Source: Bacteroidia bacterium (GTDB taxonomy: Bacteria; Bacteroidota; Bacteroidia; 2-12-FULL-35-15). From it: a DNA stretch of 64,000 nucleotides. Where the stretch lies: the NCBI GenBank assembly GCA_030654175.1, contig JAURXZ010000006.1, positions 124,001 through 188,000 of the forward strand. Reading direction: 5' to 3'. A model generated the notes under the pieces. It searched no databases. It was not told the DNA's origin and saw nothing but the letters and a program-made list of their open reading frames with translations. Made by a program: the position numbers and the translations under genes. Positions 1-64,000 of the stretch are shown in pieces. Every line of letters starts with the position of its first letter. Position 1 is the first letter of the stretch.

Positions 1-2
1 CC

Positions 3-212
3 AATTTTTCAAATGCAGATGTTTCAGGTGTTTCCTTTCAAAACTGCAATTTAGAAGGAACCATATTTAATAAAACCCAATTAAAAAACACTGATTTTAC
101 AACTGCTTATAACTATACGATCGACCCGAATGAAAATTTTATCAAAAAGGCCAGGTTCTCAAAAGACAGATTAGAAGGCCTTTTAGCCAAATATGATATT
201 ACAATTGAATAA
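3..212 (+). CDS. Pentapeptide-repeat protein, C-terminal fragment
   Basis: The open frame runs from the left edge of the window to a TAA at 210-212, so only the last 69 residues are seen. The early part shows the five-residue periodicity of pentapeptide repeats (N-F-S-N-A, D-V-S-G-V, N-L-E-G-T, then T-D-F-T-T), which build a right-handed quadrilateral beta-helix. The tail IDPNENFIKKARFS followed by GLLAKYDI is a non-repeat cap like that of Bacteroidota pentapeptide proteins. The family gives no reliable function: some members protect gyrase, many are unknown. The N-terminus lies outside the window. Confidence 0.7.
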   Translation, partial: NFSNADVSGVSFQNCNLEGTIFNKTQLKNTDFTTAYNYTIDPNENFIKKARFSKDRLEGLLAKYDITIE

Positions 213-256
213 GCGTTGGTAGGTTAAATACCAAAACAAAATAGTATGGCATGTGT

Positions 257-284
257 TTTGGTTATGAAGAAATAATTACATTTG
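257..284 (+). promoter_or_regulatory. Candidate Bacteroidota promoter for the Lys-rich protein gene
   Basis: TTTG at 257-260 and TACATTTG at 277-284 match the -33 (TTG) and -7 (TAnnTTTG) elements of Bacteroidota housekeeping promoters. The spacer of 16 nt is slightly short. The ATG of the next gene is 40 nt downstream. Confidence 0.5.
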
Positions 285-323
285 TAAACAATTAAAAATT
301 AAACCCATCTAAAAACCTGAACA

Positions 324-677
324 ATGAAAAAAATTATTGCACTATTTACGGTGTTCGCATTTATGCTAACCATCGCTGTGGCTCAAGAAGGCACTAAAAA
401 CAAGGTAAAAGAAGAACCTAAAAAAGAGGTAAAAGCTAAAAAAGAAGACAAAGTAGAACATCCTAAAAAGGCGGATAAAGCAGAAGTTTCAGAACCTGCT
501 AAACCTGATATGCAAGAAAGCAAAACGGGCACTCCAACTAAAAAAGATGGCACTCCAGATAAGCGTTTCAAAGAAAACAAACCTGAAGCTAAAACAGCTG
601 GTCCGGTAAAAAAAGACGGAACACCTGATATGCGTCACAAAGAAAACAAAGAAGCTGCAGCAGAAAAAAAGAAATAA
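324..677 (+). CDS. Small secreted Lys/Glu-rich protein with repeated KKDGTPD motif
   Basis: 117 aa. Residues 1-20 form a signal peptide (Lys-Lys, hydrophobic core, cleavage after Ala-Val-Ala), so the product is exported. The mature part is almost entirely charged (Lys, Glu) with Pro and Thr, and is probably disordered. The segment KKDGTPDKRFKENK (about 73-86) recurs as KKDGTPDMRHKENK (about 96-109). This motif is typical of small uncharacterised Bacteroidota periplasmic or surface proteins; I know no function. It has its own candidate promoter (257-284) and is followed by a strong hairpin terminator (705-735), so it is probably monocistronic. Confidence 0.75.
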   Translation: MKKIIALFTVFAFMLTIAVAQEGTKNKVKEEPKKEVKAKKEDKVEHPKKADKAEVSEPAKPDMQESKTGTPTKKDGTPDKRFKENKPEAKTAGPVKKDGTPDMRHKENKEAAAEKKK

Positions 678-703
678 TTTTTGCTAATAAATAAAATGTT
701 AAA

Positions 704-736
704 AAAAAATCTGCTTCAAGAGCAGATTTTTTTTTA
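704..736. terminator. Bidirectional intrinsic terminator
   Basis: An A-run plus TCTGCT (to 715) pairs with AGCAGA plus a T-run (from 721) around the loop TCAAG. The hairpin is symmetrical with A- and T-tracts on both sides, so it can terminate the Lys-rich gene and the opposing ATPase gene, whose stop codon (734-736) lies at its edge. Confidence 0.8.
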
Positions 737-1927
737 ATATAAAAAGCCAAACAACCACAACGGAATTTTATTATTTATCCCTGCTTCTATATCATCTATA
801 GCTAAGTAGGAGTTTTTAATATTTTTGATCTGGTTAAACTTCTTGCTCTTCCCTCCTACTTCAAATGTAAATTTGCCATCAATTAAAAAGTCTCCTTTTT
901 CGCTGGATTCAACCGAATGAGATTGCTTTAACTGGTTATAAAAAAATGTTTCGCGTAAATTACCTTTGTCGGTATTTTCAGCAGCCAGTGCAAACGAAAG
1001 GTTAGGATTATTCAAATAGATCTTATTCGGTTTTGCCAACATGCTATAAGACTTCCCTTTGTCTTTCAACAAATAGATCAATTCCGCATTTTGCAGATAA
1101 TCCAAATATGCCAACACCGATTGCCGCGATATTTCAAGGCTGCCTGCCAAATTAGAAATATTAGGCTGAAACGGAACACTGGTAGCAAGGATGTATAATA
1201 GCTGCTTTAGCTTATACACATATTTCAGATCCACATTCATTAAATATGGCAAATCAATTTCAAGGATCAAATTGATAGTGTTCGCCAGTTTATTGTGATA
1301 TGTTTTTTTGCTTTGCAAATAATAAGGGTAATAACCATACCGCAAATAATCATCGAAATACACCAAAGGCTTAATTTTAGAGGCAATACTCCTAACAATC
1401 TCTTCGTGATTTGCCAAAAGTTCTTTTAAGCTTAAAACTTCAAAATTTTGTTTGGTTTCTATTTGCAAATATTCCCGGAAGGATAAGCCCTTCATATAAT
1501 AAACCACTGCTCTGCGGCTCAGATCAGCATTACCACCGTGTATATGTAAAATAGACGAACCGGTAAATACCACTTTTAGTTCGGGATATGAATCATAAAT
1601 GTTCTTCAGCTCCTGCGACCAGTTTGGGTATTTGTGTATCTCATCCAAAAAAAGATATTTACCACCTTTATTCAAAAATTCTTCGGCAAGTTCAACTAGA
1701 TTTTTTTGAGTAAAACGTATATCATCCAAACTCACAAACAAAGCCGATTTGTCAAAACCGAATTTTGCTTTAATATGTTGAAGTAAAAAGGTGGTTTTAC
1801 CCACTCCGCGGGCTCCTTTGATCCCTATTAGTTGCTCTTCCCACTCAATTTCATCCTCTAATGGCCTTGTAAAAAAGGGAGTAAGTTTTTTTAAAAGCTC
1901 CTGGTGTTTTAAATATATAGCATCCAT
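734..1927 (-). CDS. AAA_14/DUF4143-type ATPase
   Basis: 397 aa. Walker A is G38-ARGVGKTT, Walker B is LFLDEIH (about 92-98) and a sensor-1 like VVFTGSS lies at about 119-125. A winged-helix-like segment follows (LAGSLEISRQSVLAYLDYLQ, about 262-281). The C-terminal part resembles DUF4143, with TFEVGGKSKKFNQI before the end. This architecture (AAA_14 plus DUF4143) is widespread in Bacteroidota and Archaea; its biochemical role is not established, although some members have been suspected to be DNA-binding or toxin-antitoxin-like. The gene stands alone between terminator-like structures. A TATCTTTG -7 box lies 22 bp before the ATG, and a 28-bp palindrome about 105 bp upstream may be involved in control. 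Confidence 0.75.
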   Translation of the reverse strand: MDAIYLKHQELLKKLTPFFTRPLEDEIEWEEQLIGIKGARGVGKTTFLLQHIKAKFGFDKSALFVSLDDIRFTQKNLVELAEEFLNKGGKYLFLDEIHKYPNWSQELKNIYDSYPELKVVFTGSSILHIHGGNADLSRRAVVYYMKGLSFREYLQIETKQNFEVLSLKELLANHEEIVRSIASKIKPLVYFDDYLRYGYYPYYLQSKKTYHNKLANTINLILEIDLPYLMNVDLKYVYKLKQLLYILATSVPFQPNISNLAGSLEISRQSVLAYLDYLQNAELIYLLKDKGKSYSMLAKPNKIYLNNPNLSFALAAENTDKGNLRETFFYNQLKQSHSVESSEKGDFLIDGKFTFEVGGKSKKFNQIKNIKNSYLAIDDIEAGINNKIPLWLFGFLY

Positions 1928-1948
1928 AACAAATTAAATTTTGTTATA

Positions 1949-1966
1949 CAAAGATAACACTTTTTC
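1949..1966 (-). promoter_or_regulatory. -7 box of the DUF4143 ATPase gene with adjoining AAAAAGTGTTA half-site
   Basis: On the minus strand, TATCTTTG (1949-1956) matches the Bacteroidota -7 element. Directly upstream in the spacer is GAAAAAGTGTTA, which repeats one arm of the perfect palindrome at 2034-2061. No exact TTG is found at the -33 distance, so the promoter call rests on the -7 box only. Confidence 0.4.
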
Positions 1967-2033
1967 ATTAATTTGTTAACTAAAACTAACATTAAAACAA
2001 TTTATTGTAAAGTATAGATAACAATTAAATACA

Positions 2034-2061
2034 AAAAGTGTTAACTATAGTTAACACTTTT
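2034..2061. promoter_or_regulatory. Perfect 28-bp palindrome between glcD-like gene and ATPase gene
   Basis: Arm AAAAGTGTTAACTA (2034-2047) is exactly mirrored by 2048-2061. It lies 53 nt after the stop of the FAD oxidase and about 107 nt before the ATPase start on the minus strand. Read on the minus strand it ends in a T-run, so it may be an AT-rich terminator. The extra half-site in the ATPase promoter favours an operator. Both readings are open. Confidence 0.5.
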
Positions 2062-2113
2062 ATTTAAATTTATAATTTACACATTACAAATATGGAAATT
2101 TAACGCCCCTTTT

Positions 2114-3520
2114 TTACCCAAACATTTTTCCCGGGTTCAATATTTTTTTTGGGTCAAATACTTGTTTAATTCCTTTTTGAATGTTCAATGCTTTTTCCGA
2201 GAACACAATCCCCATATACTCCTGCTGAATAAGACCAATACCGTGCTCACCACTAATAGTACCGTTTAATTGTTTGCATAAAATAAATATTTCAGCGATC
2301 GCATTTTTAATATACTGCCCATTCCATTGTTCATCTGTTAGATCGCCTTTTATAATGCGTATATGCAAATTCCCATCACCTGCATGACCATAACAAACAG
2401 ATTTAAAATTATAGTTATTGCCTATTTGTTTTACGCCTCTTACCAACTTTGGAAGCTCTGCGCGCGGTACAACAGTATCTTGCTCTTTACTGATCGCATT
2501 GGCGGTTACAGCTTCGTTAATTTTCCTGCGTAGTTTCCAAAGTTCTTGTTTTTGCGCCACTGAATCGGCAAACAAAATATCACCTATATCATATTTGGCT
2601 ATCAGTTCGGCTATAGCTTCTATTTCCTTCATCAACACGTCTAAATCATTGCCATCCAATTCGATAAGTAAATGCGCTTGTATGTCATCTTCCAATTTCA
2701 CCACGCTGCTTTCTACATAGCGGATCACCCAATCCAATGCATCGCGTTCCATCAATTCCATGGCACTTGGTATAAATCCTGCACGAAACACTTCACTCAC
2801 TGCCGAACAAGCTTCATCCAAACTTCTGAATGGAACAAGGATCAATAAATTATGTTTGGGATAAGGTAATAATTTCACAATTATTTTTGTAACAATACCC
2901 AATGTCCCTTCACTACCTACCATCAACTGTGTTAAATTATAGCCGGTAGAATTTTTCAATGTATTTGCGCCTGTGTATATTATTTCCCCTGTTGGCAATA
3001 CTACTTGCAAATTCAGAATATAATCTTTGGTAGTCCCATATTTCACACATTTTGGCCCTCCTGAGCTTTCAGCAACATTACCGCCTAAAAAACAACTTCC
3101 TTTACTTGCAGGATCGGGTGGATAAAACAAACCAAGTTCAATAACAGCATTTTGAAACACCTCATTAATAACGCCAGGTTCAACTGTTGCCTGCAAATTC
3201 CGTTCGTCAATTTCTATTATTTCATTGAATCGTTCCATCGATAATATAATTCCTCCATATACCGGTAAGGCTCCGCCACTGAGCCCAGTTCCGGCTCCAC
3301 GTGGTGTTACGGGTATCAATTCTTTGTTTGCGATCATTAATATTTCTCCGATCTCCTCAGCTGTACGCGGCTTTATAACTACTTCGGGTAAATACAACAG
3401 CTTCTCGGTTTCGTCATGTCCGTAGTTAGCTAGGCTTTCAGGATCAAACATAACGAACGCTTCTCCAACAATTTGTTGAAATTTTTCTACTATCAATGGG
3501 GTTATTTTATTGTAAATCAT
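2114..3520 (-). CDS. FAD-linked oxidase, glycolate oxidase GlcD / D-lactate dehydrogenase type
   Basis: 468 aa, the usual GlcD length. The N-terminal FAD_binding_4 (PCMH) fold shows PRGAGTGLSGGALP (about 78-91), the FAD pyrophosphate loop. The C-terminal FAD-oxidase domain shows CYGHAGDGNLHIRI (about 376-389) and SGEHGIGL (about 429-436), residues that bind metal and 2-hydroxyacid. The enzyme probably oxidises a D-2-hydroxyacid (glycolate, D-lactate or 2-hydroxyglutarate) and passes electrons to the respiratory chain. No GlcE or GlcF partner is adjacent, so a single-subunit D-lactate or 2-hydroxyglutarate dehydrogenase is as likely as glycolate oxidase. Confidence 0.85.
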   Translation of the reverse strand: MIYNKITPLIVEKFQQIVGEAFVMFDPESLANYGHDETEKLLYLPEVVIKPRTAEEIGEILMIANKELIPVTPRGAGTGLSGGALPVYGGIILSMERFNEIIEIDERNLQATVEPGVINEVFQNAVIELGLFYPPDPASKGSCFLGGNVAESSGGPKCVKYGTTKDYILNLQVVLPTGEIIYTGANTLKNSTGYNLTQLMVGSEGTLGIVTKIIVKLLPYPKHNLLILVPFRSLDEACSAVSEVFRAGFIPSAMELMERDALDWVIRYVESSVVKLEDDIQAHLLIELDGNDLDVLMKEIEAIAELIAKYDIGDILFADSVAQKQELWKLRRKINEAVTANAISKEQDTVVPRAELPKLVRGVKQIGNNYNFKSVCYGHAGDGNLHIRIIKGDLTDEQWNGQYIKNAIAEIFILCKQLNGTISGEHGIGLIQQEYMGIVFSEKALNIQKGIKQVFDPKKILNPGKMFG

Positions 3521-3578
3521 TTTATTAAATTTTGTATCATTTTGGTTGATTTATTAAAGAATTTGTCAGGCATTAAAA

Positions 3579-3697
3579 TTAACCACATACGAACATAGGA
3601 ACATAAGAATCAAATTTAAGCAGAAAGTAATAGTTTTAGGTATTTTCTGCTTTTTTCTTTACTCGTGTAGCAAAATACTATGTTTCTATGTGGTTTA
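3579..3697. repeat. Nested inverted repeat with AACCACATA arms
   Basis: Outer arms at 3579-3600 and 3676-3697 are imperfect inverted copies built on AACCACATAnGAACATAG. Inside, AAGCAGAAA (3618-3626) pairs with TTTCTGCTT (3644-3652), followed by a T-run, which looks like a terminator. It fills the gap between the divergently oriented oxidase and the zinc-ribbon gene. This is one of the intergenic repeat types common in Bacteroidota; I count one copy here. Confidence 0.6.
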
Positions 3698-3780
3698 ATC
3701 AGAGTAACATCTCTATTAACTGTAATTTTAATTAAAGCTTCGCTAATTTAAAAAGGGTAGATTTGTAAAAAACAGATTGA

Positions 3781-3978
3781 ATGAAGAAGTTTAAAAAATG
3801 TATGGGATGCCATAGGGCACATATTTGGGATGAAGAACAGTTTATGCTTTATGGAGATTGGAAACAACGGATCTCAAATGTTCTTTGCCCTGTTTGTATA
3901 AAAAACAAAAAAGACAGTGATGAATTATTTGAACTGTACCAAAAAGTATTGGAAAAACTGATCGGAGAGCCTTTTTAA
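3781..3978 (+). CDS. Small zinc-ribbon-like protein
   Basis: 65 aa, unrecognised family. Cys7-x2-Cys10 and Cys36-x2-Cys39 could bind one zinc ion in a ribbon fold. His11 and His14 sit beside the first pair. The remainder is charged and ends in a helix (DELFELYQKVLEKLIG). It has no signal peptide or membrane segment, so it is cytoplasmic. The spacing of two CxxC motifs and sensible codon use support a real gene. Function unknown. Confidence 0.55.
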   Translation: MKKFKKCMGCHRAHIWDEEQFMLYGDWKQRISNVLCPVCIKNKKDSDELFELYQKVLEKLIGEPF

Positions 3979-4092
3979 ATCTATCAACGAAAATTAATTC
4001 AATTTATATTCTTTACTCAACAATTGAGATTGCCAAAAACCGCATCGAACATCAATCAACAGGGCTTTTGATTCAAAAAATAAGTATTAATA

Positions 4093-5217
4093 TTAACCTC
4101 TCCGGATCTTCTGAACAGTAATTTTTAATTCGTTTTCAATGGTTTTTAACCTTCCCATTTCTGAACTTGTAACTAAACTGATAGACAATCCTTTTTTACC
4201 TGCACGACCTGTTCGTCCACTACGGTGGGTATAATACTCTAACTGTTCAGGCAACTGGTAATGAATTACATATTGCAGATCCTCCACATCAATACCCCTG
4301 GCAGCCATATCTGTAGCAACCAAAATTTGCACTTTTTGATTTTTAAAGGCACGCATCACCTTTTCGCGGTCACGTTGTTGAAGATCGCCATGCAAGGCTT
4401 CCGCCAAATGATTGCGCGCAATCAATTGTTTAGCCAACGATTGTGTTCCATCTTTGGTTTTGCAAAATACAATTCCCCTTCCTTTACCTTGTGTTCTCAA
4501 AAACTCCAATAATGTATCTAATTTATCTTTGGTATCTATACATTGCACATATTGGTGTTCAATATCCCTGTTCACCACATTTTTTACATCTACCTGCACC
4601 TTATAAGCATCTTCATCCATATAGGACTGAATGATTTCTGTTAAGGATTCAGGAATAGTTGCGGAAAACAACCAGATATTCCGATGCCCATTGGTTTGCT
4701 CCAAAATGGTATCTATATTGGCTTTAAAGCCCATACTCAACATTTCATCCGCTTCATCTAAAACAATGGTTTTAATATCTTTTAAACTGATCGCTTTGCG
4801 TTCTAACAGATCGATCAAACGACCGGGAGTAGCCACCACAATGTGAGTAGGCCGTTTCAGATTACGAATCTGAAGTTCGATTGGCTCACCACCATAAACA
4901 GCTTCCACAAAAATCCGACTGGAATTATAGCGTGCAATTCGGAATAACTGCTTGGCTATTTGCTGTCCCAACTCACGTGTGGGACACAATACCAAGGCCT
5001 GAATTTTATCAGTAGAAGTATCTGTTGCCTGTAATAACGGCAAACCGAAAGCCGCTGTTTTACCCGTCCCTGTTTGGGCCTGTCCAATAAAATCGGTGCC
5101 TTCCTTTAATAAAAAAGGAATTGATTTTGCTTGTATTTCGGTAGGATTAATAATATTATTTTCGATAAGCCCTTTTATTAAAGCTTCCGTAATACCCAAT
5201 TCGGAGAAGGTCGACAA
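4093..5217 (-). CDS. DEAD-box ATP-dependent RNA helicase
   Basis: 374 aa with all core motifs: Q-motif (TEIQAKSIP, about 26-34), motif I AQTGTGKT (47-54), Ia PTRELGQQ (79-86), II DEAD (154-157), III SAT (185-187), ARGID in the second RecA domain, and motif VI HRSGRTGRAG. The protein ends shortly after motif VI, so it lacks the basic or RNA-binding tail of CsdA or DbpA; it is a minimal helicase of the RhlE/CshA kind. Likely roles are cold-shock RNA unwinding, ribosome assembly or mRNA decay. A TATCTTTG -7 element lies upstream at 5241-5248. Confidence 0.9.
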   Translation of the reverse strand: MSTFSELGITEALIKGLIENNIINPTEIQAKSIPFLLKEGTDFIGQAQTGTGKTAAFGLPLLQATDTSTDKIQALVLCPTRELGQQIAKQLFRIARYNSSRIFVEAVYGGEPIELQIRNLKRPTHIVVATPGRLIDLLERKAISLKDIKTIVLDEADEMLSMGFKANIDTILEQTNGHRNIWLFSATIPESLTEIIQSYMDEDAYKVQVDVKNVVNRDIEHQYVQCIDTKDKLDTLLEFLRTQGKGRGIVFCKTKDGTQSLAKQLIARNHLAEALHGDLQQRDREKVMRAFKNQKVQILVATDMAARGIDVEDLQYVIHYQLPEQLEYYTHRSGRTGRAGKKGLSISLVTSSEMGRLKTIENELKITVQKIRRG

Positions 5218-5240
5218 AATTTTATGGTGTTAATGAAAAA

Positions 5241-5248
5241 CAAAGATA
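5241..5248 (-). promoter_or_regulatory. Candidate -7 element of the helicase gene
   Basis: TATCTTTG on the minus strand, 24 nt before the ATG, fits TAnnTTTG. No TTG is seen at the expected -33 distance, so this is a weak call. Confidence 0.35.
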
Positions 5249-5475
5249 AGGAAATTAATACTAGTGAACCGATCTGGCAATTATCCGTTTTATTATTGAA
5301 TATTATTAAATCAACAAAATATCATCATTCCAACTCAATTCGTTTAAGAAAATATTTTTAGAATATAAATATTTACAATTCAACCATTGATATATTTAAG
5401 TATAAGAAGATCTCTTTTTATGAGTTGTAAGTTTTAAATCACCTGATTAATCGCTAACTTTACAAAAAAAACAAA

Positions 5476-6162
5476 ATGAATTGCATTATTGTTGATGATG
5501 ATGAATTAGCCATAAAATTAGTAAAACAATGTATTGAACGCGTTGATTTTATTACACTGATCGGAACCGCCTCCTCCGGAACAGAAGCTTTAAATCTCTT
5601 AGAAAAAAACAAAGACATTGATCTGGTTCTTTTAGATATTGACATGCCTGGCATGACAGGCTTTGACCTTGTTAAAAATTTTAAAATTCCGCAAGTAATT
5701 TTCATTACCGGAAATAAGGAATATGCTGCTGAAGCCTATGATTATAATGTTACAGACTTTATTCTTAAACCGATTGATTTTACCCGATTTTTAAAGGCTG
5801 TTCAGCGTGCCAAAGAGGTAAAAGAGAGCATTCAGGTTAGTAAAAGAAACGAAAATGAAATATATCTCAAAAAAAGTTCCCGGCTCATCAGAGTAGATGC
5901 AAGAGATATTATTTATGTTGAAGCTCAGGGCGATTATGTGAATATATATACGGCCAAAGAACGGTTTACCATTTTATCTACAATGAAATCCGTAGAAAAC
6001 CGACTTCCCAAAATTGATTTTGCCCGAATCCATAATTCATACATTATCCGCCTCGACAAAATAGTTGAAATAGAGGACGAGACCATTTCTTTAGGAGGAA
6101 AGTCATTCCCTATAAGCCGCTCACATAAAAACTCATTTTTTCAAAAGTTAAATCTCTTTTAA
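5476..6162 (+). CDS. LytTR-family response regulator
   Basis: 228 aa. The N-terminal receiver domain (1-115) carries the acidic pocket DDDE (7-10), phospho-acceptor Asp54 (VLLDIDMPG) and Lys of FILKPID near 100. The C-terminal LytTR DNA-binding domain (about 130-228) has the typical IIYVEAQGDYVNIYT core and NSYIIRLDKI. It binds DNA as a transcription regulator. LytTR regulators usually pair with a His_kinase (LytS-like) protein, but the neighbour is an HisKA hybrid kinase 193 nt downstream in the same direction, so a functional link is plausible but not proven. Confidence 0.9.
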   Translation: MNCIIVDDDELAIKLVKQCIERVDFITLIGTASSGTEALNLLEKNKDIDLVLLDIDMPGMTGFDLVKNFKIPQVIFITGNKEYAAEAYDYNVTDFILKPIDFTRFLKAVQRAKEVKESIQVSKRNENEIYLKKSSRLIRVDARDIIYVEAQGDYVNIYTAKERFTILSTMKSVENRLPKIDFARIHNSYIIRLDKIVEIEDETISLGGKSFPISRSHKNSFFQKLNLF

Positions 6163-6355
6163 AACATAATTATAAAAAAAATTAGAATCATAGATAAGGT
6201 ATCATTCAATATTTTCTTCAAAAAATCATTATTTTACCGTCCGACAATTTTAGTAACAAAACCGATAATTGTTTCCCTGTGTCGAAAACTCTTCAACTTA
6301 AGCTGGATTTTAGCCATATTTATATGTAATTTAATCCGCTTATTAAAAATAAAAA

Positions 6356-9300
6356 ATGAATAAAAAGGCTTCAATCCCAGAAAATGAAGAATATCGTTTA
6401 GATGCTTTATTAAAATACAATATTCTTGATACTTTACCTGAAGATGAATTTGATCGCCTTACACAACTGGCTTCAATAATTTGTGGAGTTCCGATTGCCT
6501 TAATTAGTTTAATTGATGAAAACAGGCAATGGTTCAAATCAAAAGTTGGCCTTGATGCCCAGGAAACTCCAAGGGATATATCTTTTTGCCAATACTCAAT
6601 TGGTGGCAATTCCATTTTTGAAGTTGAAGATGCAACAAAAGATGAACGTTTTTTGAGCAACCCACTAGTTATTGAAAACCCGAATATTAGATTCTATGCA
6701 GGTTATCCTTTAATTGATCCTGAGGGCTATGCTCTTGGTACCCTTTGTGTAATTGATAGACAAGCCAGGAAACTAATGCCTGCCCAACAACAAGCTTTAA
6801 CCCTGCTGGCAAATGAGGTAGTTTCACAAATTGTATCAAGAAAAAAAAATGCAGAAAAAGATAAACTGGAAACACTGTTCAACCTATCAATAGACATGAT
6901 TTGTGTGGCGGGAACAGATGGATATTTCAAAAAAATTAACCCTGCATTTTCTTTAACTTTGGGCTGGACCATAGATGAATTACTTGCAAAACCGTTTTTT
7001 GAATTCATTCACCCTGATGATGTAACGGCTACATTTAATGAAATTGAAAAATTAAGTCATGGAGAAAAAACGGTAGGCTTTGAAAACCGGTTTATAACCA
7101 AAAATGGTGATTATATATTAATAAGCTGGGTTGCTAATCCTGATAAAATAACAGGGGAACTTTATGCCATAGGTAGGAATGATTCGGATAGAATAATCTG
7201 GGAACAAACCCTATTATTAAGTGAAGAAAAGCACCGGGGGTTTTACGAAAACTCACAAGGTTTGATGTGCATGCATGATTTAAAGGGTAATTTCCTTTCC
7301 ATCAATTCCGCAGGTGCTTCATCGATTGGGTATTCAGTAGATGAGGTTACGCATATAAATTTATTGGATCTTGTCCCAGCCGAAACGAAAGATTTAACTC
7401 TGGATTATTTAAATGAAATTGAAAATACGGGTTCTTCAAAAGGATTAATGAAAATTATTCACAAAAGTGGAGCCCTAAAGACGTGGATGTATAATAATGT
7501 ACTTTCAGAACAATTGGATGGTAGCAAATTTGTTATAGGAACAGCAGTTGATATAACTGAGCGAATTCAATTAGAAAAAGAATTAAAAGAAAGTAATAGC
7601 CGTTTTTTTAAAATATTTGATAAAAACCCAGTAATTATGGTTATCTCAAATTTAAAAACAGGAAAAATAGAATATGTGAATGAAACTTTTCTTGAAATTT
7701 TCGGTTTTACAAAAGAAGAAGTAATTGGAAAAACATCTGTTGAATTAAATATACTGCCCGCTGATGAACGTGAAAAAATCGTATCCTTATTGAAAAAACA
7801 GAGTAACGTTAGGTCAGCAGAGGGAATGATGACAAAAAAAAACGGAGAGAAATTTTGGGTTCTCACCTCTTTGGAAATTATAGAAATTAATGGCGATTTC
7901 TTTATTCTCTCTTCTCTTAATAATATAGATGATCGGAAGAAAATGGAGGAACAAATTAGTAGATTAGCAGAATTTCAAAATGTTATTCTTGATGGAACAG
8001 ACTACTCAATTATTTCTACTTCTGAATCTGGAATTATTAAATCCTTTAATAAAGGAGCAGTGAAAATGCTTGGGTATAAAGCTGAAGAAATGCTAGGAAT
8101 TACTCCTGAAATAATTCATGATAAGCAGGAGGTGATAGATCGGGCCAAGGTATTATCTGAAGAATTGAAAATAGATATAGAGCCTGGAGTTGATGTTTTT
8201 CTGGTCAAATCCCGATTAAATAACTCCAGTGATATTAATGAATGGACGTACATTCTTAAAGATGGCTCTAGAATTCCTGTTGAATTATCTGTTACAACTC
8301 TTCGAAGCTCAAAGAATGAAATAGTTGGTTATTTAGGGATAGCGAAAGATATCAGCGAAAGTAAAAAAGCCAAAGAAGAAATTATTAATGCAAGAGCAAA
8401 GGCTGAACAAGCTGTAATTGCTAAAAACAGTTTCCTTGCCAACATGAGCCATGAAATTCGTACACCAATGAATGCTATCATTGGATTTACAGAATTACTT
8501 GAACAAAGCTCTTTGGATGAAAATCAAAAGGAGTGTGTAAGTTCAGTTAAATTGGCAGGAAACAATTTGCTTGCCATTATAAATGACATCCTTGACTTTT
8601 CAAAAATTGAATCCGGAAAAATTACAATTGAAAATGTTCCATTCAGTTTGAAGGATGCTTTGAAAAATATTTACAATCTTTTAAACGTTAAGGCAAAAGA
8701 AAAAAATCTTGAATACAATTTTTTCATCGATGCCTCCCTTCCCGATTTCGTTGTTGGAGATAGTGTAAGATTAAATCAGATCATGATCAATTTGGTTGGA
8801 AATGCGATCAAATTTACTGAAGAGGGAAGTATTACTGTATCAGTAAAAAAAATTGAAGAAGATGATCTAAATTATAAATTGAAATTTATTGTTCAGGACA
8901 CGGGAATAGGAATACCGGCTGATAAAACAGAATCAATCTTCGACAGATTTTCTCAGGCAAATACTGAAACAACCAGAAAATTCGGTGGAACAGGCTTAGG
9001 CTTAAGTATTGCAAAAAATTTGGTGGAATTGTTAGGAGGAGAAATAAAATTAAAAAGTGAACTTGGAAAAGGTTCTGAATTTTCATTCGAAATTCGCTAC
9101 CACAAAGTTGATAAATCAGTTTTGGAACCGTTACAAAAAGACTTTGTTGCAAAAAAACCTATTGGGCCCGTTAAAATATTATTATTTGAAGATAACGTAT
9201 TAAATCAGCGATTAGCCGGTAAAATACTTACGAAATTTGGATTTGATTTTGAAATTGCTGAAAATGGAAAAATAGGTTTAGAGAAATTAAAACACGGAAA

Positions 9301-9943
9301 ATTTGATCTGGTATTAATGGATCTGCAAATGCCCGAAATGGATGGCTATCAGGCAACTATTGCCATCAGAAATGAGTTGAAACTTCAAATCCCAATTATT
9401 GCAATGACACCTCATTCACTAGTTGGTGAAAAAGAAAAATGTATTGAAATTGGAATGAATGATTATATAGGAAAGCCTTTTACACAGGATGATCTTTATA
9501 ACAAGATCAGCTTCAATTTAATTGAAAAAAAACAAGATTCATCTGCCAAAAGTAAAATTATTGGGACAGGCGATGCGAATAGAGATTCGAACCCAATTGA
9601 CCTGAGTTATTTAAAAGAACTTTCTGATGGCAACAAGCAATTCGAAAAAGAGATGATAGAACTTTTCTTAAATCAAGTTCCGGGCGATGTTAGTTCTTTG
9701 GATGTTGCCTTTAAAAATTCTGACGCTTTACAGGTAAAAAGTTTATCACATAAGCTAAAATCCTCAATCACAGTTGTTGGTTTATCAATCCTTTCACCCC
9801 ATTTGAGTTTTATTGAAAAAAATGCTTCCAATACAGAAATGAATGAATCATCACTCGAAAAATTTATTTTTGTTAAAAATACACTTAACATAAGTTATCC
9901 TTTATTGCAGACGAAATTAAAAGAAGAGTATTACCAAAAATAA
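6356..9943 (+). CDS. Soluble hybrid sensor histidine kinase (GAF-PAS4-HisKA-HATPase-REC-HPt)
   Basis: 1195 aa. Domains in order: GAF (about 20-160), about four PAS domains (about 170-285, 290-410, 415-530, 540-670), HisKA with phospho-His699 in the MSHEIRTPMN box, HATPase_c with N-box (about 806-820) and GTGLGLS G-box, a receiver with Asp989 (LVLMDLQMPEMDG), and a C-terminal HPt domain with His1132 (LSHKLKSS). There is no membrane segment, so the kinase senses cytoplasmic signals. The receiver has Pro in IAMTPHS where Ala is usual. The full internal His-Asp-His relay suggests phosphate is passed on to a separate receiver, most simply the single-domain regulator at 10038. Confidence 0.93.
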   Translation: MNKKASIPENEEYRLDALLKYNILDTLPEDEFDRLTQLASIICGVPIALISLIDENRQWFKSKVGLDAQETPRDISFCQYSIGGNSIFEVEDATKDERFLSNPLVIENPNIRFYAGYPLIDPEGYALGTLCVIDRQARKLMPAQQQALTLLANEVVSQIVSRKKNAEKDKLETLFNLSIDMICVAGTDGYFKKINPAFSLTLGWTIDELLAKPFFEFIHPDDVTATFNEIEKLSHGEKTVGFENRFITKNGDYILISWVANPDKITGELYAIGRNDSDRIIWEQTLLLSEEKHRGFYENSQGLMCMHDLKGNFLSINSAGASSIGYSVDEVTHINLLDLVPAETKDLTLDYLNEIENTGSSKGLMKIIHKSGALKTWMYNNVLSEQLDGSKFVIGTAVDITERIQLEKELKESNSRFFKIFDKNPVIMVISNLKTGKIEYVNETFLEIFGFTKEEVIGKTSVELNILPADEREKIVSLLKKQSNVRSAEGMMTKKNGEKFWVLTSLEIIEINGDFFILSSLNNIDDRKKMEEQISRLAEFQNVILDGTDYSIISTSESGIIKSFNKGAVKMLGYKAEEMLGITPEIIHDKQEVIDRAKVLSEELKIDIEPGVDVFLVKSRLNNSSDINEWTYILKDGSRIPVELSVTTLRSSKNEIVGYLGIAKDISESKKAKEEIINARAKAEQAVIAKNSFLANMSHEIRTPMNAIIGFTELLEQSSLDENQKECVSSVKLAGNNLLAIINDILDFSKIESGKITIENVPFSLKDALKNIYNLLNVKAKEKNLEYNFFIDASLPDFVVGDSVRLNQIMINLVGNAIKFTEEGSITVSVKKIEEDDLNYKLKFIVQDTGIGIPADKTESIFDRFSQANTETTRKFGGTGLGLSIAKNLVELLGGEIKLKSELGKGSEFSFEIRYHKVDKSVLEPLQKDFVAKKPIGPVKILLFEDNVLNQRLAGKILTKFGFDFEIAENGKIGLEKLKHGKFDLVLMDLQMPEMDGYQATIAIRNELKLQIPIIAMTPHSLVGEKEKCIEIGMNDYIGKPFTQDDLYNKISFNLIEKKQDSSAKSKIIGTGDANRDSNPIDLSYLKELSDGNKQFEKEMIELFLNQVPGDVSSLDVAFKNSDALQVKSLSHKLKSSITVVGLSILSPHLSFIEKNASNTEMNESSLEKFIFVKNTLNISYPLLQTKLKEEYYQK

Positions 9944-10037
9944 GTTGTTTAATAAAGAACCATGAAACTGGCAGCTATTTGTAACTGTTCGCAGAAGGAT
10001 CAATAGAATTTGAACAGGCAATAAATGAAATAATAAA

Positions 10038-10400
10038 ATGAAAATATTATATGCTGAAGATGATGATTTGTCGCGAAAATCGCTTACTTTTTTTTTAATA
10101 CATAGCGGGTTTACGGTATACCCTGTAAATGATGGAATGCAAGTAAAGGAGCTATTAAAAAATGAACATTTTGATTTAATTATTACAGATCTGAACATGC
10201 CTTTTTTTGGTGGTATGGAGATTATTAATTTGGTTAGAAATGAATTAAAATTATCCACACCAATTATTGTTTTAACCGCCTTTGGTATAGAAAAAGCCGA
10301 ACTCGATGCGTTTGAAATCGGAGCCAGTGAATTTATTGCTAAGCCATTCAGCCCTTCCATTCTTAAAGCAAGAATAGAGAAACTTTTAAAAATAAAATAG
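10038..10400 (+). CDS. Single-domain response regulator (CheY-like)
   Basis: 120 aa, only a receiver domain. AEDDD (6-10) forms the acidic pocket, Asp51 (LIITDLNMP) is the phospho-acceptor, Thr in VLTAF and Lys in AKPF complete the site. It has no output domain and therefore must act by protein-protein contact. It lies 94 nt after the hybrid kinase and 14 nt before the YaiO-like gene, which fits an operon in which it is the terminal receiver of the HPt domain. Its partner could be the polysaccharide machinery encoded next to it; that is inference. Confidence 0.88.
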   Translation: MKILYAEDDDLSRKSLTFFLIHSGFTVYPVNDGMQVKELLKNEHFDLIITDLNMPFFGGMEIINLVRNELKLSTPIIVLTAFGIEKAELDAFEIGASEFIAKPFSPSILKARIEKLLKIK

Positions 10401-10414
10401 TCAAAAATTTATTT

Positions 10415-11692
10415 ATGATAATTTTAGAATATAAAAGTATCTGCATAAAAATCAGTATACTTTTTTTATCGATTGTGGGAATTTCAAAAACCTTCTCACA
10501 AATTGAAAATGTTAATAGTTCATTTCAGGTGGCAAGAACCCTCGCATTTTCCTCAAAATACAATGAATCAATTCTACTTTGTAAAAAAATATTAGAAAAA
10601 AATCCCAGTTATCAGGATGTACAGGTTCTTTTGGGTAGAGTGTATTTTTGGAATAATCAACCGGATTCAGCTATTTTAGTTTTATCAGAATCCATCAATT
10701 CGAATCCATACCAGGATGCCTTTGTGGCATTATCTGATATTCATAGATGGAATAGCAAACTGCTTGATGCATTAAAAACTGCTGAGGACGGCCTGAAATT
10801 TTTTCCTTCAAGTGAAGAATTGTTTATCCGGAAAATTAAAGCTTTGCTTGAATTGAAGGATTTCAATGATGCGTATCCTATAATAGATTCACTCATTGCT
10901 AAGAACAAGAAAAATTCAGAACTAAGACAATTGTCAGAATCAATAAAAATGAAAAGATCAAAAAATATTTTTTCAATCTCTTATGACTTTGATTATTTCG
11001 ATAAACAATTCAATGACCCATGGCACACTATTTCTACCAGCTATGCCAGGCAAACAAGGTATTTAGGAAGGCTGATTACCCGGGCAAATTTTGGGAATCG
11101 ATTTGCTTCTAATGGCTATCAGATAGAAATAGATGCTTATCCTGCTTTAGGAAAAAAAATGTATGCTTATATTAATGCGGGGTATTCACCAAGTATAATT
11201 TTCCCTAATTACCGTTCAGGAATATCGGTTTACCGGAATTTCCCACGCGCTTTTGAAGGCGAACTGGGATTCAGAGTTTTATATTTTAGTAAGGCAACAA
11301 TTTTGTATGTGGGGTCGATCGGAAAATATACAGGCAATTTTTGGTTTTCAGCCCGACAAACACTTATTGCATTTGATTCCGGAAAAAAAGTGTCTCCTAC
11401 TTATTCTTTCATTACAAGGTATTATGGGAAAACCACTTATGATTATATCACTTTAACCCTTGGATACGGCCTCACTCCGGATGATAGAGTAAGGGAATTA
11501 TTACTTGAGAATGTAACGGTGAAAAATTATATTATGAAACTATCTGTACAAAAATTATTTAGAGGAAATAATATATTTTCTATTAACTCAGGAATAGTTA
11601 GGGGAGAATATATACATGGAGATTATTTTCTGAACGGAAAGAAAACAGGTAACAACATTTTTGCCGGAATAAATTTTCAAAAAATATTTTAA
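10415..11692 (+). CDS. YaiO-like outer-membrane protein with N-terminal TPR region
   Basis: 425 aa. An N-terminal hydrophobic segment (about 10-28) ending SKTFSQ is a signal peptide. Residues about 35-175 form TPR-like helical pairs (ALLGRVYFWNNQPDSAIL, ALSDIHRWNSKLLDAL). From about 185 the sequence is rich in alternating aromatic strands (YDFDYFDK, YGYGLTPDD type turns) and ends in Phe, as outer-membrane barrels do (...INFQKIF). This is the YaiO family layout. In exopolysaccharide systems, TPR-barrel proteins such as PgaA form the export pore; the nearby PgaC-like synthase suggests the same here. Confidence 0.8.
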   Translation: MIILEYKSICIKISILFLSIVGISKTFSQIENVNSSFQVARTLAFSSKYNESILLCKKILEKNPSYQDVQVLLGRVYFWNNQPDSAILVLSESINSNPYQDAFVALSDIHRWNSKLLDALKTAEDGLKFFPSSEELFIRKIKALLELKDFNDAYPIIDSLIAKNKKNSELRQLSESIKMKRSKNIFSISYDFDYFDKQFNDPWHTISTSYARQTRYLGRLITRANFGNRFASNGYQIEIDAYPALGKKMYAYINAGYSPSIIFPNYRSGISVYRNFPRAFEGELGFRVLYFSKATILYVGSIGKYTGNFWFSARQTLIAFDSGKKVSPTYSFITRYYGKTTYDYITLTLGYGLTPDDRVRELLLENVTVKNYIMKLSVQKLFRGNNIFSINSGIVRGEYIHGDYFLNGKKTGNNIFAGINFQKIF

Positions 11693-12435
11693 GAATTGCT
11701 GCATCTGTTTATTTCAGAAAACGGTACATCACTCTGTTCATAATAGGCTTTTAGCCTTTTACCGAAAAGGCTTACGGAAACATTTGATGATTCGATAAAA
11801 GAGTTATAATATGGTACTTCTGTTATTGGGAAATTATATTTTATGATTGAAATTAAATTTAACTGAATCCAATCACTTAAAGTCTCTTTATAATTATTTA
11901 AAAAGTTAAGACCATCAACACCTTTCAATTTTAGCATTGCCATCATTGCCTCTTGCTTTAAGGTAACATTTTTTGAATAAACATTTTTGCTTATTAATGA
12001 ATATGCATCAGTAATATTCATTTCAGCCAATTCCCTTATCCCTTCGCATTTGTCAGGCCATTGCCTTGAGTTTAATTTTTTGTAAGTCTCTTTTATTAAG
12101 TTCGATTCAATAAAAAAGAGTTCTGTTTTTTTTGAATACTCACCCGTGTAAGCCTTATGAAGATTAATAACAGAATCAAGTAAAAGAAGCCTGAAAAATT
12201 TATTATGAATATTGGTGGTAAATGCTTTATCTTTTTGCAGATCCTTAAACGATTTATTTTCAAAAATAACACTAAATACAAGGCTTTCAGCAATAGGTTC
12301 AAAAAATTTTTTTTTATTTAAAGCAATCGTTATTTTTATGCGACTGATGATAAGGAGTATTAAAAAAAGCAGGGCAAGAGAAAAAAATAATAGTATCAGT
12401 ATTGTCAGAAATATTTCTGACCTTTGAGAAGCCAT
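11689..12435 (-). CDS. Membrane-anchored protein with a possible HEAT-like domain
   Basis: 248 aa. Residues about 8-32 are a strong transmembrane helix near the N-terminus, and the rest is a helical, probably cytoplasmic or periplasmic domain with HEAT-like features (WPDKCEGIRELAEM, VTLKQEAMMAMLKL). The gene is on the opposite strand from its neighbours: it overlaps the end of the YaiO-like gene tail to tail by 4 bp and diverges from the glycosyltransferase with a 52-bp shared promoter region. A -7-like TACCTTTG sits at 12464-12471. Its place between barrel and synthase suggests a scaffold or regulator of polysaccharide export. Function is not established. Confidence 0.6.
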   Translation of the reverse strand: MASQRSEIFLTILILLFFSLALLFLILLIISRIKITIALNKKKFFEPIAESLVFSVIFENKSFKDLQKDKAFTTNIHNKFFRLLLLDSVINLHKAYTGEYSKKTELFFIESNLIKETYKKLNSRQWPDKCEGIRELAEMNITDAYSLISKNVYSKNVTLKQEAMMAMLKLKGVDGLNFLNNYKETLSDWIQLNLISIIKYNFPITEVPYYNSFIESSNVSVSLFGKRLKAYYEQSDVPFSEINRCSNS

Positions 12436-12487
12436 GTTATACGGAATTGTGTGGTATGAATAACAAAGGTATGGAATTATATCCTAA

Positions 12488-13918
12488 ATGAGTTTTACAG
12501 CAATAATACAACAGGTAGTCGAAATATTTAATATTTCTATATTAATATTTGCCGTATTTATTATGTCATCCTATTTGATATTAGGATTAATTTCAATAAG
12601 ATCTTTAAGAGAATATTTAAGGAATAATGAATTCATCAATTATAATGTTCTTTTATCATCTGAAAACTCCCCATCACTCTCTTTAATTGCACCTGCTTAC
12701 AATGAAGGGAAAACAATTGAGGAAAACATTCAATCTCTTTTATCATTAAACTACAGTAACTATGAGGTTATTATTGTTAATGATGGAAGTAAGGATAATT
12801 CCATGGAAATAATGATAAAAACATATCATTTAGAAATAGATCCGGATTTTCAATTCCCTCCCCATTTAAAAGCCAAAGAAATAAAAGGAATTTACAGATC
12901 TAAAAATCCTGCTTATAAAAAACTCATTGTTGTTGATAAGATCAATGGAGGAAAATCCGATGCTTTAAATATGGGAATTAATATTTCTTCTAAACCCTAT
13001 ATTGTTTGTATTGATGTTGATTGTATCATTGAAAAAGATGCCCTTTTAAAAATGGCCAAACCTTTCATGGAAAATATTAATGGGAGGGTAATTGCAACAG
13101 GTGGTGTGATCCGTATTGCTAATTCATGTAAAATATCCAATGGTAGGTTAGTTGAAGTAAATGTGCCAGAAACATTCATCCCAAGGATACAGGTTATTGA
13201 ATATTTAAGGGCGTTTCTATTAGGACGGATGGCTTGGGCCAAGTTGGATGGTTTATTATTGATAAGTGGAGCATTTGGAATGTTTGATAAACAAATTGTA
13301 ATAGAATCCGGAGGATATGATCACAATACTGTTGGAGAAGATATGGAACTGGTTATGAGAATGCGTAGATATATGATTGAAACAAATCAAAAGTATATCG
13401 TATCCTACATTCCGGATCCATTATGCTGGACTGAAGCTCCTGATAATTTTTCTATTTTAAGAAGACAACGTAGTCGTTGGACAAGAGGAACAATGGAGTC
13501 ATTGTGGAAACATCGCATTATGTTCCTGAATCCCAGGTATAAATTATTAGGCCTTCTCTCTTTTCCGTACTGGTTAATTTTTGAATATTTTGCACCATTA
13601 ATAGAATTTTTCGGTTTAATAGTTACACTTTTATTTTTTGCTTTTGGTTTGATCAATTTAAAATTTTTCTGTCTTCTTCTATTGTTTGTTTATTCATTTG
13701 CCATAATGGTTTCCACTCTTGCGCTGCTTACAGAAGAATACACTTTTCATCAATATCCTAAGATAAAACATTATTTTCAGTTACTACTTGTCGCGATCAT
13801 TGAACCATTTTATTATCATCCTTTTTTGGTTTACTCTGCGTTAAAAGGAAATTGGGAAAAAATAAAAGGAATCAAAACGTGGGGTGATATGACAAGAGGA
13901 GGATTTACCAAAAAGTAA
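12488..13918 (+). CDS. Family 2 processive glycosyltransferase, PgaC/IcaA-like
   Basis: 476 aa. An N-terminal membrane helix (about 15-38) is followed by a GT-A domain: APAYNEGKTI (68-77), VNDGSKD (97-103), DVD (176-178), GED catalytic base (283-285) and QRSRW (327-331), the product-binding motif of processive synthases. Three to four C-terminal membrane helices (about 350-450) would form the translocation channel. It therefore polymerises and exports a beta-linked polysaccharide such as poly-N-acetylglucosamine or a similar glycan. No deacetylase (PgaB) or c-di-GMP-binding PgaD partner is seen nearby, so the polymer and its control cannot be named. Confidence 0.87.
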   Translation: MSFTAIIQQVVEIFNISILIFAVFIMSSYLILGLISIRSLREYLRNNEFINYNVLLSSENSPSLSLIAPAYNEGKTIEENIQSLLSLNYSNYEVIIVNDGSKDNSMEIMIKTYHLEIDPDFQFPPHLKAKEIKGIYRSKNPAYKKLIVVDKINGGKSDALNMGINISSKPYIVCIDVDCIIEKDALLKMAKPFMENINGRVIATGGVIRIANSCKISNGRLVEVNVPETFIPRIQVIEYLRAFLLGRMAWAKLDGLLLISGAFGMFDKQIVIESGGYDHNTVGEDMELVMRMRRYMIETNQKYIVSYIPDPLCWTEAPDNFSILRRQRSRWTRGTMESLWKHRIMFLNPRYKLLGLLSFPYWLIFEYFAPLIEFFGLIVTLLFFAFGLINLKFFCLLLLFVYSFAIMVSTLALLTEEYTFHQYPKIKHYFQLLLVAIIEPFYYHPFLVYSALKGNWEKIKGIKTWGDMTRGGFTKK

Positions 13919-14023
13919 TTCTACCGATTTTTTGAAAATATTTTAAAGAGTTCTGTCCCTAAATACCGACAATAAGTTATTGTGACTGAAAATAATTGCA
14001 AAAAAATTGTTAACTTCGTTACG

Positions 14024-14953
14024 ATGAATCTATCCAAAATTTTCAATACTGCAATTCTTGTATTATCACTTACATGGAGCATTAATGGTGTTTCACAAGA
14101 GACAGAGGATAATAACAACGAGACTTTTCAAGAGATCACTCCTAAAAAAGGTTTGAGGCTTGGTTTATATGTAGGATCCTATTTTGCAAATCAATATACC
14201 GCCAGTATTTATGATGGTTATGGTTTTGATATTGACGGGAACAAAAATACCTGGGATAATAGTTTGATGAACCAAAAGATCAACATGGAATATGGTGGTT
14301 ATGGCTTTGCAGGACAACCCGATCTTATTGCCCAGGAGCTCAAAATCGACTATCATACCTGGACCTTTAATTCAAGTGATATGCCTCTCAACATGAGGTA
14401 CAGCCCTTCTTTTTCAGTAGGATTAAATTGTATCTATTCGGTAGATGTAAAAAATGCGATCTTATTAAATGTTAACCTTGCAAAGTTAAATATCGGTGGG
14501 AATTTTACTATTATAACACCACAGCAGAGTGGTTCTTCACAAATCAATGATAGGATCAAAACCTTTGCTATAAAAGGTGTAGAACAACGCATGATGTTCC
14601 AATTTGGTTATCAGAGAATATTAGGCGATAACGAAAAAGTTAATTTTTTTGTTGAAGGAGGCTTACATGTTACTGTTACCAAATTCGATAAAAATGAAAT
14701 CCTGATCAATAATCTAAAAATTGACCTCACCACTTATTATAACCAGGTGGCTTATTCGTCAGCTTTACTTGTAAGAAAACCGATTGGTACCGGACTAGGC
14801 GTATTCGCTGGGTTTGGAACTAATTTAACAATAAATCCAAAATTCACTTTACAGTTATTGTATAGTCCAACCTACGAGCGGGTAAATATTGGAATAAACC
14901 CAAGATTAAAGTTGCAGAATGCAATAGGGTTAAGGGCTTATTATAATTTTTAG
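14024..14953 (+). CDS. Putative outer-membrane beta-barrel protein
   Basis: About 309 aa from the ATG at 14024; a GTG 42 nt upstream is in frame, but the ATG gives a proper signal peptide (hydrophobic about 5-20, cut near GVSQ). The mature part has alternating hydrophobic and aromatic strands, glycine-rich turns and a C-terminal Phe (GLRAYYNF), as in 8- to 12-stranded outer-membrane barrels. I do not recognise a named family. It follows the glycosyltransferase by about 105 nt with no obvious terminator and could be co-transcribed with it. Confidence 0.6.
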   Translation: MNLSKIFNTAILVLSLTWSINGVSQETEDNNNETFQEITPKKGLRLGLYVGSYFANQYTASIYDGYGFDIDGNKNTWDNSLMNQKINMEYGGYGFAGQPDLIAQELKIDYHTWTFNSSDMPLNMRYSPSFSVGLNCIYSVDVKNAILLNVNLAKLNIGGNFTIITPQQSGSSQINDRIKTFAIKGVEQRMMFQFGYQRILGDNEKVNFFVEGGLHVTVTKFDKNEILINNLKIDLTTYYNQVAYSSALLVRKPIGTGLGVFAGFGTNLTINPKFTLQLLYSPTYERVNIGINPRLKLQNAIGLRAYYNF

Positions 14954-14960
14954 GTTCTCT

Positions 14961-15010
14961 ATAGGTTTCAAGTTTCACATTGCAAACTTTGTATGAAACA
15001 TGAAACCTAT
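14961..15010. terminator. Hairpin between convergent genes
   Basis: Seventeen-base arms at 14961-14977 and 14994-15010 (ATAGGTTTCAAGTTTCA and its near-complement, one mismatch) enclose a 16-nt loop. It lies between the stops of the barrel gene and the cyanophycinase gene, so it can end transcription from either side. A further copy of the AACTTGAAAC word follows at about 15028. Confidence 0.5.
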
Positions 15011-15040
15011 CAAAAATATTTGCATCAACTTGAAACTCTT

Positions 15041-15913
15041 TTATTTCACCTCAGTTTCTTTCACTCCGGCAAAGAATTTTCTTTCTTTCAAATAATAAAA
15101 ATTCCCTTTTGCCATCACATGTACAATTAAATTTTCAATAGAAATAGGGGAACCATCTTTTAGATCTGCTATATTTGAATGACGGATATTGTGACCATCA
15201 AAAATAAGGATCAGACCGGAACCAATAGCTTCCATTTTGTTCCCTTCTTTAATTACTACACCAGTATCCTCACCTAAACCAATTCCTATACAACCCGGAT
15301 TACTTGCCACAGCCTGCGACAAACGTCCAAAACGGCCCCGTGTAACAAAATGCGAATCTATAATTACATCTTTAATAAATGCAAGACCGGTAGTAATTTT
15401 AACTTCACCTTTTAGCAAAGCATGTGTACTACTGCCATGGTAGATCATTGTATTGCTCATTCCCATTGCGCCTGCACTTGTTCCTGCAATAACAAAATTT
15501 TCGTTTTGATAACGATCCGTTATCAGTTCCAAAATTTCGGTACCACCAAAGATCATACTTAAACGTAACTGATTTCCACCGGTAAACATTACCCCATCGG
15601 CTTTTCTAACACGTTCAATATATTCAACATTAAGGGCATCTTCACGGTTTTTAATATGCATTACCCCAACATTTTTACAGCCTAATTTTCCAAAGGATTG
15701 AACGTAATTTTCACCAACCTCTTCAGGTATTTGAGATGCAGTGGTTATAACTTCTATAACAGAATCAACTCCTTTCATTTCAGATAATATTCTTTTCAAA
15801 ATACCGAATTCAAAAAAAACTAATTGTTCTTTTTGAATAAATGATGGATCCATTCCTGTGCCTTTATCTTCACTTCCACCTATAGATATTAATTTCCCTT
15901 TTGGAGCTCCCAT
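15041..15913 (-). CDS. cphB: Cyanophycinase (peptidase family S51)
   Basis: 290 aa, the normal family length. GTSAGAM (144-150) holds the nucleophile Ser146 in the S51 nucleophile elbow; FTGGNQLRL (110-118) and DSHFVTRGRFGRL are further family signatures. The enzyme hydrolyses the beta-aspartyl-arginine backbone of cyanophycin to dipeptides. It is divergent from cyanophycin synthetase with a 207-bp intergenic region, so synthesis and breakdown of the nitrogen store are encoded side by side. No isoaspartyl dipeptidase gene is in the immediate neighbourhood. Confidence 0.92.
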   Translation of the reverse strand: MGAPKGKLISIGGSEDKGTGMDPSFIQKEQLVFFEFGILKRILSEMKGVDSVIEVITTASQIPEEVGENYVQSFGKLGCKNVGVMHIKNREDALNVEYIERVRKADGVMFTGGNQLRLSMIFGGTEILELITDRYQNENFVIAGTSAGAMGMSNTMIYHGSSTHALLKGEVKITTGLAFIKDVIIDSHFVTRGRFGRLSQAVASNPGCIGIGLGEDTGVVIKEGNKMEAIGSGLILIFDGHNIRHSNIADLKDGSPISIENLIVHVMAKGNFYYLKERKFFAGVKETEVK

Positions 15914-16120
15914 CTTTTACTACGAATTACTAATTTAAAACGAATTTACAAATCTGTGTTTTCAATTGCTTATTGCTAAATCGCCCAATTGTTTTCGGCT
16001 GTAAATTTAACCTAATCATTACAATTATATAATCTTAATTTTTTTCTTTATAATAATGTTTTGAACAAATTCTGATTGTATAAAAATAATAACTATATTG
16101 ATAAAAAATTATAAAATAGA

Positions 16121-18736
16121 ATGAAAATAGTTGAAATAAAAGTGATGAGGGGGCCTAATTATTGGTCGATCAGAAGAAGTAAATTGATTGTGATGAAGCT
16201 TGATCTTGAGGATTTAGAGAATTTCCCTACAAATAAAATAGCGGGTTTTTGTGAACGCATAGAACAAGCTATTCCAAGCATGATAGAGCACCGTTGCTCG
16301 GAAGGTTGCCAGGGCGGTTTCTTTTCAAGGGTTAAAGAAGGTACCTGGATGGGCCACGTTATTGAACATATTACACTTGAAATACAATCTTTAGCAGGGA
16401 TGGAATGTGGATTTGGAAGAACCAGAAGTACTGGTAATCCGGGTGTTTACAACGTTGTTTTTTCCTATATGGAAGAAAAAGTAGGTGTATATGCAGCCAA
16501 AGCATCAGTAAGAATTGCTGAAGCTCTCATTAAAGGTGAACCTTATGACCTGGAACATGATATCCGTACCATGCGTGAAATAAGAGAACAAGATCGTTTA
16601 GGGCCAAGCACCGGTTCTATTGTTGATGAAGCCGTTGCGCGCGACATTCCTTATATCCGCATAAACAGTGCATCTTTGATACAGTTGGGATATGGAAAAA
16701 ATCAGGTACGTTTTCGTGCTACAATGACAGATCACACCAGCTCTATCGCTGTGGATATAGCAAGCAATAAAGATGAAACAAAACGTATGCTGGGAGATGC
16801 TGCAATACCTGTAGCAAAAGGTGTTTGCATTGCTTATGCAGAAGATGTGGTGGACGCTGTTAAAAAAATCGGCTTCCCATTGGTATTTAAACCTCTTGAT
16901 GGAAATCACGGAAAAGGCGCATCAATCAACGTAAAAACGATTGAAGAAGCTCATGCAGCTTACGAACATGCTAAAAAATATTCCCGCAAAATAATTGTAG
17001 AAAAATTTATTACCGGTTTTGATTTTAGAATACTAGTGATAAACAACAAGTTTATTGCTGCCGCATTGCGTGAACCGGCCCACGTGATTGGCGATGGCGT
17101 TTCAACTATTCAACAATTAATTGATACCGAAAATAAAGATCCGCGCAGAGGTTACGGACACGAAAATGTACTGACTGAAATTAGTATTGATAGAGAAACG
17201 ATAGAACAACTGACTAAAAAAAATTACACCATTGAAACAGTTCTTGCTAAAAAGGAATTATGTTATTTAAAGGGAACAGCTAACCTGAGTACTGGTGGTA
17301 CTTCCACCGACATCACGGATATCGTACATCCTCACAATATATTTATTTTTGAACGTATTTCACGAATAATTGGTTTGGATATTTGCGGCATTGATATAAT
17401 GGGAACCAATCTTAACGAACCATTGGAAACTACCGGTGCAGTAGTTTTAGAAGTGAATGCAGCCCCCGGCTTTAGGATGCACTTAGCTCCTGCCAAAGGT
17501 TTGCCGAGAAATGTGGCGGCTCCTGTAATAGATATGCTTTACCCAACAGGCAAATCATGTAGGATACCAATTATTGCCATTACAGGAACCAACGGTAAAA
17601 CTACAACCACCCGTTTAATTTCTCATATCGTTAAAAATAACGGATTTAAAGTAGGCTTCACCACTTCCGATGGTATTTATGTTGGGAACTCCATGCTTAC
17701 AAAAGGTGATACTACAGGCCCTGTGAGTGCCGAATTTATTTTGAAAGACCCTACCGTTGAGTTTGCCGTACTGGAAACCGCACGTGGAGGCATTTTAAGA
17801 GCAGGACTTGGTTTCAGCAAATGTGATGTTGCGATAGTGACCAACGTACAAGCGGATCACATGGGTTTATCCGACATCAATACCCTGGACGAAATGGCCA
17901 AAGTAAAAGGGGTAGTGGTGGAAAGTGTTAAACGTGACGGTTATGCTGTGCTTAATGCGGATAACAAATACTGTGTAAAGATCGGTAAAAACGCAAGTTG
18001 CAAAGTAGCTTATTTTAGTGTTGATGAAAATAATCCTGTAATAGTTGAGCATTGCAAAAAAGGCGGAATTGCTGCTATTTACGAAAATGGATACATCACA
18101 ATAAAGAAAGGTGATTGGAAATTCAGAGTTGAAAAAGCAACCTTAATACCATTAACCTTTGGTGGCAAGGTAACTTTTATGATCTATAACGTATTAGCGG
18201 CAACACTTGCATCTTATGTGTATGGATTTAAAATCGAAGATATTGGTACCTCACTCGAAACGTTTATTCCTTCTGCAGCACAAACTCCGGGAAGAATGAA
18301 TATTTTCACTTTTAAAGATTTTAAAGTGATGATCGATTTTGCACACAATCCGGATGGTTTCAATGGTATAAAAGAATTTTTATCCACCATCGACTCGCCT
18401 GATAAAATAGGCATCATCACCGGTACTGGCGATAGAAGAGATAGTGACATCAGGGAACTTGGAAGGATCTCCGCCCAAATGTTCGACCACATTATTATAC
18501 GACAGGATAAATTTTTACGTGGAAGAGAAGCAGATGACATTGTTAAACTTTTAGTGGAAGGTATTAAAGAAATAGATCCAAAACAATCTTACGAATATAT
18601 CCCTAAAGAAGTAGATGCTTTAAAACATGCACTTTCACTTGCCAAACCAGGCACATTTATTACTGCTTTAAGTGACGTGATCGACAATGCACTTGATATT
18701 GTTCAAACTTATTTAGACAAAGAAAATGGACTGTAG
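16121..18736 (+). CDS. cphA: Cyanophycin synthetase
   Basis: 871 aa, the standard CphA1 length. An N-terminal CphA domain (about 1-160) is followed by an ATP-grasp domain (about 220-480; PLDGNHGKG loop near 266-274, EVNAAPGFRMH near 446-456) that adds aspartate to the backbone, and a Mur-ligase-like domain (about 490-870; P-loop GTNGKTTTTR near 493-502) that adds arginine to the side chain. It makes the multi-L-arginyl-poly-L-aspartate nitrogen and carbon reserve. The pair with cphB strongly supports the assignment. Confidence 0.95.
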   Translation: MKIVEIKVMRGPNYWSIRRSKLIVMKLDLEDLENFPTNKIAGFCERIEQAIPSMIEHRCSEGCQGGFFSRVKEGTWMGHVIEHITLEIQSLAGMECGFGRTRSTGNPGVYNVVFSYMEEKVGVYAAKASVRIAEALIKGEPYDLEHDIRTMREIREQDRLGPSTGSIVDEAVARDIPYIRINSASLIQLGYGKNQVRFRATMTDHTSSIAVDIASNKDETKRMLGDAAIPVAKGVCIAYAEDVVDAVKKIGFPLVFKPLDGNHGKGASINVKTIEEAHAAYEHAKKYSRKIIVEKFITGFDFRILVINNKFIAAALREPAHVIGDGVSTIQQLIDTENKDPRRGYGHENVLTEISIDRETIEQLTKKNYTIETVLAKKELCYLKGTANLSTGGTSTDITDIVHPHNIFIFERISRIIGLDICGIDIMGTNLNEPLETTGAVVLEVNAAPGFRMHLAPAKGLPRNVAAPVIDMLYPTGKSCRIPIIAITGTNGKTTTTRLISHIVKNNGFKVGFTTSDGIYVGNSMLTKGDTTGPVSAEFILKDPTVEFAVLETARGGILRAGLGFSKCDVAIVTNVQADHMGLSDINTLDEMAKVKGVVVESVKRDGYAVLNADNKYCVKIGKNASCKVAYFSVDENNPVIVEHCKKGGIAAIYENGYITIKKGDWKFRVEKATLIPLTFGGKVTFMIYNVLAATLASYVYGFKIEDIGTSLETFIPSAAQTPGRMNIFTFKDFKVMIDFAHNPDGFNGIKEFLSTIDSPDKIGIITGTGDRRDSDIRELGRISAQMFDHIIIRQDKFLRGREADDIVKLLVEGIKEIDPKQSYEYIPKEVDALKHALSLAKPGTFITALSDVIDNALDIVQTYLDKENGL

Positions 18737-18807
18737 TTTTATTAATAGGCTTTGTACAAATTAAAATGATATGAAATTAACTTTTAATAAAAAAGCCTCA
18801 TTCAGCG

Positions 18808-18907
18808 CGTCATTGCGAGGCACAAAGCAATCTCACGTCCATCATTAGTTGAGATTTCGGAGTTTATCCTGAGCCTGACGAAGGGACTGAAAAGTCTCGC
18901 AATGACG
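18808..18907. repeat. Composite intergenic repeat, CGTCATTGCGAG arms
   Basis: CGTCATTGCGAG (18808-18819) is perfectly inverted at 18896-18907. Between them sits TATCCTGAGCCTGACGAAGG, closely related to the CCTGAGCCTGTCGAAGG word found in intergenic repeats of many bacteria. The element therefore looks like one palindromic repeat with another nested inside it. Confidence 0.65.
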
Positions 18908-18959
18908 CTCCAAATAGGCATTAAATTATTTTAAATTTTTAACTTATATCAAGTCTACA

Positions 18960-19007
18960 ATGAAAATGAGCTAAAGGAATATGAAAATTACTTTAGCTCA
19001 TTTTCAT
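18960..19007. repeat. Perfect 17-bp inverted repeat
   Basis: ATGAAAATGAGCTAAAG (18960-18976) is exactly complementary to 18991-19007, with a 14-nt loop. Related AATTTTCA words continue to about 19040. It lies about 55 nt before the start of the next gene and could act on its mRNA or simply be a repeat element. Confidence 0.6.
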
Positions 19008-19062
19008 ATTTGCACATTTTCAAATTAATTTTCATATTTGTAAATAATAAAAATTTTATAGT

Positions 19063-19779
19063 TTGAGAAAGCATTGCATCTATCTTTTATTTCTATTGTT
19101 TGTTTTAGTTTCGTATACTTCTATTGCACAGGACGAACCTGATCAATTTGAAACTAAAATTATTGAGGAATCTCCCCCTCGTCAAAAACAGTATTATTTA
19201 TTCAGCCCAAGAGTATCGGTAACAGTACCGCACCCGATGGGCAATCAATCTTTTAAAAAAAGTTTTGTTGGTATCTATGAAGTTAACGCAGGTCTTAATG
19301 TAATGATCTACAAAGGTTTGTTTGTTGGAGGCGCATTTAAAAATGGATTATTAAAGATCACTGAAAATAAAATACCGGATCTGAATGCAGATATGGCAAT
19401 TAATAATGCTGCAATAAAGATTGGTAGCGATTTTTATGTAAACAGTAAAAACACCATGCTATTATCAGCGGCACTATCTGTAGGGCAAAACAATACAAAA
19501 TACTCATCATTTAAATGTAAAAGCCTAAACCAACATCCCATAATTAAGGGCTTTAAATCTTCCTATTTTGAACCTGAAGTAAATCTGTTTTTTTTAACAG
19601 AAGCAAATTTTGGAATTGGAGCTACCCTAACCTATAGTGTAATCAAACGCAACTTTGATCCTTATGAATTATGCCTGGATGAGTGGGCCCAGTTTGGCAA
19701 AGATAATTCCGGTCCTATTCGGTATATTAGTTTTGGCTTTGGTTTTTATTATGGTTTTTCAAAGAAAGCATACAATTAA
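19063..19779 (+). CDS. Putative outer-membrane beta-barrel protein (TTG start)
   Basis: 238 aa. The reading frame begins at TTG (19063); no ATG precedes the hydrophobic signal peptide (about 4-22, ending SIAQ), so TTG is the most probable start. The mature part shows alternating strands with glycine and aromatic residues and ends in a barrel-like stretch (ISFGFGFYYGFSKK). I do not recognise a named family. It is not clearly linked to its neighbours. Confidence 0.55.
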   Translation: MRKHCIYLLFLLFVLVSYTSIAQDEPDQFETKIIEESPPRQKQYYLFSPRVSVTVPHPMGNQSFKKSFVGIYEVNAGLNVMIYKGLFVGGAFKNGLLKITENKIPDLNADMAINNAAIKIGSDFYVNSKNTMLLSAALSVGQNNTKYSSFKCKSLNQHPIIKGFKSSYFEPEVNLFFLTEANFGIGATLTYSVIKRNFDPYELCLDEWAQFGKDNSGPIRYISFGFGFYYGFSKKAYN

Positions 19780-19883
19780 TCAATTTATTTTTTTAAAATT
19801 TGGAGCACACTCCCGGCACAAAATATTAAACTGCAGCACTTACTGGTTACGTTTTTACTATTGAAAAAAAATATTTATTTACG

Positions 19884-20495
19884 ATGAAAAACAAACCTTT
19901 GTTCGAGCTAATGCCTGAATTACTTTTATTTTTTACATTTTTTTTATCTTGCCAAAATATTTCTTCGAATGGTCAAATCACAAATAATAATTTAAATGAT
20001 TCTCAAACAATGAATACCGATAATTTCAAATCAACTCCCGAACAGATTGAAAAGGGGTTGTTTCCGGAGTCTAATTCCCACCCCTATTTTTACACTCGAT
20101 TGGGTGGAGAATGGGTAAAATTAAACGATAATTGGAGTATCCGACTAACTGAAATATTTTCCGATAGCCGCTGCCCAAGTGGAGGAGGTGCTTGTGAAGT
20201 TTCTGGTTTTGCAAAAGTAAAAATCCAGTTAATGCAGCCAAATGTTGATTATTATAAAGCCTACTTTGAAACATTAATCGTTCCCGGATTGAATAGGTAT
20301 CCAATGCCGGATGGCTCCCTAAAACCTACATTATTAGAACCAATAATCATTGACCGCAAAGATGCAATTACAAATAAGCAAATTGGCTTGAAAATTACTT
20401 TGGCTGATCTGCACCCTTATCCTTTTATGAAATTCGTTTCAGATGTGAAAAAAATTAAATATACCGGATTAATCCATATTGAAGAATTGAAATAG
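19884..20495 (+). CDS. Hypothetical lipoprotein
   Basis: 203 aa. A hydrophobic N-terminal stretch ends in the lipobox-like FFLSC (Cys near 23), followed by Ser/Asn-rich linker residues, so it is probably a lipoprotein. The mature domain has two cysteines in CPSGGGACEV (about 95-105) that could form a disulfide. The segment WVKLNDNWSIRLTEIFSDSRCP resembles a small beta-sandwich domain found in uncharacterised Bacteroidota lipoproteins. Function unknown. Confidence 0.55.
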   Translation: MKNKPLFELMPELLLFFTFFLSCQNISSNGQITNNNLNDSQTMNTDNFKSTPEQIEKGLFPESNSHPYFYTRLGGEWVKLNDNWSIRLTEIFSDSRCPSGGGACEVSGFAKVKIQLMQPNVDYYKAYFETLIVPGLNRYPMPDGSLKPTLLEPIIIDRKDAITNKQIGLKITLADLHPYPFMKFVSDVKKIKYTGLIHIEELK

Positions 20496-20572
20496 CATAT
20501 TCAGGCAATATAGTTTCAGCAAAAATTCCCAGGTAATTACTCAAACTAATAATACATTTTACGAATTTTTTG

Positions 20573-21034
20573 ATGGACAAGAATCAACAATTAAAATCCC
20601 AATTGTATACAAAATGTGTTGATTATGTAAATCAACGGATGAGCCACATCCAAGCTGCCATTGATGCTGCGAGCGAATCTGGAAATGATGAAACAAAAAG
20701 CAGTGCAGGAGATAAACATGAAACCGGACGGGCTATGATGCAGCTGGAGCAGGAAAAAAATGCCAAACAATTAATTGAAACTTTAGAATTAAAGAAATTA
20801 CTTGATAGAATTAATCCTAATCAACACTCGCAAACAGCTGCACTCGGAAGTTTAGTAATTACAAACAAAGAAAAATTTTATATTTCTATTAGCGCGGGAA
20901 AATTAATGATTGATTCAGAAATTTATTTTGCAGTATCCCCCACTTCTCCAATAGCACTCAAACTTATTGGTTTAACAGCTGATCAGGAGATGAATTTTAA
21001 TGGCTCTTTGTATGCAATACAACAGGTTATATAG
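20573..21034 (+). CDS. GreA/GreB-like protein
   Basis: About 153 aa from the ATG at 20573; an in-frame TTG lies directly before it. The N-terminal half is a predicted coiled coil (MSHIQAAIDAASESGNDETK, then KHETGRAMMQLEQEKN), and the C-terminal half resembles the FKBP-like domain of Gre factors (VSPTSPIALKLIGL). This is a Bacteroidota family often mislabelled 3-oxoacyl-ACP synthase. By analogy it may bind the RNA polymerase secondary channel, but conserved catalytic acidic residues at the coiled-coil tip are not obvious, so cleavage activity is uncertain. Confidence 0.6.
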   Translation: MDKNQQLKSQLYTKCVDYVNQRMSHIQAAIDAASESGNDETKSSAGDKHETGRAMMQLEQEKNAKQLIETLELKKLLDRINPNQHSQTAALGSLVITNKEKFYISISAGKLMIDSEIYFAVSPTSPIALKLIGLTADQEMNFNGSLYAIQQVI

Positions 21035-21058
21035 TTATAATAGTTCATCTTTTTTTTC

Positions 21059-21182
21059 AACACAGAGAACATGGGGGAAAAGGAGTTACACAGAGTTTAA
21101 ATAATCATCAATTTTTCTTCGCGCTTTTCACAATTAAAAATCTTCTCATTGAAACTCCGAAACCTCTGTGAACCCCGTGTTT
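21059..21182. repeat. AACACAGAG-type inverted repeat
   Basis: AACACAGAG plus GAGTTACACAGAG on the left are mirrored imperfectly by CCTCTGTGAACCCCGTGTTT on the right. The same family occurs at 41059-41162. It fills the gap between the convergent GreA-like gene and beta-glucosidase gene. Confidence 0.6.
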
Positions 21183-21186
21183 AAAA

Positions 21187-22620
21187 TCATTTCCCTAAAA
21201 ACTCCTTAAACCAAAGTCCACTGTCTTTTATAGTTCTTTTTTGTGTATTAAAATCAACATGCACCAATCCGAAACGAGGCCTGTATCCTTCTGCCCACTC
21301 AAAATTATCCATGAAACTCCATACAAAATAGCCCTTCACAGGAACTCCCTCTTTTTGAGCCTTCAGCACTTGTTCTAAATAATCTTGCAAAAATTTCTGG
21401 CGCTTAGGATCTTTCACCCCGTTTTCAGCTACTTCATCACGGAAGGCTGCGCCATTTTCTGTCACTATTAATTTCTTAATAGTTGAATAGTCGGCAAATT
21501 GTTTCAAGATCCGATAAATGCCTTCGGGATAAACCTCCCAGTTCATTTCGGTAACATCATGTCCCAACTTTTTGGGATTTACATTTACCGCACGCACCAA
21601 CGGGACTATACCTAAATCTCGGGCCACCAAACGTGAATAGTTCTGAACACCAATAAAGTCGAAATCGAAGGCCATATTCTTAGCATCTTCGGGCAACATA
21701 TATTTCTCTATTTTTTTTATGGCCGGAAGATCCTTTATCGGATATCCCATTCCCAAAACAGGTTCAATAAACAGTCGATTGATCAATACATCCTCTCTTT
21801 TAGCTGCACGGATATTGGCAGGTTTTTCTTTCCATGCATCAATGGGGCTGCACGAAAAAGTGGTTCCGATATGAGCATTCGGAACATTTTTCCGGATAAT
21901 TCTACCTCCAATACCATGGCAAAGTACTGTATGATGGGCCGCTTTTAAAAAGCCTTTCATCCCGCGTTTGCCGGGAGCATGTACTCCAAGCATATAACCC
22001 AATGCCGTAAAGGCCATTGGCTCATTAAACACCATCCAGTTTTTTACCCTATCGCCAAAATGTTTGGTGCAGAGTTCCACATATTCAGCAAACCAATTAC
22101 AAACATCGCGGTTTTCCCAACCACCTTTCTCTTCCAAGGCTTGCGGAATATCCCAGTGGTAAAGTGTTACCCATGGCTCCACTCCTGCTTTCAGGCATTT
22201 ATCAATCAACCGAGAATAAAAATCTATTCCTTTTTGGTTTACAGCCCCTGTGCCTGATGGCAATATGCGAGACCAAGCAATTGAAAACCGGAATGCAGGA
22301 ATATTCATTGAGCTTAACAAATCGATATCACTCTCATAACGATGGTAGAAATCGCAGGCCGCATCTCCGTTTTCACGGGTTTTAATTCTGTTTTTTTTGT
22401 TATGCGTAAAATGGTCCCATACCGATTCGCCTTTTCCTTCCTCATTCCATGCGCCTTCAATCTGATAGGCTGCTGTTGCGGCTCCCCACACAAAATCCTT
22501 TCCAAAATCATTTCTGGAAATTACAGGAGCAAACCTTAACTGCCGAGCCAAAAGCCCTGATGATAAGCCCGTTGCAACACTTGCTAAAATTGTTTTTTTG
22601 ATAAGTTCCCTGCGATTCAT
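21187..22620 (-). CDS. Glycoside hydrolase family 1 beta-glucosidase
   Basis: 477 aa. Residues 1-25 look like an export signal with Asn-Arg-Arg-Glu-Leu-Ile-Lys, close to a twin-arginine motif, so the enzyme is probably periplasmic. The GH1 barrel shows the N-terminal signature FVWGAATAAYQIEGAW (43-58), acid/base Glu200 in FNEP and nucleophile Glu388 in VTENG. It hydrolyses beta-linked glucosides or galactosides from the non-reducing end. GH1 enzymes are usually cytoplasmic, so the Tat-like leader is unusual. It is a single gene with no polysaccharide-utilisation (SusCD) partners beside it. Confidence 0.92.
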   Translation of the reverse strand: MNRRELIKKTILASVATGLSSGLLARQLRFAPVISRNDFGKDFVWGAATAAYQIEGAWNEEGKGESVWDHFTHNKKNRIKTRENGDAACDFYHRYESDIDLLSSMNIPAFRFSIAWSRILPSGTGAVNQKGIDFYSRLIDKCLKAGVEPWVTLYHWDIPQALEEKGGWENRDVCNWFAEYVELCTKHFGDRVKNWMVFNEPMAFTALGYMLGVHAPGKRGMKGFLKAAHHTVLCHGIGGRIIRKNVPNAHIGTTFSCSPIDAWKEKPANIRAAKREDVLINRLFIEPVLGMGYPIKDLPAIKKIEKYMLPEDAKNMAFDFDFIGVQNYSRLVARDLGIVPLVRAVNVNPKKLGHDVTEMNWEVYPEGIYRILKQFADYSTIKKLIVTENGAAFRDEVAENGVKDPKRQKFLQDYLEQVLKAQKEGVPVKGYFVWSFMDNFEWAEGYRPRFGLVHVDFNTQKRTIKDSGLWFKEFLGK

Positions 22621-22724
22621 ATAAAATGAGTATCCATTATTTTTTGTACAATCTGTTTTGAAGGGAACAATTTCTAAAGATGGAAAGTTTAAGAACCTGT
22701 TTAAAATTTAATTACCATTATAGC

Positions 22725-23198
22725 CTATGCTTGCATTAACTTTTCAATGTCAAATTTTTTCATTTTCAAATATGCTTTCATTACCCTTCCTGCCCTTGAT
22801 GGGTCGCTCAATAATTTTGAAAGTATGGTAGGAATGATTTGCCATGAAAGTCCAAATTTGTCTTTGAGCCAGCCGCATTGCACTTCCTGACCTCCCTGAG
22901 TGAGCTTATTCCAATAATCATCAATTTCAACCTGTGTTTCGCAAAATACCTGAAACGAAACAGCCTCGGTGAATTTGAAAACAGGTCCACCATTTAATGC
23001 AGTGAAAGGTTGTCCGTTAATTTGGAAAGCGACTGTAAGTACGGTTCCTTCTTTCTGACCATGAATTTCAAAACCTTCCTTTCCGTAACGGCTGACACTT
23101 TCAATCTTTGAATTTTTGAAAATCGAAACATAAAAATTAGCAGCATCTTCGGCTTGGTTGTCAAACCATAAGCATGGGGTTATTTTTTGATCTGTCAT
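22725..23198 (-). CDS. VOC-superfamily protein (3-demethylubiquinone methyltransferase-like / PhnB-like)
   Basis: 157 aa. ITPCLWFDNQAEDAANFYVS and NGGPVFKFTEAVSF are typical of the PF06983 group of the vicinal oxygen chelate fold. Despite the family name, these proteins lack methyltransferase domains; they are probably metal-dependent enzymes or binding proteins of unknown substrate. It is the third gene of a minus-strand operon (VOC, SRPBCC, VOC), 9 nt after the preceding stop. Confidence 0.8.
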   Translation of the reverse strand: MTDQKITPCLWFDNQAEDAANFYVSIFKNSKIESVSRYGKEGFEIHGQKEGTVLTVAFQINGQPFTALNGGPVFKFTEAVSFQVFCETQVEIDDYWNKLTQGGQEVQCGWLKDKFGLSWQIIPTILSKLLSDPSRAGRVMKAYLKMKKFDIEKLMQA

Positions 23199-23207
23199 TC
23201 TGGGAAC

Positions 23208-23642
23208 TTAAGAATTAACTAAACTTGCTTCTGTATATTTTTTAAAGTTGTCTAAAATGGCTTGCCATCCTCCAAATTGTAATTCAAGAGAATTTTCGCT
23301 TTCAGCTTCAAATGTTTCAATAACCTTTGTTTTTCCATTCTCCGATGTAAAAGATATTTTCACCTTTCTATCGTCCTCAAGAGTGTATTCAATAAGTTCA
23401 TTGGTTTTTACATTATCATAAACACCAACAAAGTCAAAGCCTTCAGTACCATCTTTTGCTTCCATTCTTGAAAGGAATTTACCTCCGATTCTCAGATCAT
23501 TTTCAGCTTTTGTGGTATGCCAATCTTCTGAAGCGCTATTCCAATTAATTATATCGGTTGGGGTTGTCCAGTTTTTCCAAACCATCTCAATTGGTGCATC
23601 AATTATTGCTTGCACAGTTATTAAGGATTTATTTGCATTCAT
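23208..23642 (-). CDS. SRPBCC / AHSA1-family protein
   Basis: About 144 aa from the ATG at 23642. An in-frame upstream ATG at 23675 would overlap the preceding gene by 22 bp, and the downstream start fits the usual family N-terminus (ITVQAIIDAPIEMVWKNWT). The fold is the START/Bet v1-like helix-grip with a hydrophobic cavity; DLRIGGKFLSRMEAKDG and the closing GGWQAILDNFKKYTE are family hallmarks. Such proteins bind small hydrophobic ligands or act as Aha1-like factors. The adjacent VOC genes fit a frequently seen cluster of unknown pathway. Confidence 0.82.
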   Translation of the reverse strand: MNANKSLITVQAIIDAPIEMVWKNWTTPTDIINWNSASEDWHTTKAENDLRIGGKFLSRMEAKDGTEGFDFVGVYDNVKTNELIEYTLEDDRKVKISFTSENGKTKVIETFEAESENSLELQFGGWQAILDNFKKYTEASLVNS

Positions 23643-23653
23643 ATTAGATAATT

Positions 23654-24097
23654 TTATTTTGATTTTTCTACACAATTAAACATCCACTGTACTCCAAATT
23701 TATCAGTACAGCTTCCATAATAGGCTCCCCAGAACATTTCCTGAAGCTGCATTGTTACTTTCCCTCCTGCCGAAAGGCCATCAAAAAGCTTTTTTGTTTC
23801 GTTCCTGGTATCAGGTTCAAGGTTGATATATAAATTATTACCGAAATTCAAAGTAAAGCCCATTGATTCAGGTGCATCAGTTCCCATTAAAATGTGTCCT
23901 CCAAGAATTGGAAGTTCAATATGCATAATTAAATTTTTATCTGCTGCTGCGATCTGAGGCATTCCTTCTGAAGCGGGGATATCTCCCAATCGGGCAATTC
24001 CGCCTCCGCTAAATTCGCCACCAAACACAGATTTGTAAAAATTAAATGCTTCCTCTGTATTTCGGGAAAAGTTAAGGTAAGTGCTTACTCTAGACAT
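23654..24097 (-). CDS. VOC-superfamily protein, PhnB-like
   Basis: 147 aa. STYLNFSRNTEEAFNFYKSVFGGEF is the typical opening of PhnB-type VOC proteins, and MFWGAYYGSCTDKFGVQWMF the typical close. It is the first gene of the three-gene minus-strand operon. The name PhnB comes from an E. coli phosphonate operon, but there are no other phosphonate genes here, so that role should not be assumed. Confidence 0.82.
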   Translation of the reverse strand: MSRVSTYLNFSRNTEEAFNFYKSVFGGEFSGGGIARLGDIPASEGMPQIAAADKNLIMHIELPILGGHILMGTDAPESMGFTLNFGNNLYINLEPDTRNETKKLFDGLSAGGKVTMQLQEMFWGAYYGSCTDKFGVQWMFNCVEKSK

Positions 24098-24221
24098 AAT
24101 TTGTAATTTTTTTGTTTATAAAAATCATTTTTGTCAAATTTCAGGTTGGTGTTAATTATAATAACAGGCAACAAAAAATTGGAAATTCGCTGTTTTCCAG
24201 AACTCCAATTACCGTAAACTA

Positions 24222-24249
24222 AAAAAACATGCCTTTCGACATGTTTTTT
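24222..24249 (-). terminator. Intrinsic terminator of the cold-shock gene
   Basis: AAAAAACATG (24222-24231) pairs with CATGTTTTTT (24240-24249) over an 8-nt loop. Read on the minus strand it gives a hairpin ending in a T-run, 27 nt after the cold-shock stop codon. Confidence 0.75.
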
Positions 24250-24276
24250 TAACGAACGAAAATAATATTTTTCGAA

Positions 24277-24468
24277 CTAGATAACTTTTACGTTAGAAGC
24301 GTTAAGACCTTTTGGGCCGCTTTCTACTTCAAACTGTACCTTGTCGTTTTCACGGATCTCGTCAAGAAGACCTGAAGAGTGAACGAAGATGTCTTTTTCA
24401 CCTGATTCTGGTGTGATGAAACCAAATCCTTTAGTTTCATTAAAAAATTTTACTGTACCTTTTTGCAT
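24277..24468 (-). CDS. Cold-shock domain protein (CspA family)
   Basis: 63 aa, a single OB-fold. RNP1 is KGFGFI (13-18) and RNP2 is DIFVHSS (26-32), the nucleic-acid-binding motifs. It acts as an RNA chaperone that melts mRNA structure. It is monocistronic, with a clear promoter (24494-24521) and its own terminator. The -7 box ends 25 nt before the ATG, so the leader is short, unlike the long thermosensitive leader of E. coli cspA. Confidence 0.95.
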   Translation of the reverse strand: MQKGTVKFFNETKGFGFITPESGEKDIFVHSSGLLDEIRENDKVQFEVESGPKGLNASNVKVI

Positions 24469-24493
24469 GATGTTTATTTATTTATTAATGATG

Positions 24494-24521
24494 CAAATAT
24501 ATAAAAATAATTTGAAACCAA
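24494..24521 (-). promoter_or_regulatory. Promoter of the cold-shock gene
   Basis: On the minus strand TTG (24519-24521), a 17-nt spacer, then TATATTTG (24494-24501): an exact match to the Bacteroidota consensus TTG-N17-23-TAnnTTTG. Confidence 0.7.
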
Positions 24522-24644
24522 GCATTTTTTTTATTTTTATCTTAAAAAAAAGCCAATTGGTCTATAAGAACTTAAATTCCAGCATCCTAAAAAATTTAAA
24601 ATTCAGGTAAATTCAGCACCAATTTATTTTTTAACAGGCCGATT

Positions 24645-25367
24645 TTACTTCAAAGCAGAGGAAATAACCTTACTGACATCCGTAATTAAGGTATTTATTT
24701 CCTCATCAGCGTATTTAGTAACAAAAATAGGTTCGTGTATGATCATTTGAGCTTTACCCGGTAAAAGGTTAAAAGAATCAGAAGGAAGGATGTCTTTTGT
24801 ACCAATCAATGTAATTGGCAAAATGGGTAGTCCCAGATCCATAGCCAACCTGAAGGCACCTCGCTTGAATGGCGCAAGTTCCCCGGTTTTACTTCGGGTA
24901 CCTTCTGGAAATATCACCACAGAAGTGCCATTTACTAATTTCTGTTTAACCTTATTCATACTTTCAATAGCAACCTGAGTATTGGATCGGTCAATAAATA
25001 TATGGCCTATCATTTCGCAGCATATCCCAAATCCGGGAATTTTACGAAGTTCCTGTTTCATTACCCACTTAATATCAATGCCTAACCAACCATAAATTAA
25101 AAATATATCGTAATAACTCTGGTGATTTAACACAATAATATAGGAGGTGTTTTTTTGAATGTGCTCCTTCCCTGTTACCTTAATGGATATTGGTGTTAAA
25201 TAGGAATTGAGTCTTGCCCATATAACTCCACAATAACCTGCTGCTTTCTGACTAAAGAGGGAGATCAAAATAGCTATTATACAAAAGAATAAAGTATTAA
25301 TGATCAAAAATGGAAAAAAGAAAAGCCATTTATACGGCTGATAGAGGATGTATCCTAGTTTTCTCAT
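24645..25367 (-). CDS. plsC: 1-acyl-sn-glycerol-3-phosphate acyltransferase
   Basis: 240 aa. An N-terminal membrane helix (about 16-40) is followed by the acyltransferase motifs: I, NHQSYYD (His82-x4-Asp87); II near FIDRS; III, FPEGTRS (about 153-159). It acylates lysophosphatidic acid to phosphatidic acid at the membrane in phospholipid synthesis. It is a single gene, transcribed divergently from the serine hydrolase gene. Confidence 0.9.
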   Translation of the reverse strand: MRKLGYILYQPYKWLFFFPFLIINTLFFCIIAILISLFSQKAAGYCGVIWARLNSYLTPISIKVTGKEHIQKNTSYIIVLNHQSYYDIFLIYGWLGIDIKWVMKQELRKIPGFGICCEMIGHIFIDRSNTQVAIESMNKVKQKLVNGTSVVIFPEGTRSKTGELAPFKRGAFRLAMDLGLPILPITLIGTKDILPSDSFNLLPGKAQMIIHEPIFVTKYADEEINTLITDVSKVISSALK

Positions 25368-25545
25368 ACTTTTTTTGGTAAAGGTAATATTAAAATAATT
25401 GCAGGTGCTTTTTCAAAATGTATCAGATCCAAAATTTTATTCTCATTTCAACACCGCCCGGGAAACAGGGTTCCGTTCTTAATAGCACCAACACGTCAAG
25501 TGTTTTGGCTATCGGGTTATATTTACAAAAATCCCAAATTATTTA

Positions 25546-25577
25546 TTTGTATTAAACTTCTTAAACAATTACTTTTG
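25546..25577 (+). promoter_or_regulatory. Promoter of the serine hydrolase gene
   Basis: TTTG (25546-25549), 20-nt spacer, then TACTTTTG (25570-25577), matching both Bacteroidota elements. The ATG follows 58 nt after the -7 box. Confidence 0.65.
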
Positions 25578-25634
25578 AACAAACACTGTTAAAATTAAGC
25601 AATTCAGATTTACTTCACACATAACGCAAAAATT

Positions 25635-26951
25635 ATGGGTAAACAATTATTTACACTTATTGCTTTTCTTGCTTTTTTTAATGCAAAATCGCAAACTTCC
25701 TATTTTCCGCCAGTTTTCGGAACTACATGGGATACCGTTTCACCTGCTTCTCTTGGCTGGTGCCAGGAACAAATAGATACGCTGACCGATTATCTTGGAA
25801 ACAGAAACACCAAAGCATTTATCATCTTAAAAGAAGGGAAGATTGCGCTTGAAAAATATTATGGAACGTTTACACAGGATAGTGCCTGGTATTGGGCTTC
25901 AGCGGGCAAAACCCTTACCGCTTTTACTGTTGGCATTGCTCAGCAAGAGGGGTACCTTTCTATAAATGATACCACCTCACACTATTTAAATAGCGGCTGG
26001 ACCTCCACCCCTGCTTCTAAAGAAGATTTAATAACCATAAGGCATCAGTTAACAATGACAAGCGGATTAGATGATGGCGTTCCGGACTATACCTGCACCG
26101 TTGATACCTGTTTACAATATCTGGCCGATGCAGGCACAAGATGGGCGTATCATAACGGACCTTATACATTACTGGATGATGTGATTCAATCTGCAACCGG
26201 ACAATCCCTGAATTCATATATATCACAAAATATTAGCAGTCAAACTGGTATTACAGGATCATATTTTCCTTCCGGCTATAACAATGTGTTTTACAGTAAG
26301 GCCCGTAGTATGGCTCGTTTCGGTCTTCTTGTTCTTAACAAAGGTATTTGGAACAACAATGCCATTCTCACTGATACAGCATATTTTAATCAAATGGTTA
26401 ATACCTCTCAACTTCTCAACCCTTCTTATGGCTATTTATGGTGGCTCAATGGTAAAACATCCTTTATGTTTCCCACACTTCAAACTATTTTCCCCGGCTC
26501 ACTCAATCCTTCAGCACCAGATGATATGTTTGCTGCTATAGGTAAAAACGGACAACTCATAAATATTGTTCCTAGTCAAAATTTAGTTTTTATACGAATG
26601 GGAAATTCGCCCGGTACAGGAGGCGCTGTTCCCATTGCTTTTAATGATACCATCTGGCAAAAATTAAATAGCATTTTTTGCAATGCATCCGGCATTTCAG
26701 ATTCCCATATTGATGAAAGTGATTTACAAATTTATCCCAATCCGGCATTAGAAATGGTTACCATGGAATTACCCAAACATTTTTTTGATCTACAAATTAC
26801 CGACCTGGCCGGAAGGATCATTTTTGAAAACAAAGATATTTGGCAAAAATCAGAAATTGACATACGAAATTTCGGGAAAGGAATTTACTTAGCCCGTGCT
26901 ATAACCAATAATAAAGGCACTTATACTAAAAAAATAGTTGTTTTAAGATAG
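25635..26951 (+). CDS. Secreted class C beta-lactamase-like serine hydrolase with T9SS sorting domain
   Basis: 438 aa. Signal peptide 1-20. The serine beta-lactamase/DD-peptidase fold carries SAGK (Ser89-x2-Lys92) and YHN (172-174, the YxN motif), and GTGGAV near 330 could be the third motif region. The last 75 residues start at IYPNPALEM and end in KKIVVLR, the T9SS type A sorting domain, so the protein is secreted across the outer membrane and possibly anchored on the surface. Substrates may be esters, peptides or amides. A true beta-lactamase role is unlikely. Confidence 0.88.
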   Translation: MGKQLFTLIAFLAFFNAKSQTSYFPPVFGTTWDTVSPASLGWCQEQIDTLTDYLGNRNTKAFIILKEGKIALEKYYGTFTQDSAWYWASAGKTLTAFTVGIAQQEGYLSINDTTSHYLNSGWTSTPASKEDLITIRHQLTMTSGLDDGVPDYTCTVDTCLQYLADAGTRWAYHNGPYTLLDDVIQSATGQSLNSYISQNISSQTGITGSYFPSGYNNVFYSKARSMARFGLLVLNKGIWNNNAILTDTAYFNQMVNTSQLLNPSYGYLWWLNGKTSFMFPTLQTIFPGSLNPSAPDDMFAAIGKNGQLINIVPSQNLVFIRMGNSPGTGGAVPIAFNDTIWQKLNSIFCNASGISDSHIDESDLQIYPNPALEMVTMELPKHFFDLQITDLAGRIIFENKDIWQKSEIDIRNFGKGIYLARAITNNKGTYTKKIVVLR

Positions 26952-27008
26952 CATCAGGATACTCCGAATTAAATTTTCAGGTAATTAGTAAAAACAATTT
27001 TTATAATA

Positions 27009-27016
27009 TATATTTG
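27009..27016 (+). promoter_or_regulatory. Candidate -7 element of the metalloprotease gene
   Basis: TATATTTG matches TAnnTTTG exactly, 60 nt before the ATG at 27077. No TTG is present at the usual -33 distance. Confidence 0.4.
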
Positions 27017-27076
27017 TTTACCAAAGCATCCAATATTTTCTTTAGACCATTATTTCGAAACAAAAAAACTTTGAAT

Positions 27077-29833
27077 ATGAAATCAAAAATACTCCTGTCA
27101 GTTGCCTTTATATTACTTGGAACCTACATCCGGGCTCAAAACTCAAATAGCCGTCCTGCAAAAAAAAATCAGGATGAACAGGTAGTAGTAAAGAACGGAA
27201 ATACCTCGTTTTTTAAACTACTTGACAGAGCCACTAAAATTGATGTTAAAAACGATATCCGTGATGCAGTTTTTCTGGAACTTGACTTTGCTGAATTAGC
27301 AAGGATCAACAAAGAAAAACCTTCTTCCCTGATCCTAGATCTGCCTCTATCGGACAATAGTAATGCAACATTTTACCTCAAAACAGCAAAAGTAGTTTCC
27401 GACAACTTTTCACTCCTTACCGGAAACAATGAAAAAGTGGATTATACTCCCGGTTTATATTACCAGGGAACAGTTGCAGGGAACACGCCATCACTGGCTG
27501 CATGGAGTTTATTTGATCAGAGTATCATGACCGTATTTTCATGGAACAACCAAAATTATGTTTTAGGACTTTGGAAAAATGAATCAAACCCCCTTAATAA
27601 TATCTACATTTTATATAAAGACAGCGATGTACTTTACCAAAGGAAATTTGAATGTATGGCCGATAAATTAATAAAAGAATCGACTGCTAAAGCTACAGGA
27701 ACAGACAATCCTGAATTATTGTTTACAAATTGCGTTAAAATATATTTTGAGTGTGATTATGAAATGTACACTGATAATGGAAACAGTACTACAAATGTCG
27801 GAAACTTTGTAACAGGTATGTTTAACGTTATTCAAACATTATATACCAATGAAAGTATAGGTGTTGAAATATCTCAGATATATGCCTGGGCTACCACCGA
27901 TCCATATATATCGAATACAACCTCTACAGATCTTCTAAATAGTTTCCAGGCCTATCGTACCACATTTACCGGTGATTTAGCTCATTTCCTAACAACCAGG
28001 AACCTTGGTGCCGGAGGATTAGCTTATCTTGATGTATTGTGTACTCCCAGTTATGCCTACGGTATGACCAATATTGACAATACGTATGACACCTACCCGA
28101 ACTACTCATGGACCATAGAAGCTGTTACACATGAGTTGGGACATAATATAGGTTCCAATCATACCCAATGGTGCGGATGGGTGGGAGGAGCTATTGATGA
28201 TTGCTATGCAACCGAACCTGAACCTCAGGGAGCACCAGCATGTCCACCGGGACCTCACCCTGCAAATGGTGGAACTATAATGAGTTATTGTCATTTAGGT
28301 GGAACCGGCATTTTACTTACAAATGGCTTTGGAACCCAACCGGGAAATAAGGTCAGAACACAATATAATGCAGCCACTTGCTTAACATCTTGTGCTCCAA
28401 CAGATCCGGTTTGTGCCAATATAACTGCTATTAGCGCCTGTGGTCCATCAAATGTTCAAACCTATACCGGTGGAGGAACCGGTTCATGGAATACAAGTAC
28501 GGTTAGCTCTTGCGGATTTATGGCTCCGGGAGTAGAAAAGATCTTTAGTTATGTTGCCCCATCCACAGGTGTTTATAGTATTCAGGTTACGGCAGCAACG
28601 GGTTATGTGGATTATCAATGGAAATCAAATTCCTGTGGTTCTACAGGCTGGACATGTATCAGCAATATTACTACTCCAGGTGCTTATGGTTCTATGTCAT
28701 GGACAGCAGGTACTACCTATTATATCCTGCTTGATGATGAAAACAGTACTGTTGGTACACATACATTTTATATAAATTGTCCTGCTATTACCGGGCCTTG
28801 CGCCAGCATCACTTCAATCAGTGCTTGCGGAGTTGCCGGAGCTCAAACATATACTGGTGGAGGAAACGGAGTTTGGAATACAACAACAAACAGCGCTTGC
28901 GCCTACCTAACTCCCGGGCTTGAAAAAATTTACAGTTTTGTTGCTCCTACAACTGGCATTTACAGCATCCAGGTTACTTCAGCTTCAGGCTGGGTTGACT
29001 ATCAATGGCAAACTACTTCATGTGCTGAAACAGGGTGGAATTGTATTGCAGATACCAATGCAATTGGAGTATTTGGTGCAATGTCCTGGACAGCAGGAAC
29101 AACCTATTACATCTTACTTGATGACGAAAATACTACCGCTGGCACCCATACATTTTACATCAATTGCCCGGCTATTACAGGCCCTTGTGCCAACATAACC
29201 TCTATAAGCACCTGTGGTTCAGCTTCTTCACAAACATTTACCGGAGGAGGAGCCGGAACCTGGAATACCGGTACTTGCGGATATCCAACACCGGGCACAG
29301 AAAAAATTTACAGTTTTGTTGCTCCTATCACAGGTACTTACGGTATCCAGATTACTGCTGCGAGTGGTTATGTGGATTATTTATGGCAAGCTACAAACTG
29401 TGCTTCCACAGGATGGATCTGTATTGAAGATACCAATGCAGTAGGCCTGTATGGTGCAATACCTTGGACAGCCGGAGTAACTTATTATATCCTGGTGGAT
29501 GACGAAGATGCAACTGTTGGTACCCATACATTTTATGTTAACTGCCTGGATCTTCCTACCGGAATTATAGAAAATACAGAAGTACCCAATGTAAACATTT
29601 CTCCTAATCCAAATACAGGTAGCTTCACCATTAGCATTGATCATTTTGCAGCAAAAGATCTGCAAATAAACATTTTTAATGTACTTGGCGAGATAGTTTA
29701 CTCATCGAAGCCAGAAAACATAACCGGGAAATTTAATAAAGAAGTTTTTCTTGGCAATGTTTCTAAAGGTGTATATATGGTCCAAGTTAGCGCAGGAAGT
29801 AAATTGTATCATAAGAAAATAATTGTTGAATAG
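27077..29833 (+). CDS. Secreted zinc metalloprotease with three C-terminal repeats and T9SS sorting domain
   Basis: 918 aa from the ATG at 27077; a longer frame from an upstream TTG lacks a good signal, whereas this start gives one (about 1-20). The catalytic site is HELGHNIGSNH (His352, Glu353, His356, His362), the HExGHxxGxxH zinc motif of the reprolysin-like M12B group. After about residue 445 come three copies of a domain of about 128 aa (Cys-rich, ending CPAITGP), then a T9SS type A domain (ISPNPNTGSF ... HKKIIVE). The repeats resemble bacterial pre-peptidase C-terminal domains that bind substrate. It is a secreted protein-degrading enzyme. Confidence 0.9.
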   Translation: MKSKILLSVAFILLGTYIRAQNSNSRPAKKNQDEQVVVKNGNTSFFKLLDRATKIDVKNDIRDAVFLELDFAELARINKEKPSSLILDLPLSDNSNATFYLKTAKVVSDNFSLLTGNNEKVDYTPGLYYQGTVAGNTPSLAAWSLFDQSIMTVFSWNNQNYVLGLWKNESNPLNNIYILYKDSDVLYQRKFECMADKLIKESTAKATGTDNPELLFTNCVKIYFECDYEMYTDNGNSTTNVGNFVTGMFNVIQTLYTNESIGVEISQIYAWATTDPYISNTTSTDLLNSFQAYRTTFTGDLAHFLTTRNLGAGGLAYLDVLCTPSYAYGMTNIDNTYDTYPNYSWTIEAVTHELGHNIGSNHTQWCGWVGGAIDDCYATEPEPQGAPACPPGPHPANGGTIMSYCHLGGTGILLTNGFGTQPGNKVRTQYNAATCLTSCAPTDPVCANITAISACGPSNVQTYTGGGTGSWNTSTVSSCGFMAPGVEKIFSYVAPSTGVYSIQVTAATGYVDYQWKSNSCGSTGWTCISNITTPGAYGSMSWTAGTTYYILLDDENSTVGTHTFYINCPAITGPCASITSISACGVAGAQTYTGGGNGVWNTTTNSACAYLTPGLEKIYSFVAPTTGIYSIQVTSASGWVDYQWQTTSCAETGWNCIADTNAIGVFGAMSWTAGTTYYILLDDENTTAGTHTFYINCPAITGPCANITSISTCGSASSQTFTGGGAGTWNTGTCGYPTPGTEKIYSFVAPITGTYGIQITAASGYVDYLWQATNCASTGWICIEDTNAVGLYGAIPWTAGVTYYILVDDEDATVGTHTFYVNCLDLPTGIIENTEVPNVNISPNPNTGSFTISIDHFAAKDLQINIFNVLGEIVYSSKPENITGKFNKEVFLGNVSKGVYMVQVSAGSKLYHKKIIVE

Positions 29834-29875
29834 GCTGAAATAAGCCTGTGTAAAGGGAACTGGGTTGTAAGTTTA

Positions 29876-29906
29876 AGAGGCTGTCTCAAAAGGACAGTCT
29901 CTTTTT
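29876..29906 (+). terminator. Intrinsic terminator after the metalloprotease gene
   Basis: AGAGGCTGTC (29876-29885) pairs with GACAGTCTCT (29893-29902; one G-T wobble) and is followed by TTTTT. Confidence 0.8.
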
Positions 29907-30147
29907 GCTTTAGAAAAAATTTAAAATCTTGCAAAACAGATAGTCACCCTTAAAAATCAAACAACGTTTTAATATCAAATTGAAAGCATTAAAATTTTGA
30001 TAATGTAAGATAATATTGCATTCAAAATTCTCTTTCAAATCTATTCAAACTTAAATCTAATGCCAAAATAACAATATTTTTCCTTAACAAGTTCAACGAC
30101 ATTTATCAACTATCTATATTATTATACAAATTATCGAATAATAATTG

Positions 30148-30155
30148 TACGTTTG
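30148..30155 (+). promoter_or_regulatory. Candidate -7 element of the S74-domain gene
   Basis: TACGTTTG fits TAnnTTTG and lies 32 nt before the chosen ATG. No clear -33 element is seen. Confidence 0.35.
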
Positions 30156-30186
30156 CCGCAAAATTCAAAAACATAAAAAAAGATCC

Positions 30187-32583
30187 ATGAAAACAAAAAT
30201 TACAATTTCGCTTCTAGCTACAGCAAGTTTTTTATTTAATGTGAATGATTCACGGGCACAGTGGACAGTTAATGCGGCAGGAGATGTTTATAATAGCAAT
30301 TCTTCCGGTCTTGTCGGCCTCGGGCTAACAGCGCCCGCTTCCTTATTTCATGCTGCGGGACAGATTCGCACTGGTATTCCGACAGGAGGATTAGGAGGGG
30401 CATCGGCAACTACAGGGTCTTTCCTGCTATACAACTCTACGAATAGCAATACTGTTAATATTCAGTCCGGAACGACCTCAACAAGTTATACTATGACTCT
30501 ACCTACTGCTCAAGGAGCTAATGGTTCAGTATTGACAAATGACGGTTCAGGAGGTTTAAACTGGTTGATTGTTGAACCTTGGGTGACTTCTGGTAATACA
30601 CTAAGTGGTACTTTACCTTCTTCTCCTGTTCAGTGGATCGGCACAATAAATGCTGCTGATTGGATTATAAAAACAAATAGCACAGAGAGAATGAGGGTTT
30701 TATCGACCGGCAATGTAGGTATTGGAACGGCAGCGCCAGGAAAAAAAATCGATGTGAATGGCGATGCTCTTATTGGGGCAAGTAATAGGGCGGCAGGCCA
30801 TGCATTTTTGTTTCTTGATGCGGGAACGGGTGCAGGAAATGAACCCCATTTTCGATTCTCCCAGAACACAATATTAAAGGCACAAATCAAGTGGTCATCA
30901 GATGCTTCTGGCGGCATTGATTTTTATACACTTGGGGCAGGGTCTTTTGTGAGATTTACAAATGCCGGCAATGTAGGTATCGGGACAACAAGTCCTGATT
31001 TTAATGGTAGTGGTTCTGCTTTTAGAACATTATCAATACTTGGCCCAAACACTTCCGCAACAAGCTGTGGTATATTAGAGATGGCAACTCAATCAACAGA
31101 TGCAGATGCAAATATAGCAGGAGTTCTGAATTTTGCTGCGAGTTCAAACGCTAGCACTAAAAAAAGTATAGCTCAAATCGTATCGTTCACTCAAGGTACA
31201 ACTGCAACCAACAGGGGAGGATTTATGATATTCAACACAAAACCTGATGGCTCAACATCTACTTTAGAAAGAATGAGAATTGACAATTTAGGCAATGTTG
31301 GGATTGGGACAAGCCCGGCTTACAAACTTCATGTAGTAACCACACTTGGTGGCGACAAAGCTGTAATGGGAACCAGCTCTGCTTCAACAACATCCGGTGT
31401 AAATCATGGAGGGTACTTTGAAGCGAATGGTGCGGGAGCAAATGCAAACGTAGGTTTGTACGCATCTGCAAGTGCTGGCCTTTTAAATTACGGAGCTCAT
31501 ATTATTGTTACTGCAAATGGCAACGACCGCTCGTTGGTTAGTGCAGGAACAGCTCCATCTTATTTTAATGGTAGTGTGGGGATTGGGTTTCCTAATCCTG
31601 CATTTAAATTGGATGTAAATGGTACTTCCAATTTTTCTGGAAATATGACAATTACTGGAAATCTCTCTGTAAACGGTAGCAGTACTAGAACAATATCTGA
31701 CAATTACACTTCCGACCAACAGTTTAAAACAAATGTTGATTCAATTCATTCAGCCTTAAACACAATCAAACAATTAAAACCTAGAAGTTTTTATTTTGAT
31801 ACAACAAATGTTTATGGGTTAAATTTCAGCGACAAAAAACAATTTGGTTTTATAGCTCAAGATGTTGAAACTATTCTTCCCGATTTGGTTACATCAATAA
31901 CAAAACACGCTGCTCTTGATACATTGGGCAATATTATTCATTCCGCTATAACATATAAAGCATTAAACTATAATGCATTTATCGGAATTTTAACAAAAGG
32001 TATTCAGGAACTGCAACAAAAAAATGATAGTTTGAAAACAAAAACAAACGAGCAGGATTCTATCAACACGGCATTGCAAAACGAGGTTAATCAGCTGCAA
32101 ACAAAAAACACCTCATTACAAAATCAGATAAACAATTTGATAACAAATGACACCTTAGTGCAAAATCAACTGAATCAACTCTCATCACTGATTAATGACT
32201 GCTGTAACAATGGTAATGGGAATGGGAATGGGAATGGTAATCATCATTCAATGCAACCTGGTCCAAATAATAATCAAGACCAATCTTCAACACCCCTCAT
32301 TGATGTTGAATTAAATAACAAAAATATTGTGATACTTAATCAGAATGTTCCTAATCCGTTTGCAGAACAAACTACAATCAGTTATTATTTGCCGGATAAT
32401 ATTACTCATGCACAAATTATATTTTCAGATCTATCGGGTAAAATCATTAAAACTATTGACCTAACAGAGAAGGGCAAAGGGGTGTTAAATGTGTTTGCTA
32501 ATGACTTATCAAATGGCATTTATACATATTCTTTAATTATTGATGGACAAATAGCGGAAATGAAAAAGATGGTAAAGAATTAA
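30187..32583 (+). CDS. Secreted fibre-like protein with S74 chaperone domain, coiled coil and T9SS domain
   Basis: 798 aa from the ATG at 30187, which gives a clean signal peptide (to about RAQ); an in-frame TTG upstream is less likely. The long middle is rich in Gly, Ser, Thr and Asn with repeated beta motifs (GNVGIGT recurring four times or more), as in trimeric fibre shafts. Residues about 500-590 match the Peptidase_S74 endosialidase-type intramolecular chaperone (SDQQFKTNV, FGFIAQDVE). Then come a heptad-rich coiled coil (about 600-660), a Gly-Asn tract and a T9SS domain. Likely a surface adhesin. In phage fibres the S74 part is cut off; here the sorting domain lies beyond it. Confidence 0.85.
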   Translation: MKTKITISLLATASFLFNVNDSRAQWTVNAAGDVYNSNSSGLVGLGLTAPASLFHAAGQIRTGIPTGGLGGASATTGSFLLYNSTNSNTVNIQSGTTSTSYTMTLPTAQGANGSVLTNDGSGGLNWLIVEPWVTSGNTLSGTLPSSPVQWIGTINAADWIIKTNSTERMRVLSTGNVGIGTAAPGKKIDVNGDALIGASNRAAGHAFLFLDAGTGAGNEPHFRFSQNTILKAQIKWSSDASGGIDFYTLGAGSFVRFTNAGNVGIGTTSPDFNGSGSAFRTLSILGPNTSATSCGILEMATQSTDADANIAGVLNFAASSNASTKKSIAQIVSFTQGTTATNRGGFMIFNTKPDGSTSTLERMRIDNLGNVGIGTSPAYKLHVVTTLGGDKAVMGTSSASTTSGVNHGGYFEANGAGANANVGLYASASAGLLNYGAHIIVTANGNDRSLVSAGTAPSYFNGSVGIGFPNPAFKLDVNGTSNFSGNMTITGNLSVNGSSTRTISDNYTSDQQFKTNVDSIHSALNTIKQLKPRSFYFDTTNVYGLNFSDKKQFGFIAQDVETILPDLVTSITKHAALDTLGNIIHSAITYKALNYNAFIGILTKGIQELQQKNDSLKTKTNEQDSINTALQNEVNQLQTKNTSLQNQINNLITNDTLVQNQLNQLSSLINDCCNNGNGNGNGNGNHHSMQPGPNNNQDQSSTPLIDVELNNKNIVILNQNVPNPFAEQTTISYYLPDNITHAQIIFSDLSGKIIKTIDLTEKGKGVLNVFANDLSNGIYTYSLIIDGQIAEMKKMVKN
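32212..32240 (+). repeat. Hexanucleotide tandem repeat encoding a Gly-Asn tract
   Basis: About five copies of GGTAAT/GGGAAT encode (Gly-Asn)n between the coiled coil and the T9SS domain of the S74 protein. The unit is a multiple of three, so copy-number change would alter linker length without frameshift. Confidence 0.7.
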
Positions 32584-32601
32584 TACTAAAATTTAGAAAT
32601 T

Positions 32602-32639
32602 AGAGAGGCGAAATTAGTTTTAACGTTCGTCTCTCTTTA
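32602..32639 (+). terminator. Intrinsic terminator after the S74-domain gene
   Basis: GAGAGGCGAA (32603-32612) pairs with TTCGTCTCTC (32626-32635; one G-T wobble). A short T-rich tail follows. Confidence 0.6.
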
Positions 32640-32677
32640 TTTAGCTTATCTCATAGTTGTAATATTAAAAAAAAGCA

Positions 32678-34225
32678 ATGAAAATAATTGGATTAATTAT
32701 ATTGACACTTTTTTATATTACAGCCAAAGGACAGGGTGTTTTCCAAAAAACATTTGGAACTATAAACTATGAGGAAATTTGGGGGCTAGACATTACTTCC
32801 GATAACGGATTTATTCTTGCTGGTTATACTAATATTGACAATGGTTATATTTTAAAATTAAACTCTAATGGAGATACCATTTGGACAAAAAATATTGACG
32901 CTGGTGGTATGGATTTACTTTATTCTATTCAACAAACACAGGATAATGGATTTATTGTTGGTGGACGAACAAGTGGATTTGGAGGAGGTGGACTAGATAT
33001 GTTTCTAATTAAAATAGACTCAAACGGAAATAATCAATGGACAAAAGCAATTGGTGGGCCTGGTGATGAGACTATAAATTCAGTTAAAGAAACTTCAGAT
33101 GGAGGATTCATCATCGCAGGAAACACTTATAGTTTTGGTGCTGGGTTGAATGACTTTTATATTGTCAAAATGGACTCAAGTGGAAATATACTTTGGAGCA
33201 AAAGTATTGGGGGAACAGGCAACGACAACGCATATTCAATTACCCAAACAATAGACAGTGGTTATGTTGCTGTTGGCCTTACCGCAAGCACAGGTGCTGG
33301 AGACAAAGATGTTTTATCAGTAAAACTTGACAAGAATGGAAATATAGTTTGGACTAAAACATATGGGGGTACGGGAGATGATAGAGCAAATTCTATTCAG
33401 CAGACAATTGATGGAGGATTCATAATTTCAGGAGTAACAAATAGTTTTGGTGCTGGTAATTATGATTTTTATTTAATAAAAACCGATTTGTCAGGTAATT
33501 TATCTTGGGAAAAAACATTTGGAGGTGTTGGAGATGATTGGGCATATTCTATTGAACAAACAAAAGACAACGGATTTATTTTAGCCGGGTACACTGCAAG
33601 TTTCGGCAAGGGCGATAAAGACTATTACTTAGTAAAATCGAATTCTGTGGGAGATACAATTTGGACAAGAACATTTGGAGGGCCAATGGCAGAAATAGGA
33701 ACATTAGCTAAACAAACATCTGATAATGGTTATGCCATTATCGGATATGGACAAAGTTTTGGTGCAGGTAGTTGTGATTTTTATTTTGTAAAAACCGATA
33801 GCAATGGAAATGGAATATGTAATCAAAATAACACTAACACGCTTATAAGTAATCCTACTTCAACAGTGACCATTCCATCATTGACGGTTTCATCAGGTGG
33901 AATTGGTAATAGCATATCGCCCGTCATTACAAGCGGAACAATTATAAATTCATTATGTACAAATGTAGGAATGCTGTTACCTGAGCAGCTAATTCTGGAT
34001 TTTAATTTTTATCCAAATCCCGCTCAACAATTTTTTAATATCGAACTGCCTCAACAACAAAATTTTAATTTACTTGTTTATGATATCACAGGTAGAAAAG
34101 TAGTTGAAAGAACGAATGCTACTGGTACTGTAAAAGTTGATTGCAGCAGTTTAACATCAGGCATCTATTTTGTCAGAGCAGTAAATGAAAAAAACATTTT
34201 ATCCTGTAAATTAATTAAAGAGTAA
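32678..34225 (+). CDS. Secreted repeat (propeller-like) protein with T9SS sorting domain
   Basis: 515 aa. Signal peptide about 1-19. Residues about 25-380 contain seven or so copies of a repeat of about 50 aa with the pattern GGxGDD...S..QT.DGGFIxAGxTxSFG.G..DFYLxKxDxxGN..W.K, which resembles delta-60 or beta-propeller blades. The end (FYPNPAQQFFN ... SCKLIKE) is a T9SS type A domain. No catalytic motif is seen, so a binding or structural surface role is likely. Confidence 0.82.
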   Translation: MKIIGLIILTLFYITAKGQGVFQKTFGTINYEEIWGLDITSDNGFILAGYTNIDNGYILKLNSNGDTIWTKNIDAGGMDLLYSIQQTQDNGFIVGGRTSGFGGGGLDMFLIKIDSNGNNQWTKAIGGPGDETINSVKETSDGGFIIAGNTYSFGAGLNDFYIVKMDSSGNILWSKSIGGTGNDNAYSITQTIDSGYVAVGLTASTGAGDKDVLSVKLDKNGNIVWTKTYGGTGDDRANSIQQTIDGGFIISGVTNSFGAGNYDFYLIKTDLSGNLSWEKTFGGVGDDWAYSIEQTKDNGFILAGYTASFGKGDKDYYLVKSNSVGDTIWTRTFGGPMAEIGTLAKQTSDNGYAIIGYGQSFGAGSCDFYFVKTDSNGNGICNQNNTNTLISNPTSTVTIPSLTVSSGGIGNSISPVITSGTIINSLCTNVGMLLPEQLILDFNFYPNPAQQFFNIELPQQQNFNLLVYDITGRKVVERTNATGTVKVDCSSLTSGIYFVRAVNEKNILSCKLIKE

Positions 34226-34262
34226 AATGTTTGCAAACAATATGCTTCCATAGGCAAAAAAA

Positions 34263-35408
34263 CTACCCACTCACCGAAACATTAACACTAAACAATTCTT
34301 TTAATTTGCTTACTGTATAATCTACCTCTTCTTTGGTATTGTATTTACTGAATGAGAAACGTACAGAAGGCCTTGTAACATCAGAACCGATGCCCCGAAG
34401 TACATGCGAACCGATATCACTGCCGGAGGTGCAGGCACTGCCACCGGATGCGGCAATACCGGCTATATCTAAATTAAACAATAACATTTCTGCGTTTTCG
34501 GTATGCGGGAAACGTACATTTAATACGGTGTACAAACAATTATCCTGGCAGGCGCCATTAAATTCTATAACAGGGATCTCTGCCTTTAACTTTTCCACCA
34601 TATAATTTTTAATGCCGGTAATATGCTTTTGATGATCATCCATATCGCGCAAGGCAATTTCCAATGCTTTCGCTAAACCAATAATACCATACAGATTTTC
34701 GGTACCACCACGCATATTTCGCTCCTGCCCGCCTCCATATATCATTGGATGAATTTTCACAGAACTGCTAACGTATAAAAAACCAACACCTTTAGGACCA
34801 TGAAATTTATGTGCTGCACAGGTAACAAAATGAATTTTTATTTTTTGCAGATCCATTTCATAATGCCCCATTGTCTGTACGGTATCTGAATGGAAAATAG
34901 CATTGTATGTTGAACAAATTTCACCAACTTCCTTTAATGGCAAAAGGTTTCCAATTTCATTGTTGGCGTGCATCAAGGAAACAAGCGTTCTGCCATTCTC
35001 TTTTAATAATTCTTCGAGGTGGACCAAATCCACATGGCCTATAGTTGTTAAGTTAACAAAGCTTAATTTTATAACTCCTTCTTTTTCCAGTTCCTCTAAG
35101 GTATGCAACACGGCATGGTGTTCAATTCTGCTGGTAATGGCATGTTTAATACCCAAATCGTGTATAGTGCAGCGGATAGCCATATTATCAGCTTCGGTGC
35201 CACCGGAAGTAAAAAAAATTTCGGAAGGTGAAACATTCAATGATTTAGCAACCATTTTACGGGCGCCCTCTATAGCCGCCCTTGTTTTTCTACCGAAGGA
35301 ATGGATGGATGAAGGATTCCCAAAATGCTCTGTCATGTATGGCAGCATTTCGTTCAAAACTTCTTTATCTAATGGTGTTGTAGCTGCGTTATCGAAATAG
35401 ACTTTCAT
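34263..35408 (-). CDS. Cysteine desulfurase (NifS/IscS family)
   Basis: 381 aa, class V aminotransferase fold. PLP Schiff-base Lys201 lies in CAAHKFHGPKG, GGTEADN (69-75) binds PLP phosphate, and the active Cys326 is in GGSACTSGS. It removes sulfur from cysteine for Fe-S cluster or thionucleoside synthesis. No iscU or suf genes are adjacent, so IscS versus NifS cannot be settled. It is the downstream gene of a minus-strand pair with glmM, separated by 138 bp holding a repeat. Confidence 0.93.
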   Translation of the reverse strand: MKVYFDNAATTPLDKEVLNEMLPYMTEHFGNPSSIHSFGRKTRAAIEGARKMVAKSLNVSPSEIFFTSGGTEADNMAIRCTIHDLGIKHAITSRIEHHAVLHTLEELEKEGVIKLSFVNLTTIGHVDLVHLEELLKENGRTLVSLMHANNEIGNLLPLKEVGEICSTYNAIFHSDTVQTMGHYEMDLQKIKIHFVTCAAHKFHGPKGVGFLYVSSSVKIHPMIYGGGQERNMRGGTENLYGIIGLAKALEIALRDMDDHQKHITGIKNYMVEKLKAEIPVIEFNGACQDNCLYTVLNVRFPHTENAEMLLFNLDIAGIAASGGSACTSGSDIGSHVLRGIGSDVTRPSVRFSFSKYNTKEEVDYTVSKLKELFSVNVSVSG

Positions 35409-35447
35409 AAACTTTTTTTTGTTTTCAATACAAGATAGATTTGGTAT

Positions 35448-35533
35448 GGATAACGAATTTTTACGAATTTACAAATCTGTATATTTTTAAATAATAAACA
35501 CAGATTCGTAAATTCGTTTTTTATTCGTTATCC
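35448..35533. repeat. ACGAATTTACAAATCTGT-type inverted repeat
   Basis: GGATAACGAAT and ACGAATTTACAAATCTGT are mirrored imperfectly by ACAGATTCGTAAATTCGT and ATTCGTTATCC. A related single arm (ACGAATTTACAAATCTGT) occurs at about 15940-15957 upstream of cphB, and fragments lie near 37040-37180. Confidence 0.65.
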
Positions 35534-35546
35534 GCACCCAAAATGC

Positions 35547-36980
35547 TTATACAGCTATCTGTTGCTGTTTTATAAATTCACGAATATCTGACATTATCTT
35601 TTTAGAAAGATTATCGGCAGTAGTTCTTAACCCGCTTTCGGAGTATATACGAATGATCGGTTCGGTATTGGATTTACGTAAATGTACCCAGTCCTTTCCA
35701 AATTCTATTTTTATTCCATCAATTGCATTGATAGGCTGTTTCTTATATTTTTCCTGTATACCTTCTAAAATACTGTCGATATCAATTTCAGGTGTCAGCT
35801 CAATTTTATTTTTTGAGATCTGGTAATCAGGATAGGTAGAACGCAACATGGAGGAGGTTTTCCCGTATTTCGCTAAATGCGATAAAAATATAGCAATACC
35901 AACCAATGCATCACGGCCATAATGTAATTCGGGTAAAATAACGCCACCATTGCCTTCGCCACCTATCACCGCTTTGGTTTCCTTCATCATGGTAACTACA
36001 TTTACTTCGCCCACAGCAGAAGCACTGTAACTACCGCCATGCTTTTCTGTAATATCACGCAAAGCACGTGTTGATGAGAGATTAGAAACAGTATTACCTT
36101 TTTTATTTGCTGCTTTCTCGGCTGGTGTACGTTTGTTTAAGACATAATCAGCACAAGCTACCAATGTAAATTCTTCACCAAACATTTCACCATCTTCGCA
36201 AACAAAAGCCAAACGGTCAACATCAGGGTCAACAACAATTCCTAAATGAGCATTTTCCTTTTTTACAAGTTTAGAAATATCCCGTAAATTTTCAGGAAGG
36301 GGTTCCGGATTATGAGGAAATTCTCCTGTTGGATCACAATATAGTTTAATGACATTTTCAACTCCTAATGCATTAAGCAAAAGGGGAACAACTATGCCTC
36401 CTGTAGAGTTCACACAATCGATCACCACTTTAAATTTGGCAGCCTTTATCCCGGCAACATCTACAAGAGAAAGTGCAAGAATTTTATCAATATGTTTTTT
36501 AAAATAAGTATCGTTCTTAGTTACTTTACCCAACGAATTAACCTCTGCAAATGCATAGTTTCCTTTCTCTGCCATTTCCAATACTTCGGCACCATCTTTT
36601 TCATTGATGAATTCACCTTTTTCATTCAATAGTTTCAAAGCATTCCACTGTTTTGGATTGTGGCTTGCTGTAAGTATGATACCACCATCCGCTTGTTCTT
36701 CAGGAACAGCTATTTCAACAGTTGGGGTAGTTGACAAACCAATATCCACAACATCAACACCCATGCCTTGCAACGTACCTAAAACCAAATTATTCACCAT
36801 TTCACCCGAAATACGGGCATCACGACCAACAACAATTTTAATTCGGGTATTTTTTGAGTTTTTTGTGATCCATGCTGCGTAGGCCGAAGTAAATTTTACT
36901 ATATCCAATGGACTAAAACCTTCACCGGGTTTGCCTCCAATTGTTCCTCTGATACCTGATATTGATTTGATTAACGTCAT
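35547..36980 (-). CDS. glmM: Phosphoglucosamine mutase / phosphohexomutase
   Basis: 477 aa, alpha-D-phosphohexomutase family. The active-site phosphoserine is Ser106 in TASHNPKQWNALK; the Mg loop is DPDVDRLAF; the sugar loop is GEGNGGV; the C-terminal phosphate loop is RKSNTEPIIRIY. The most likely role is conversion of glucosamine-6-phosphate to glucosamine-1-phosphate for peptidoglycan and LPS. A phosphomannomutase role cannot be excluded by motifs alone. Confidence 0.85.
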   Translation of the reverse strand: MTLIKSISGIRGTIGGKPGEGFSPLDIVKFTSAYAAWITKNSKNTRIKIVVGRDARISGEMVNNLVLGTLQGMGVDVVDIGLSTTPTVEIAVPEEQADGGIILTASHNPKQWNALKLLNEKGEFINEKDGAEVLEMAEKGNYAFAEVNSLGKVTKNDTYFKKHIDKILALSLVDVAGIKAAKFKVVIDCVNSTGGIVVPLLLNALGVENVIKLYCDPTGEFPHNPEPLPENLRDISKLVKKENAHLGIVVDPDVDRLAFVCEDGEMFGEEFTLVACADYVLNKRTPAEKAANKKGNTVSNLSSTRALRDITEKHGGSYSASAVGEVNVVTMMKETKAVIGGEGNGGVILPELHYGRDALVGIAIFLSHLAKYGKTSSMLRSTYPDYQISKNKIELTPEIDIDSILEGIQEKYKKQPINAIDGIKIEFGKDWVHLRKSNTEPIIRIYSESGLRTTADNLSKKIMSDIREFIKQQQIAV

Positions 36981-37441
36981 TTCTTTTTTCTATCTTTCTG
37001 TTAAAACACTAAAATATTATACCAATTGCTGAATAAATACGAATTTACAAAAATAATGGTTATGACCAAAAATTACGAATAGCTACCGGAATAAAAAGGC
37101 AACTCACTGGAAGACAACGCATTCTATAGACGGTAGAATCCAAATTTGGACTTTCTTAAATTCGTAACTGCAAGACTTTTTATTCGTGATCTATTTGAGA
37201 TACAAAGGTATACTATTAAAGCATTATTTAAAATAATTAGTTCTCAACAATCACTCTTTTATGTTAAGAAATATCCCCTTTTGACTCATTTTTTTATTAT
37301 CTTTGACAAGTACTTTATCCAATCCAACTCTACATGAGAAGGCATAGACAAACGTATAAGCTAAGCAGATAGTTATAGGGAAGAGTTCTTTCCCGGAGTA
37401 GGGAGATCAGATGGCTTTTGAACCAATAAAAAGACAGAGAG
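36981..37441. other. Intergenic region between divergent glmM and TPR gene
   Basis: 461 bp with no convincing gene; a 63-codon open frame at 37146-37337 lacks any family feature. A TATCTTTG box at 37298-37305 could serve the TPR gene, with a TTG 14 nt upstream (short spacing), implying a leader of about 130 nt. TACCTTTG on the minus strand (37203-37210) could serve glmM. The leader contains GGGAA-N7-TTCCC near 37378-37394. Confidence 0.4.
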
Positions 37442-38854
37442 ATGGACAGCGAAGAATTTGGAGATAACGAAAAAAAAGGGGGCGAACAACTTATATTGGT
37501 TGACCGTTTCGAAGAAATGATAAATAGCGGGAAGCAGTATTTTTTTGATGGGGAAGAATTTGAAGAGATAATTGATTATTACTTCGAAAAAAACAACTCA
37601 AAAAAAGCCTTACAAGCTATCGAACTTGCTATTGGCCAATACCCGTTCTCTACCGTTTTCTTTTTACGCAAAGCGCAGATTTATGCCGCTACCAACCAAA
37701 GTCAAAAAGCCTTGGAAATTTTATCATACGTAGAAAGTATGGAGCCCTCCAATACTGAATTATTTATGACCAAAGGCTCTATTTACAGTCAAATGGGACT
37801 TTCTGACCAGGCTATTGAAAACTACAAAAAAGCCGCTGAAAATGCAGAGGATATTGATGAAATATACCTGGCAATGGCTTTCGAATTTGAAAATACTGCT
37901 AAGTTTGATGATGCCATTTTTTATCTAAAAAAAGCAATTGCTGAAAATCCTGAAAATGAAGCAGCCTTATATGAACTGGCCTTTTGTTATGAACTAAACG
38001 GACAGTCAGAGGAAAGTGTAAAATATTATACCGAATTTGTTGATAAACACCCCTACACTGCTACTGCCTGGTTTAATCTGGGTGTAGCTTATAATAGATT
38101 AGAAATGTTTGAAAAAGCAATTGATGCTTACGATTACGCAATTGCTATCAATGAAAATTTTTCATCTGCTTATTTCAACAAAGCAAATTCCCTGGCAAAT
38201 TTGAATCTTTTTGATAAAGCCATTGAAGTATACAAAGAAACATTAAAAGTAGAAGAACCCGAAGCAATTACCTATTATTACATCGGTGAATGTTACGAGA
38301 AGAAAGAGGATTTTGAACACGCTTTGGTTTTTTATAATAAAGCAATTGCACTTAATGCTCAATTGGCTGATGCATGGCTCGGTATTGGAATTGTACTTGA
38401 TGCTCAGGACCGTACCAGTGAAGGTATCCACTATGTAAAAAAAGCCGTTGAACTGGAAAAAGAAAATGCCGAATACTGGTATATTTACGGTGAGCTTCAG
38501 CAAAAAATGCAATTTTATGAAGATGCCGAAAACTCTTTCAAAAAAGTAATTGAATTGGATCCTGAAAATTCTGAAATATGGCTCGATTATGCTAATTTAT
38601 TATTTGAACAGGAAAACAAAAATGGTTCGTTGGAAATATTAGCGGAAGGGATAAAACATCATCCGCAAAATGCAGAATTACAATACCGGATCTCAGCTTG
38701 TTTGATGAGCATCGGACAAAAACAGGAAGCACTGAGTTTTTTGCGTAACGCTTTAAAACTTAACTACGAAATACATAATGAATTGTTTGACTATTTACCA
38801 CAGCTAAAAGAAAATACAAGTATCACTGATCTAATAGAATCGTACAAAAAATAA
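37442..38854 (+). CDS. Tetratricopeptide-repeat protein
   Basis: 470 aa without a signal peptide, so cytoplasmic. From about residue 45 to the end there are about eleven TPR motifs of 34 aa (A-x3-ALYELAFCYELNGQSEESVK, AWFNLGVAYNRLEMFEKAID, AYFNKANSLANLNLFDKAIE and so on). The N-terminal 45 residues are acidic. Such proteins are scaffolds. The position next to the comA-like, rhodanese and aroE genes is a gene order I associate with other Bacteroidota, but no specific role is known. Confidence 0.85.
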   Translation: MDSEEFGDNEKKGGEQLILVDRFEEMINSGKQYFFDGEEFEEIIDYYFEKNNSKKALQAIELAIGQYPFSTVFFLRKAQIYAATNQSQKALEILSYVESMEPSNTELFMTKGSIYSQMGLSDQAIENYKKAAENAEDIDEIYLAMAFEFENTAKFDDAIFYLKKAIAENPENEAALYELAFCYELNGQSEESVKYYTEFVDKHPYTATAWFNLGVAYNRLEMFEKAIDAYDYAIAINENFSSAYFNKANSLANLNLFDKAIEVYKETLKVEEPEAITYYYIGECYEKKEDFEHALVFYNKAIALNAQLADAWLGIGIVLDAQDRTSEGIHYVKKAVELEKENAEYWYIYGELQQKMQFYEDAENSFKKVIELDPENSEIWLDYANLLFEQENKNGSLEILAEGIKHHPQNAELQYRISACLMSIGQKQEALSFLRNALKLNYEIHNELFDYLPQLKENTSITDLIESYKK

Positions 38855-38861
38855 TAATATA

Positions 38862-39069
38862 ATGTGCTGATTTAATTGATGTGCTGATGTGCTGATTAAA
38901 AAAAACTTAATGTTTAAAAAAAATATAATTCGAAACAAATAACCATAATTTACGCATCATTAAAAAAAAATTACAAAATTGAAACATCAAGTAATCAATA
39001 TCAACACATCAGCACATCAACTAATCAGCACATCAACTAATCAGCACATTAACTAATCAGCACATTAAT
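38862..39069. repeat. GTGCTGATTAGTTGAT-type word repeat, inverted halves
   Basis: Three tandem GTGCTGAT words (38862-38898) face a run of the complement (ATCAGCACATCAACTA repeated about four times, 38995-39069) over an AT-rich centre. The right half ends directly at the start of the phosphosulfolactate synthase gene, so the element forms its leader. Confidence 0.65.
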
Positions 39070-39073
39070 AAAT

Positions 39074-39865
39074 ATGAGTTTAAATTTTACACTTCCTTAT
39101 TTACCGGAACGTCCGGCAAAACCACGTAATAATGGCCTTACCATGATGATGGATAAGGGACTAAGCGTTCGTCAGGTAGAAGATTTTTTATCCGCCAGCG
39201 GTTCTTTAACCGACATCGTTAAGCTTGGTTTCGGAACATCATATCTGACCAATAACATTGAACAAAAAATAGCTCTTTACAAAGAGGCAGGAATGAAAGT
39301 GTATTTAGGCGGAACGCTTTTTGAAGCTTTTATTGTTCGCGGTATGTTTGCCGATTATATGAAATTATTGGATAAGCTAAAGCTGAATTGTGCCGAGGTT
39401 TCTGATGGTTCTATTGTTATGCCCCATGATAAAAAATGTGAGTACATCCAAACTCTTGCTAAAAACTTTACAGTATTATCAGAAGTAGGTTCAAAAGAAG
39501 CCGGTATAATTATTCATCCGGCTAAATGGACATCAATGATGAACAAGGAACTGGAAGCCGGTTCGTGGAAAGTAATTGCTGAAGCCCGCGAAAGTGGCAC
39601 TGTGGGAATTTATCGTGCCAATGGTACAGCACACACTTTGCTCATCAATAAAATTTTAGCAAAAGTAAACAAGGAAAGTATTTTGTGGGAAGCACCCTTA
39701 AAACCACAACAGGTTTGGTTCATGAAGCTTCTTGGACCTAATGTAAATTTGGGTAATATTTCTTATGATGATGTGATTCCTTTAGAGACCCTGCGTTTGG
39801 GATTACGTGGTGATACCTTTTTTAGCCATTTACCAAAGGAATTAAAACAAACAGTAGAAGCTTAA
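39074..39865 (+). CDS. Phosphosulfolactate synthase (ComA family)
   Basis: 263 aa, whole-length match to the ComA TIM-barrel family: MMMDKGLSVRQVEDFL (about 25-40), VKLGFGTSYL, GMKVYLGGTLFEAF (about 74-87), EVSDGS (about 111-116) and GLRGDTFF near the C-terminus. The enzyme adds sulfite to phosphoenolpyruvate giving phosphosulfolactate, the first step of coenzyme M synthesis in methanogens and of sulfolactate in Bacillus. No ComB, ComC or other coenzyme M genes are here, so in this organism it may feed sulfolactate or sulfonolipid metabolism. Confidence 0.87.
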   Translation: MSLNFTLPYLPERPAKPRNNGLTMMMDKGLSVRQVEDFLSASGSLTDIVKLGFGTSYLTNNIEQKIALYKEAGMKVYLGGTLFEAFIVRGMFADYMKLLDKLKLNCAEVSDGSIVMPHDKKCEYIQTLAKNFTVLSEVGSKEAGIIIHPAKWTSMMNKELEAGSWKVIAEARESGTVGIYRANGTAHTLLINKILAKVNKESILWEAPLKPQQVWFMKLLGPNVNLGNISYDDVIPLETLRLGLRGDTFFSHLPKELKQTVEA

Positions 39866-39885
39866 TTCAATTAGACAATTTTTCA

Positions 39886-39936
39886 ATTTAAGAGTAGGCA
39901 ATTGAGCCTGCAGGCAATTGGGTCAGCAGGCAATTA
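39886..39936. repeat. AGGCAATT word repeat
   Basis: AGGCAATTG occurs three times with short variable spacers between the phosphosulfolactate synthase and rhodanese genes. Confidence 0.5.
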
Positions 39937-39963
39937 AATTTTATATAAGACAAACGTAGTAAA

Positions 39964-40278
39964 ATGAAAGAGATAACTGTAATAGAATTAAAAAAATTAA
40001 AAGATACCGAAGTCGATTTTCAATTGATCGATGTACGCGAAGGACATGAAGTAGAGATCTGCGTAATGGGTGGTGAGCATATTCCAATGGGTGACGTTTT
40101 GGATAATTTGGATAAAATTTCGAAAACAAAACAAGTGATCGTTCATTGTCGCAGTGGGGCCCGCTCAGGTGCTATTTGCCAGGCATTGGAAAAAGAAGGG
40201 TATACGAATGTTTACAATTTAAAAGGCGGTATTATTGCCTGGGCAACTGATGTGGATACTACATTGACAAAATATTAA
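39964..40278 (+). CDS. Rhodanese-like domain protein
   Basis: 104 aa, a single rhodanese domain. The active loop is HCRSGARS with Cys62, a six-residue loop typical of sulfurtransferases; QLIDVREGHEVE (20-31) is the CH2A-like entry motif. It may transfer sulfane sulfur, for example with thiosulfate or a persulfide carrier. The cytoplasmic single-domain form next to the phosphosulfolactate synthase gene hints at sulfur metabolism. Confidence 0.88.
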   Translation: MKEITVIELKKLKDTEVDFQLIDVREGHEVEICVMGGEHIPMGDVLDNLDKISKTKQVIVHCRSGARSGAICQALEKEGYTNVYNLKGGIIAWATDVDTTLTKY

Positions 40279-40280
40279 GC

Positions 40281-40334
40281 TAAAAATCCAAATCCTTAAT
40301 TTCTAATCCTAATTTCTAAAATCCTAAATCCTAA
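40281..40334. repeat. AATCCTAAT word repeat
   Basis: AATCC(T)TAATTT and AATCCTAA recur about five times in the gap before the DedA gene, ending 9 nt before its ATG. Confidence 0.5.
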
Positions 40335-40342
40335 TTTTTTTT

Positions 40343-40996
40343 ATGTTAGAACTTTTCAAACACATTATCCATCTTGATTTTGAGTGGCTTTTCCAAAATT
40401 ATAACAATACAGTATATACTATTTTATTTCTTGTGATTTTTATAGAAACAGGCCTGGTGTTAATGCCTTTTCTTCCCGGTGATTCACTTTTGTTCACAGC
40501 CGGTTTATTTGCAAATCAAATCAATAGCGTTACCGGTGAACCTTTTTTGAATTTAGGGTATTTGCTCGTATTACTTCTTATTGCTGCCATTGTGGGTGAT
40601 AATGTAAACTATTGGGTAGGTCGCAAAATTGGGCTAAAAATGCTGAAAATAAAGTTCAGGGGCAAAAATTTAGTAAAAGAGGAATATTTAACTAAAACTC
40701 ATGCATTTTATGAAAAATACGGACCAAAAACCATTATTATGGCCCGTTTTGTTCCAATAGTAAGAACTTTTGCACCTTTTGTTGCCGGTGTTGCTGAAAT
40801 GAATTACAAAAAATTCCTTTCATTTGATGTCCTTGGGGGTGTTTTATGGATCTTCAGTTTAACCCTTGCCGGTTATTTTTTAGGTGAGATCCCCTGGATC
40901 CGGAATAATATTGAGAAGGTAGCTTTAGGTATTATTTTTATTTCTATACTTCCGATTATAATTGAGATACTAAAAGTGAAAATGGCAAAAAAGTAA
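40343..40996 (+). CDS. DedA-family membrane protein
   Basis: 217 aa with about five membrane helices. The SNARE_assoc/VTT signature is present: FIETGLVLMPFLPGDSLLFTAG (about 30-51), GDNVNYWVGRKIG, and ARFVPIVRTFAPFVAG with the two conserved arginines. DedA proteins are polyprenyl- or phospholipid-flipping or proton-dependent transporters needed for envelope homeostasis. The exact substrate cannot be inferred. Confidence 0.9.
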   Translation: MLELFKHIIHLDFEWLFQNYNNTVYTILFLVIFIETGLVLMPFLPGDSLLFTAGLFANQINSVTGEPFLNLGYLLVLLLIAAIVGDNVNYWVGRKIGLKMLKIKFRGKNLVKEEYLTKTHAFYEKYGPKTIIMARFVPIVRTFAPFVAGVAEMNYKKFLSFDVLGGVLWIFSLTLAGYFLGEIPWIRNNIEKVALGIIFISILPIIIEILKVKMAKK

Positions 40997-41058
40997 TTTT
41001 TTGGTTTATAAAATTTATACCTTTTAGTATAATACCATTTAGTAAAAAAATGAAAAAA

Positions 41059-41162
41059 GGTTTTAACACAGAGTTCTCAGAGCTAAGCACTGAGTTTCAC
41101 AGAGAATAAAATAATCTCTGTGAAACTCCTTTAAATTCTGTGAACTCTGTGTTTAAAATTTA
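41059..41162. repeat. AACACAGAG-type inverted repeat, second copy
   Basis: Left arm (AACACAGAGTTCTCAGAG ... GAGTTTCACAGAGA, 41059-41106) and right arm (TCTCTGTGAAACTCC ... GAACTCTGTGTT, 41115-41155) are close inverted copies, forming a long hairpin. Same family as 21059-21182. Confidence 0.7.
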
Positions 41163-41210
41163 AAGGAAAAACGTCTGAAAATTATCTTTATAACAAAGAC
41201 ATTCCTATTG

Positions 41211-41996
41211 ATGAATAAAACATACGGACTAATCGGGTTCCCCCTCTCCCACTCTTTTTCAAAAAAATACTTTACCGAAAAATTTGTAAAAGAAAATAGT
41301 AGTGATTGTGAATACAATCTCTATCCCATTGATAACATTGATCAATTACCACAATTAATTACAGATAATCCCACACTCTGTGGATTAAACGTAACTATTC
41401 CTTACAAAGAAAGTGTAATTCCATTACTGGATGAGCTTGATGAAACAGCAAAAGCGGTAGGGGCTGTTAATTGTATTAAAATAGTATCAGGTACTGAGTA
41501 TCAGGCATCAAGGCTAATTGGTTATAATACTGATGTTTATGGTTTTCGCCAATCAATAAAGCCATTCCTGGAAATACAGCATGAACGTGCATTGATCCTT
41601 GGTACTGGTGGTGCATCGAAGGCTGTTGCTTACGTTCTAAAAGAAATTGGTATTGAATGTTTTTTTGTAAGCAGAAGTAAAGAGCAAAATGCAAGAATCA
41701 AGAACCAAGACTCAGGAGCCAAGATCTTTTTGTATGAGGAACTTACAGATTATATTATCTCTGCATTTAAATTGATCGTTAATACAACTCCTTTAGGTAT
41801 GTACCCTAATATTAATGTTGCTCCGGAAATCCCTTACAAATCATTACTACCTTCTCATTTATTGTATGATCTGGTTTATAATCCCATTGAAACTGAATTT
41901 TTAAAACGTGGAAAATTACTAGGGGCCTCTACTGTAAATGGCTTATCTATGCTTCATCAGCAGGCAGAAGAAGCCTGGAGGATCTGGAATAAATAA
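41211..41996 (+). CDS. aroE: Shikimate dehydrogenase
   Basis: About 261 aa from the ATG at 41211; a TTG directly before it is in frame. LIGFPLSHSFSKKYF (about 6-20) is the shikimate-binding signature, NVTIPYKE (about 61-68) holds the catalytic Lys, and GTGGASKAV is the NADP-binding glycine loop. It reduces 3-dehydroshikimate to shikimate in aromatic amino-acid synthesis. A terminal SMLHQQAEEAW is the family C-terminal signature. Confidence 0.93.
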   Translation: MNKTYGLIGFPLSHSFSKKYFTEKFVKENSSDCEYNLYPIDNIDQLPQLITDNPTLCGLNVTIPYKESVIPLLDELDETAKAVGAVNCIKIVSGTEYQASRLIGYNTDVYGFRQSIKPFLEIQHERALILGTGGASKAVAYVLKEIGIECFFVSRSKEQNARIKNQDSGAKIFLYEELTDYIISAFKLIVNTTPLGMYPNINVAPEIPYKSLLPSHLLYDLVYNPIETEFLKRGKLLGASTVNGLSMLHQQAEEAWRIWNK

Positions 41997-42043
41997 ATCT
42001 TATTTAAAAGTTAGGGGTAATTATAACAGACGACATAGACATT

Positions 42044-43360
42044 ATGAACAAATTGAAAATCTTTGTAATATTAATTTTCTTACCGACAATTATATTTGCA
42101 CAAAAGACAATTATCCTTAATTCAAAATTCAAAGCTGAAATTGTAAAAAATATCAGCCAAATTCTGATGGACAATTATGTTTTTTCCGACACAGCAATTA
42201 AGATGAGTAATTGCATTTTAAAAAAACTGAAACAAGGTGAATATAATAAAATCACCGACCCAGTTGCTTTCTCGACCGTTTTAACTAATGATTTACATTC
42301 AATATACCATGATGGTCATATGCTTGTCCAGTTTAACCCACAAGAATTACTTCCAGAACCAATTGATACATCAACACGTGATCAAAAAAGTAAAGATGAT
42401 CCATTTAAAAGAATTAAGCAGGCTAATTTTGGATTAAAAAAAGTGGAAATTTTGAATGGAAATATTGGGTACTTGAGATTGGACCATTTTTGGGCAGACA
42501 GCACTTTCGGAAAAGAAACAGTTAAGGCGGCACTTCAATTTGTATCCTATACCAATGCATTAATAATTGATTTAAGAGACTGCGGTGGTGGCTCAGAAGA
42601 AACAGTAAATATAATAAGTGGTTACTTTCTCGAAAAATCAGTGCATTTAAATGATATGTTTGACAGGAGAACAAAAACAACAACTGAATATTGGACTAAG
42701 CCCGACCCGACATTTACTAAAATGGCAAAAATGCCACTATACATTTTAATAAATAATAAAACGTTTTCAGCTTCTGAAATGTTTGTATACGGAATGCAAA
42801 CTATAAATAGAGCAGTAATAATAGGAGAAACAACAGGTGGTGGTGCGCACGGAACATTTTCACAAGGAGTTAGTAATGGTTTTCGACTATATGTTCCATA
42901 TAGTACCGCAATAAGTCCAATTACTAAAACCTGTTGGGAAAAGGTAGGAGTTAAACCTGAAATTGAAATATCTTCAGACAAGGCGTTGGAAACAGCAGAA
43001 ATGAAAATTTTTGAACGAATGTTATCTAATTCAACAAATCCCTCGGAACTCTTTAATCTAAGGTGGGACTTGGAATTGTTACGAGCAATTAATAATCCTA
43101 TCACAATTGACACTTTGACTTTAAAAAGATATGCTGGCAAATACGGTGAAAGAGTTTTTACATATGAAAATGGGAAATTATTTTACCAAAGAATTGGAAA
43201 ACCAAAATTTGAGCTTGAACCGATGTCACTGACAGTAATGAAAGGAAAAGGAAATACTTATTTTAAAATTGAATTTGTGCAAGACGATCAAGGAAAGGTT
43301 GACAAAGTAAATGCATATTATCAAGACGACAGAATAGAAACTTCGAGACGGACAGAATAA
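42044..43360 (+). CDS. Secreted S41-family peptidase
   Basis: 438 aa. Signal peptide about 1-19. A helical N-terminal part and the S41 core (NIGYLRLDHFWAD about 141-153, ALIIDLRDCGGG about 171-182) precede the catalytic Ser242 in TFSASEMF. The C-terminal 80 residues (from about 360) form an extra beta domain like that in tricorn-related C-terminal-processing proteases. No PDZ domain is seen, which matches the IRBP/tricorn-like branch. Probable periplasmic or cell-surface protein turnover. Confidence 0.87.
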   Translation: MNKLKIFVILIFLPTIIFAQKTIILNSKFKAEIVKNISQILMDNYVFSDTAIKMSNCILKKLKQGEYNKITDPVAFSTVLTNDLHSIYHDGHMLVQFNPQELLPEPIDTSTRDQKSKDDPFKRIKQANFGLKKVEILNGNIGYLRLDHFWADSTFGKETVKAALQFVSYTNALIIDLRDCGGGSEETVNIISGYFLEKSVHLNDMFDRRTKTTTEYWTKPDPTFTKMAKMPLYILINNKTFSASEMFVYGMQTINRAVIIGETTGGGAHGTFSQGVSNGFRLYVPYSTAISPITKTCWEKVGVKPEIEISSDKALETAEMKIFERMLSNSTNPSELFNLRWDLELLRAINNPITIDTLTLKRYAGKYGERVFTYENGKLFYQRIGKPKFELEPMSLTVMKGKGNTYFKIEFVQDDQGKVDKVNAYYQDDRIETSRRTE

Positions 43361-43411
43361 CGACCGCTACCGCAGGCTTAGCTCCAAAACGATATACAGG
43401 AGTTTCAATTT

Positions 43412-43443
43412 AGAGCTGTCAGGTATTAAAACCTGACAGCTCT
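43412..43443 (+). terminator. Perfect 13-bp hairpin after the S41 gene
   Basis: AGAGCTGTCAGGT (43412-43424) is exactly inverted at 43431-43443 with a six-base loop. There is no T-run, so it may be a Rho-independent terminator with a weak tail or an RNA-stabilising hairpin. Confidence 0.55.
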
Positions 43444-43557
43444 TGCTATGAACCAAATGGCACAATTGTAGTAGCTCCTATTATAAACGCGTTAAAATAA
43501 TTATCAAATTAGCACATTATCAAATTATCAAATTAAAAAACTTAATTTTGCTTAACC

Positions 43558-45582
43558 ATGGATTTTAAAATAACTTCCGCTTTTGAACCTACCGGTGATC
43601 AGCCTTCGGCCATCAAACAATTGGTTAATGGGGTTCAAAACCATTTACCTGCTCAAACATTATTAGGTGTGACCGGTTCGGGGAAAACATTTACCATCGC
43701 CAATGTAATTGAGCAAACACAAAAGCCAACTTTAATTTTAAGTCATAATAAAACACTTGCAGCTCAGTTGTATGGGGAATTCAAACAATTTTTCCCAAAA
43801 AATTCAGTGGAATATTTTGTAAGCTATTACGATTATTATCAGCCCGAAGCGTTTATTCCAAGCTCAAACACCTATATCGAAAAAGACTTAGCTATCAATG
43901 ATGAAATTGAGAAGTTGCGTTTAAGTACCACTTCTGCCTTGCTTTCGGGCAGAAGGGATGTTATTGTGGTTTCCTCTGTTTCCTGCATTTATGGTATTGG
44001 AAACCCTATTGAATTTAAAAGTAATGTGATCAAGATCAAGAAAGGTGAAATTATCAGCCGCAATAAATTTTTACATCTATTAGTTGGAAGTCTTTATTCA
44101 CGAACCACAGGAGATTTTTTACGCGGCAATTTCCGGGTAAAGGGCGATACAGTGGATATCAACCTCGCCTACGCAGATTACTCCTTGCGTGTTGCTTTTT
44201 GGGGTGATGAAATTGAAGAAATAGAATTCTTTGAAACCCTTACCGGAAAGAGTATTGAGAAGCTCGACAATGTAATTATCTATCCTGCAAATATATTTGT
44301 AACCAGTCCTGATTCGATGAAAAGTGCCATCTATCAAATTCAGGAGGATATGGTAAAGCAGGTAGATTATTTTAAAGAAATTGGTAAACATCTTGAGGCA
44401 AAACGCCTTGAAGACCGCGTTACTTATGACTTAGAGATGATGCGTGAATTGGGATACTGTTCCGGAATTGAAAATTATTCCAGGTATTTTGATAACCGTT
44501 TGCCCGGTTCCAGGCCCTTTTGTTTATTGGATTATTTCCCTGATGATTTTTTAATGGTGGTGGATGAAAGCCATGTTACTCTTCCTCAAATACGCGCCAT
44601 GTATGGTGGCGACCGTGCACGAAAAATCAACCTTGTTGATTATGGCTTCCGTTTGCCGGCTGCAATGGACAATCGTCCCTTGAAGTTTGATGAGTTCGAA
44701 TCCATCATCAATCAGATCATCTATGTAAGTGCCACACCGGCAGAATTTGAGTTGGAACGTTCTGAAGGGATCGTTGCCGAGCAGGTTATTCGTCCAACAG
44801 GCCTATTAGATCCTATTATTGAGGTCCGCCCGAGTGTGAATCAAATTGATGATCTTCTCGAAGAGATCGATAAAGTGACCAAACGTGATGAACGTATTCT
44901 GGTAACTACGCTTACCAAACGGATGTCGGAAGAATTACAAAAATATATGTTGAATATCGGTATCCGCTGCCGTTATATCCATTCTGATGTGGAAACTCTT
45001 GAACGTGTTCAGATCATGCAGGACCTGCGACTTGGTGTCTTTGATGTGTTGATCGGTATCAATCTTTTACGTGAAGGTTTGGACTTGCCCGAGGTGTCAT
45101 TGGTTGCTATACTTGATGCAGATAAGGAAGGTTTCCTCCGCTCCGACCGCGCCTTAACACAAACAGCAGGACGTGCTGCACGTAACCTGAATGGAAGAGT
45201 AATTATGTATGCCGATAAGATTACCGGCTCCATGCAACGCACCATTGATGAAACAGAACGCAGACGGCAAAAACAAATTGCTTACAATCTTGCTCACGGT
45301 ATGGTTCCAACTGCATTGAATAAATCAAAGGAATCAATTATGGGACAAACAACAGTAGTTGTTGATTCAAAAGGTAAGTTGGCACGTGCTTATGTTGAGA
45401 ATGAAACCATTAATTATGCTGCCGATCCTGTTGTACAATACATGAGTAAAGAAGAGTTACAAAAGGCCATTACCCGCACCCGAAAAGCGATGGATGTTGC
45501 AGCTAAAGCATTTGATTTTGCAGAAGCTGCACGTTTGCGTGATGAAATGTTTGCTCTCGAAAAATTATTTGATAGTAAATAA
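43558..45582 (+). CDS. uvrB: Excinuclease ABC subunit B
   Basis: 674 aa, standard length. Walker A GVTGSGKT (about 38-45), the damage-verifying beta-hairpin YYDYYQPEAF (about 95-104), DESH, and helicase motifs through QTAGRAARN. The last 40 residues form the UVR motif that contacts UvrC. It verifies DNA lesions in nucleotide excision repair. A TAATTTTG box lies only 8 nt before the ATG; the true promoter may be further upstream. An ATCAAATTA word repeat fills the preceding gap (about 43500-43535). Confidence 0.97.
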   Translation: MDFKITSAFEPTGDQPSAIKQLVNGVQNHLPAQTLLGVTGSGKTFTIANVIEQTQKPTLILSHNKTLAAQLYGEFKQFFPKNSVEYFVSYYDYYQPEAFIPSSNTYIEKDLAINDEIEKLRLSTTSALLSGRRDVIVVSSVSCIYGIGNPIEFKSNVIKIKKGEIISRNKFLHLLVGSLYSRTTGDFLRGNFRVKGDTVDINLAYADYSLRVAFWGDEIEEIEFFETLTGKSIEKLDNVIIYPANIFVTSPDSMKSAIYQIQEDMVKQVDYFKEIGKHLEAKRLEDRVTYDLEMMRELGYCSGIENYSRYFDNRLPGSRPFCLLDYFPDDFLMVVDESHVTLPQIRAMYGGDRARKINLVDYGFRLPAAMDNRPLKFDEFESIINQIIYVSATPAEFELERSEGIVAEQVIRPTGLLDPIIEVRPSVNQIDDLLEEIDKVTKRDERILVTTLTKRMSEELQKYMLNIGIRCRYIHSDVETLERVQIMQDLRLGVFDVLIGINLLREGLDLPEVSLVAILDADKEGFLRSDRALTQTAGRAARNLNGRVIMYADKITGSMQRTIDETERRRQKQIAYNLAHGMVPTALNKSKESIMGQTTVVVDSKGKLARAYVENETINYAADPVVQYMSKEELQKAITRTRKAMDVAAKAFDFAEAARLRDEMFALEKLFDSK

Positions 45583-45685
45583 GTAATTTGTTAAAATCCC
45601 CCTGTGCCTGCCCGTATTCATAATTACCATATTAAATTTTTATATTCAATTGCCGGGTAATTAATTTTATTACATTTACCTGCTT

Positions 45686-45723
45686 TTAAATCCTTTTCCT
45701 CATAGGAAAAGGATTTTCTTTTT
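45686..45723 (+). terminator. Intrinsic terminator of uvrB
   Basis: AAATCCTTTTCCT (45688-45700) is perfectly inverted at 45704-45716 with a 3-nt loop, followed by T-rich sequence. It lies about 105 nt after the uvrB stop. Confidence 0.75.
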
Positions 45724-45843
45724 ACAGATAAATTTTATTTAATAATAAAAAGATTCCTCTACTCATTAAAAATAAATGAGTTTGGAATGAATCGGTTATT
45801 TCAAATTAATTGCCGGAAAGCCTATTCAAAATATAAAATTAAA

Positions 45844-48117
45844 ATGAAAAAACTTCTACTTACATTAATTATCAGTATTTCCTGCTTTATTCAAGCACAC
45901 GCTCAAAATCAATACACGGTAAGCGGTACTGTTTTTGATTCACTTAGCAGAGAAACAACTATCGGTTCACTAGTTTATGTAAAAGGAACAACTAATGGTG
46001 TTGCTACCAATGTTTATGGGTTTTATTCTCTTACCCTTCCTGAAGGCAAGTATGAAATAGTTATCAGCTATCTGGGCTATGTTACCCAAACACACAGCAT
46101 AGATCTAAAAAGCAATATTACGTTAAATGCAAAATTAAAATCATCTGAAAATATATTAAAAGAAGTTGTTGTTTCAGCAGAAGGCAGCCGGGAAAAAGAA
46201 CAGGTTCGCTCCGCCCAAATGAGCAGCATTTATATACCCATCGAAAAAATAAAAAGCATCCCTACCATAGGCGGTGAAACCGATATTATAAAGGTATTGC
46301 AACTCATGCCCGGTGTAAAACGAGGCAGTGAAGGACAAAATACAATGTTTGTGAGAGGTGGATCGGGAGATGATAATCTTATTTTATTAGATGAAGCAGT
46401 AGTATATAATGTTTCTCATTTGGGTGGATTCTTTTCTATGTTTAACAATGATGCCTTGAAAGAAGTGACCATGTATAAAGGAGGGTTTCCTGCACAATAT
46501 GGAGGGCGTTTATCTTCTGTAATGGATATACGGACAAAAGACGGGGATATGCAGAATTTTCATGTGGATGGGGGTATCGGTTTGTTATCATCTCATCTCA
46601 CTTTGCAGGGCCCAATTTTAAAAGACAAAATGTCATTTATTGTTTCCGGCAGACGTTCCTATATCGACCAGGTGTTCAAATTGGCTAATAAAGGAAAAGA
46701 TGTATTGCCTTATCATTTCTATGATTTTAATGGTAAGCTAAACTATAAACTATCTGATAAAAACCGACTTTACCTGAGCACCTATTACGGAGATGATGTA
46801 TTAGGAGTGGGAGGCGATTTGGGCGGTGGTACTTATTTGGGCAATGCAATTGGAACCCTTAGATGGAATCATTTGTTTCACGAAAAATTATTCTCCAATC
46901 TTTCTCTTATTTATACACGTTTTCGTTATGAGATATCTGCAGGAAATTCATTTGCAAAATCAAAAATAACTGATGCTAATTTAAAATATGACTTTAGTTA
47001 TTTTAAAAACCCCAAAAATGCGATCAAATATGGTGTTGTTTATAGCAATCGTAGCTTTCGCCCCAATTTCATAAATTCAACAGGCATAGTATCCGAATAT
47101 GTAAAATCTACAGAGGGAAAAATAATTACGACTCACGAGTTAGCATTTTATGTTAATCACGAGTATGATGCAACTGACAAGTTAAAATTAAATTATGGCA
47201 TACGTCAGTCGTTGCTGTTAACGGATCATGGTAAAATATACTTTAATCCCGAACCTCGAGTTTCGGGTGCTTTTTCCATCAATGAAAAACAATCAGTAAA
47301 GCTCAGCTATTCAAGAATGGTTCAATACATGCAATTGGTTTCAAGCTCTTCAATAGCATTACCTACCGATATATGGTATCCCGTTAGCAATAATATAAAA
47401 CCGCAAAAAAGTGATCAGGTAGCTTTGGGATACAACTATTTGTTTGATAAAATAAAAACTACGGTTACATTCGAAACCTATTATAAAAAATTAAACAATT
47501 TGATCGAATACCGTGAAGGCGCCAATTTGATCTTAAATGAAAATTACGAAAAGGAATTAGTAGTAGGAAAAGGAGATTCGTATGGTTTTGAATTTTTCAC
47601 GCAAAAAATGTCAGGAAGATTTTCCGGTTGGGTAGGTTATACTATTTCGTGGACTACCCGACAATTTGATGGCCTCAATCAAGGAAAAACTTATTATGCA
47701 AAATATGATCGCAGGCACGATCTATCTATTGTTGGAACATACGAATTTACTAAACGCGTTTCAACATCAGCTGTTTGGGTCTTTTCAACCGGTCAGCGAT
47801 TTACCCCTGTTACCGGCACATTTGTAATGCCCAATTCATCACTTACCAGTGTTGATATGCTTCCCATATATGCGGATAGAAATACAGGGCAATTACCTAA
47901 TTCACATCGCCTTGATCTGAGTTTTATTGTTAAATCAAAACCTCACCGGAGATTTTTTAAATGGACCGGAGAATGGTCTTTTGGAGCTTATAATTTTTAT
48001 AATCGTGCGCAACCCAATAAAGTTGTGGTTGTGCAGAATCCTGATGGAAGTTCTAAATATGTTGCAAAAGGGATTTTTGGAACTATACCATTTTTTGCAT
48101 ATAATTTTAAATTTTAA
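45844..48117 (+). CDS. TonB-dependent receptor with carboxypeptidase-regulatory-like domain
   Basis: 757 aa from the ATG at 45844, which directly precedes a signal peptide (to about AHAQ); an upstream ATG at 45787 is in frame but gives a poor leader. Residues about 22-105 are a CarboxypepD_reg-like beta-sandwich, about 115-230 the plug (MFVRGGSGDDNLILLDEAVVYN), the rest a 22-strand barrel ending in NFKF. It imports a ligand with TonB energy. The DUF4249 lipoprotein gene 46 nt downstream is the usual partner. Confidence 0.93.
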   Translation: MKKLLLTLIISISCFIQAHAQNQYTVSGTVFDSLSRETTIGSLVYVKGTTNGVATNVYGFYSLTLPEGKYEIVISYLGYVTQTHSIDLKSNITLNAKLKSSENILKEVVVSAEGSREKEQVRSAQMSSIYIPIEKIKSIPTIGGETDIIKVLQLMPGVKRGSEGQNTMFVRGGSGDDNLILLDEAVVYNVSHLGGFFSMFNNDALKEVTMYKGGFPAQYGGRLSSVMDIRTKDGDMQNFHVDGGIGLLSSHLTLQGPILKDKMSFIVSGRRSYIDQVFKLANKGKDVLPYHFYDFNGKLNYKLSDKNRLYLSTYYGDDVLGVGGDLGGGTYLGNAIGTLRWNHLFHEKLFSNLSLIYTRFRYEISAGNSFAKSKITDANLKYDFSYFKNPKNAIKYGVVYSNRSFRPNFINSTGIVSEYVKSTEGKIITTHELAFYVNHEYDATDKLKLNYGIRQSLLLTDHGKIYFNPEPRVSGAFSINEKQSVKLSYSRMVQYMQLVSSSSIALPTDIWYPVSNNIKPQKSDQVALGYNYLFDKIKTTVTFETYYKKLNNLIEYREGANLILNENYEKELVVGKGDSYGFEFFTQKMSGRFSGWVGYTISWTTRQFDGLNQGKTYYAKYDRRHDLSIVGTYEFTKRVSTSAVWVFSTGQRFTPVTGTFVMPNSSLTSVDMLPIYADRNTGQLPNSHRLDLSFIVKSKPHRRFFKWTGEWSFGAYNFYNRAQPNKVVVVQNPDGSSKYVAKGIFGTIPFFAYNFKF

Positions 48118-48162
48118 TACTTCAATTATTGACACGAATTACACGAATTAAATAAAAATAAA

Positions 48163-49041
48163 ATGAAAAAAATCATACTTCTCCATATCGCCTTAATCAC
48201 CTTTTTAATTAACGGATGTATTCCTCAGGGAATTGATATTGATGTAAAACCTGCAGAACCCGGTATTGTGGTTGCCTCCAAAATAATACCGCACAGTTTT
48301 ATGTTTGTAACCTTAACAAAATCATTCAGTCCTTTAGAGCCAATAGCAACCCAAGATACAGTTGCCTCCGGTATACTTGATAACTACTTAGTATCAAATG
48401 CGTTTGTTACTGTTTCCTATAGCGGTCAAACTGATACTCTGAACATGCTTCTTCCAGGCATTTATGTAAGCACAAATACCTTGCTTACTAATTACAATAC
48501 CTATACGCTTAATGTAACAGAACCATCCACAGGAATTCAGGTATCGGCAGTAACAACGATGCCCGGACAGGTAAATTTTGACACGGTGTATCCAGTTGTT
48601 ATAAAAAATCCGGATGATACAGTTATTTCAGTTAAATATGTATTAAAGGACAATCCAAATGAAGAAAACTACTATGTTGTAAACTATATTCTTAAACAGG
48701 CCTCCAGTGGAGCTAATCTTGATATAAGTTCCTTTTTTAACAGAGGTTCCAATAAAAAACTGGCTGAATTCGACCTGTTAAATGATGCCTCATTCACCAA
48801 TAATATTTTAACGAAAGAATCCATACTTAAAAATGTTCATTCAACAGATAGTATAGCGGTAGAAATTGCAAATATTACTAAAGGGTATTATGAATTTTTA
48901 ACGGCCTTTAAAAGTACTGAAAGTATAGTATCGATCCTTACATCAGAACCCGTGCACTTCCCTACTAATGTACAAAATGGATATGGCTATTTTAATGCCT
49001 ATTATCCAAGTTCGAAAGTTTTTCATCTTGGACAATATTAA
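48163..49041 (+). CDS. DUF4249-family lipoprotein
   Basis: 292 aa. The lipobox LINGC (Cys near 19) marks a lipoprotein, probably exposed at the outer membrane. The body is beta-rich with the typical DUF4249 run VVASKIIPHSFMFVTLTKSF near 33-52. These proteins co-occur with the CarboxypepD-type TonB receptors and are thought to act as surface subunits in substrate capture, in a role like SusD. Ligand unknown. Confidence 0.85.
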   Translation: MKKIILLHIALITFLINGCIPQGIDIDVKPAEPGIVVASKIIPHSFMFVTLTKSFSPLEPIATQDTVASGILDNYLVSNAFVTVSYSGQTDTLNMLLPGIYVSTNTLLTNYNTYTLNVTEPSTGIQVSAVTTMPGQVNFDTVYPVVIKNPDDTVISVKYVLKDNPNEENYYVVNYILKQASSGANLDISSFFNRGSNKKLAEFDLLNDASFTNNILTKESILKNVHSTDSIAVEIANITKGYYEFLTAFKSTESIVSILTSEPVHFPTNVQNGYGYFNAYYPSSKVFHLGQY

Positions 49042-49054
49042 AAAACCATTGTTA

Positions 49055-50152
49055 TTAATTCTCAGTAGATTTTTTTTGTTTAAACCACTTTTTTATTTTG
49101 CCCGCTAATAGCCATTTTTTTTGCGTGGTTTCGGTTTCTCCTAATAAAAAACCATAAGGTTTCAGTGTGTCTACATTGTCGTAAACTATTTTAAGCATGG
49201 CGATAAGTGGGATGGCGAGTATTACTCCGGGTATTCCCCAGATAAGTTCGCCCAAGACCAGGGCCAGGATAGTAAATAAGGGATTGATCTTTACCTGTGG
49301 CCCTACTATGATGGTTTCAAGCACCCAGCCCTGAATAAATTGAACTATCCCGTAAGTAATTACAATACCTGCAAGCATAGAATTGTCCGCCCCTTTTACA
49401 GCCGATACCAATACCGTTAAAGTAGTTCCCGTTATATTGCCTATAAAAGGGACAATTTCAAGCAAGCCACAGAGAATAGCAAAAAACCAAGGATTTTCTA
49501 CACCGGCAATAGTAAAACCTATACCATACATTATCCAAAGACACACTATCATTTTAGCCAACCCTATTAAGTATTGCTGCGAAACTTTTGCTGCTTTGTA
49601 AACCACTTCCCGGACTTCATTTTTTTGGTCAGGCGGAGAAAGCTGAAAAATAAAATCCCTTATATGGATACGATAATAAAGCAATAAATAAATGTAAACA
49701 AGAATCAAGATAAAATTGGTGAAGAAATAAGCCAATGAGCCTAAAATAGATGGTATGGCCCTTGTAACGGATGATTGCTCCTCCCGTATCATCCGGGTCT
49801 GCTCTTCTTTTGAAATATTTGAATTATCATAAATATACTGCTGCAAATCATCAAAGATCCGGGTGACCTTCTCCTTTATTATTGCTGCATCATTTGCCAA
49901 TTCTGAAATTTGCCATCGCAATAATAATGCTATACCTGCTATAAGCATTAGTAAAACTAAAAGACAAAATAAGGGAGCTAATAATTTGGGGATCTTTTTT
50001 CCTTCAAGCCATTTGCAAAAGGGTAAAAAAATGGTAGCCAGAATTGTTCCGATAAATAATGGCATGAAAAAATCTTTGCCAAAATATAATCCTGCAAAAA
50101 TAAGGAACAACAACAGCAATTTTCTTGTAAATGGTGAAGATGAACCTACCAT
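49055..50152 (-). CDS. AI-2E family / PerM-like permease
   Basis: 365 aa with about eight membrane helices and one extramembrane helical domain (about 80-150). FGLLEIVPFIGN-type sequence (GLLEIVPFIGNITG, about 235-248) and IWGIPGVILAIPL near 310-322 are the family signatures. Despite the name, most members transport unknown compounds and only a few handle autoinducer-2 or sodium/proton exchange. It runs convergent with the DUF4249 gene, with only 13 bp between stops. Confidence 0.88.
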   Translation of the reverse strand: MVGSSSPFTRKLLLLFLIFAGLYFGKDFFMPLFIGTILATIFLPFCKWLEGKKIPKLLAPLFCLLVLLMLIAGIALLLRWQISELANDAAIIKEKVTRIFDDLQQYIYDNSNISKEEQTRMIREEQSSVTRAIPSILGSLAYFFTNFILILVYIYLLLYYRIHIRDFIFQLSPPDQKNEVREVVYKAAKVSQQYLIGLAKMIVCLWIMYGIGFTIAGVENPWFFAILCGLLEIVPFIGNITGTTLTVLVSAVKGADNSMLAGIVITYGIVQFIQGWVLETIIVGPQVKINPLFTILALVLGELIWGIPGVILAIPLIAMLKIVYDNVDTLKPYGFLLGETETTQKKWLLAGKIKKWFKQKKSTEN

Positions 50153-50451
50153 GGCAATATATTAAATTTTACAATGAACCAACTATGATTTTAAAAACCG
50201 ATGTTATTACTTAAAACATTCAATTTTTTTTGCAAAATATATACCAGGCCCTTTTTACTAAAAAAGAAAGAAAAAAGGCCTTTTAAGTAGAAAACTATGC
50301 CCAAATAGATCATTTTTTTACAAAATACTCCTGAATATGGTTCCCAACTCCCCTCTAACTGACACATCTTACGAATTACCGGTCGATAAATAACTCATCT
50401 AAAACTTGTTTTTAAAGAATCAAAAAACGACATTTGAAGAAAGGTATCATT

Positions 50452-50934
50452 ATGAGAAAATATTTTACAATAATTATTTTACTTTCAGTTTCGCTGTTTT
50501 TTGCTTGTCATAAAAAAGAAACAAGTAAAACAAATACAACTGCATCATCAAAATCAGCAACGGAAAATAAAAATATTGCTCCAGTAATTAAGGATGCAAT
50601 TGTTGACCCTGAAACTGATCTGATGAATACAGGTGCTGCTTATAACATTGACAGCACAAAAATAAATGGTGATATCCTGTCACTTTTCATCAATTATTCC
50701 GGAGGGTGCAATGAACATTCATTTGAATTATATTCCAATGGCATGTATGCAAAATCTTTACCTCCTCAACTCTCAATTTGTTTAAGACATACCAATAATG
50801 ACGATGCTTGCCGTGAGTTAATAAGTCAGGAAGTGAAATTTAATATTACCAAATTAAGATATCCCGGAAAAAATACCGTGATCCTAAAACTTGGTGATAA
50901 ACAACGTATAAACTATACTATTAAACCAATTTAA
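50452..50934 (+). CDS. Hypothetical lipoprotein
   Basis: About 160 aa from the ATG at 50452; a TTG 18 nt upstream is also in frame. The lipobox FFAC (Cys near 18) is followed by a Lys/Ser/Thr linker. The mature domain contains a pair of cysteines near YSGGCNEHSFEL and SICLRHTNNDDACRE, which may form disulfides. The family occurs in Bacteroidota without known function. The 298 bp before it hold no gene, only a weak hairpin near 50247-50284. Confidence 0.6.
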   Translation: MRKYFTIIILLSVSLFFACHKKETSKTNTTASSKSATENKNIAPVIKDAIVDPETDLMNTGAAYNIDSTKINGDILSLFINYSGGCNEHSFELYSNGMYAKSLPPQLSICLRHTNNDDACRELISQEVKFNITKLRYPGKNTVILKLGDKQRINYTIKPI

Positions 50935-50992
50935 AAATAAGAAAATTTGAAAATGAATTCATAAATTTTCAAATTAATAAACATTACATCGC

Positions 50993-52672
50993 ATGAAAAA
51001 AATTAACATTTTATTTATTTCCACTGCTCTTTTGTGTTCTGCATTTATTAAGGCACAAGAAAATCCGGGTATTGCTCCTTACAGTTTTAATCATACTGTA
51101 GAAAGCAGTATACAAACAATAGTTCTGCCTTCACATGATTTCACACAGGATATTGAAGATGCCAAGGTATTTGAAAAGCAAGGCAACTACCCTCGTTTTG
51201 CCAGAAGTTTTGATTTAGATCTTACTATGCTTAATTCAGGCAGCTGGACTGAACTTGCAAACGGAGATAGAATATGGCGTTTAAATTTAAGATCGAACGG
51301 AGCACTCTTTACCTGTCTGTTTTTCGATAATTTCTTTTTACCTGAAGGTTCTACTTTCCATGTTTATACTCCTGATCACAAGAATGCATCCGGCTCATAC
51401 ACCAATGCGGATAACCAGGGGAATGAATTATTTTCAACAGAGTTCATCAGCGGAAGTGAAAGCACGATCGAGTATTTTGAACCTTCTTCTGTAAAAGGGC
51501 AAGGTAAATTAAGAATTTCTTCCCTGGCCCATCAATACAGGTTGTTGCCAATGGCCAATGATTGTGAAGTGAATGTTATTTGTTCTGAAGGATCTGCCTG
51601 GCTGGACGAAAAAAGAGGTGTTGTCCGTATCCTTGTAAAAGAAGGAACAAACGTTGGTTATTGCTCCGGCTCCCTGATCAATAATACGGCACTGGATTGT
51701 AAACGTTATATTTTAACAGCCTTTCATTGCGGTGTAAGTGCAACCACTCTTGATTTAACGAAGTGGAAATTCTACTTTAATTTTGAAGCAACGCAATGTA
51801 CCGGGCAATTAGATACGTATGGTGTTATTAATAATGTATTTACAGGTTGTACAAAAAAAGCCGATTCTGACGATAATGGAGGAGACACAGGATCCGATTT
51901 TTTGTTGTTACAAATGAGCGCTACCACACATCCTACCTGGTGGACAAATGTTTATTGGAATGGATGGAATAAAGCGAGTACTGCACCTGTAAGCGGGTCT
52001 ATTGCTATTCATCACCCAAATGGTGATAATAAAAAAATATCAATAACTACCGGAGTTGGTACTTCTGCGAGCTGGGGTGGAGCTGTTCCCGGAACGCACT
52101 GGCGGGTAAAATGGGGAGGTACAACAAATGGATGGGGAGTTACAGAAGGAGGTTCATCAGGAGGCCCTTTATTTAATGCGAACAGCCAGATAGTGGGGAC
52201 TTTAACCGGTGGCGGTTCCTTTTGCAATAGCGTTCAACCAAATGGTCAAAACCAGCCTGATGCATTTGGCAAACTTTCCTATCATTGGGTATCAGATGGC
52301 ACCACCAGCCTGCACCAATTAAAGCCATGGTTAGATCCAACAAATTCAGGCGTTACCTTTTTAAATGGGGACTACAATCCTTGTAACGGTGTTGGTATCA
52401 CTGAACCTGCTATTGAAAACCTATTAAGCATTTATCCAAATCCAACGAATGGTTCATTCAATGTTTCTATTGAACTTACAAAAACAAATGATATTGATAT
52501 TGCAGTTTATAATATTGTAGGGCAGGAAGTTTCTCATAAAAAAATTGAAAACACCTTAGGCGGCACCTATAACATGGATCTGACAAACAAAGCCGATGGA
52601 GTATATTTTATTCATATAAAAACAAGCAATTATAGTGTTGTTAAAAATATGATACTATTAGGATCGAAATAA
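50993..52672 (+). CDS. Secreted trypsin-like serine protease with T9SS sorting domain
   Basis: 559 aa. Signal peptide about 1-21. A pro-region (about 22-190) with beta strands is followed by a chymotrypsin-fold domain: His245 in LTAFHCG, Asp in GSDFLLLQ (about 300-307), Ser389 in GGSSGGPLF, as in lysyl endopeptidases. The last 75 residues (from IYPNPTNGSFN to the C-terminus) are a T9SS type A sorting domain. It is a secreted proteinase, probably Lys- or Arg-specific. A strong terminator follows at 52697-52726. It is the last core-like gene before the cassette region. Confidence 0.9.
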   Translation: MKKINILFISTALLCSAFIKAQENPGIAPYSFNHTVESSIQTIVLPSHDFTQDIEDAKVFEKQGNYPRFARSFDLDLTMLNSGSWTELANGDRIWRLNLRSNGALFTCLFFDNFFLPEGSTFHVYTPDHKNASGSYTNADNQGNELFSTEFISGSESTIEYFEPSSVKGQGKLRISSLAHQYRLLPMANDCEVNVICSEGSAWLDEKRGVVRILVKEGTNVGYCSGSLINNTALDCKRYILTAFHCGVSATTLDLTKWKFYFNFEATQCTGQLDTYGVINNVFTGCTKKADSDDNGGDTGSDFLLLQMSATTHPTWWTNVYWNGWNKASTAPVSGSIAIHHPNGDNKKISITTGVGTSASWGGAVPGTHWRVKWGGTTNGWGVTEGGSSGGPLFNANSQIVGTLTGGGSFCNSVQPNGQNQPDAFGKLSYHWVSDGTTSLHQLKPWLDPTNSGVTFLNGDYNPCNGVGITEPAIENLLSIYPNPTNGSFNVSIELTKTNDIDIAVYNIVGQEVSHKKIENTLGGTYNMDLTNKADGVYFIHIKTSNYSVVKNMILLGSK

Positions 52673-52696
52673 ATGGATGGCATAAGTATAAAACAA

Positions 52697-52726
52697 AAGC
52701 GTCCCGCAATTTGCGGGACGTTTTTG
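52697..52726 (+). terminator. Intrinsic terminator after the T9SS protease gene
   Basis: CGTCCCGC and GCGGGACG pair around a small AATTT loop, followed by TTTTTG. Confidence 0.9.
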
Positions 52727-52883
52727 TTTATATAAGAAAAAGTTAATTGTGTCCATTTGTTTAGAAGGTAATTATTATGTTTAGTATTGTCATTTAAGAA
52801 GTAAATTGCTAAAATAAAGATGGAGATGAAAACGCTTAGTGTAAATAACCAAATATTTGATTTTTATACGCTACTTTCACCTT

Positions 52884-52977
52884 CACATAAAGCGGAAATA
52901 TACGCAACCAGTTGCGCATATATTCCAAATAAGATAAATAAGCGCAACTAGTTGCGATTATAAACGTGTTATGCGTA
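52884..52977 (+). repeat. attC-like site 0 (left end of cassette array)
   Basis: The site ends with the R'-like box GTTATGCGTA (52968-52977). Inner boxes CGCAACCAGTTGCG (52904-52917) and CGCAACTAGTTGCG (52943-52956) pair with one mismatch, like L boxes. The left box CACATAAA is imperfect because it has AAA where AAC is expected. The R' box is the exact reverse complement of TACGCATAAC at 61214-61223, the left box of site A. The left limit is uncertain. Confidence 0.55.
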
Positions 52978-53069
52978 ATTATAAAAAAAGAGACAGCAGT
53001 AAATCGACAAACAGGTTTTTCATTCCTTAACTGTTTTTTGGACAATTAATCGGTAAAAAAACAAAAAAT

Positions 53070-53340
53070 CGGTACGACTTATGTTTGCTAACTTGTAGAC
53101 CGTTACGCAGAAAAAAAAATAAATGCAAAAACGGTACGACCTGTGTTTGCTATATTGCTGACCGTTACGCTAAAAAAAAACACAAAACGGTACGACCTGT
53201 GTTTGCTAAATTGCTGACCGTTACGCTGAAAAAAAAAACGGTACGACCTGTGTTTGCTAACTTGCAGACCGTTACCCCCAAAAAAATAAATACAAAACGT
53301 TACGACCTGTGTTTGCTGACTTGTAGACCATTAGCCGACA
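53070..53340 (+). repeat. Direct-repeat array 1 (five units, ACGACCTGTGT family)
   Basis: Units start at 53070, 53132, 53188, 53239 and 53298, spaced 51-62 bp. Each has a core of about 38 bp running from CGGTACGACCTGTGTTTGCT to GACCGTTACGC, so that AACGGT and ACCGTT ends are mutually inverted. Units are separated by A-rich spacers of 12-25 nt. Unit 1 has ACTTATG and unit 5 has CGTTACG as variants. The core includes GTTACG, similar to the R' box GTTATGCG. Confidence 0.8.
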
Positions 53341-53411
53341 CTCTTTCCGACCACAATGTTTTTTAAAATTTCCCCACCGCACTTTTAAAAAATAATTTTA
53401 GGTCCGCCCAC

Positions 53412-53475
53412 ATTGGCACATTTTGGTTTTGCCCTTTCCACAAGCCGACACAAGAGCAAAACCAAAAAGAGCCAA
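53412..53475. repeat. Inverted repeat before the controller promoter
   Basis: TTTTGGTTTTGC (53421-53432) is exactly inverted at 53456-53467, flanked by ATTGGC and GCCAAT. This gives a hairpin about 64 nt long. It resembles hairpins seen in intergenic regions of other Bacteroidota. Confidence 0.6.
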
Positions 53476-53522
53476 TTTTCCCACCCACAATTTGTCTGTT
53501 GAAAAGATTTTAAGAAATAATG

Positions 53523-53581
53523 TTGAAAGTTTATTTACAATTACTACTTTTGACACTTATTGTCAATATAATATATGTCAA
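53523..53581 (+). promoter_or_regulatory. Promoter and operator of the restriction-modification operon
   Basis: TTG (53523-53525), 19-nt spacer, TACTTTTG (53545-53552) form a consensus Bacteroidota promoter. Overlapping the start region is TTGACA-N5-TGTCAA (53550-53566), a perfect inverted repeat, and a third TGTCAA at 53576-53581 spans the controller start codon. The spacing suggests control by the HTH protein encoded next, as for the C-proteins of restriction systems. Confidence 0.7.
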
Positions 53582-53886
53582 CAAAAACATTAGGCGAAAA
53601 GCTTAGACAAATAAGAGAGCAAAACGAATTACCTTTACGTAAGGTAGCTGTGTTGCTTGACATTGATGTAGCCATTCTTAGCAAAATGGAACGTGGTGAG
53701 CGCAAACTATCAAAAGAGGTAGTGTTGAAACTTGCAGACATCTATAAATACAACTCGGAAGAACTTTTGGTGCTTTTTCTTAGCGAAAAAATAATGTATG
53801 AAATACAAGATGAAGACCTTGGAGAAAAAGCATTAAAAGTAGCGGAAAGAAGAGTAAAATATTTAAAAGCAAACAAGACCAAATGA
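53575..53886 (+). CDS. Xre-family HTH controller protein of the restriction operon
   Basis: 103 aa. Residues about 6-62 form an Xre/Cro HTH (LGEKLRQIREQNELPLRKVA, then LDIDVAILSKMERGERKLS). The C-terminal tail is helical and charged. It overlaps the next gene by 4 bp (ATGA type). Its position and the TTGACA/TGTCAA sites at its own promoter fit an autoregulatory controller that delays restriction until methylation is complete. That role is inference. Confidence 0.85.
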   Translation: MSTKTLGEKLRQIREQNELPLRKVAVLLDIDVAILSKMERGERKLSKEVVLKLADIYKYNSEELLVLFLSEKIMYEIQDEDLGEKALKVAERRVKYLKANKTK

Positions 53887-56870
53887 CGATTAAGGACTTA
53901 AATATAAAATATAAAGCCGACAGAGCCTACTACTTGACAAACAAGTATAATGAAACACTGCTCCGCAGTGATTTTTTAGACCCGTTTTTTGAGTTGCTCG
54001 GTTGGGATATAAAAAACACTTCCGGCAAACCCACCAATGAAAGAGAAGTAATTTTAGAAGAAGCATTAAAAGAAAATGCTTCCGAGCATTCTAAAAAACC
54101 TGATTACACGTTTCGATTATTTTCAGAAAGAAAATTCTTTTTAGAAGCCAAAAAACCTTGCGTTGCAATTGAATCAAATAATGATTCAGCTAAACAAGTC
54201 AGGCGTTATGGCTTTACAGCCAAACTAAAAATTTCAGTTTTATCAAATTTTGAATACCTAATTATTTACGACACATCCGTAAAAGTTGACAAAGACGACA
54301 CTTTTCAAAAGGCTTTAATAAAAAAATATCACTTCACTGAATATGAAAGCAAGTTTGAAGAAATCAAAAAACTTTTAGGAAAAGATGTAGTTTATTCAGG
54401 AGCATTTGAGACGGAGTGGAAAGAAATTGAAACCAAAATTAATCAGTATTCAATTGACAATCTTTTCTTAAACCAAATCAACGAATGGAGAAAATCGTTA
54501 GGTGCCGAGATTTACAAACACGAACCTAAAATTGACGAACAGCAATTAAATGATGTTGTTCAAAGTTATTTAAACAGGATTTTATTTCTTCGTGTTTGTG
54601 AAGACAGAAATTTAGAAGATTACCAAACTCTCTTGAAATTTGCTAATGCAAACGACTTTAAAGCATTAATCAAAAAGTTTGAACAAGCCGACAAACGTTA
54701 TAACTCAGGGCTTTTTGACCAATTACTTAAAGACAAGATTGTAGAAAACATTAGTTCTGTTTTTTGGTCAATTATTAAACAGCTTTATTATCCCGAAAGC
54801 CCCTACTCTTTCAGTGTTTTCTCATCAGACATTTTAGGTAGCATTTACGAAATTTTCTTGTCGGAAAAATTAGTAATTCAAAACGGTTCAATAGCTTTAG
54901 TTAAAAAGCCTGAGCATATTGACAGAGATATTATCACAACTCCGACATTTATAATTAGTGATATTTTAAGGAATACTGTTTTAACAAAATGCCAAGGTAA
55001 AACCGATAAAGAAATACTAAAACTAAAATTTTCAGATATATCGTGCGGTTCTGGAGCGTTTATTTTAGAGTTGTTTCAATTATTAAATGATATTTTGATT
55101 GACTACTATTATAAAGCAGACAAATCAAAGCTCGTTCAAACAAACGTCAATACTTACAAACTTCCTTTCAAAATAAAAAGGGACCTTTTATTGAATTGTA
55201 TTTATGGCGTTGATAAAGATTATAATGCAGTTGAAGCCACAAAATTTGGCTTGCTTTTAAAATTACTGGAAGATGAAGATGTAAATTCAACAAACGCCAG
55301 TAAGCCAGTATTGCCAGACCTTGCAAACAATATTTTCTTTGGAAATAGCTTATTGAATCCAAAACAAGTAAAAGGAAAAAAAGAACAGGTAATTATCAAT
55401 CCTTTTGATTTCTCAAAACTAAAATTTGATGTAATTGTAGGTAATCCGCCTTATATGAAGTCGGAGGATATGAAAAATATTACACCACTTGAATTGCCTC
55501 TTTACAAAACAAATTTCAATTCGGCATACAAGCAATTTGATAAATACTTTTTGTTTATTGAGCAAGGTATAAACCTACTAACTAATGACGGACTTTTAGG
55601 CTATATCGTGCCGAGCAAGTTTACAAAAGTTGGTGCTGGCAAAAAATTAAGGGAAGAACTTGCTACAAAAGGCTATCTACATTCGATTGTTTCTTTTGGC
55701 GCAAATCAAGTATTCGCTGACAAAACAACTTACACTTGTTTACTCATCTTAAACAAAAAACCTCAAAAGACTTTTCAATACGCAGAAGTTAAGAGTTTAA
55801 AAAATTGGAAAGTACGTGAACCAAATGCAGTAAAATATGCAACTAAAAACACAACCAATTTAGACAATGAAGTTTGGGTGTTAGTTCCACCAGACCTAAC
55901 CAATGCTTACAATAAAATATCTGCACAAAGTATAAAATTGGTTGATTTAGTTGGCGAGGATAATATTTTCAATGGCATTCAAACAAGTGCGAATGAAATT
56001 TACATTTTCATTTCGACAAAAGAAGATGCAAAATATTACTACTTCACAAAAAAGAATGTTGATTACAAAATTGAAAAGGCTATAACAAAACCATATTTTC
56101 AAACTTCATCAGGCGAAGACAACTTAAATACTTACAGAACATTCAAGCCAAATGCAAGAGTAATTTATCCTTACGAAAACACGCAAAAAGGAGTTGAAAT
56201 AATTCCGCTTTCAATCATTCAGAAAAAATATCCTTTGGCTTTTGATTACTTCCAAAAACATAAGACTATTCTAAACGACCCTAAAAGAGACATAAAACCT
56301 GAACCTGCAACAAAAAATGAATGGCATAGATTCGGCAGACAACAGGGTTTAAATATTTTAGCGAAGAAAGAAAAAATAATACTTGGTGTATTATCCAGTG
56401 GAGACAAATATGCTATTGATAACTTCGGAACATTATTTACATCCGGTGGCACAGCAGGTTATTGTGCAATAACTTTACCTGACAATTTCAAGTATTCCAC
56501 CTATTATATTCAAGCAATATTGAATTCTAAATATGTAGAGTGGTTTGTAATTTTAACTGGAGAAATTTTCAGAGGAAGTTACTTTGCAAGAGGAACAAAG
56601 GTTCTTAACAATTTACCTATTCGTAAAATTGATTTTGCAAATATAAAGGATAAAGGACTACACGATAAAATCGTTGAACTTCAAAAGGAGTTAATTAAAA
56701 TTCAAGACCAAATTGATGCAAACATTGGCAATAAGAGAGCATTAACTCCACTACAAAGTCAGTTTTCAAGAGAGAAAATAGCTTTAGAAAAACTATTAGC
56801 CAAATTATATGATTTAGGCAATGATGATGCGCAAATCCCACTAATCAAAGAATTGTATGAAGCTAATTGA
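53883..56870 (+). CDS. Type IIG-like restriction-modification enzyme (fused nuclease and N6-adenine methylase)
   Basis: 995 aa. The N-terminal part carries a PD-(D/E)xK nuclease core: Asp74 in KKPDYTF and Glu88-Ala-Lys90 in FLEAKKP. The methylase core has motif I DISCGSGAF (385-393) and catalytic NPPY (521-524) in FDVIVGNPPY, the Eco57I type. The C-terminal region (about 680-995) has the TaqI/Eco57I-like specificity layout and a terminal helical stretch. It should both cut DNA and methylate adenine in one strand of its site. It overlaps the methylase gene by 14 bp, so the two are co-translated. Confidence 0.85.
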   Translation: MTIKDLNIKYKADRAYYLTNKYNETLLRSDFLDPFFELLGWDIKNTSGKPTNEREVILEEALKENASEHSKKPDYTFRLFSERKFFLEAKKPCVAIESNNDSAKQVRRYGFTAKLKISVLSNFEYLIIYDTSVKVDKDDTFQKALIKKYHFTEYESKFEEIKKLLGKDVVYSGAFETEWKEIETKINQYSIDNLFLNQINEWRKSLGAEIYKHEPKIDEQQLNDVVQSYLNRILFLRVCEDRNLEDYQTLLKFANANDFKALIKKFEQADKRYNSGLFDQLLKDKIVENISSVFWSIIKQLYYPESPYSFSVFSSDILGSIYEIFLSEKLVIQNGSIALVKKPEHIDRDIITTPTFIISDILRNTVLTKCQGKTDKEILKLKFSDISCGSGAFILELFQLLNDILIDYYYKADKSKLVQTNVNTYKLPFKIKRDLLLNCIYGVDKDYNAVEATKFGLLLKLLEDEDVNSTNASKPVLPDLANNIFFGNSLLNPKQVKGKKEQVIINPFDFSKLKFDVIVGNPPYMKSEDMKNITPLELPLYKTNFNSAYKQFDKYFLFIEQGINLLTNDGLLGYIVPSKFTKVGAGKKLREELATKGYLHSIVSFGANQVFADKTTYTCLLILNKKPQKTFQYAEVKSLKNWKVREPNAVKYATKNTTNLDNEVWVLVPPDLTNAYNKISAQSIKLVDLVGEDNIFNGIQTSANEIYIFISTKEDAKYYYFTKKNVDYKIEKAITKPYFQTSSGEDNLNTYRTFKPNARVIYPYENTQKGVEIIPLSIIQKKYPLAFDYFQKHKTILNDPKRDIKPEPATKNEWHRFGRQQGLNILAKKEKIILGVLSSGDKYAIDNFGTLFTSGGTAGYCAITLPDNFKYSTYYIQAILNSKYVEWFVILTGEIFRGSYFARGTKVLNNLPIRKIDFANIKDKGLHDKIVELQKELIKIQDQIDANIGNKRALTPLQSQFSREKIALEKLLAKLYDLGNDDAQIPLIKELYEAN

Positions 56871-58467
56871 GAACGCAACAGCAGAAAAATTAAGGGGTGG
56901 CTTTTATACTCCTGAACCAATTGCAGAATTTATTTTGCGTTGGGGAATTAATGGAAGCACTGACTTTGATATACTTGAGCCAAGTTGTGGTGATGGGGTT
57001 TTTCTTGAACAGTTGAAATCTTTAAAGTCAAAATACAAATCAATCACAGCAATTGAGTTTGACGAAATTGAAGCCAAAAAAGCCGACAAAATTGAATTAA
57101 AAAATAAACAAATCATCAACGATGATTTTCATACTTATTGCAATAATACTATACAACGCTTTGATTTAATTGTGGGCAACCCACCTTACATACGGTACCA
57201 ATTTTTTGATAGACAGCAACAGGTTGAGGCAGGCGATATTTTTATTAAAGCGGGATTGACATATTCTAAACTTACAAATGCTTGGGTTTCCTTTGTTGTT
57301 GGCTCATCCCTATTACTAAAAGACAAAGGTGGTAAAATTGGTTTTGTTTTACCGGCAGAAATTTTGCAAGTTTCATTTGCATTACAATTGCGAAAATTTA
57401 TCGCACACTTTTACAATAAAATAAATATCATTTCTTTTGAAAAGCTTGTATTTCCTAATATTCAGCAAGAAGTGGTTTTACTACTTTGCGAAAAGAATGG
57501 GACTAAAGAACACAACATTGAACATATTGAATTGAAAGACGCAAGCGAATTAAAAACACTTGATACAGCAAGATTAAAAAGCCCACAAAAGAAAATTGAT
57601 TTTAAATCTAATAAATGGACTTTTTATTTTTTGGAGCAGGAAGAAATTGATTTTTTGGAAAACATTGCCAAGAAAAGAAATATTTCAACTCTTGGAAAAT
57701 ATGCAAAAGTTGAAGTTGGTATAACAACAGGCTCAAATGACTTTTTTACTGTTCCTCTTACAACAGTTGAAGAATATGACCTTCACGCCTATGCAAAACC
57801 GATGGTTGGCAGGAGCGTACAAGTCAACAGCGTAATTTTTACAGAAAAAGATTGGGAGAAAAATAAATTTTCAAAAGCAAAGGCACATTTGCTTGCGTTC
57901 CCTGACAAACAAAATCTCAATCAAAAAAATGGGGCAGTAAAATACATTGCTCACGGTGAAAGTTTGGGTATTCACAAGGGTTATAAGACAGGAATTAGGA
58001 ATGATTGGTTTGTAGTTCCCTCATTGAAAATTTCTGATGCGCTTTTTATCAGAAGAAATAATCTTTATCCAAGACTAATAATTAATGAGGCTGGAGCATA
58101 CACCACAGACACAATGCACCGTGTGTTTGTGAAACAAGGAACAGACATAAATGCTCTTACAGCAAGTTATTATAATTCACTATCACTTGCATTTACGGAA
58201 GTAAGCGGACGAAGCCACGGAGGTGGAGTTTTAGAATTAATGCCAAATGAAGCAGAGAAAGTTTTATTACCATATCACAAAGACAACGCTAAGTTACTTT
58301 CTCAAATTGACAAATTAATACGCAACAAGACGGATATTGAAGAGGTTTTAAAAATTACGAATCAGATAATTTTGAAGGAACATTATGGTTTAACGCAAAA
58401 GGAAATAAATTTAGCTCATAGCATTTGGAAAAAACTATCGGCAAGGAGATTAAATAGGGGTAAATAA
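56857..58467 (+). CDS. N6-adenine DNA methyltransferase (Eco57I-like)
   Basis: 536 aa. Motif X is GGFYTP (14-19), motif I is EPSCGDG (41-47) and the catalytic NPPY is at 108-111 (DLIVGNPPYIRY). No nuclease core is seen, so it is a pure modification enzyme, probably methylating the strand left unmodified by the fused enzyme, as in Eco57I- and MmeI-like pairs. The C-terminal half (about 240-500) should contain the specificity domain (GRSVQVNSVIF, GRSHGGGVLELMP). Overlap of 14 bp with the preceding gene. Confidence 0.88.
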   Translation: MKLIENATAEKLRGGFYTPEPIAEFILRWGINGSTDFDILEPSCGDGVFLEQLKSLKSKYKSITAIEFDEIEAKKADKIELKNKQIINDDFHTYCNNTIQRFDLIVGNPPYIRYQFFDRQQQVEAGDIFIKAGLTYSKLTNAWVSFVVGSSLLLKDKGGKIGFVLPAEILQVSFALQLRKFIAHFYNKINIISFEKLVFPNIQQEVVLLLCEKNGTKEHNIEHIELKDASELKTLDTARLKSPQKKIDFKSNKWTFYFLEQEEIDFLENIAKKRNISTLGKYAKVEVGITTGSNDFFTVPLTTVEEYDLHAYAKPMVGRSVQVNSVIFTEKDWEKNKFSKAKAHLLAFPDKQNLNQKNGAVKYIAHGESLGIHKGYKTGIRNDWFVVPSLKISDALFIRRNNLYPRLIINEAGAYTTDTMHRVFVKQGTDINALTASYYNSLSLAFTEVSGRSHGGGVLELMPNEAEKVLLPYHKDNAKLLSQIDKLIRNKTDIEEVLKITNQIILKEHYGLTQKEINLAHSIWKKLSARRLNRGK

Positions 58468-58475
58468 AAAATGCT

Positions 58476-60845
58476 ATGATTTCTAAAATCGACATAACAA
58501 ATTTTGGACTTTTCAATAACTATTCTTGGAATACTATTATTGGGAAGGATAAAACCTTTAAAAAGCTCAATATTATTTATGGTAGAAATTACTCGGGCAA
58601 AACTACATTAGCAAGGATATTTAAGTGCATTGAAGATGCTAATTTGCACAAAAATTATACCGACTGCGGATTTACAATAACTTTTAACGATGGAAAAACT
58701 ATCACAGAATCTGAATTTGAAACTGCATTTAAAGTTCGAGTTTACAATACTGATTTTGTCAAAGACAATTTAAGTTGGCTTCATAATGATGACGGAACAA
58801 TTAAACCATTCACAATTCTTGGAGCAAAAAATGTAGAATTAGATAAGCAAATTAAAAATATTGAAATCAAATTAGGAAATGAAGAAGAGAAAACTGGTTT
58901 ATTTTATGAACTAAGCGTAAATCTAAAAATTCTTACTGACCATAAGGGTGAACATCAAACAAAAAATAATTCTTTAGAAGAAAAATTAAGAAAAAGAGCA
59001 AACGATAAGATAAAGGTCGATAGTACTTTATTTCTTCCTTCGGCTTCAAAAAAAACTTACACGATTAATGACATCAAAAATGATGTATTAAGTATTGAAA
59101 ATGATTTGTCAAAACATTCGTTAGATGCAGAAAACATAGCAGAAAGATTGAAATTGATGAAAGAGGTTTCAATGGATAATATTAATTTCTTACCTGAATC
59201 ACAACCTAATTTTGCTACTTACTATCTCAAAACAAAAGAGCTTTTAATTAAAAAAATAAAGCCAAACCAACCAATAGCTGATTTAGTTAATGATAGCCTA
59301 CTACAAGAATGGGTCAGACAAGGCATTGATAAGCATAAAGAAAAACGCACTGAATGTGGTTTTTGTGGTAACCCAATAGATAAAAACTTATGGGACAAGT
59401 TAGATGCTCATTTTAGTAAAGAATCAGAAGAGTTAAGAAAAGAACTCAAAAGCCAAATTGATACTTTGGAACAAGCAAAACAAAGCCTATCAGTATTTCT
59501 TATTTTGAATAAAGATTTGTTTTACACCAGTTTATCACTAAAATTTGAAAGCATTCTAAAAGGATGGAATTCAGCAATTAAAACATATGGAAAATCTATT
59601 GACAAATTAATATCTGAGCTAAAAGAACGAGAAAAGGATATTTTTAGAGAAAAAGAATTATCAGAAGTATCGGACGTATCAGTAACAATATTTGAGGCAA
59701 TAAAAGAATTTAACGCGCTAATAGGTGAACATAATAATAAGACGAGCTCATTATCTACCGACCAAATAAAAGCGAGATTGGAGCTCCGAAAAGCAAACAT
59801 AGCTCAGTATTTAATAGATATTGATTATAAAAATGAATCCGAAAAAATTCAAGAACTTGAAAAGATTTATAAAAAGGCGGAAGCAGACTTAATCCCAAAG
59901 CAAGAAGAAATCGTAAAATTAACAGAAGAAAAACGAACTTTAGAAGCTCAAGCAAAAGATGAAAGTAAAGGTGCAGAGCTCGTAAATCAACACCTCACTC
60001 ATTTTTTTGGACACAATGAATTAAAATTAGTTGCTGAAGGTCAAACACCAAATATGAAATTTAAAATTGACCGTGATGGCATTGATGCAAACAATTTGAG
60101 TGAAGGAGAATGCAGTCTAATATCTTTTTGTTATTTCGTTGCGAAAATGGAAGATGAATTGAAGGATGAAATAAATGCCAATAAACTACTCATATACATT
60201 GATGATCCAATTTCCAGTTTAGACAGCAATCATATTTTTTTTATGTTCAGTCTCATTGAAAGTATAATTGCTAAACCAAAAAAATATGGACAGCTTTTTA
60301 TCTCTACTCATAACTTAGACTTTTTGAAATACCTCAAGAAGCTAACAATCCCAAAGTATAAACCACAGCCGAACAGTGGTGACAAGGGGGATGTGAAATA
60401 TTTTATGATAGAAAGGAAAAATAAAGGAAATACAACTTTGAAATTGGCACCTGATTATTTAAAAAATTATATTACAGAGTTTAACTATTTATTCAATCAG
60501 GTATATCAATGTTCCATTTCTGACGCTTCAACAATATCACACGATTACCAATACAACTTTGGAAATAATATGCGAAAATTTTTAGAGGCGTATCTTTTCT
60601 ACAAATATCCAAGCCACAAGCTCTCAAATGACGAAAGAATTAAAAAGTATTTCAATAATGACAGCATCACAATCAATTTAGTTAATAGAGTTATTAATGA
60701 ATATTCTCATATCGGAGAACATTTTGACAGAAGTATGGAACCCGTTGATATAGACGAAATCAATAAAATTTCAAATGCCGTAATCAATAAAATAAAGATT
60801 TCTGACCCTGACCAATATGAAGCATTACTGGAAAGCATACAATAG
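58476..60845 (+). CDS. AAA_13-family ATPase, RloC/PrrC-like candidate anticodon nuclease
   Basis: 789 aa. Walker A is GRNYSGKTT (36-44). A CxxC pair (Cys294, Cys297 in ECGFCGNP) flanked by coiled coils looks like a zinc hook, as in RloC. LSEGECSL (near 541) is the ABC signature, IYIDDPISSLD (near 573-583) Walker B, ISTHN (near 610) the switch His. Near the C-terminus, Arg700-x3-Glu704 and His745 recall the R-x3-E...H triad of PrrC/RloC anticodon nucleases. It is the last gene of the operon, 8 nt after the methylase stop. Nuclease activity is not proven by motifs alone. Confidence 0.72.
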   Translation: MISKIDITNFGLFNNYSWNTIIGKDKTFKKLNIIYGRNYSGKTTLARIFKCIEDANLHKNYTDCGFTITFNDGKTITESEFETAFKVRVYNTDFVKDNLSWLHNDDGTIKPFTILGAKNVELDKQIKNIEIKLGNEEEKTGLFYELSVNLKILTDHKGEHQTKNNSLEEKLRKRANDKIKVDSTLFLPSASKKTYTINDIKNDVLSIENDLSKHSLDAENIAERLKLMKEVSMDNINFLPESQPNFATYYLKTKELLIKKIKPNQPIADLVNDSLLQEWVRQGIDKHKEKRTECGFCGNPIDKNLWDKLDAHFSKESEELRKELKSQIDTLEQAKQSLSVFLILNKDLFYTSLSLKFESILKGWNSAIKTYGKSIDKLISELKEREKDIFREKELSEVSDVSVTIFEAIKEFNALIGEHNNKTSSLSTDQIKARLELRKANIAQYLIDIDYKNESEKIQELEKIYKKAEADLIPKQEEIVKLTEEKRTLEAQAKDESKGAELVNQHLTHFFGHNELKLVAEGQTPNMKFKIDRDGIDANNLSEGECSLISFCYFVAKMEDELKDEINANKLLIYIDDPISSLDSNHIFFMFSLIESIIAKPKKYGQLFISTHNLDFLKYLKKLTIPKYKPQPNSGDKGDVKYFMIERKNKGNTTLKLAPDYLKNYITEFNYLFNQVYQCSISDASTISHDYQYNFGNNMRKFLEAYLFYKYPSHKLSNDERIKKYFNNDSITINLVNRVINEYSHIGEHFDRSMEPVDIDEINKISNAVINKIKISDPDQYEALLESIQ

Positions 60846-60854
60846 CTTACCCAC

Positions 60855-60924
60855 AGGTGTAAGCACAATTGCAATTCGCGCAAAACCAACAGCACAAGCA
60901 AAAATTGCAATAGAGCTTACACCT
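60855..60924. repeat. Long hairpin after the AAA_13 ATPase gene
   Basis: AGGTGTAAGC-N3-ATTGCAATT (60855-60876) is matched by AATTGCAAT-N3-GCTTACACCT (60903-60924), so the stem has two paired blocks split by a 3-nt internal loop. It starts 10 nt after the stop codon. It may terminate transcription or be the remnant of another recombination site; the paired-block layout fits both. Confidence 0.65.
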
Positions 60925-61024
60925 TTGCCACGCAAAGAAAAATTATTATTTAAAATCTCTACCCTTCAAAATTTTTAAAAACTGCGAACGCACTTGCAAC
61001 ATCGAAAAAAAAACAAATACAAAA

Positions 61025-61185
61025 CGGTACGACCTGTGTTTGATTCCTTGTAGACAATTGCGCATAAAAAAGTAAAAACAAAACGGCACGACCTGTGTTT
61101 GCTAATAAAAAACAATACGACCTGTTTCCTGGCTTGTAGAAAATTGTGCAGAAAAAAATACGTACGGGTTACGACCATTGTTTGA
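61025..61185 (+). repeat. Direct-repeat array 2 (degenerate, ACGACCTGTGT family)
   Basis: Four degenerate units near 61025, 61084, 61113 and 61162 share CGGTACGACCTGTGTTTG with array 1 in the same orientation. Spacers are A-rich. It lies at the right end of the same cassette block as array 1. Confidence 0.7.
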
Positions 61186-61213
61186 ATTTGTGGGGGTGGA
61201 CAGAAGAAATAAA

Positions 61214-61405
61214 TACGCATAACATCACCTAAATTAAATGGCCGTTAATAGCCAGTTTCATCATTTGAGTTCGCAATCAAAATCGGTCGTGGCAAAAACA
61301 TTTCACAGCGGCAGAAAATTATTTTTTATTTTGTTTTTGCCACTTGTAATTGATTAATTTCGTTTACGAAGGCGGCCACTTCATTTAGCATATCGTTAGG
61401 GGCAA
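61214..61405 (+). repeat. attC-like site A
   Basis: Left box TACGCATAAC (61214-61223) and right box GTTAGGGGCAA (61395-61405) enclose an L-type stem (CTAAAT ... GGCCG with CGGCCACTTCATTTAG) and an inner perfect 11-bp stem GTGGCAAAAAC (61289-61299) / GTTTTTGCCAC (61333-61343). The whole folds as one long imperfect hairpin of about 190 nt. It is very similar in sequence to site B. Confidence 0.75.
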
Positions 61406-61427
61406 TGCAATAAAAAAGAAAAAAAAC

Positions 61428-61449
61428 GAACGGACAAGAACTTTCCGTT
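61428..61449 (+). promoter_or_regulatory. AACGGA/TCCGTT hairpin module at the cassette 1 start
   Basis: An A-rich tract is followed by AACGGA (61429-61434) and TCCGTT (61444-61449), separated by 9 nt. The same module follows site C (63764-63784). It sits 33 nt before the gene, so it is probably a leader element shared by cassettes. Confidence 0.55.
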
Positions 61450-61482
61450 AGCAAGCAACTTGAGACATAAAATATAAATAAG

Positions 61483-62307
61483 ATGCCTGAAAATAAAAAA
61501 GACTCCATCATACACTGGTTGGGCATAGGAGCAAAAGTTGCAGGTAATGTTGCTTCTAAAGTTATTGGAATTGACTCTTCAACTATCGAAGGTACTATCG
61601 CGGGAGGTGCATTGGGTGCTCTTGTGACAGAAACGCTACAAAACATTGGGAAGGATATGAGAAATCGCTATCTCTCCAAAAAAGAAGAAACCCGTATAGG
61701 TACTTCTTTTTTTTATCTATTAGAAAAGTTCAAAGAAAATATTGATAATGGACAGAAAGTTAGAGATGATAATTTTTTCGATAAACAAGAAGGAGATTTT
61801 AGCAGAAATGAGGAAATTCTTGAAGGATTATTATTGATTGCACAAAAATCTTATGAAGAAAAAAAAGTAAGATTTATTTCATATTTCTATGCCAACATTC
61901 TTTTTTCCAAACAAATAAACACCTACCACGCCAATTATTATTTAAAAATGGCCGAAGGGATGACGTATAGGCAATTTTGTCTACTAGCCATTTATTTTGA
62001 AAAAGAAAAATACGGACTTCAAGTGGACATACAACCTCCTGATTCTGCCATTGATCATTACGATATCAGAGCAGAAATGCTTTCACTAAATGACAAAGCA
62101 CATCTTATCGTTGATTTAGGTGTTACTGGAGGCAACGTTAAGAGCCAGCCCTTTTCACCAGTAATCGTTGTTATTACAGAATATGGCAAATTGTTTTATG
62201 AATTGTTTAATTTATCACAAATTCCTTTTGAAGATAAATTAGAAGTTGCAGAACAAATAATACAACCTGAATGGTTTGAAAAATTGAAAAGAGAACAGCA
62301 CCTTTGA
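61483..62307 (+). CDS. Unknown protein of cassette 1
   Basis: 274 aa, no family recognised. The N-terminus has a Gly/Ala-rich hydrophobic stretch (about 12-58: WLGIGAKVAGNVA, GTIAGGALGALV) that could be a membrane-inserting or glycine-zipper region. The rest is helical with charged segments (ETRIGTSFFYLLEKFKE, KKVRFISYFYANILF). No signal peptide or lipobox. It is flanked by an A-rich leader with a hairpin and by array 3. The hydrophobic N-terminus plus a soluble domain is the layout of some phage-defence effectors, but this is only a possibility. Confidence 0.65.
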   Translation: MPENKKDSIIHWLGIGAKVAGNVASKVIGIDSSTIEGTIAGGALGALVTETLQNIGKDMRNRYLSKKEETRIGTSFFYLLEKFKENIDNGQKVRDDNFFDKQEGDFSRNEEILEGLLLIAQKSYEEKKVRFISYFYANILFSKQINTYHANYYLKMAEGMTYRQFCLLAIYFEKEKYGLQVDIQPPDSAIDHYDIRAEMLSLNDKAHLIVDLGVTGGNVKSQPFSPVIVVITEYGKLFYELFNLSQIPFEDKLEVAEQIIQPEWFEKLKREQHL

Positions 62308-62312
62308 ATATA

Positions 62313-62705
62313 GAACGTTTCGACCATAGAGTTTTAAGACCTATGTGTTCAGAACTTTGTATAATGAGACCTGTGTGTAATACGACCGTAGCGTGTTTCG
62401 ACCGTTATGTTTTTATAACTTTGTACTCAGACCTGTGTGTATTGCGACCAAAGCGTGTTTCGACCGTTATGTTTTTTATAACTTTGTACTCAGACCTGTG
62501 TGTATTACGACCAGAGCGTGTTTCGACTGTTATGTTTTTTACAACTTTGTATTCAGACCTGTGTGTAATACGACCGTAATGTTTTAAGAACTTTGTATTC
62601 AGACCTGTGTGTAATAGTACTGTCACGTGTTTCGACCGTTGTGTTTTAAGAACTTTGTATTCAGACCTGTGTGTAATACGACCGTAGCGTGTTTCGACTG
62701 ATATA
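62313..62705 (+). repeat. Direct-repeat array 3 (about seven units)
   Basis: AGACCTGTGT words start at 62337, 62367, 62429, 62492, 62555, 62601 and 62663, mostly 62-63 bp apart, with one 46-bp unit. The unit runs AGACCTGTGTGTAATACGAC, then CGTAGCGTGTTTCGACCGTTATG, then an AT-rich filler ending ACTTTGTA(C/T)TC. It shares ACGACC, CCTGTGT and GACCGTTA(C/T)G words with arrays 1 and 2. Confidence 0.8.
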
Positions 62706-62731
62706 AATATAACTCGAAAGAAAATTTGCAC

Positions 62732-62923
62732 TTGCCCCTAACATCACCTAAATGATAAAGCCGTTTATAGTAAGCTTCATCATTTAAGTTCGCAATGAAA
62801 ATAGGTCGTGGCAAAAACATTTCACAACGGAAGAAAATTATTTTTTATTTGTTTTTGCCACTTGTAATTTTATAATTTTGTTTACGAAGTCGGCTTCATC
62901 ATTTAGCTTGCCGTTATGGGCAA
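62732..62923 (+). repeat. attC-like site B
   Basis: Left box TTGCCCCTAAC (62732-62742), right box GTTATGGGCAA (62913-62923). L-type boxes CTAAATGATAAAGCCG (from 62748) and CGGCTTCATCATTTAG pair over 16 positions with one mismatch, and the inner stem GTGGCAAAAAC (62808-62818) / GTTTTTGCCAC (62851-62861) is perfect. Its left box matches site A's right box better than its own right box. Confidence 0.78.
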
Positions 62924-63738
62924 TACTAAAAATCAATACGGTACATGAAAGCAATTATTTTATTTGGATTTTCTTTTCTACTCCTTTCATGTAATCAACA
63001 AACTGAAAAGACTGCAACAATCACAGACTCTTTGTCAAATAAACCTACATTAGATTCGAAAATAATAGACCTAACTGGAGAAATTATTTCACCTTTTCAA
63101 AAAGAACTTAATAATGCCATCAAGGATCAAAAAATTGACCCTTACTACAAAGACATATACAAACAAGAAAAACTGATTGTTGCAGACGATAATAAAATGC
63201 TATCAATTACAGACAGTTTATTTACTAATGATCCTAACACTGACCTTTTCTTTTTCATAGTATTTACAAAATCAATGAATGGTTCAGATGGCTTTTATTC
63301 TGAGGCACTTGGACTTGCATCATTTAATTTTATAACTACCAAAACAGAATGGTTTGCTGACTATTTTAACATTGCTCCTAAGCTGACCGACCAAGACATG
63401 GATAATTGGGCAACCTATATTTGGGGAGAAATTCAAATTTCTAGAGAGAACCAAGAAGGAAAAGCCATTAATGAACTGGAAGAAAAACTATTGGACAACT
63501 TAAAAGGAGTAAGAGAAGAATACAAAGTGGTAATAGAAAAACTAATTAAAAAAATAAGAAGTACTGCCCATAACACCACCTAAAATAAATGCGGAGCAAG
63601 TGCAAGTTGCAAATGTTTTTTCGCAGCGGTATAAATTAATTTCTAAACATTTGCAAGGTTGGTTTGTGCTTTTAATTTACATTTGCGGTAACGAATAGCA
63701 GAGTGCAAGTAAGTCCGCACTTCTTTTAGGTTCGTTCG
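62914..63738 (+). mobile_element. Integron-like cassette 2
   Basis: Starts inside GTTATGGGCA of site B and ends at the G of GTT in site C. The left box of site C, TGCCCATAAC (63565-63574), is the exact 10-bp complement of this block's start. It carries one lipoprotein gene (62945-63583). It has no direct-repeat array. Confidence 0.6.
62945..63583 (+). CDS. Hypothetical lipoprotein of cassette 2
   Basis: 212 aa. The lipobox LLSC (Cys near 16) follows a hydrophobic N-terminus, with NQQTEKT after it. The mature part is helical and charged; the end (about 160-212) is a predicted long helix (EGKAINELEEKLLDNLKGVR). No family recognised. The ATG lies 32 nt after the R' box of site B, and the stop codon (63581-63583) sits 9 nt beyond the R'' box of site C, so the gene fills the cassette. 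Confidence 0.7.
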   Translation: MKAIILFGFSFLLLSCNQQTEKTATITDSLSNKPTLDSKIIDLTGEIISPFQKELNNAIKDQKIDPYYKDIYKQEKLIVADDNKMLSITDSLFTNDPNTDLFFFIVFTKSMNGSDGFYSEALGLASFNFITTKTEWFADYFNIAPKLTDQDMDNWATYIWGEIQISRENQEGKAINELEEKLLDNLKGVREEYKVVIEKLIKKIRSTAHNTT

Positions 63739-63748
63739 TTGTGTGCCA
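63564..63748 (+). repeat. attC-like site C
   Basis: Left box TGCCCATAAC (63565-63574), right box GTTGTGTGCC (63738-63747). L-type boxes CCTAAAATAAATGCGGA (63579-63595) and TCCGCACTTCTTTTAGG (63714-63730) pair, and the inner stem TTGCAAATGTTT (63607-63618) / AAACATTTGCAA (63645-63656) is perfect. The sequence differs from A and B, but the layout is the same, which is how attC sites behave. Confidence 0.75.
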
Positions 63749-63930
63749 TTGTAAAAAAAAAAAGAACGGACAACCTTTCCGTTCGACAATTATGATTTCT
63801 GTAAATCGAATTTTGAATTTATTATACCGTATCTTTCGACTATTGTTCTTTTCGACTACTAATTTTTAAAAAACATTTATTAATTAACACATAGATGTAT
63901 TTAGACCCTGATGTTGCTAACAGAAATTAC
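63584..63930. other. Gene-free stretch: site C and leader of the next cassette
   Basis: About 347 bp holding most of site C (63564-63748), the AACGGA/TCCGTT module (63764-63784) and an AT-rich leader before the last partial gene. An ATG at 63895 is also in frame with that gene. Confidence 0.6.
63764..63784 (+). promoter_or_regulatory. AACGGA/TCCGTT hairpin module at the cassette 3 start
   Basis: GAACGGA (63764-63770) is exactly inverted by TCCGTTC (63778-63784), preceded by an A-tract. It is a near copy of the module at 61428-61449 and lies at the same place, shortly after the R' box. Confidence 0.6.
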
Positions 63931-64000
63931 ATGAAACCTCAGCAGACAATTTTACTGATAATTGTTTTGATGACTTTTGGAAGTTGTAAAAACTTTAATT
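63931..64000 (+). CDS. Partial lipoprotein gene of cassette 3
   Basis: Starts at ATG 63931; the right end is cut off by the window. The visible 23 residues (MKPQQTILLIIVLMTFGSC plus KNFN) form a lipoprotein signal with lipobox FGSC. An in-frame ATG at 63895 would add 12 residues that fit a signal less well. Nothing can be said about the mature protein. Confidence 0.55.
   Translation, partial: MKPQQTILLIIVLMTFGSCKNFN

Follow-up and report, generated by a model that had tools for sequence, protein, structure and literature searches.

The closest described relatives of the locus analysed here are the tRNA-cutting proteins RloC and PrrC and the Eco57I-type restriction-modification (R-M) systems. 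PrrC is kept silent by a type Ic R-M enzyme until T4 Stp activates it (passages of PMC2610378 and PMC12707154), and excision of the wobble nucleotide has been shown by others for relatives of RloC. Passages of the survey by Davidov and Kaufmann (2008, PMC2610378) place 8 of 72 RloC genes within type I or type III loci and report that mutation of the zinc hook raises RloC activity and that zinc lowers it; its sections 5 and 12 (part 1) name no type IIG partner of RloC. Two studied RloCs answer linear DNA or DNA breaks according to the published excerpts, and for one of the two this holds in R-M mutants as well: in Acinetobacter baylyi a break inducer activates RloC whether the cell is wild type or a hsdR, hsdM or hsdS mutant, this break-induced activation does not pass through the unlinked type I R-M protein, and the authors leave room for R-M control of RloC in other situations (Klaiman et al. 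2013, passages of PMC3874168). A survey of Pseudomonas strains, in the portion that bears on RloC, correlates the gene with phage susceptibility and not with resistance (PMC12447246). For HEPN genes, RloC/PrrC-like ones included, a multi-pronged defence has been proposed (Anantharaman et al. 2013, parts of PMC3710099), and these genes are described there as linked to diverse R-M systems; the passages concerned name no type IIG partner, and the main text contains neither 'Eco57I' nor 'MmeI'. The DNA analysed here is a stretch of 64,000 nucleotides from a Bacteroidia bacterium, hereafter the window. A literature search on anticodon nuclease, type IIG operons and defence islands returned, in the portions of text it covered, nothing on a pairing of a type IIG enzyme with RloC. 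RloC itself, like its association with type I and type III systems, is already published; these passages mention no partner of type IIG. The natural trigger of RloC and its relation to R-M have been under discussion since 2008.

The window carries four co-directional genes on the + strand (HTH, IIG, M and ATPase) with overlaps of 4 and 14 bp and a gap of 8 bp in the ORF calls, in agreement with the four-gene operon described in the first-pass annotation. The genes and their motifs are as follows.

53575..53886, + strand: HTH (XRE/Cro-type) controller, 103 aa (HTH_3, 39.8 bits)
53883..56870, + strand: type IIG (Eco57I-like) restriction enzyme-methyltransferase, 995 aa (PADLOC PDLC03604, 1155 bits, residues 3-992)
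54099..54152, + strand: PD-x13-ExK nuclease motif of the IIG protein, aa 73-90
55443..55454, + strand: NPPY methyltransferase motif of the IIG protein, aa 521-524
56857..58467, + strand: M.Eco57I-like N6-adenine methyltransferase, 536 aa (M_Eco57I_C, 124 bits; PADLOC PDLC03267, 668 bits)
58476..60845, + strand: predicted RloC (AAA_13), a Rad50-like ABC ATPase with zinc hook and C-terminal HEPN/ACNase-type domain, 789 aa
58581..58607, + strand: Walker A of RloC, GRNYSGKTT, aa 36-44
59355..59366, + strand: CGFC zinc-hook motif of RloC (C294, C297), aa 294-297, within the coiled-coil insert
60096..60110, + strand: ABC signature of RloC, LSEGE, aa 541-545
60186..60224, + strand: Walker B / D-loop of RloC, LLIYIDDPISSLD, aa 571-583
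60453..60842, + strand: C-terminal helical domain of RloC, about aa 660-789, HEPN-like, with R700, E704 and S744-H745

The operon start first given, 53523, is slightly 5' of the first ORF (53575).

Judged by its sequence, in which every defining feature of the family is present, the product of the last gene is RloC and not PrrC. Rad50-like ATPase motifs are split by a long insert that holds a CxxC zinc hook, a C-proximal Arg-x3-Glu-x36-52-His pattern occurs with a Ser preceding the His (here R700-KFL-E704-x40-H745, with S744), and the length of 789 aa falls within the family range of 658–897 aa. The hook and the R-x3-E...H pattern noticed on first reading could be located at C294-C297 and R700-x3-E704-x40-H745, and the label 'RloC/PrrC-like' sharpened to RloC on the basis of the length and the zinc hook. 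With the RloCs of Geobacillus kaustophilus and A. baylyi (PMC2610378, PMC3874168) the protein shares an ABC ATPase interrupted by a coiled-coil insert that bears the CxxC hook, the C-terminal R-x3-E-x36-52-(S)H and the length range. It scores 471 bits to AAA_13, 53.6 bits to the PADLOC PrrC model (residues 499–772) and 914 bits over its full length to model PDLC04887 of the PADLOC candidate system PDC-S06, for which PADLOC supplies neither description nor mechanism. Across 36 aligned RloC sequences, the window among them, picked because their C-terminal motif is intact or they are close kin and not as a random sample, R700, E704, H745, C294 and C297 are identical in all 36 and S744 in 35; the conserved motif pattern is far beyond chance. 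By family kinship, the window RloC probably cuts tRNA.

In its predicted fold the C-terminal domain (model pLDDT 85.8) comes closest to HEPN RNases. HEPN-type entries fill the top 17 rows of the VIA-align comparison (Z 7.5 to 4.8, rmsd 3.5–5.2, 102–114 residues), though the tool itself notes that a Z under 13 is not decisive for a helical bundle, and the row after them is AadA (Z 4.7); among these rows, 1ylm, 1wwp, 7bxo, 5yep, 6m6w, 6m6u and 2q00 are entries that we take to be HEPN-type. Foldseek gave no match at E<=0.001 for the C-terminal model (best E 0.45), and for the whole RloC model its top matches were Rad50/SMC (51 at E<=0.001, with low TM and large rmsd). A sequence search of the PDB found no RloC or PrrC entry, with matches to Rad50, AriA, SMC, RecF, transporter ATPases and coiled-coil or apolipoprotein chains. 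The first-pass annotation had staked its reading on a PrrC-like C-terminal fold with Arg, Glu and His in one pocket; of this, the three residues are conserved and the domain looks HEPN-like in the model.

The R-M pair of the operon is of the Eco57I type, as the earlier wording 'type IIG-like' had it: nuclease, methylase and specificity parts lie within one chain, which has HSDR_N, Eco57I and TaqI_C domains (TaqI_C slightly below the Pfam cut-off) and the PADLOC type IIG score listed above, and a separate M.Eco57I-like methylase gene follows. This is the arrangement of R.Eco57I and M.Eco57I, but compared with the classical Eco57I locus the window has an extra HTH controller gene and an appended RloC. 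With DISCGSG at aa 385 of the IIG protein and EPSCGDG (aa 41) and NPPY (aa 108) in the methylase, in addition to the listed motifs, the catalytic motifs of both proteins are intact in sequence. From the gene spacing, the RloC gene is most likely co-transcribed with IIG and M under one HTH controller and translated directly behind the R-M pair.

The association of RloC with a type IIG gene recurs. A search for other type IIG operons ending in an AAA_13 gene, as suggested at the outset, found three more pairs in which the IIG gene immediately precedes RloC on the same strand (L016, gap 63; L095, gap 132; L158, gap 14), so that a one-off pairing was rejected. The window differs in that M stands between IIG and RloC (gap 8), RloC is the last gene in all four, and the four IIG-linked RloCs occupy four separate places of the RloC tree, where supported branches force 4 changes. 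The L016 RloC carries an in-frame stop. A census of 28 loci was kept from 42 PF13166 neighbourhoods, leaving out L103, L104, L107, L111 and L112-L121 as split, truncated, motif-less or with hardly any 5' flank; L156 and L018 are one and the same locus, the two genome draws behind the census share some genomes, and L060 (congener G403), which has no R-M partner, comes from another search and stands outside the 28. Two IIG-like genes were found in the approximately 424 kb of census flanks, both directly 5' of RloC, with probes that included both found genes and could miss other IIG families. RloC is within R-M loci at 11 of the 28 census loci, type I genes being PADLOC-confirmed in L152, L155 and L159 only and the other type I probes named by eye; in the type I loci L151 and L152 RloC is placed between hsdS and hsdR.

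The converse search, over 17 foreign relatives of the window's IIG enzyme, found RloC behind none of them (13 judgeable; phmmer with the window RloC alone as query, by which very distant RloCs may be missed). These relatives (30–42% identity, E cut-off 1e-60) come from 15 of 394 other genomes, and for L049, L050, L052 and L057 the contig or stretch stops within the IIG gene or shortly behind it. An obligate IIG-RloC unit was therefore rejected as well. Most inspected relatives of the window RloC clade have no adjoining R-M gene, among them kin at 58–62% identity (L017, L018, L019, L021 and plasmid L122), and since most close RloC relatives stand alone, the link is a repeated plug-in and not an obligate pair. 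These solo kin would suit a somewhat improbable reading in which an independent mobile RloC landed behind a defence operon and shares its transcription while the arms do not interact, as would the plasmids that carry RloC relatives (98 of 122 matching records typed conjugative; those opened look solo in PLSDB gene tables that are incomplete) and the other defence-like genes in similar places. In L043 an M+IIG pair with lengths matching those of the window is followed by an OLD-type ATPase and a UvrD-like helicase, in L044 such a pair is followed by a GHKL ATPase, and L054 has SIR2 in a comparable place. That RloC is paired with a IIG gene in four separate cases, each time as the last gene and on the same strand, argues against a mere passenger, as do census flanks in which no other IIG-like gene was found and the same kind of gene between hsdS and hsdR in the two type I loci. 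The recurrent pairing is a hint that one arm may trigger the other.

The window protein resembles PrrC, of the E. coli EcoprrI locus, in its C-terminal triad, ATPase and R-M operon setting. The C-terminal domain aligns with PrrC at hhalign 98.8%, and its R-E-H triad aligns with R310/E314/H346 of 9 Bacteroidota PrrCs. However, PrrC is short (341–416 aa), lacks the hook insert and occurs in type Ic loci, whereas the window protein has 789 aa, a hook and a type IIG operon; membership in PrrC was rejected on this misfit of length, CxxC hook insert and partner type (type IIG, not type Ic hsd). The first-pass annotation had proposed a PrrC-like guard, in which the IIG/M complex would bind and silence RloC until a phage inhibitor frees the tRNase and the infected cell dies. 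The tight coupling of the genes (8 bp), the silencing of the PrrC homologue by a type Ic enzyme and its activation by Stp (PMC2610378, PMC12707154, in part), the position of PrrC loci beside hsd genes (9 of 9, read by eye) and the frequent occurrence of RloC within R-M loci (11 of 28) speak for such a guard. The published RloC work lends it no support, given that, by the sections of PMC3874168 concerned, neither silencing nor break activation of the RloC of A. baylyi runs through its R-M protein and its activation persists in the hsd mutants. RloC moreover has an internal switch, its partners vary (types I, III and three IIG models), so that one conserved docking surface is hard to envisage, and most inspected kin of the window clade have no linked R-M gene. 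The guard is improbable here, and a weaker mechanism than activation by DNA ends.

The favoured reading, at a probability of about 0.5, is that DNA breaks, the operon's own cuts included, switch on the RloC tRNase. In the resting cell the methylases would protect the chromosome and RloC would be silent, the hook-bearing Rad50-like ATPase holding the C-terminal HEPN-type tRNA-cutting domain in check. Double-strand ends could arise from the cutting of unmodified DNA on entry, from loss of the R-M genes or from DNA breakage by a phage; the ATPase/hook part would sense them and release the tRNase, which would stop translation. The DNA cutter would make the signal, presumably through ends of the window IIG enzyme, and the tRNase would form a second, growth-stopping layer when ends persist. 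A threshold or persistence of ends must be assumed because ends also form during ordinary restriction, which the cell survives. Activation by DNA ends is favoured by the family identity, the operon spacing, the intact R-M motifs and the repeated IIG pairing, together with the published activation of RloC relatives by linear DNA, the break-inducer activation of the A. baylyi RloC, also in R-M mutants (passages of PMC3874168), and the effects of hook mutation and zinc on RloC activity (passages of PMC2610378). Counted against it are that the A. baylyi R-M protein is not the mediator, that no RloC was seen behind the 17 IIG relatives (13 judgeable), the mostly solo clade, the in-frame stop of the L016 RloC and the Pseudomonas susceptibility correlation (PMC12447246, in part).

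A more general proposal, offered tentatively, is a two-step defence built repeatedly from type IIG cutters and RloC, with the double-strand ends made by the cutter itself serving as the ligand that activates the tRNase. If true, successful or partial restriction, and not restriction failure, would license the translation stop, the reverse of the PrrC guard logic, and if cuts are the trigger of RloC, R-M systems would be shields that could also act as sensors for growth-arrest effectors. A type IIG operon offers a simple system for testing this, with enzyme, methylase and RloC in 7.3 kb and a defined end-making activity, and can separate an RloC answering restriction cuts from one answering restriction failure.

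The same end-sensing chemistry could instead strengthen post-segregational killing and not phage defence, if loss of the R-M genes left an undermethylated chromosome to be cut, RloC to be switched on and the cell to die. The HTH controller and a possibly mobile setting would fit such an addiction module: members of one repeat family flank the operon on either side, and the congener stops being colinear just 5' of it, as the closest congener contig (L168, from G411, a genome of approximately 790 contigs and 83% completeness) matches the window up to 52676 and has other genes beyond. RloC would, however, disappear together with the methylases, which it would need to outlast, and the module is highly improbable. 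Across 36 genomes of the genus, the left-flank transporter was matched in 11 and pyrH in 32, and the two were on one contig in the window's genome only.

A scan for sigma-70-type promoters was at chance level (35 found, 36.0 expected), a search of 52600–64000 against Rfam gave no match, and 8 terminator-like sites were found where 5.0 were expected. Kin of the window HTH adjoin R-M genes in L054 (77 bits), L100 (85 bits) and L158 (55 bits).

The operon comprises four forward-strand open reading frames (ORFs), and the spacing described in the first-pass annotation, with overlaps of 4 and 14 bp and a gap of 8 bp, agrees with the ORF coordinates:

53575-53886, + strand, HTH gene (ORF)
53883-56870, + strand, type IIG enzyme gene (ORF)
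56857-58467, + strand, methylase gene (ORF)
58476-60845, + strand, ATPase gene (ORF)

The 995-aa type IIG enzyme had Pfam matches to Eco57I and HSDR_N (TaqI_C was marginally below cut-off), matched PADLOC type IIG model PDLC03604 over its full length (1155 bits) and has PD-x13-ExK, DISCGSG, and NPPY all intact. The 536-aa methylase matched M_Eco57I_C (124 bits), with EPSCGDG and NPPY intact. Eco57I likewise combines a fused enzyme and a methylase of its own.

Judged by its sequence, the operon's ATPase is an RloC, because it possesses all four characters given for RloC in the accessible text of Davidov and Kaufmann 2008 (PMC2610378): ABC motifs, a coiled-coil insert carrying CxxC, the pattern Arg-x3-Glu-x36-52-His, in which Ser often precedes the His, and a length of 658-897 aa. 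The C-terminal triad (R700, E704, and H745) and the hook cysteines (C294 and C297) were identical in all 36 sequences of one alignment (the window's included) and in all 32 of a second (A1; eight plasmid copies), both sets having been picked for near-full length or close kinship, with truncated copies absent. RloC resembles PrrC, the tRNA-cutting guard of type I restriction-modification (R-M) systems, in that a profile alignment against nine Bacteroidota PrrCs (98.8%) placed its R, E, and H opposite the triad of PrrC. Structure prediction of the 58476-60845 product, as the first-pass annotation had proposed, returned a full model (pLDDT 81.2, pTM 0.54) resembling Rad50/SMC, with R700 and E704 within helix 695-710 and H745 two residues past helix 730-743. 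For the C-terminal model (pLDDT 85.8), the first 17 VIA-align rows were HEPN-type (Z, 7.5-4.8; for a helical bundle, Z <13 is no proof of fold), seven of them being taken as HEPN entries, and the best Foldseek match was a HEPN toxin (E = 0.45, not significant). The PrrC alignment and triad carry more weight for the C-terminal identity than the structure matches.

The proposed search for other type IIG operons ending in an AAA_13 gene was fruitful (loci L095, L158, and L016). A census reduced 42 AAA_13 hits with wide flanks to 28 loci, all outside the window, with the motif intact and a 5' flank of 1.9 kb or more. Eight RloC genes occurred in type I loci (L090, L091, L093, L094, L151, L152, L155, and L159), one followed a type III pair (L160), and two had a type IIG gene directly 5' (L095, gap 132; L158, gap 14), while 17 had no R-M gene counted as linked, including L098, L099, and L100, where nearby R-M genes were left uncounted. 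L158 mirrors the layout of the window operon using different families: an HTH-methylase fusion, then a IIG enzyme (PDLC03606, 954 bits), then RloC. Outside the census, the nearest relative found (L016, 66% identical) follows, after 63 bp, a type IIG gene truncated at its start by the end of the contig, and the L020 RloC lies ~1-1.5 kb behind a type III-like pair. The L016 RloC gene (3260-5617) comes from a metagenome-assembled genome and is interrupted by one in-frame stop. Two type I loci carry a 249-aa gene with no assigned function overlapping the RloC start by 4 bp (L090:8957-9706, L094:9633-10382).

Ten plasmid neighbourhoods were opened from 122 records with a match; no R-M gene was directly beside RloC in the nine annotated, incomplete PLSDB tables (H7 is unannotated), and a probe scan of all ten was negative for type I, IIG, and III genes within four genes either side. 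Beside one solo plasmid RloC (L123:11641-20400) is an opposite-strand operon annotated as anti-phage DUF1156/DUF499/phospholipase D.

A tree of RloC with 43 rows required four changes for the four genes with a IIG partner, each forced by supported branches, and these partners fell to three PADLOC models by best match (PDLC03604, PDLC03606, and PDLC03612, the last best for L095 and, with poorer fit, L016). Across the flanks of these 28 census loci (~424 kb), only two IIG-like genes were found, each immediately 5' of RloC and in the same orientation, a count biased towards this result as the probes included both genes. Among 17 relatives of the window's own IIG enzyme in other genomes, none was followed by RloC (13 had downstream sequence to judge). 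The picture is of RloC as an apparent plug-in, joined to IIG repeatedly with no fixed pair. Two genomes of one genus (L043, L044) hold methylase and IIG pairs that match in length and score (unaligned) with differing defence-like genes behind, one an OLD-type ATPase and UvrD-like helicase, the other a GHKL ATPase. At L054 (3257-11293), one run contains a window-related HTH, an Eco57I-family protein, a methylase, a SIR2 defence protein, and a HerA-like ATPase.

With the window's genome counted throughout, AAA_13 occurred in 36 of 395 phylum genomes (E≤1e-20), 13 of 345 class genomes (E≤1e-60), and 2 of 41 near relatives (this genome and one congener); direct relatives of the window RloC occurred in 12 of 395 (E≤1e-20) and of the window IIG in 16 of 395 (E≤1e-60). 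In seven genomes of one genus (L103, L104, L113-L117), AAA_13 proteins 613-654 aa long (the L116 one split) keep the hook, lack the C-terminal R-x3-E...H motif and are, as predicted proteins, the ATPase without its nuclease; the gene mostly adjoins a BchL-like gene (named by eye).

The first-pass annotation had suggested that RloC guards the R-M enzyme as PrrC does. PrrC itself is silenced by a type Ic enzyme and activated by T4 Stp (PMC12707154, in part). Studied RloCs differ, responding to linear DNA or a break inducer: in the accessible text of PMC3874168, the Geobacillus kaustophilus enzyme acts only once switched on by its ATPase in the presence of linear DNA, and the Acinetobacter baylyi RloC responds to a break inducer in wild type and in hsdR, hsdM, and hsdS mutants. 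PrrC-style control is therefore the weaker reading for this family and improbable here, though those authors leave R-M control possible in other situations. A cutter making ends next to a tRNase sensing ends instead suggests a relay, in which DNA ends made by the type IIG enzyme would be sensed by the adjoining RloC (probability about 0.5). That RloC is a passenger in the operon seems unlikely, and an addiction role very improbable. The available text of a Pseudomonas survey correlates RloC with phage susceptibility (PMC12447246), which counts against a strong defence role of RloC in general.

Linkage of RloC to type I/III R-M is already published (PMC2610378), and ABC-HEPN genes have been placed in 'a diverse array of R-M systems' with multi-pronged defence proposed (PMC3710099; both as far as accessible). 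The concept is thus already in print. As no description of an RloC-type IIG or RloC-Eco57I pairing was found in the literature searched (subscription journals and supplements lay outside), it is the IIG partner that seems to be new.

The genome spans 5.1 Mb in 51 contigs, with the window on contig 19 (C19). The operon is flanked on both sides by a ~57-bp repeat-unit family (core ACGGTACGACCTGTGTTTGCT), with five copies on the left (53055-53347) and two to three on the right (61007-61145). Copies of an element of 200 bp, whose inverted ends are imperfect, bracket a 274-aa gene with no assigned function (61200-61420 and 62739-62932); the element had nine genome matches (40 of 66 candidates scored), with a further one at C19:193496, and is reminiscent of integron attC sites, a candidate likeness.
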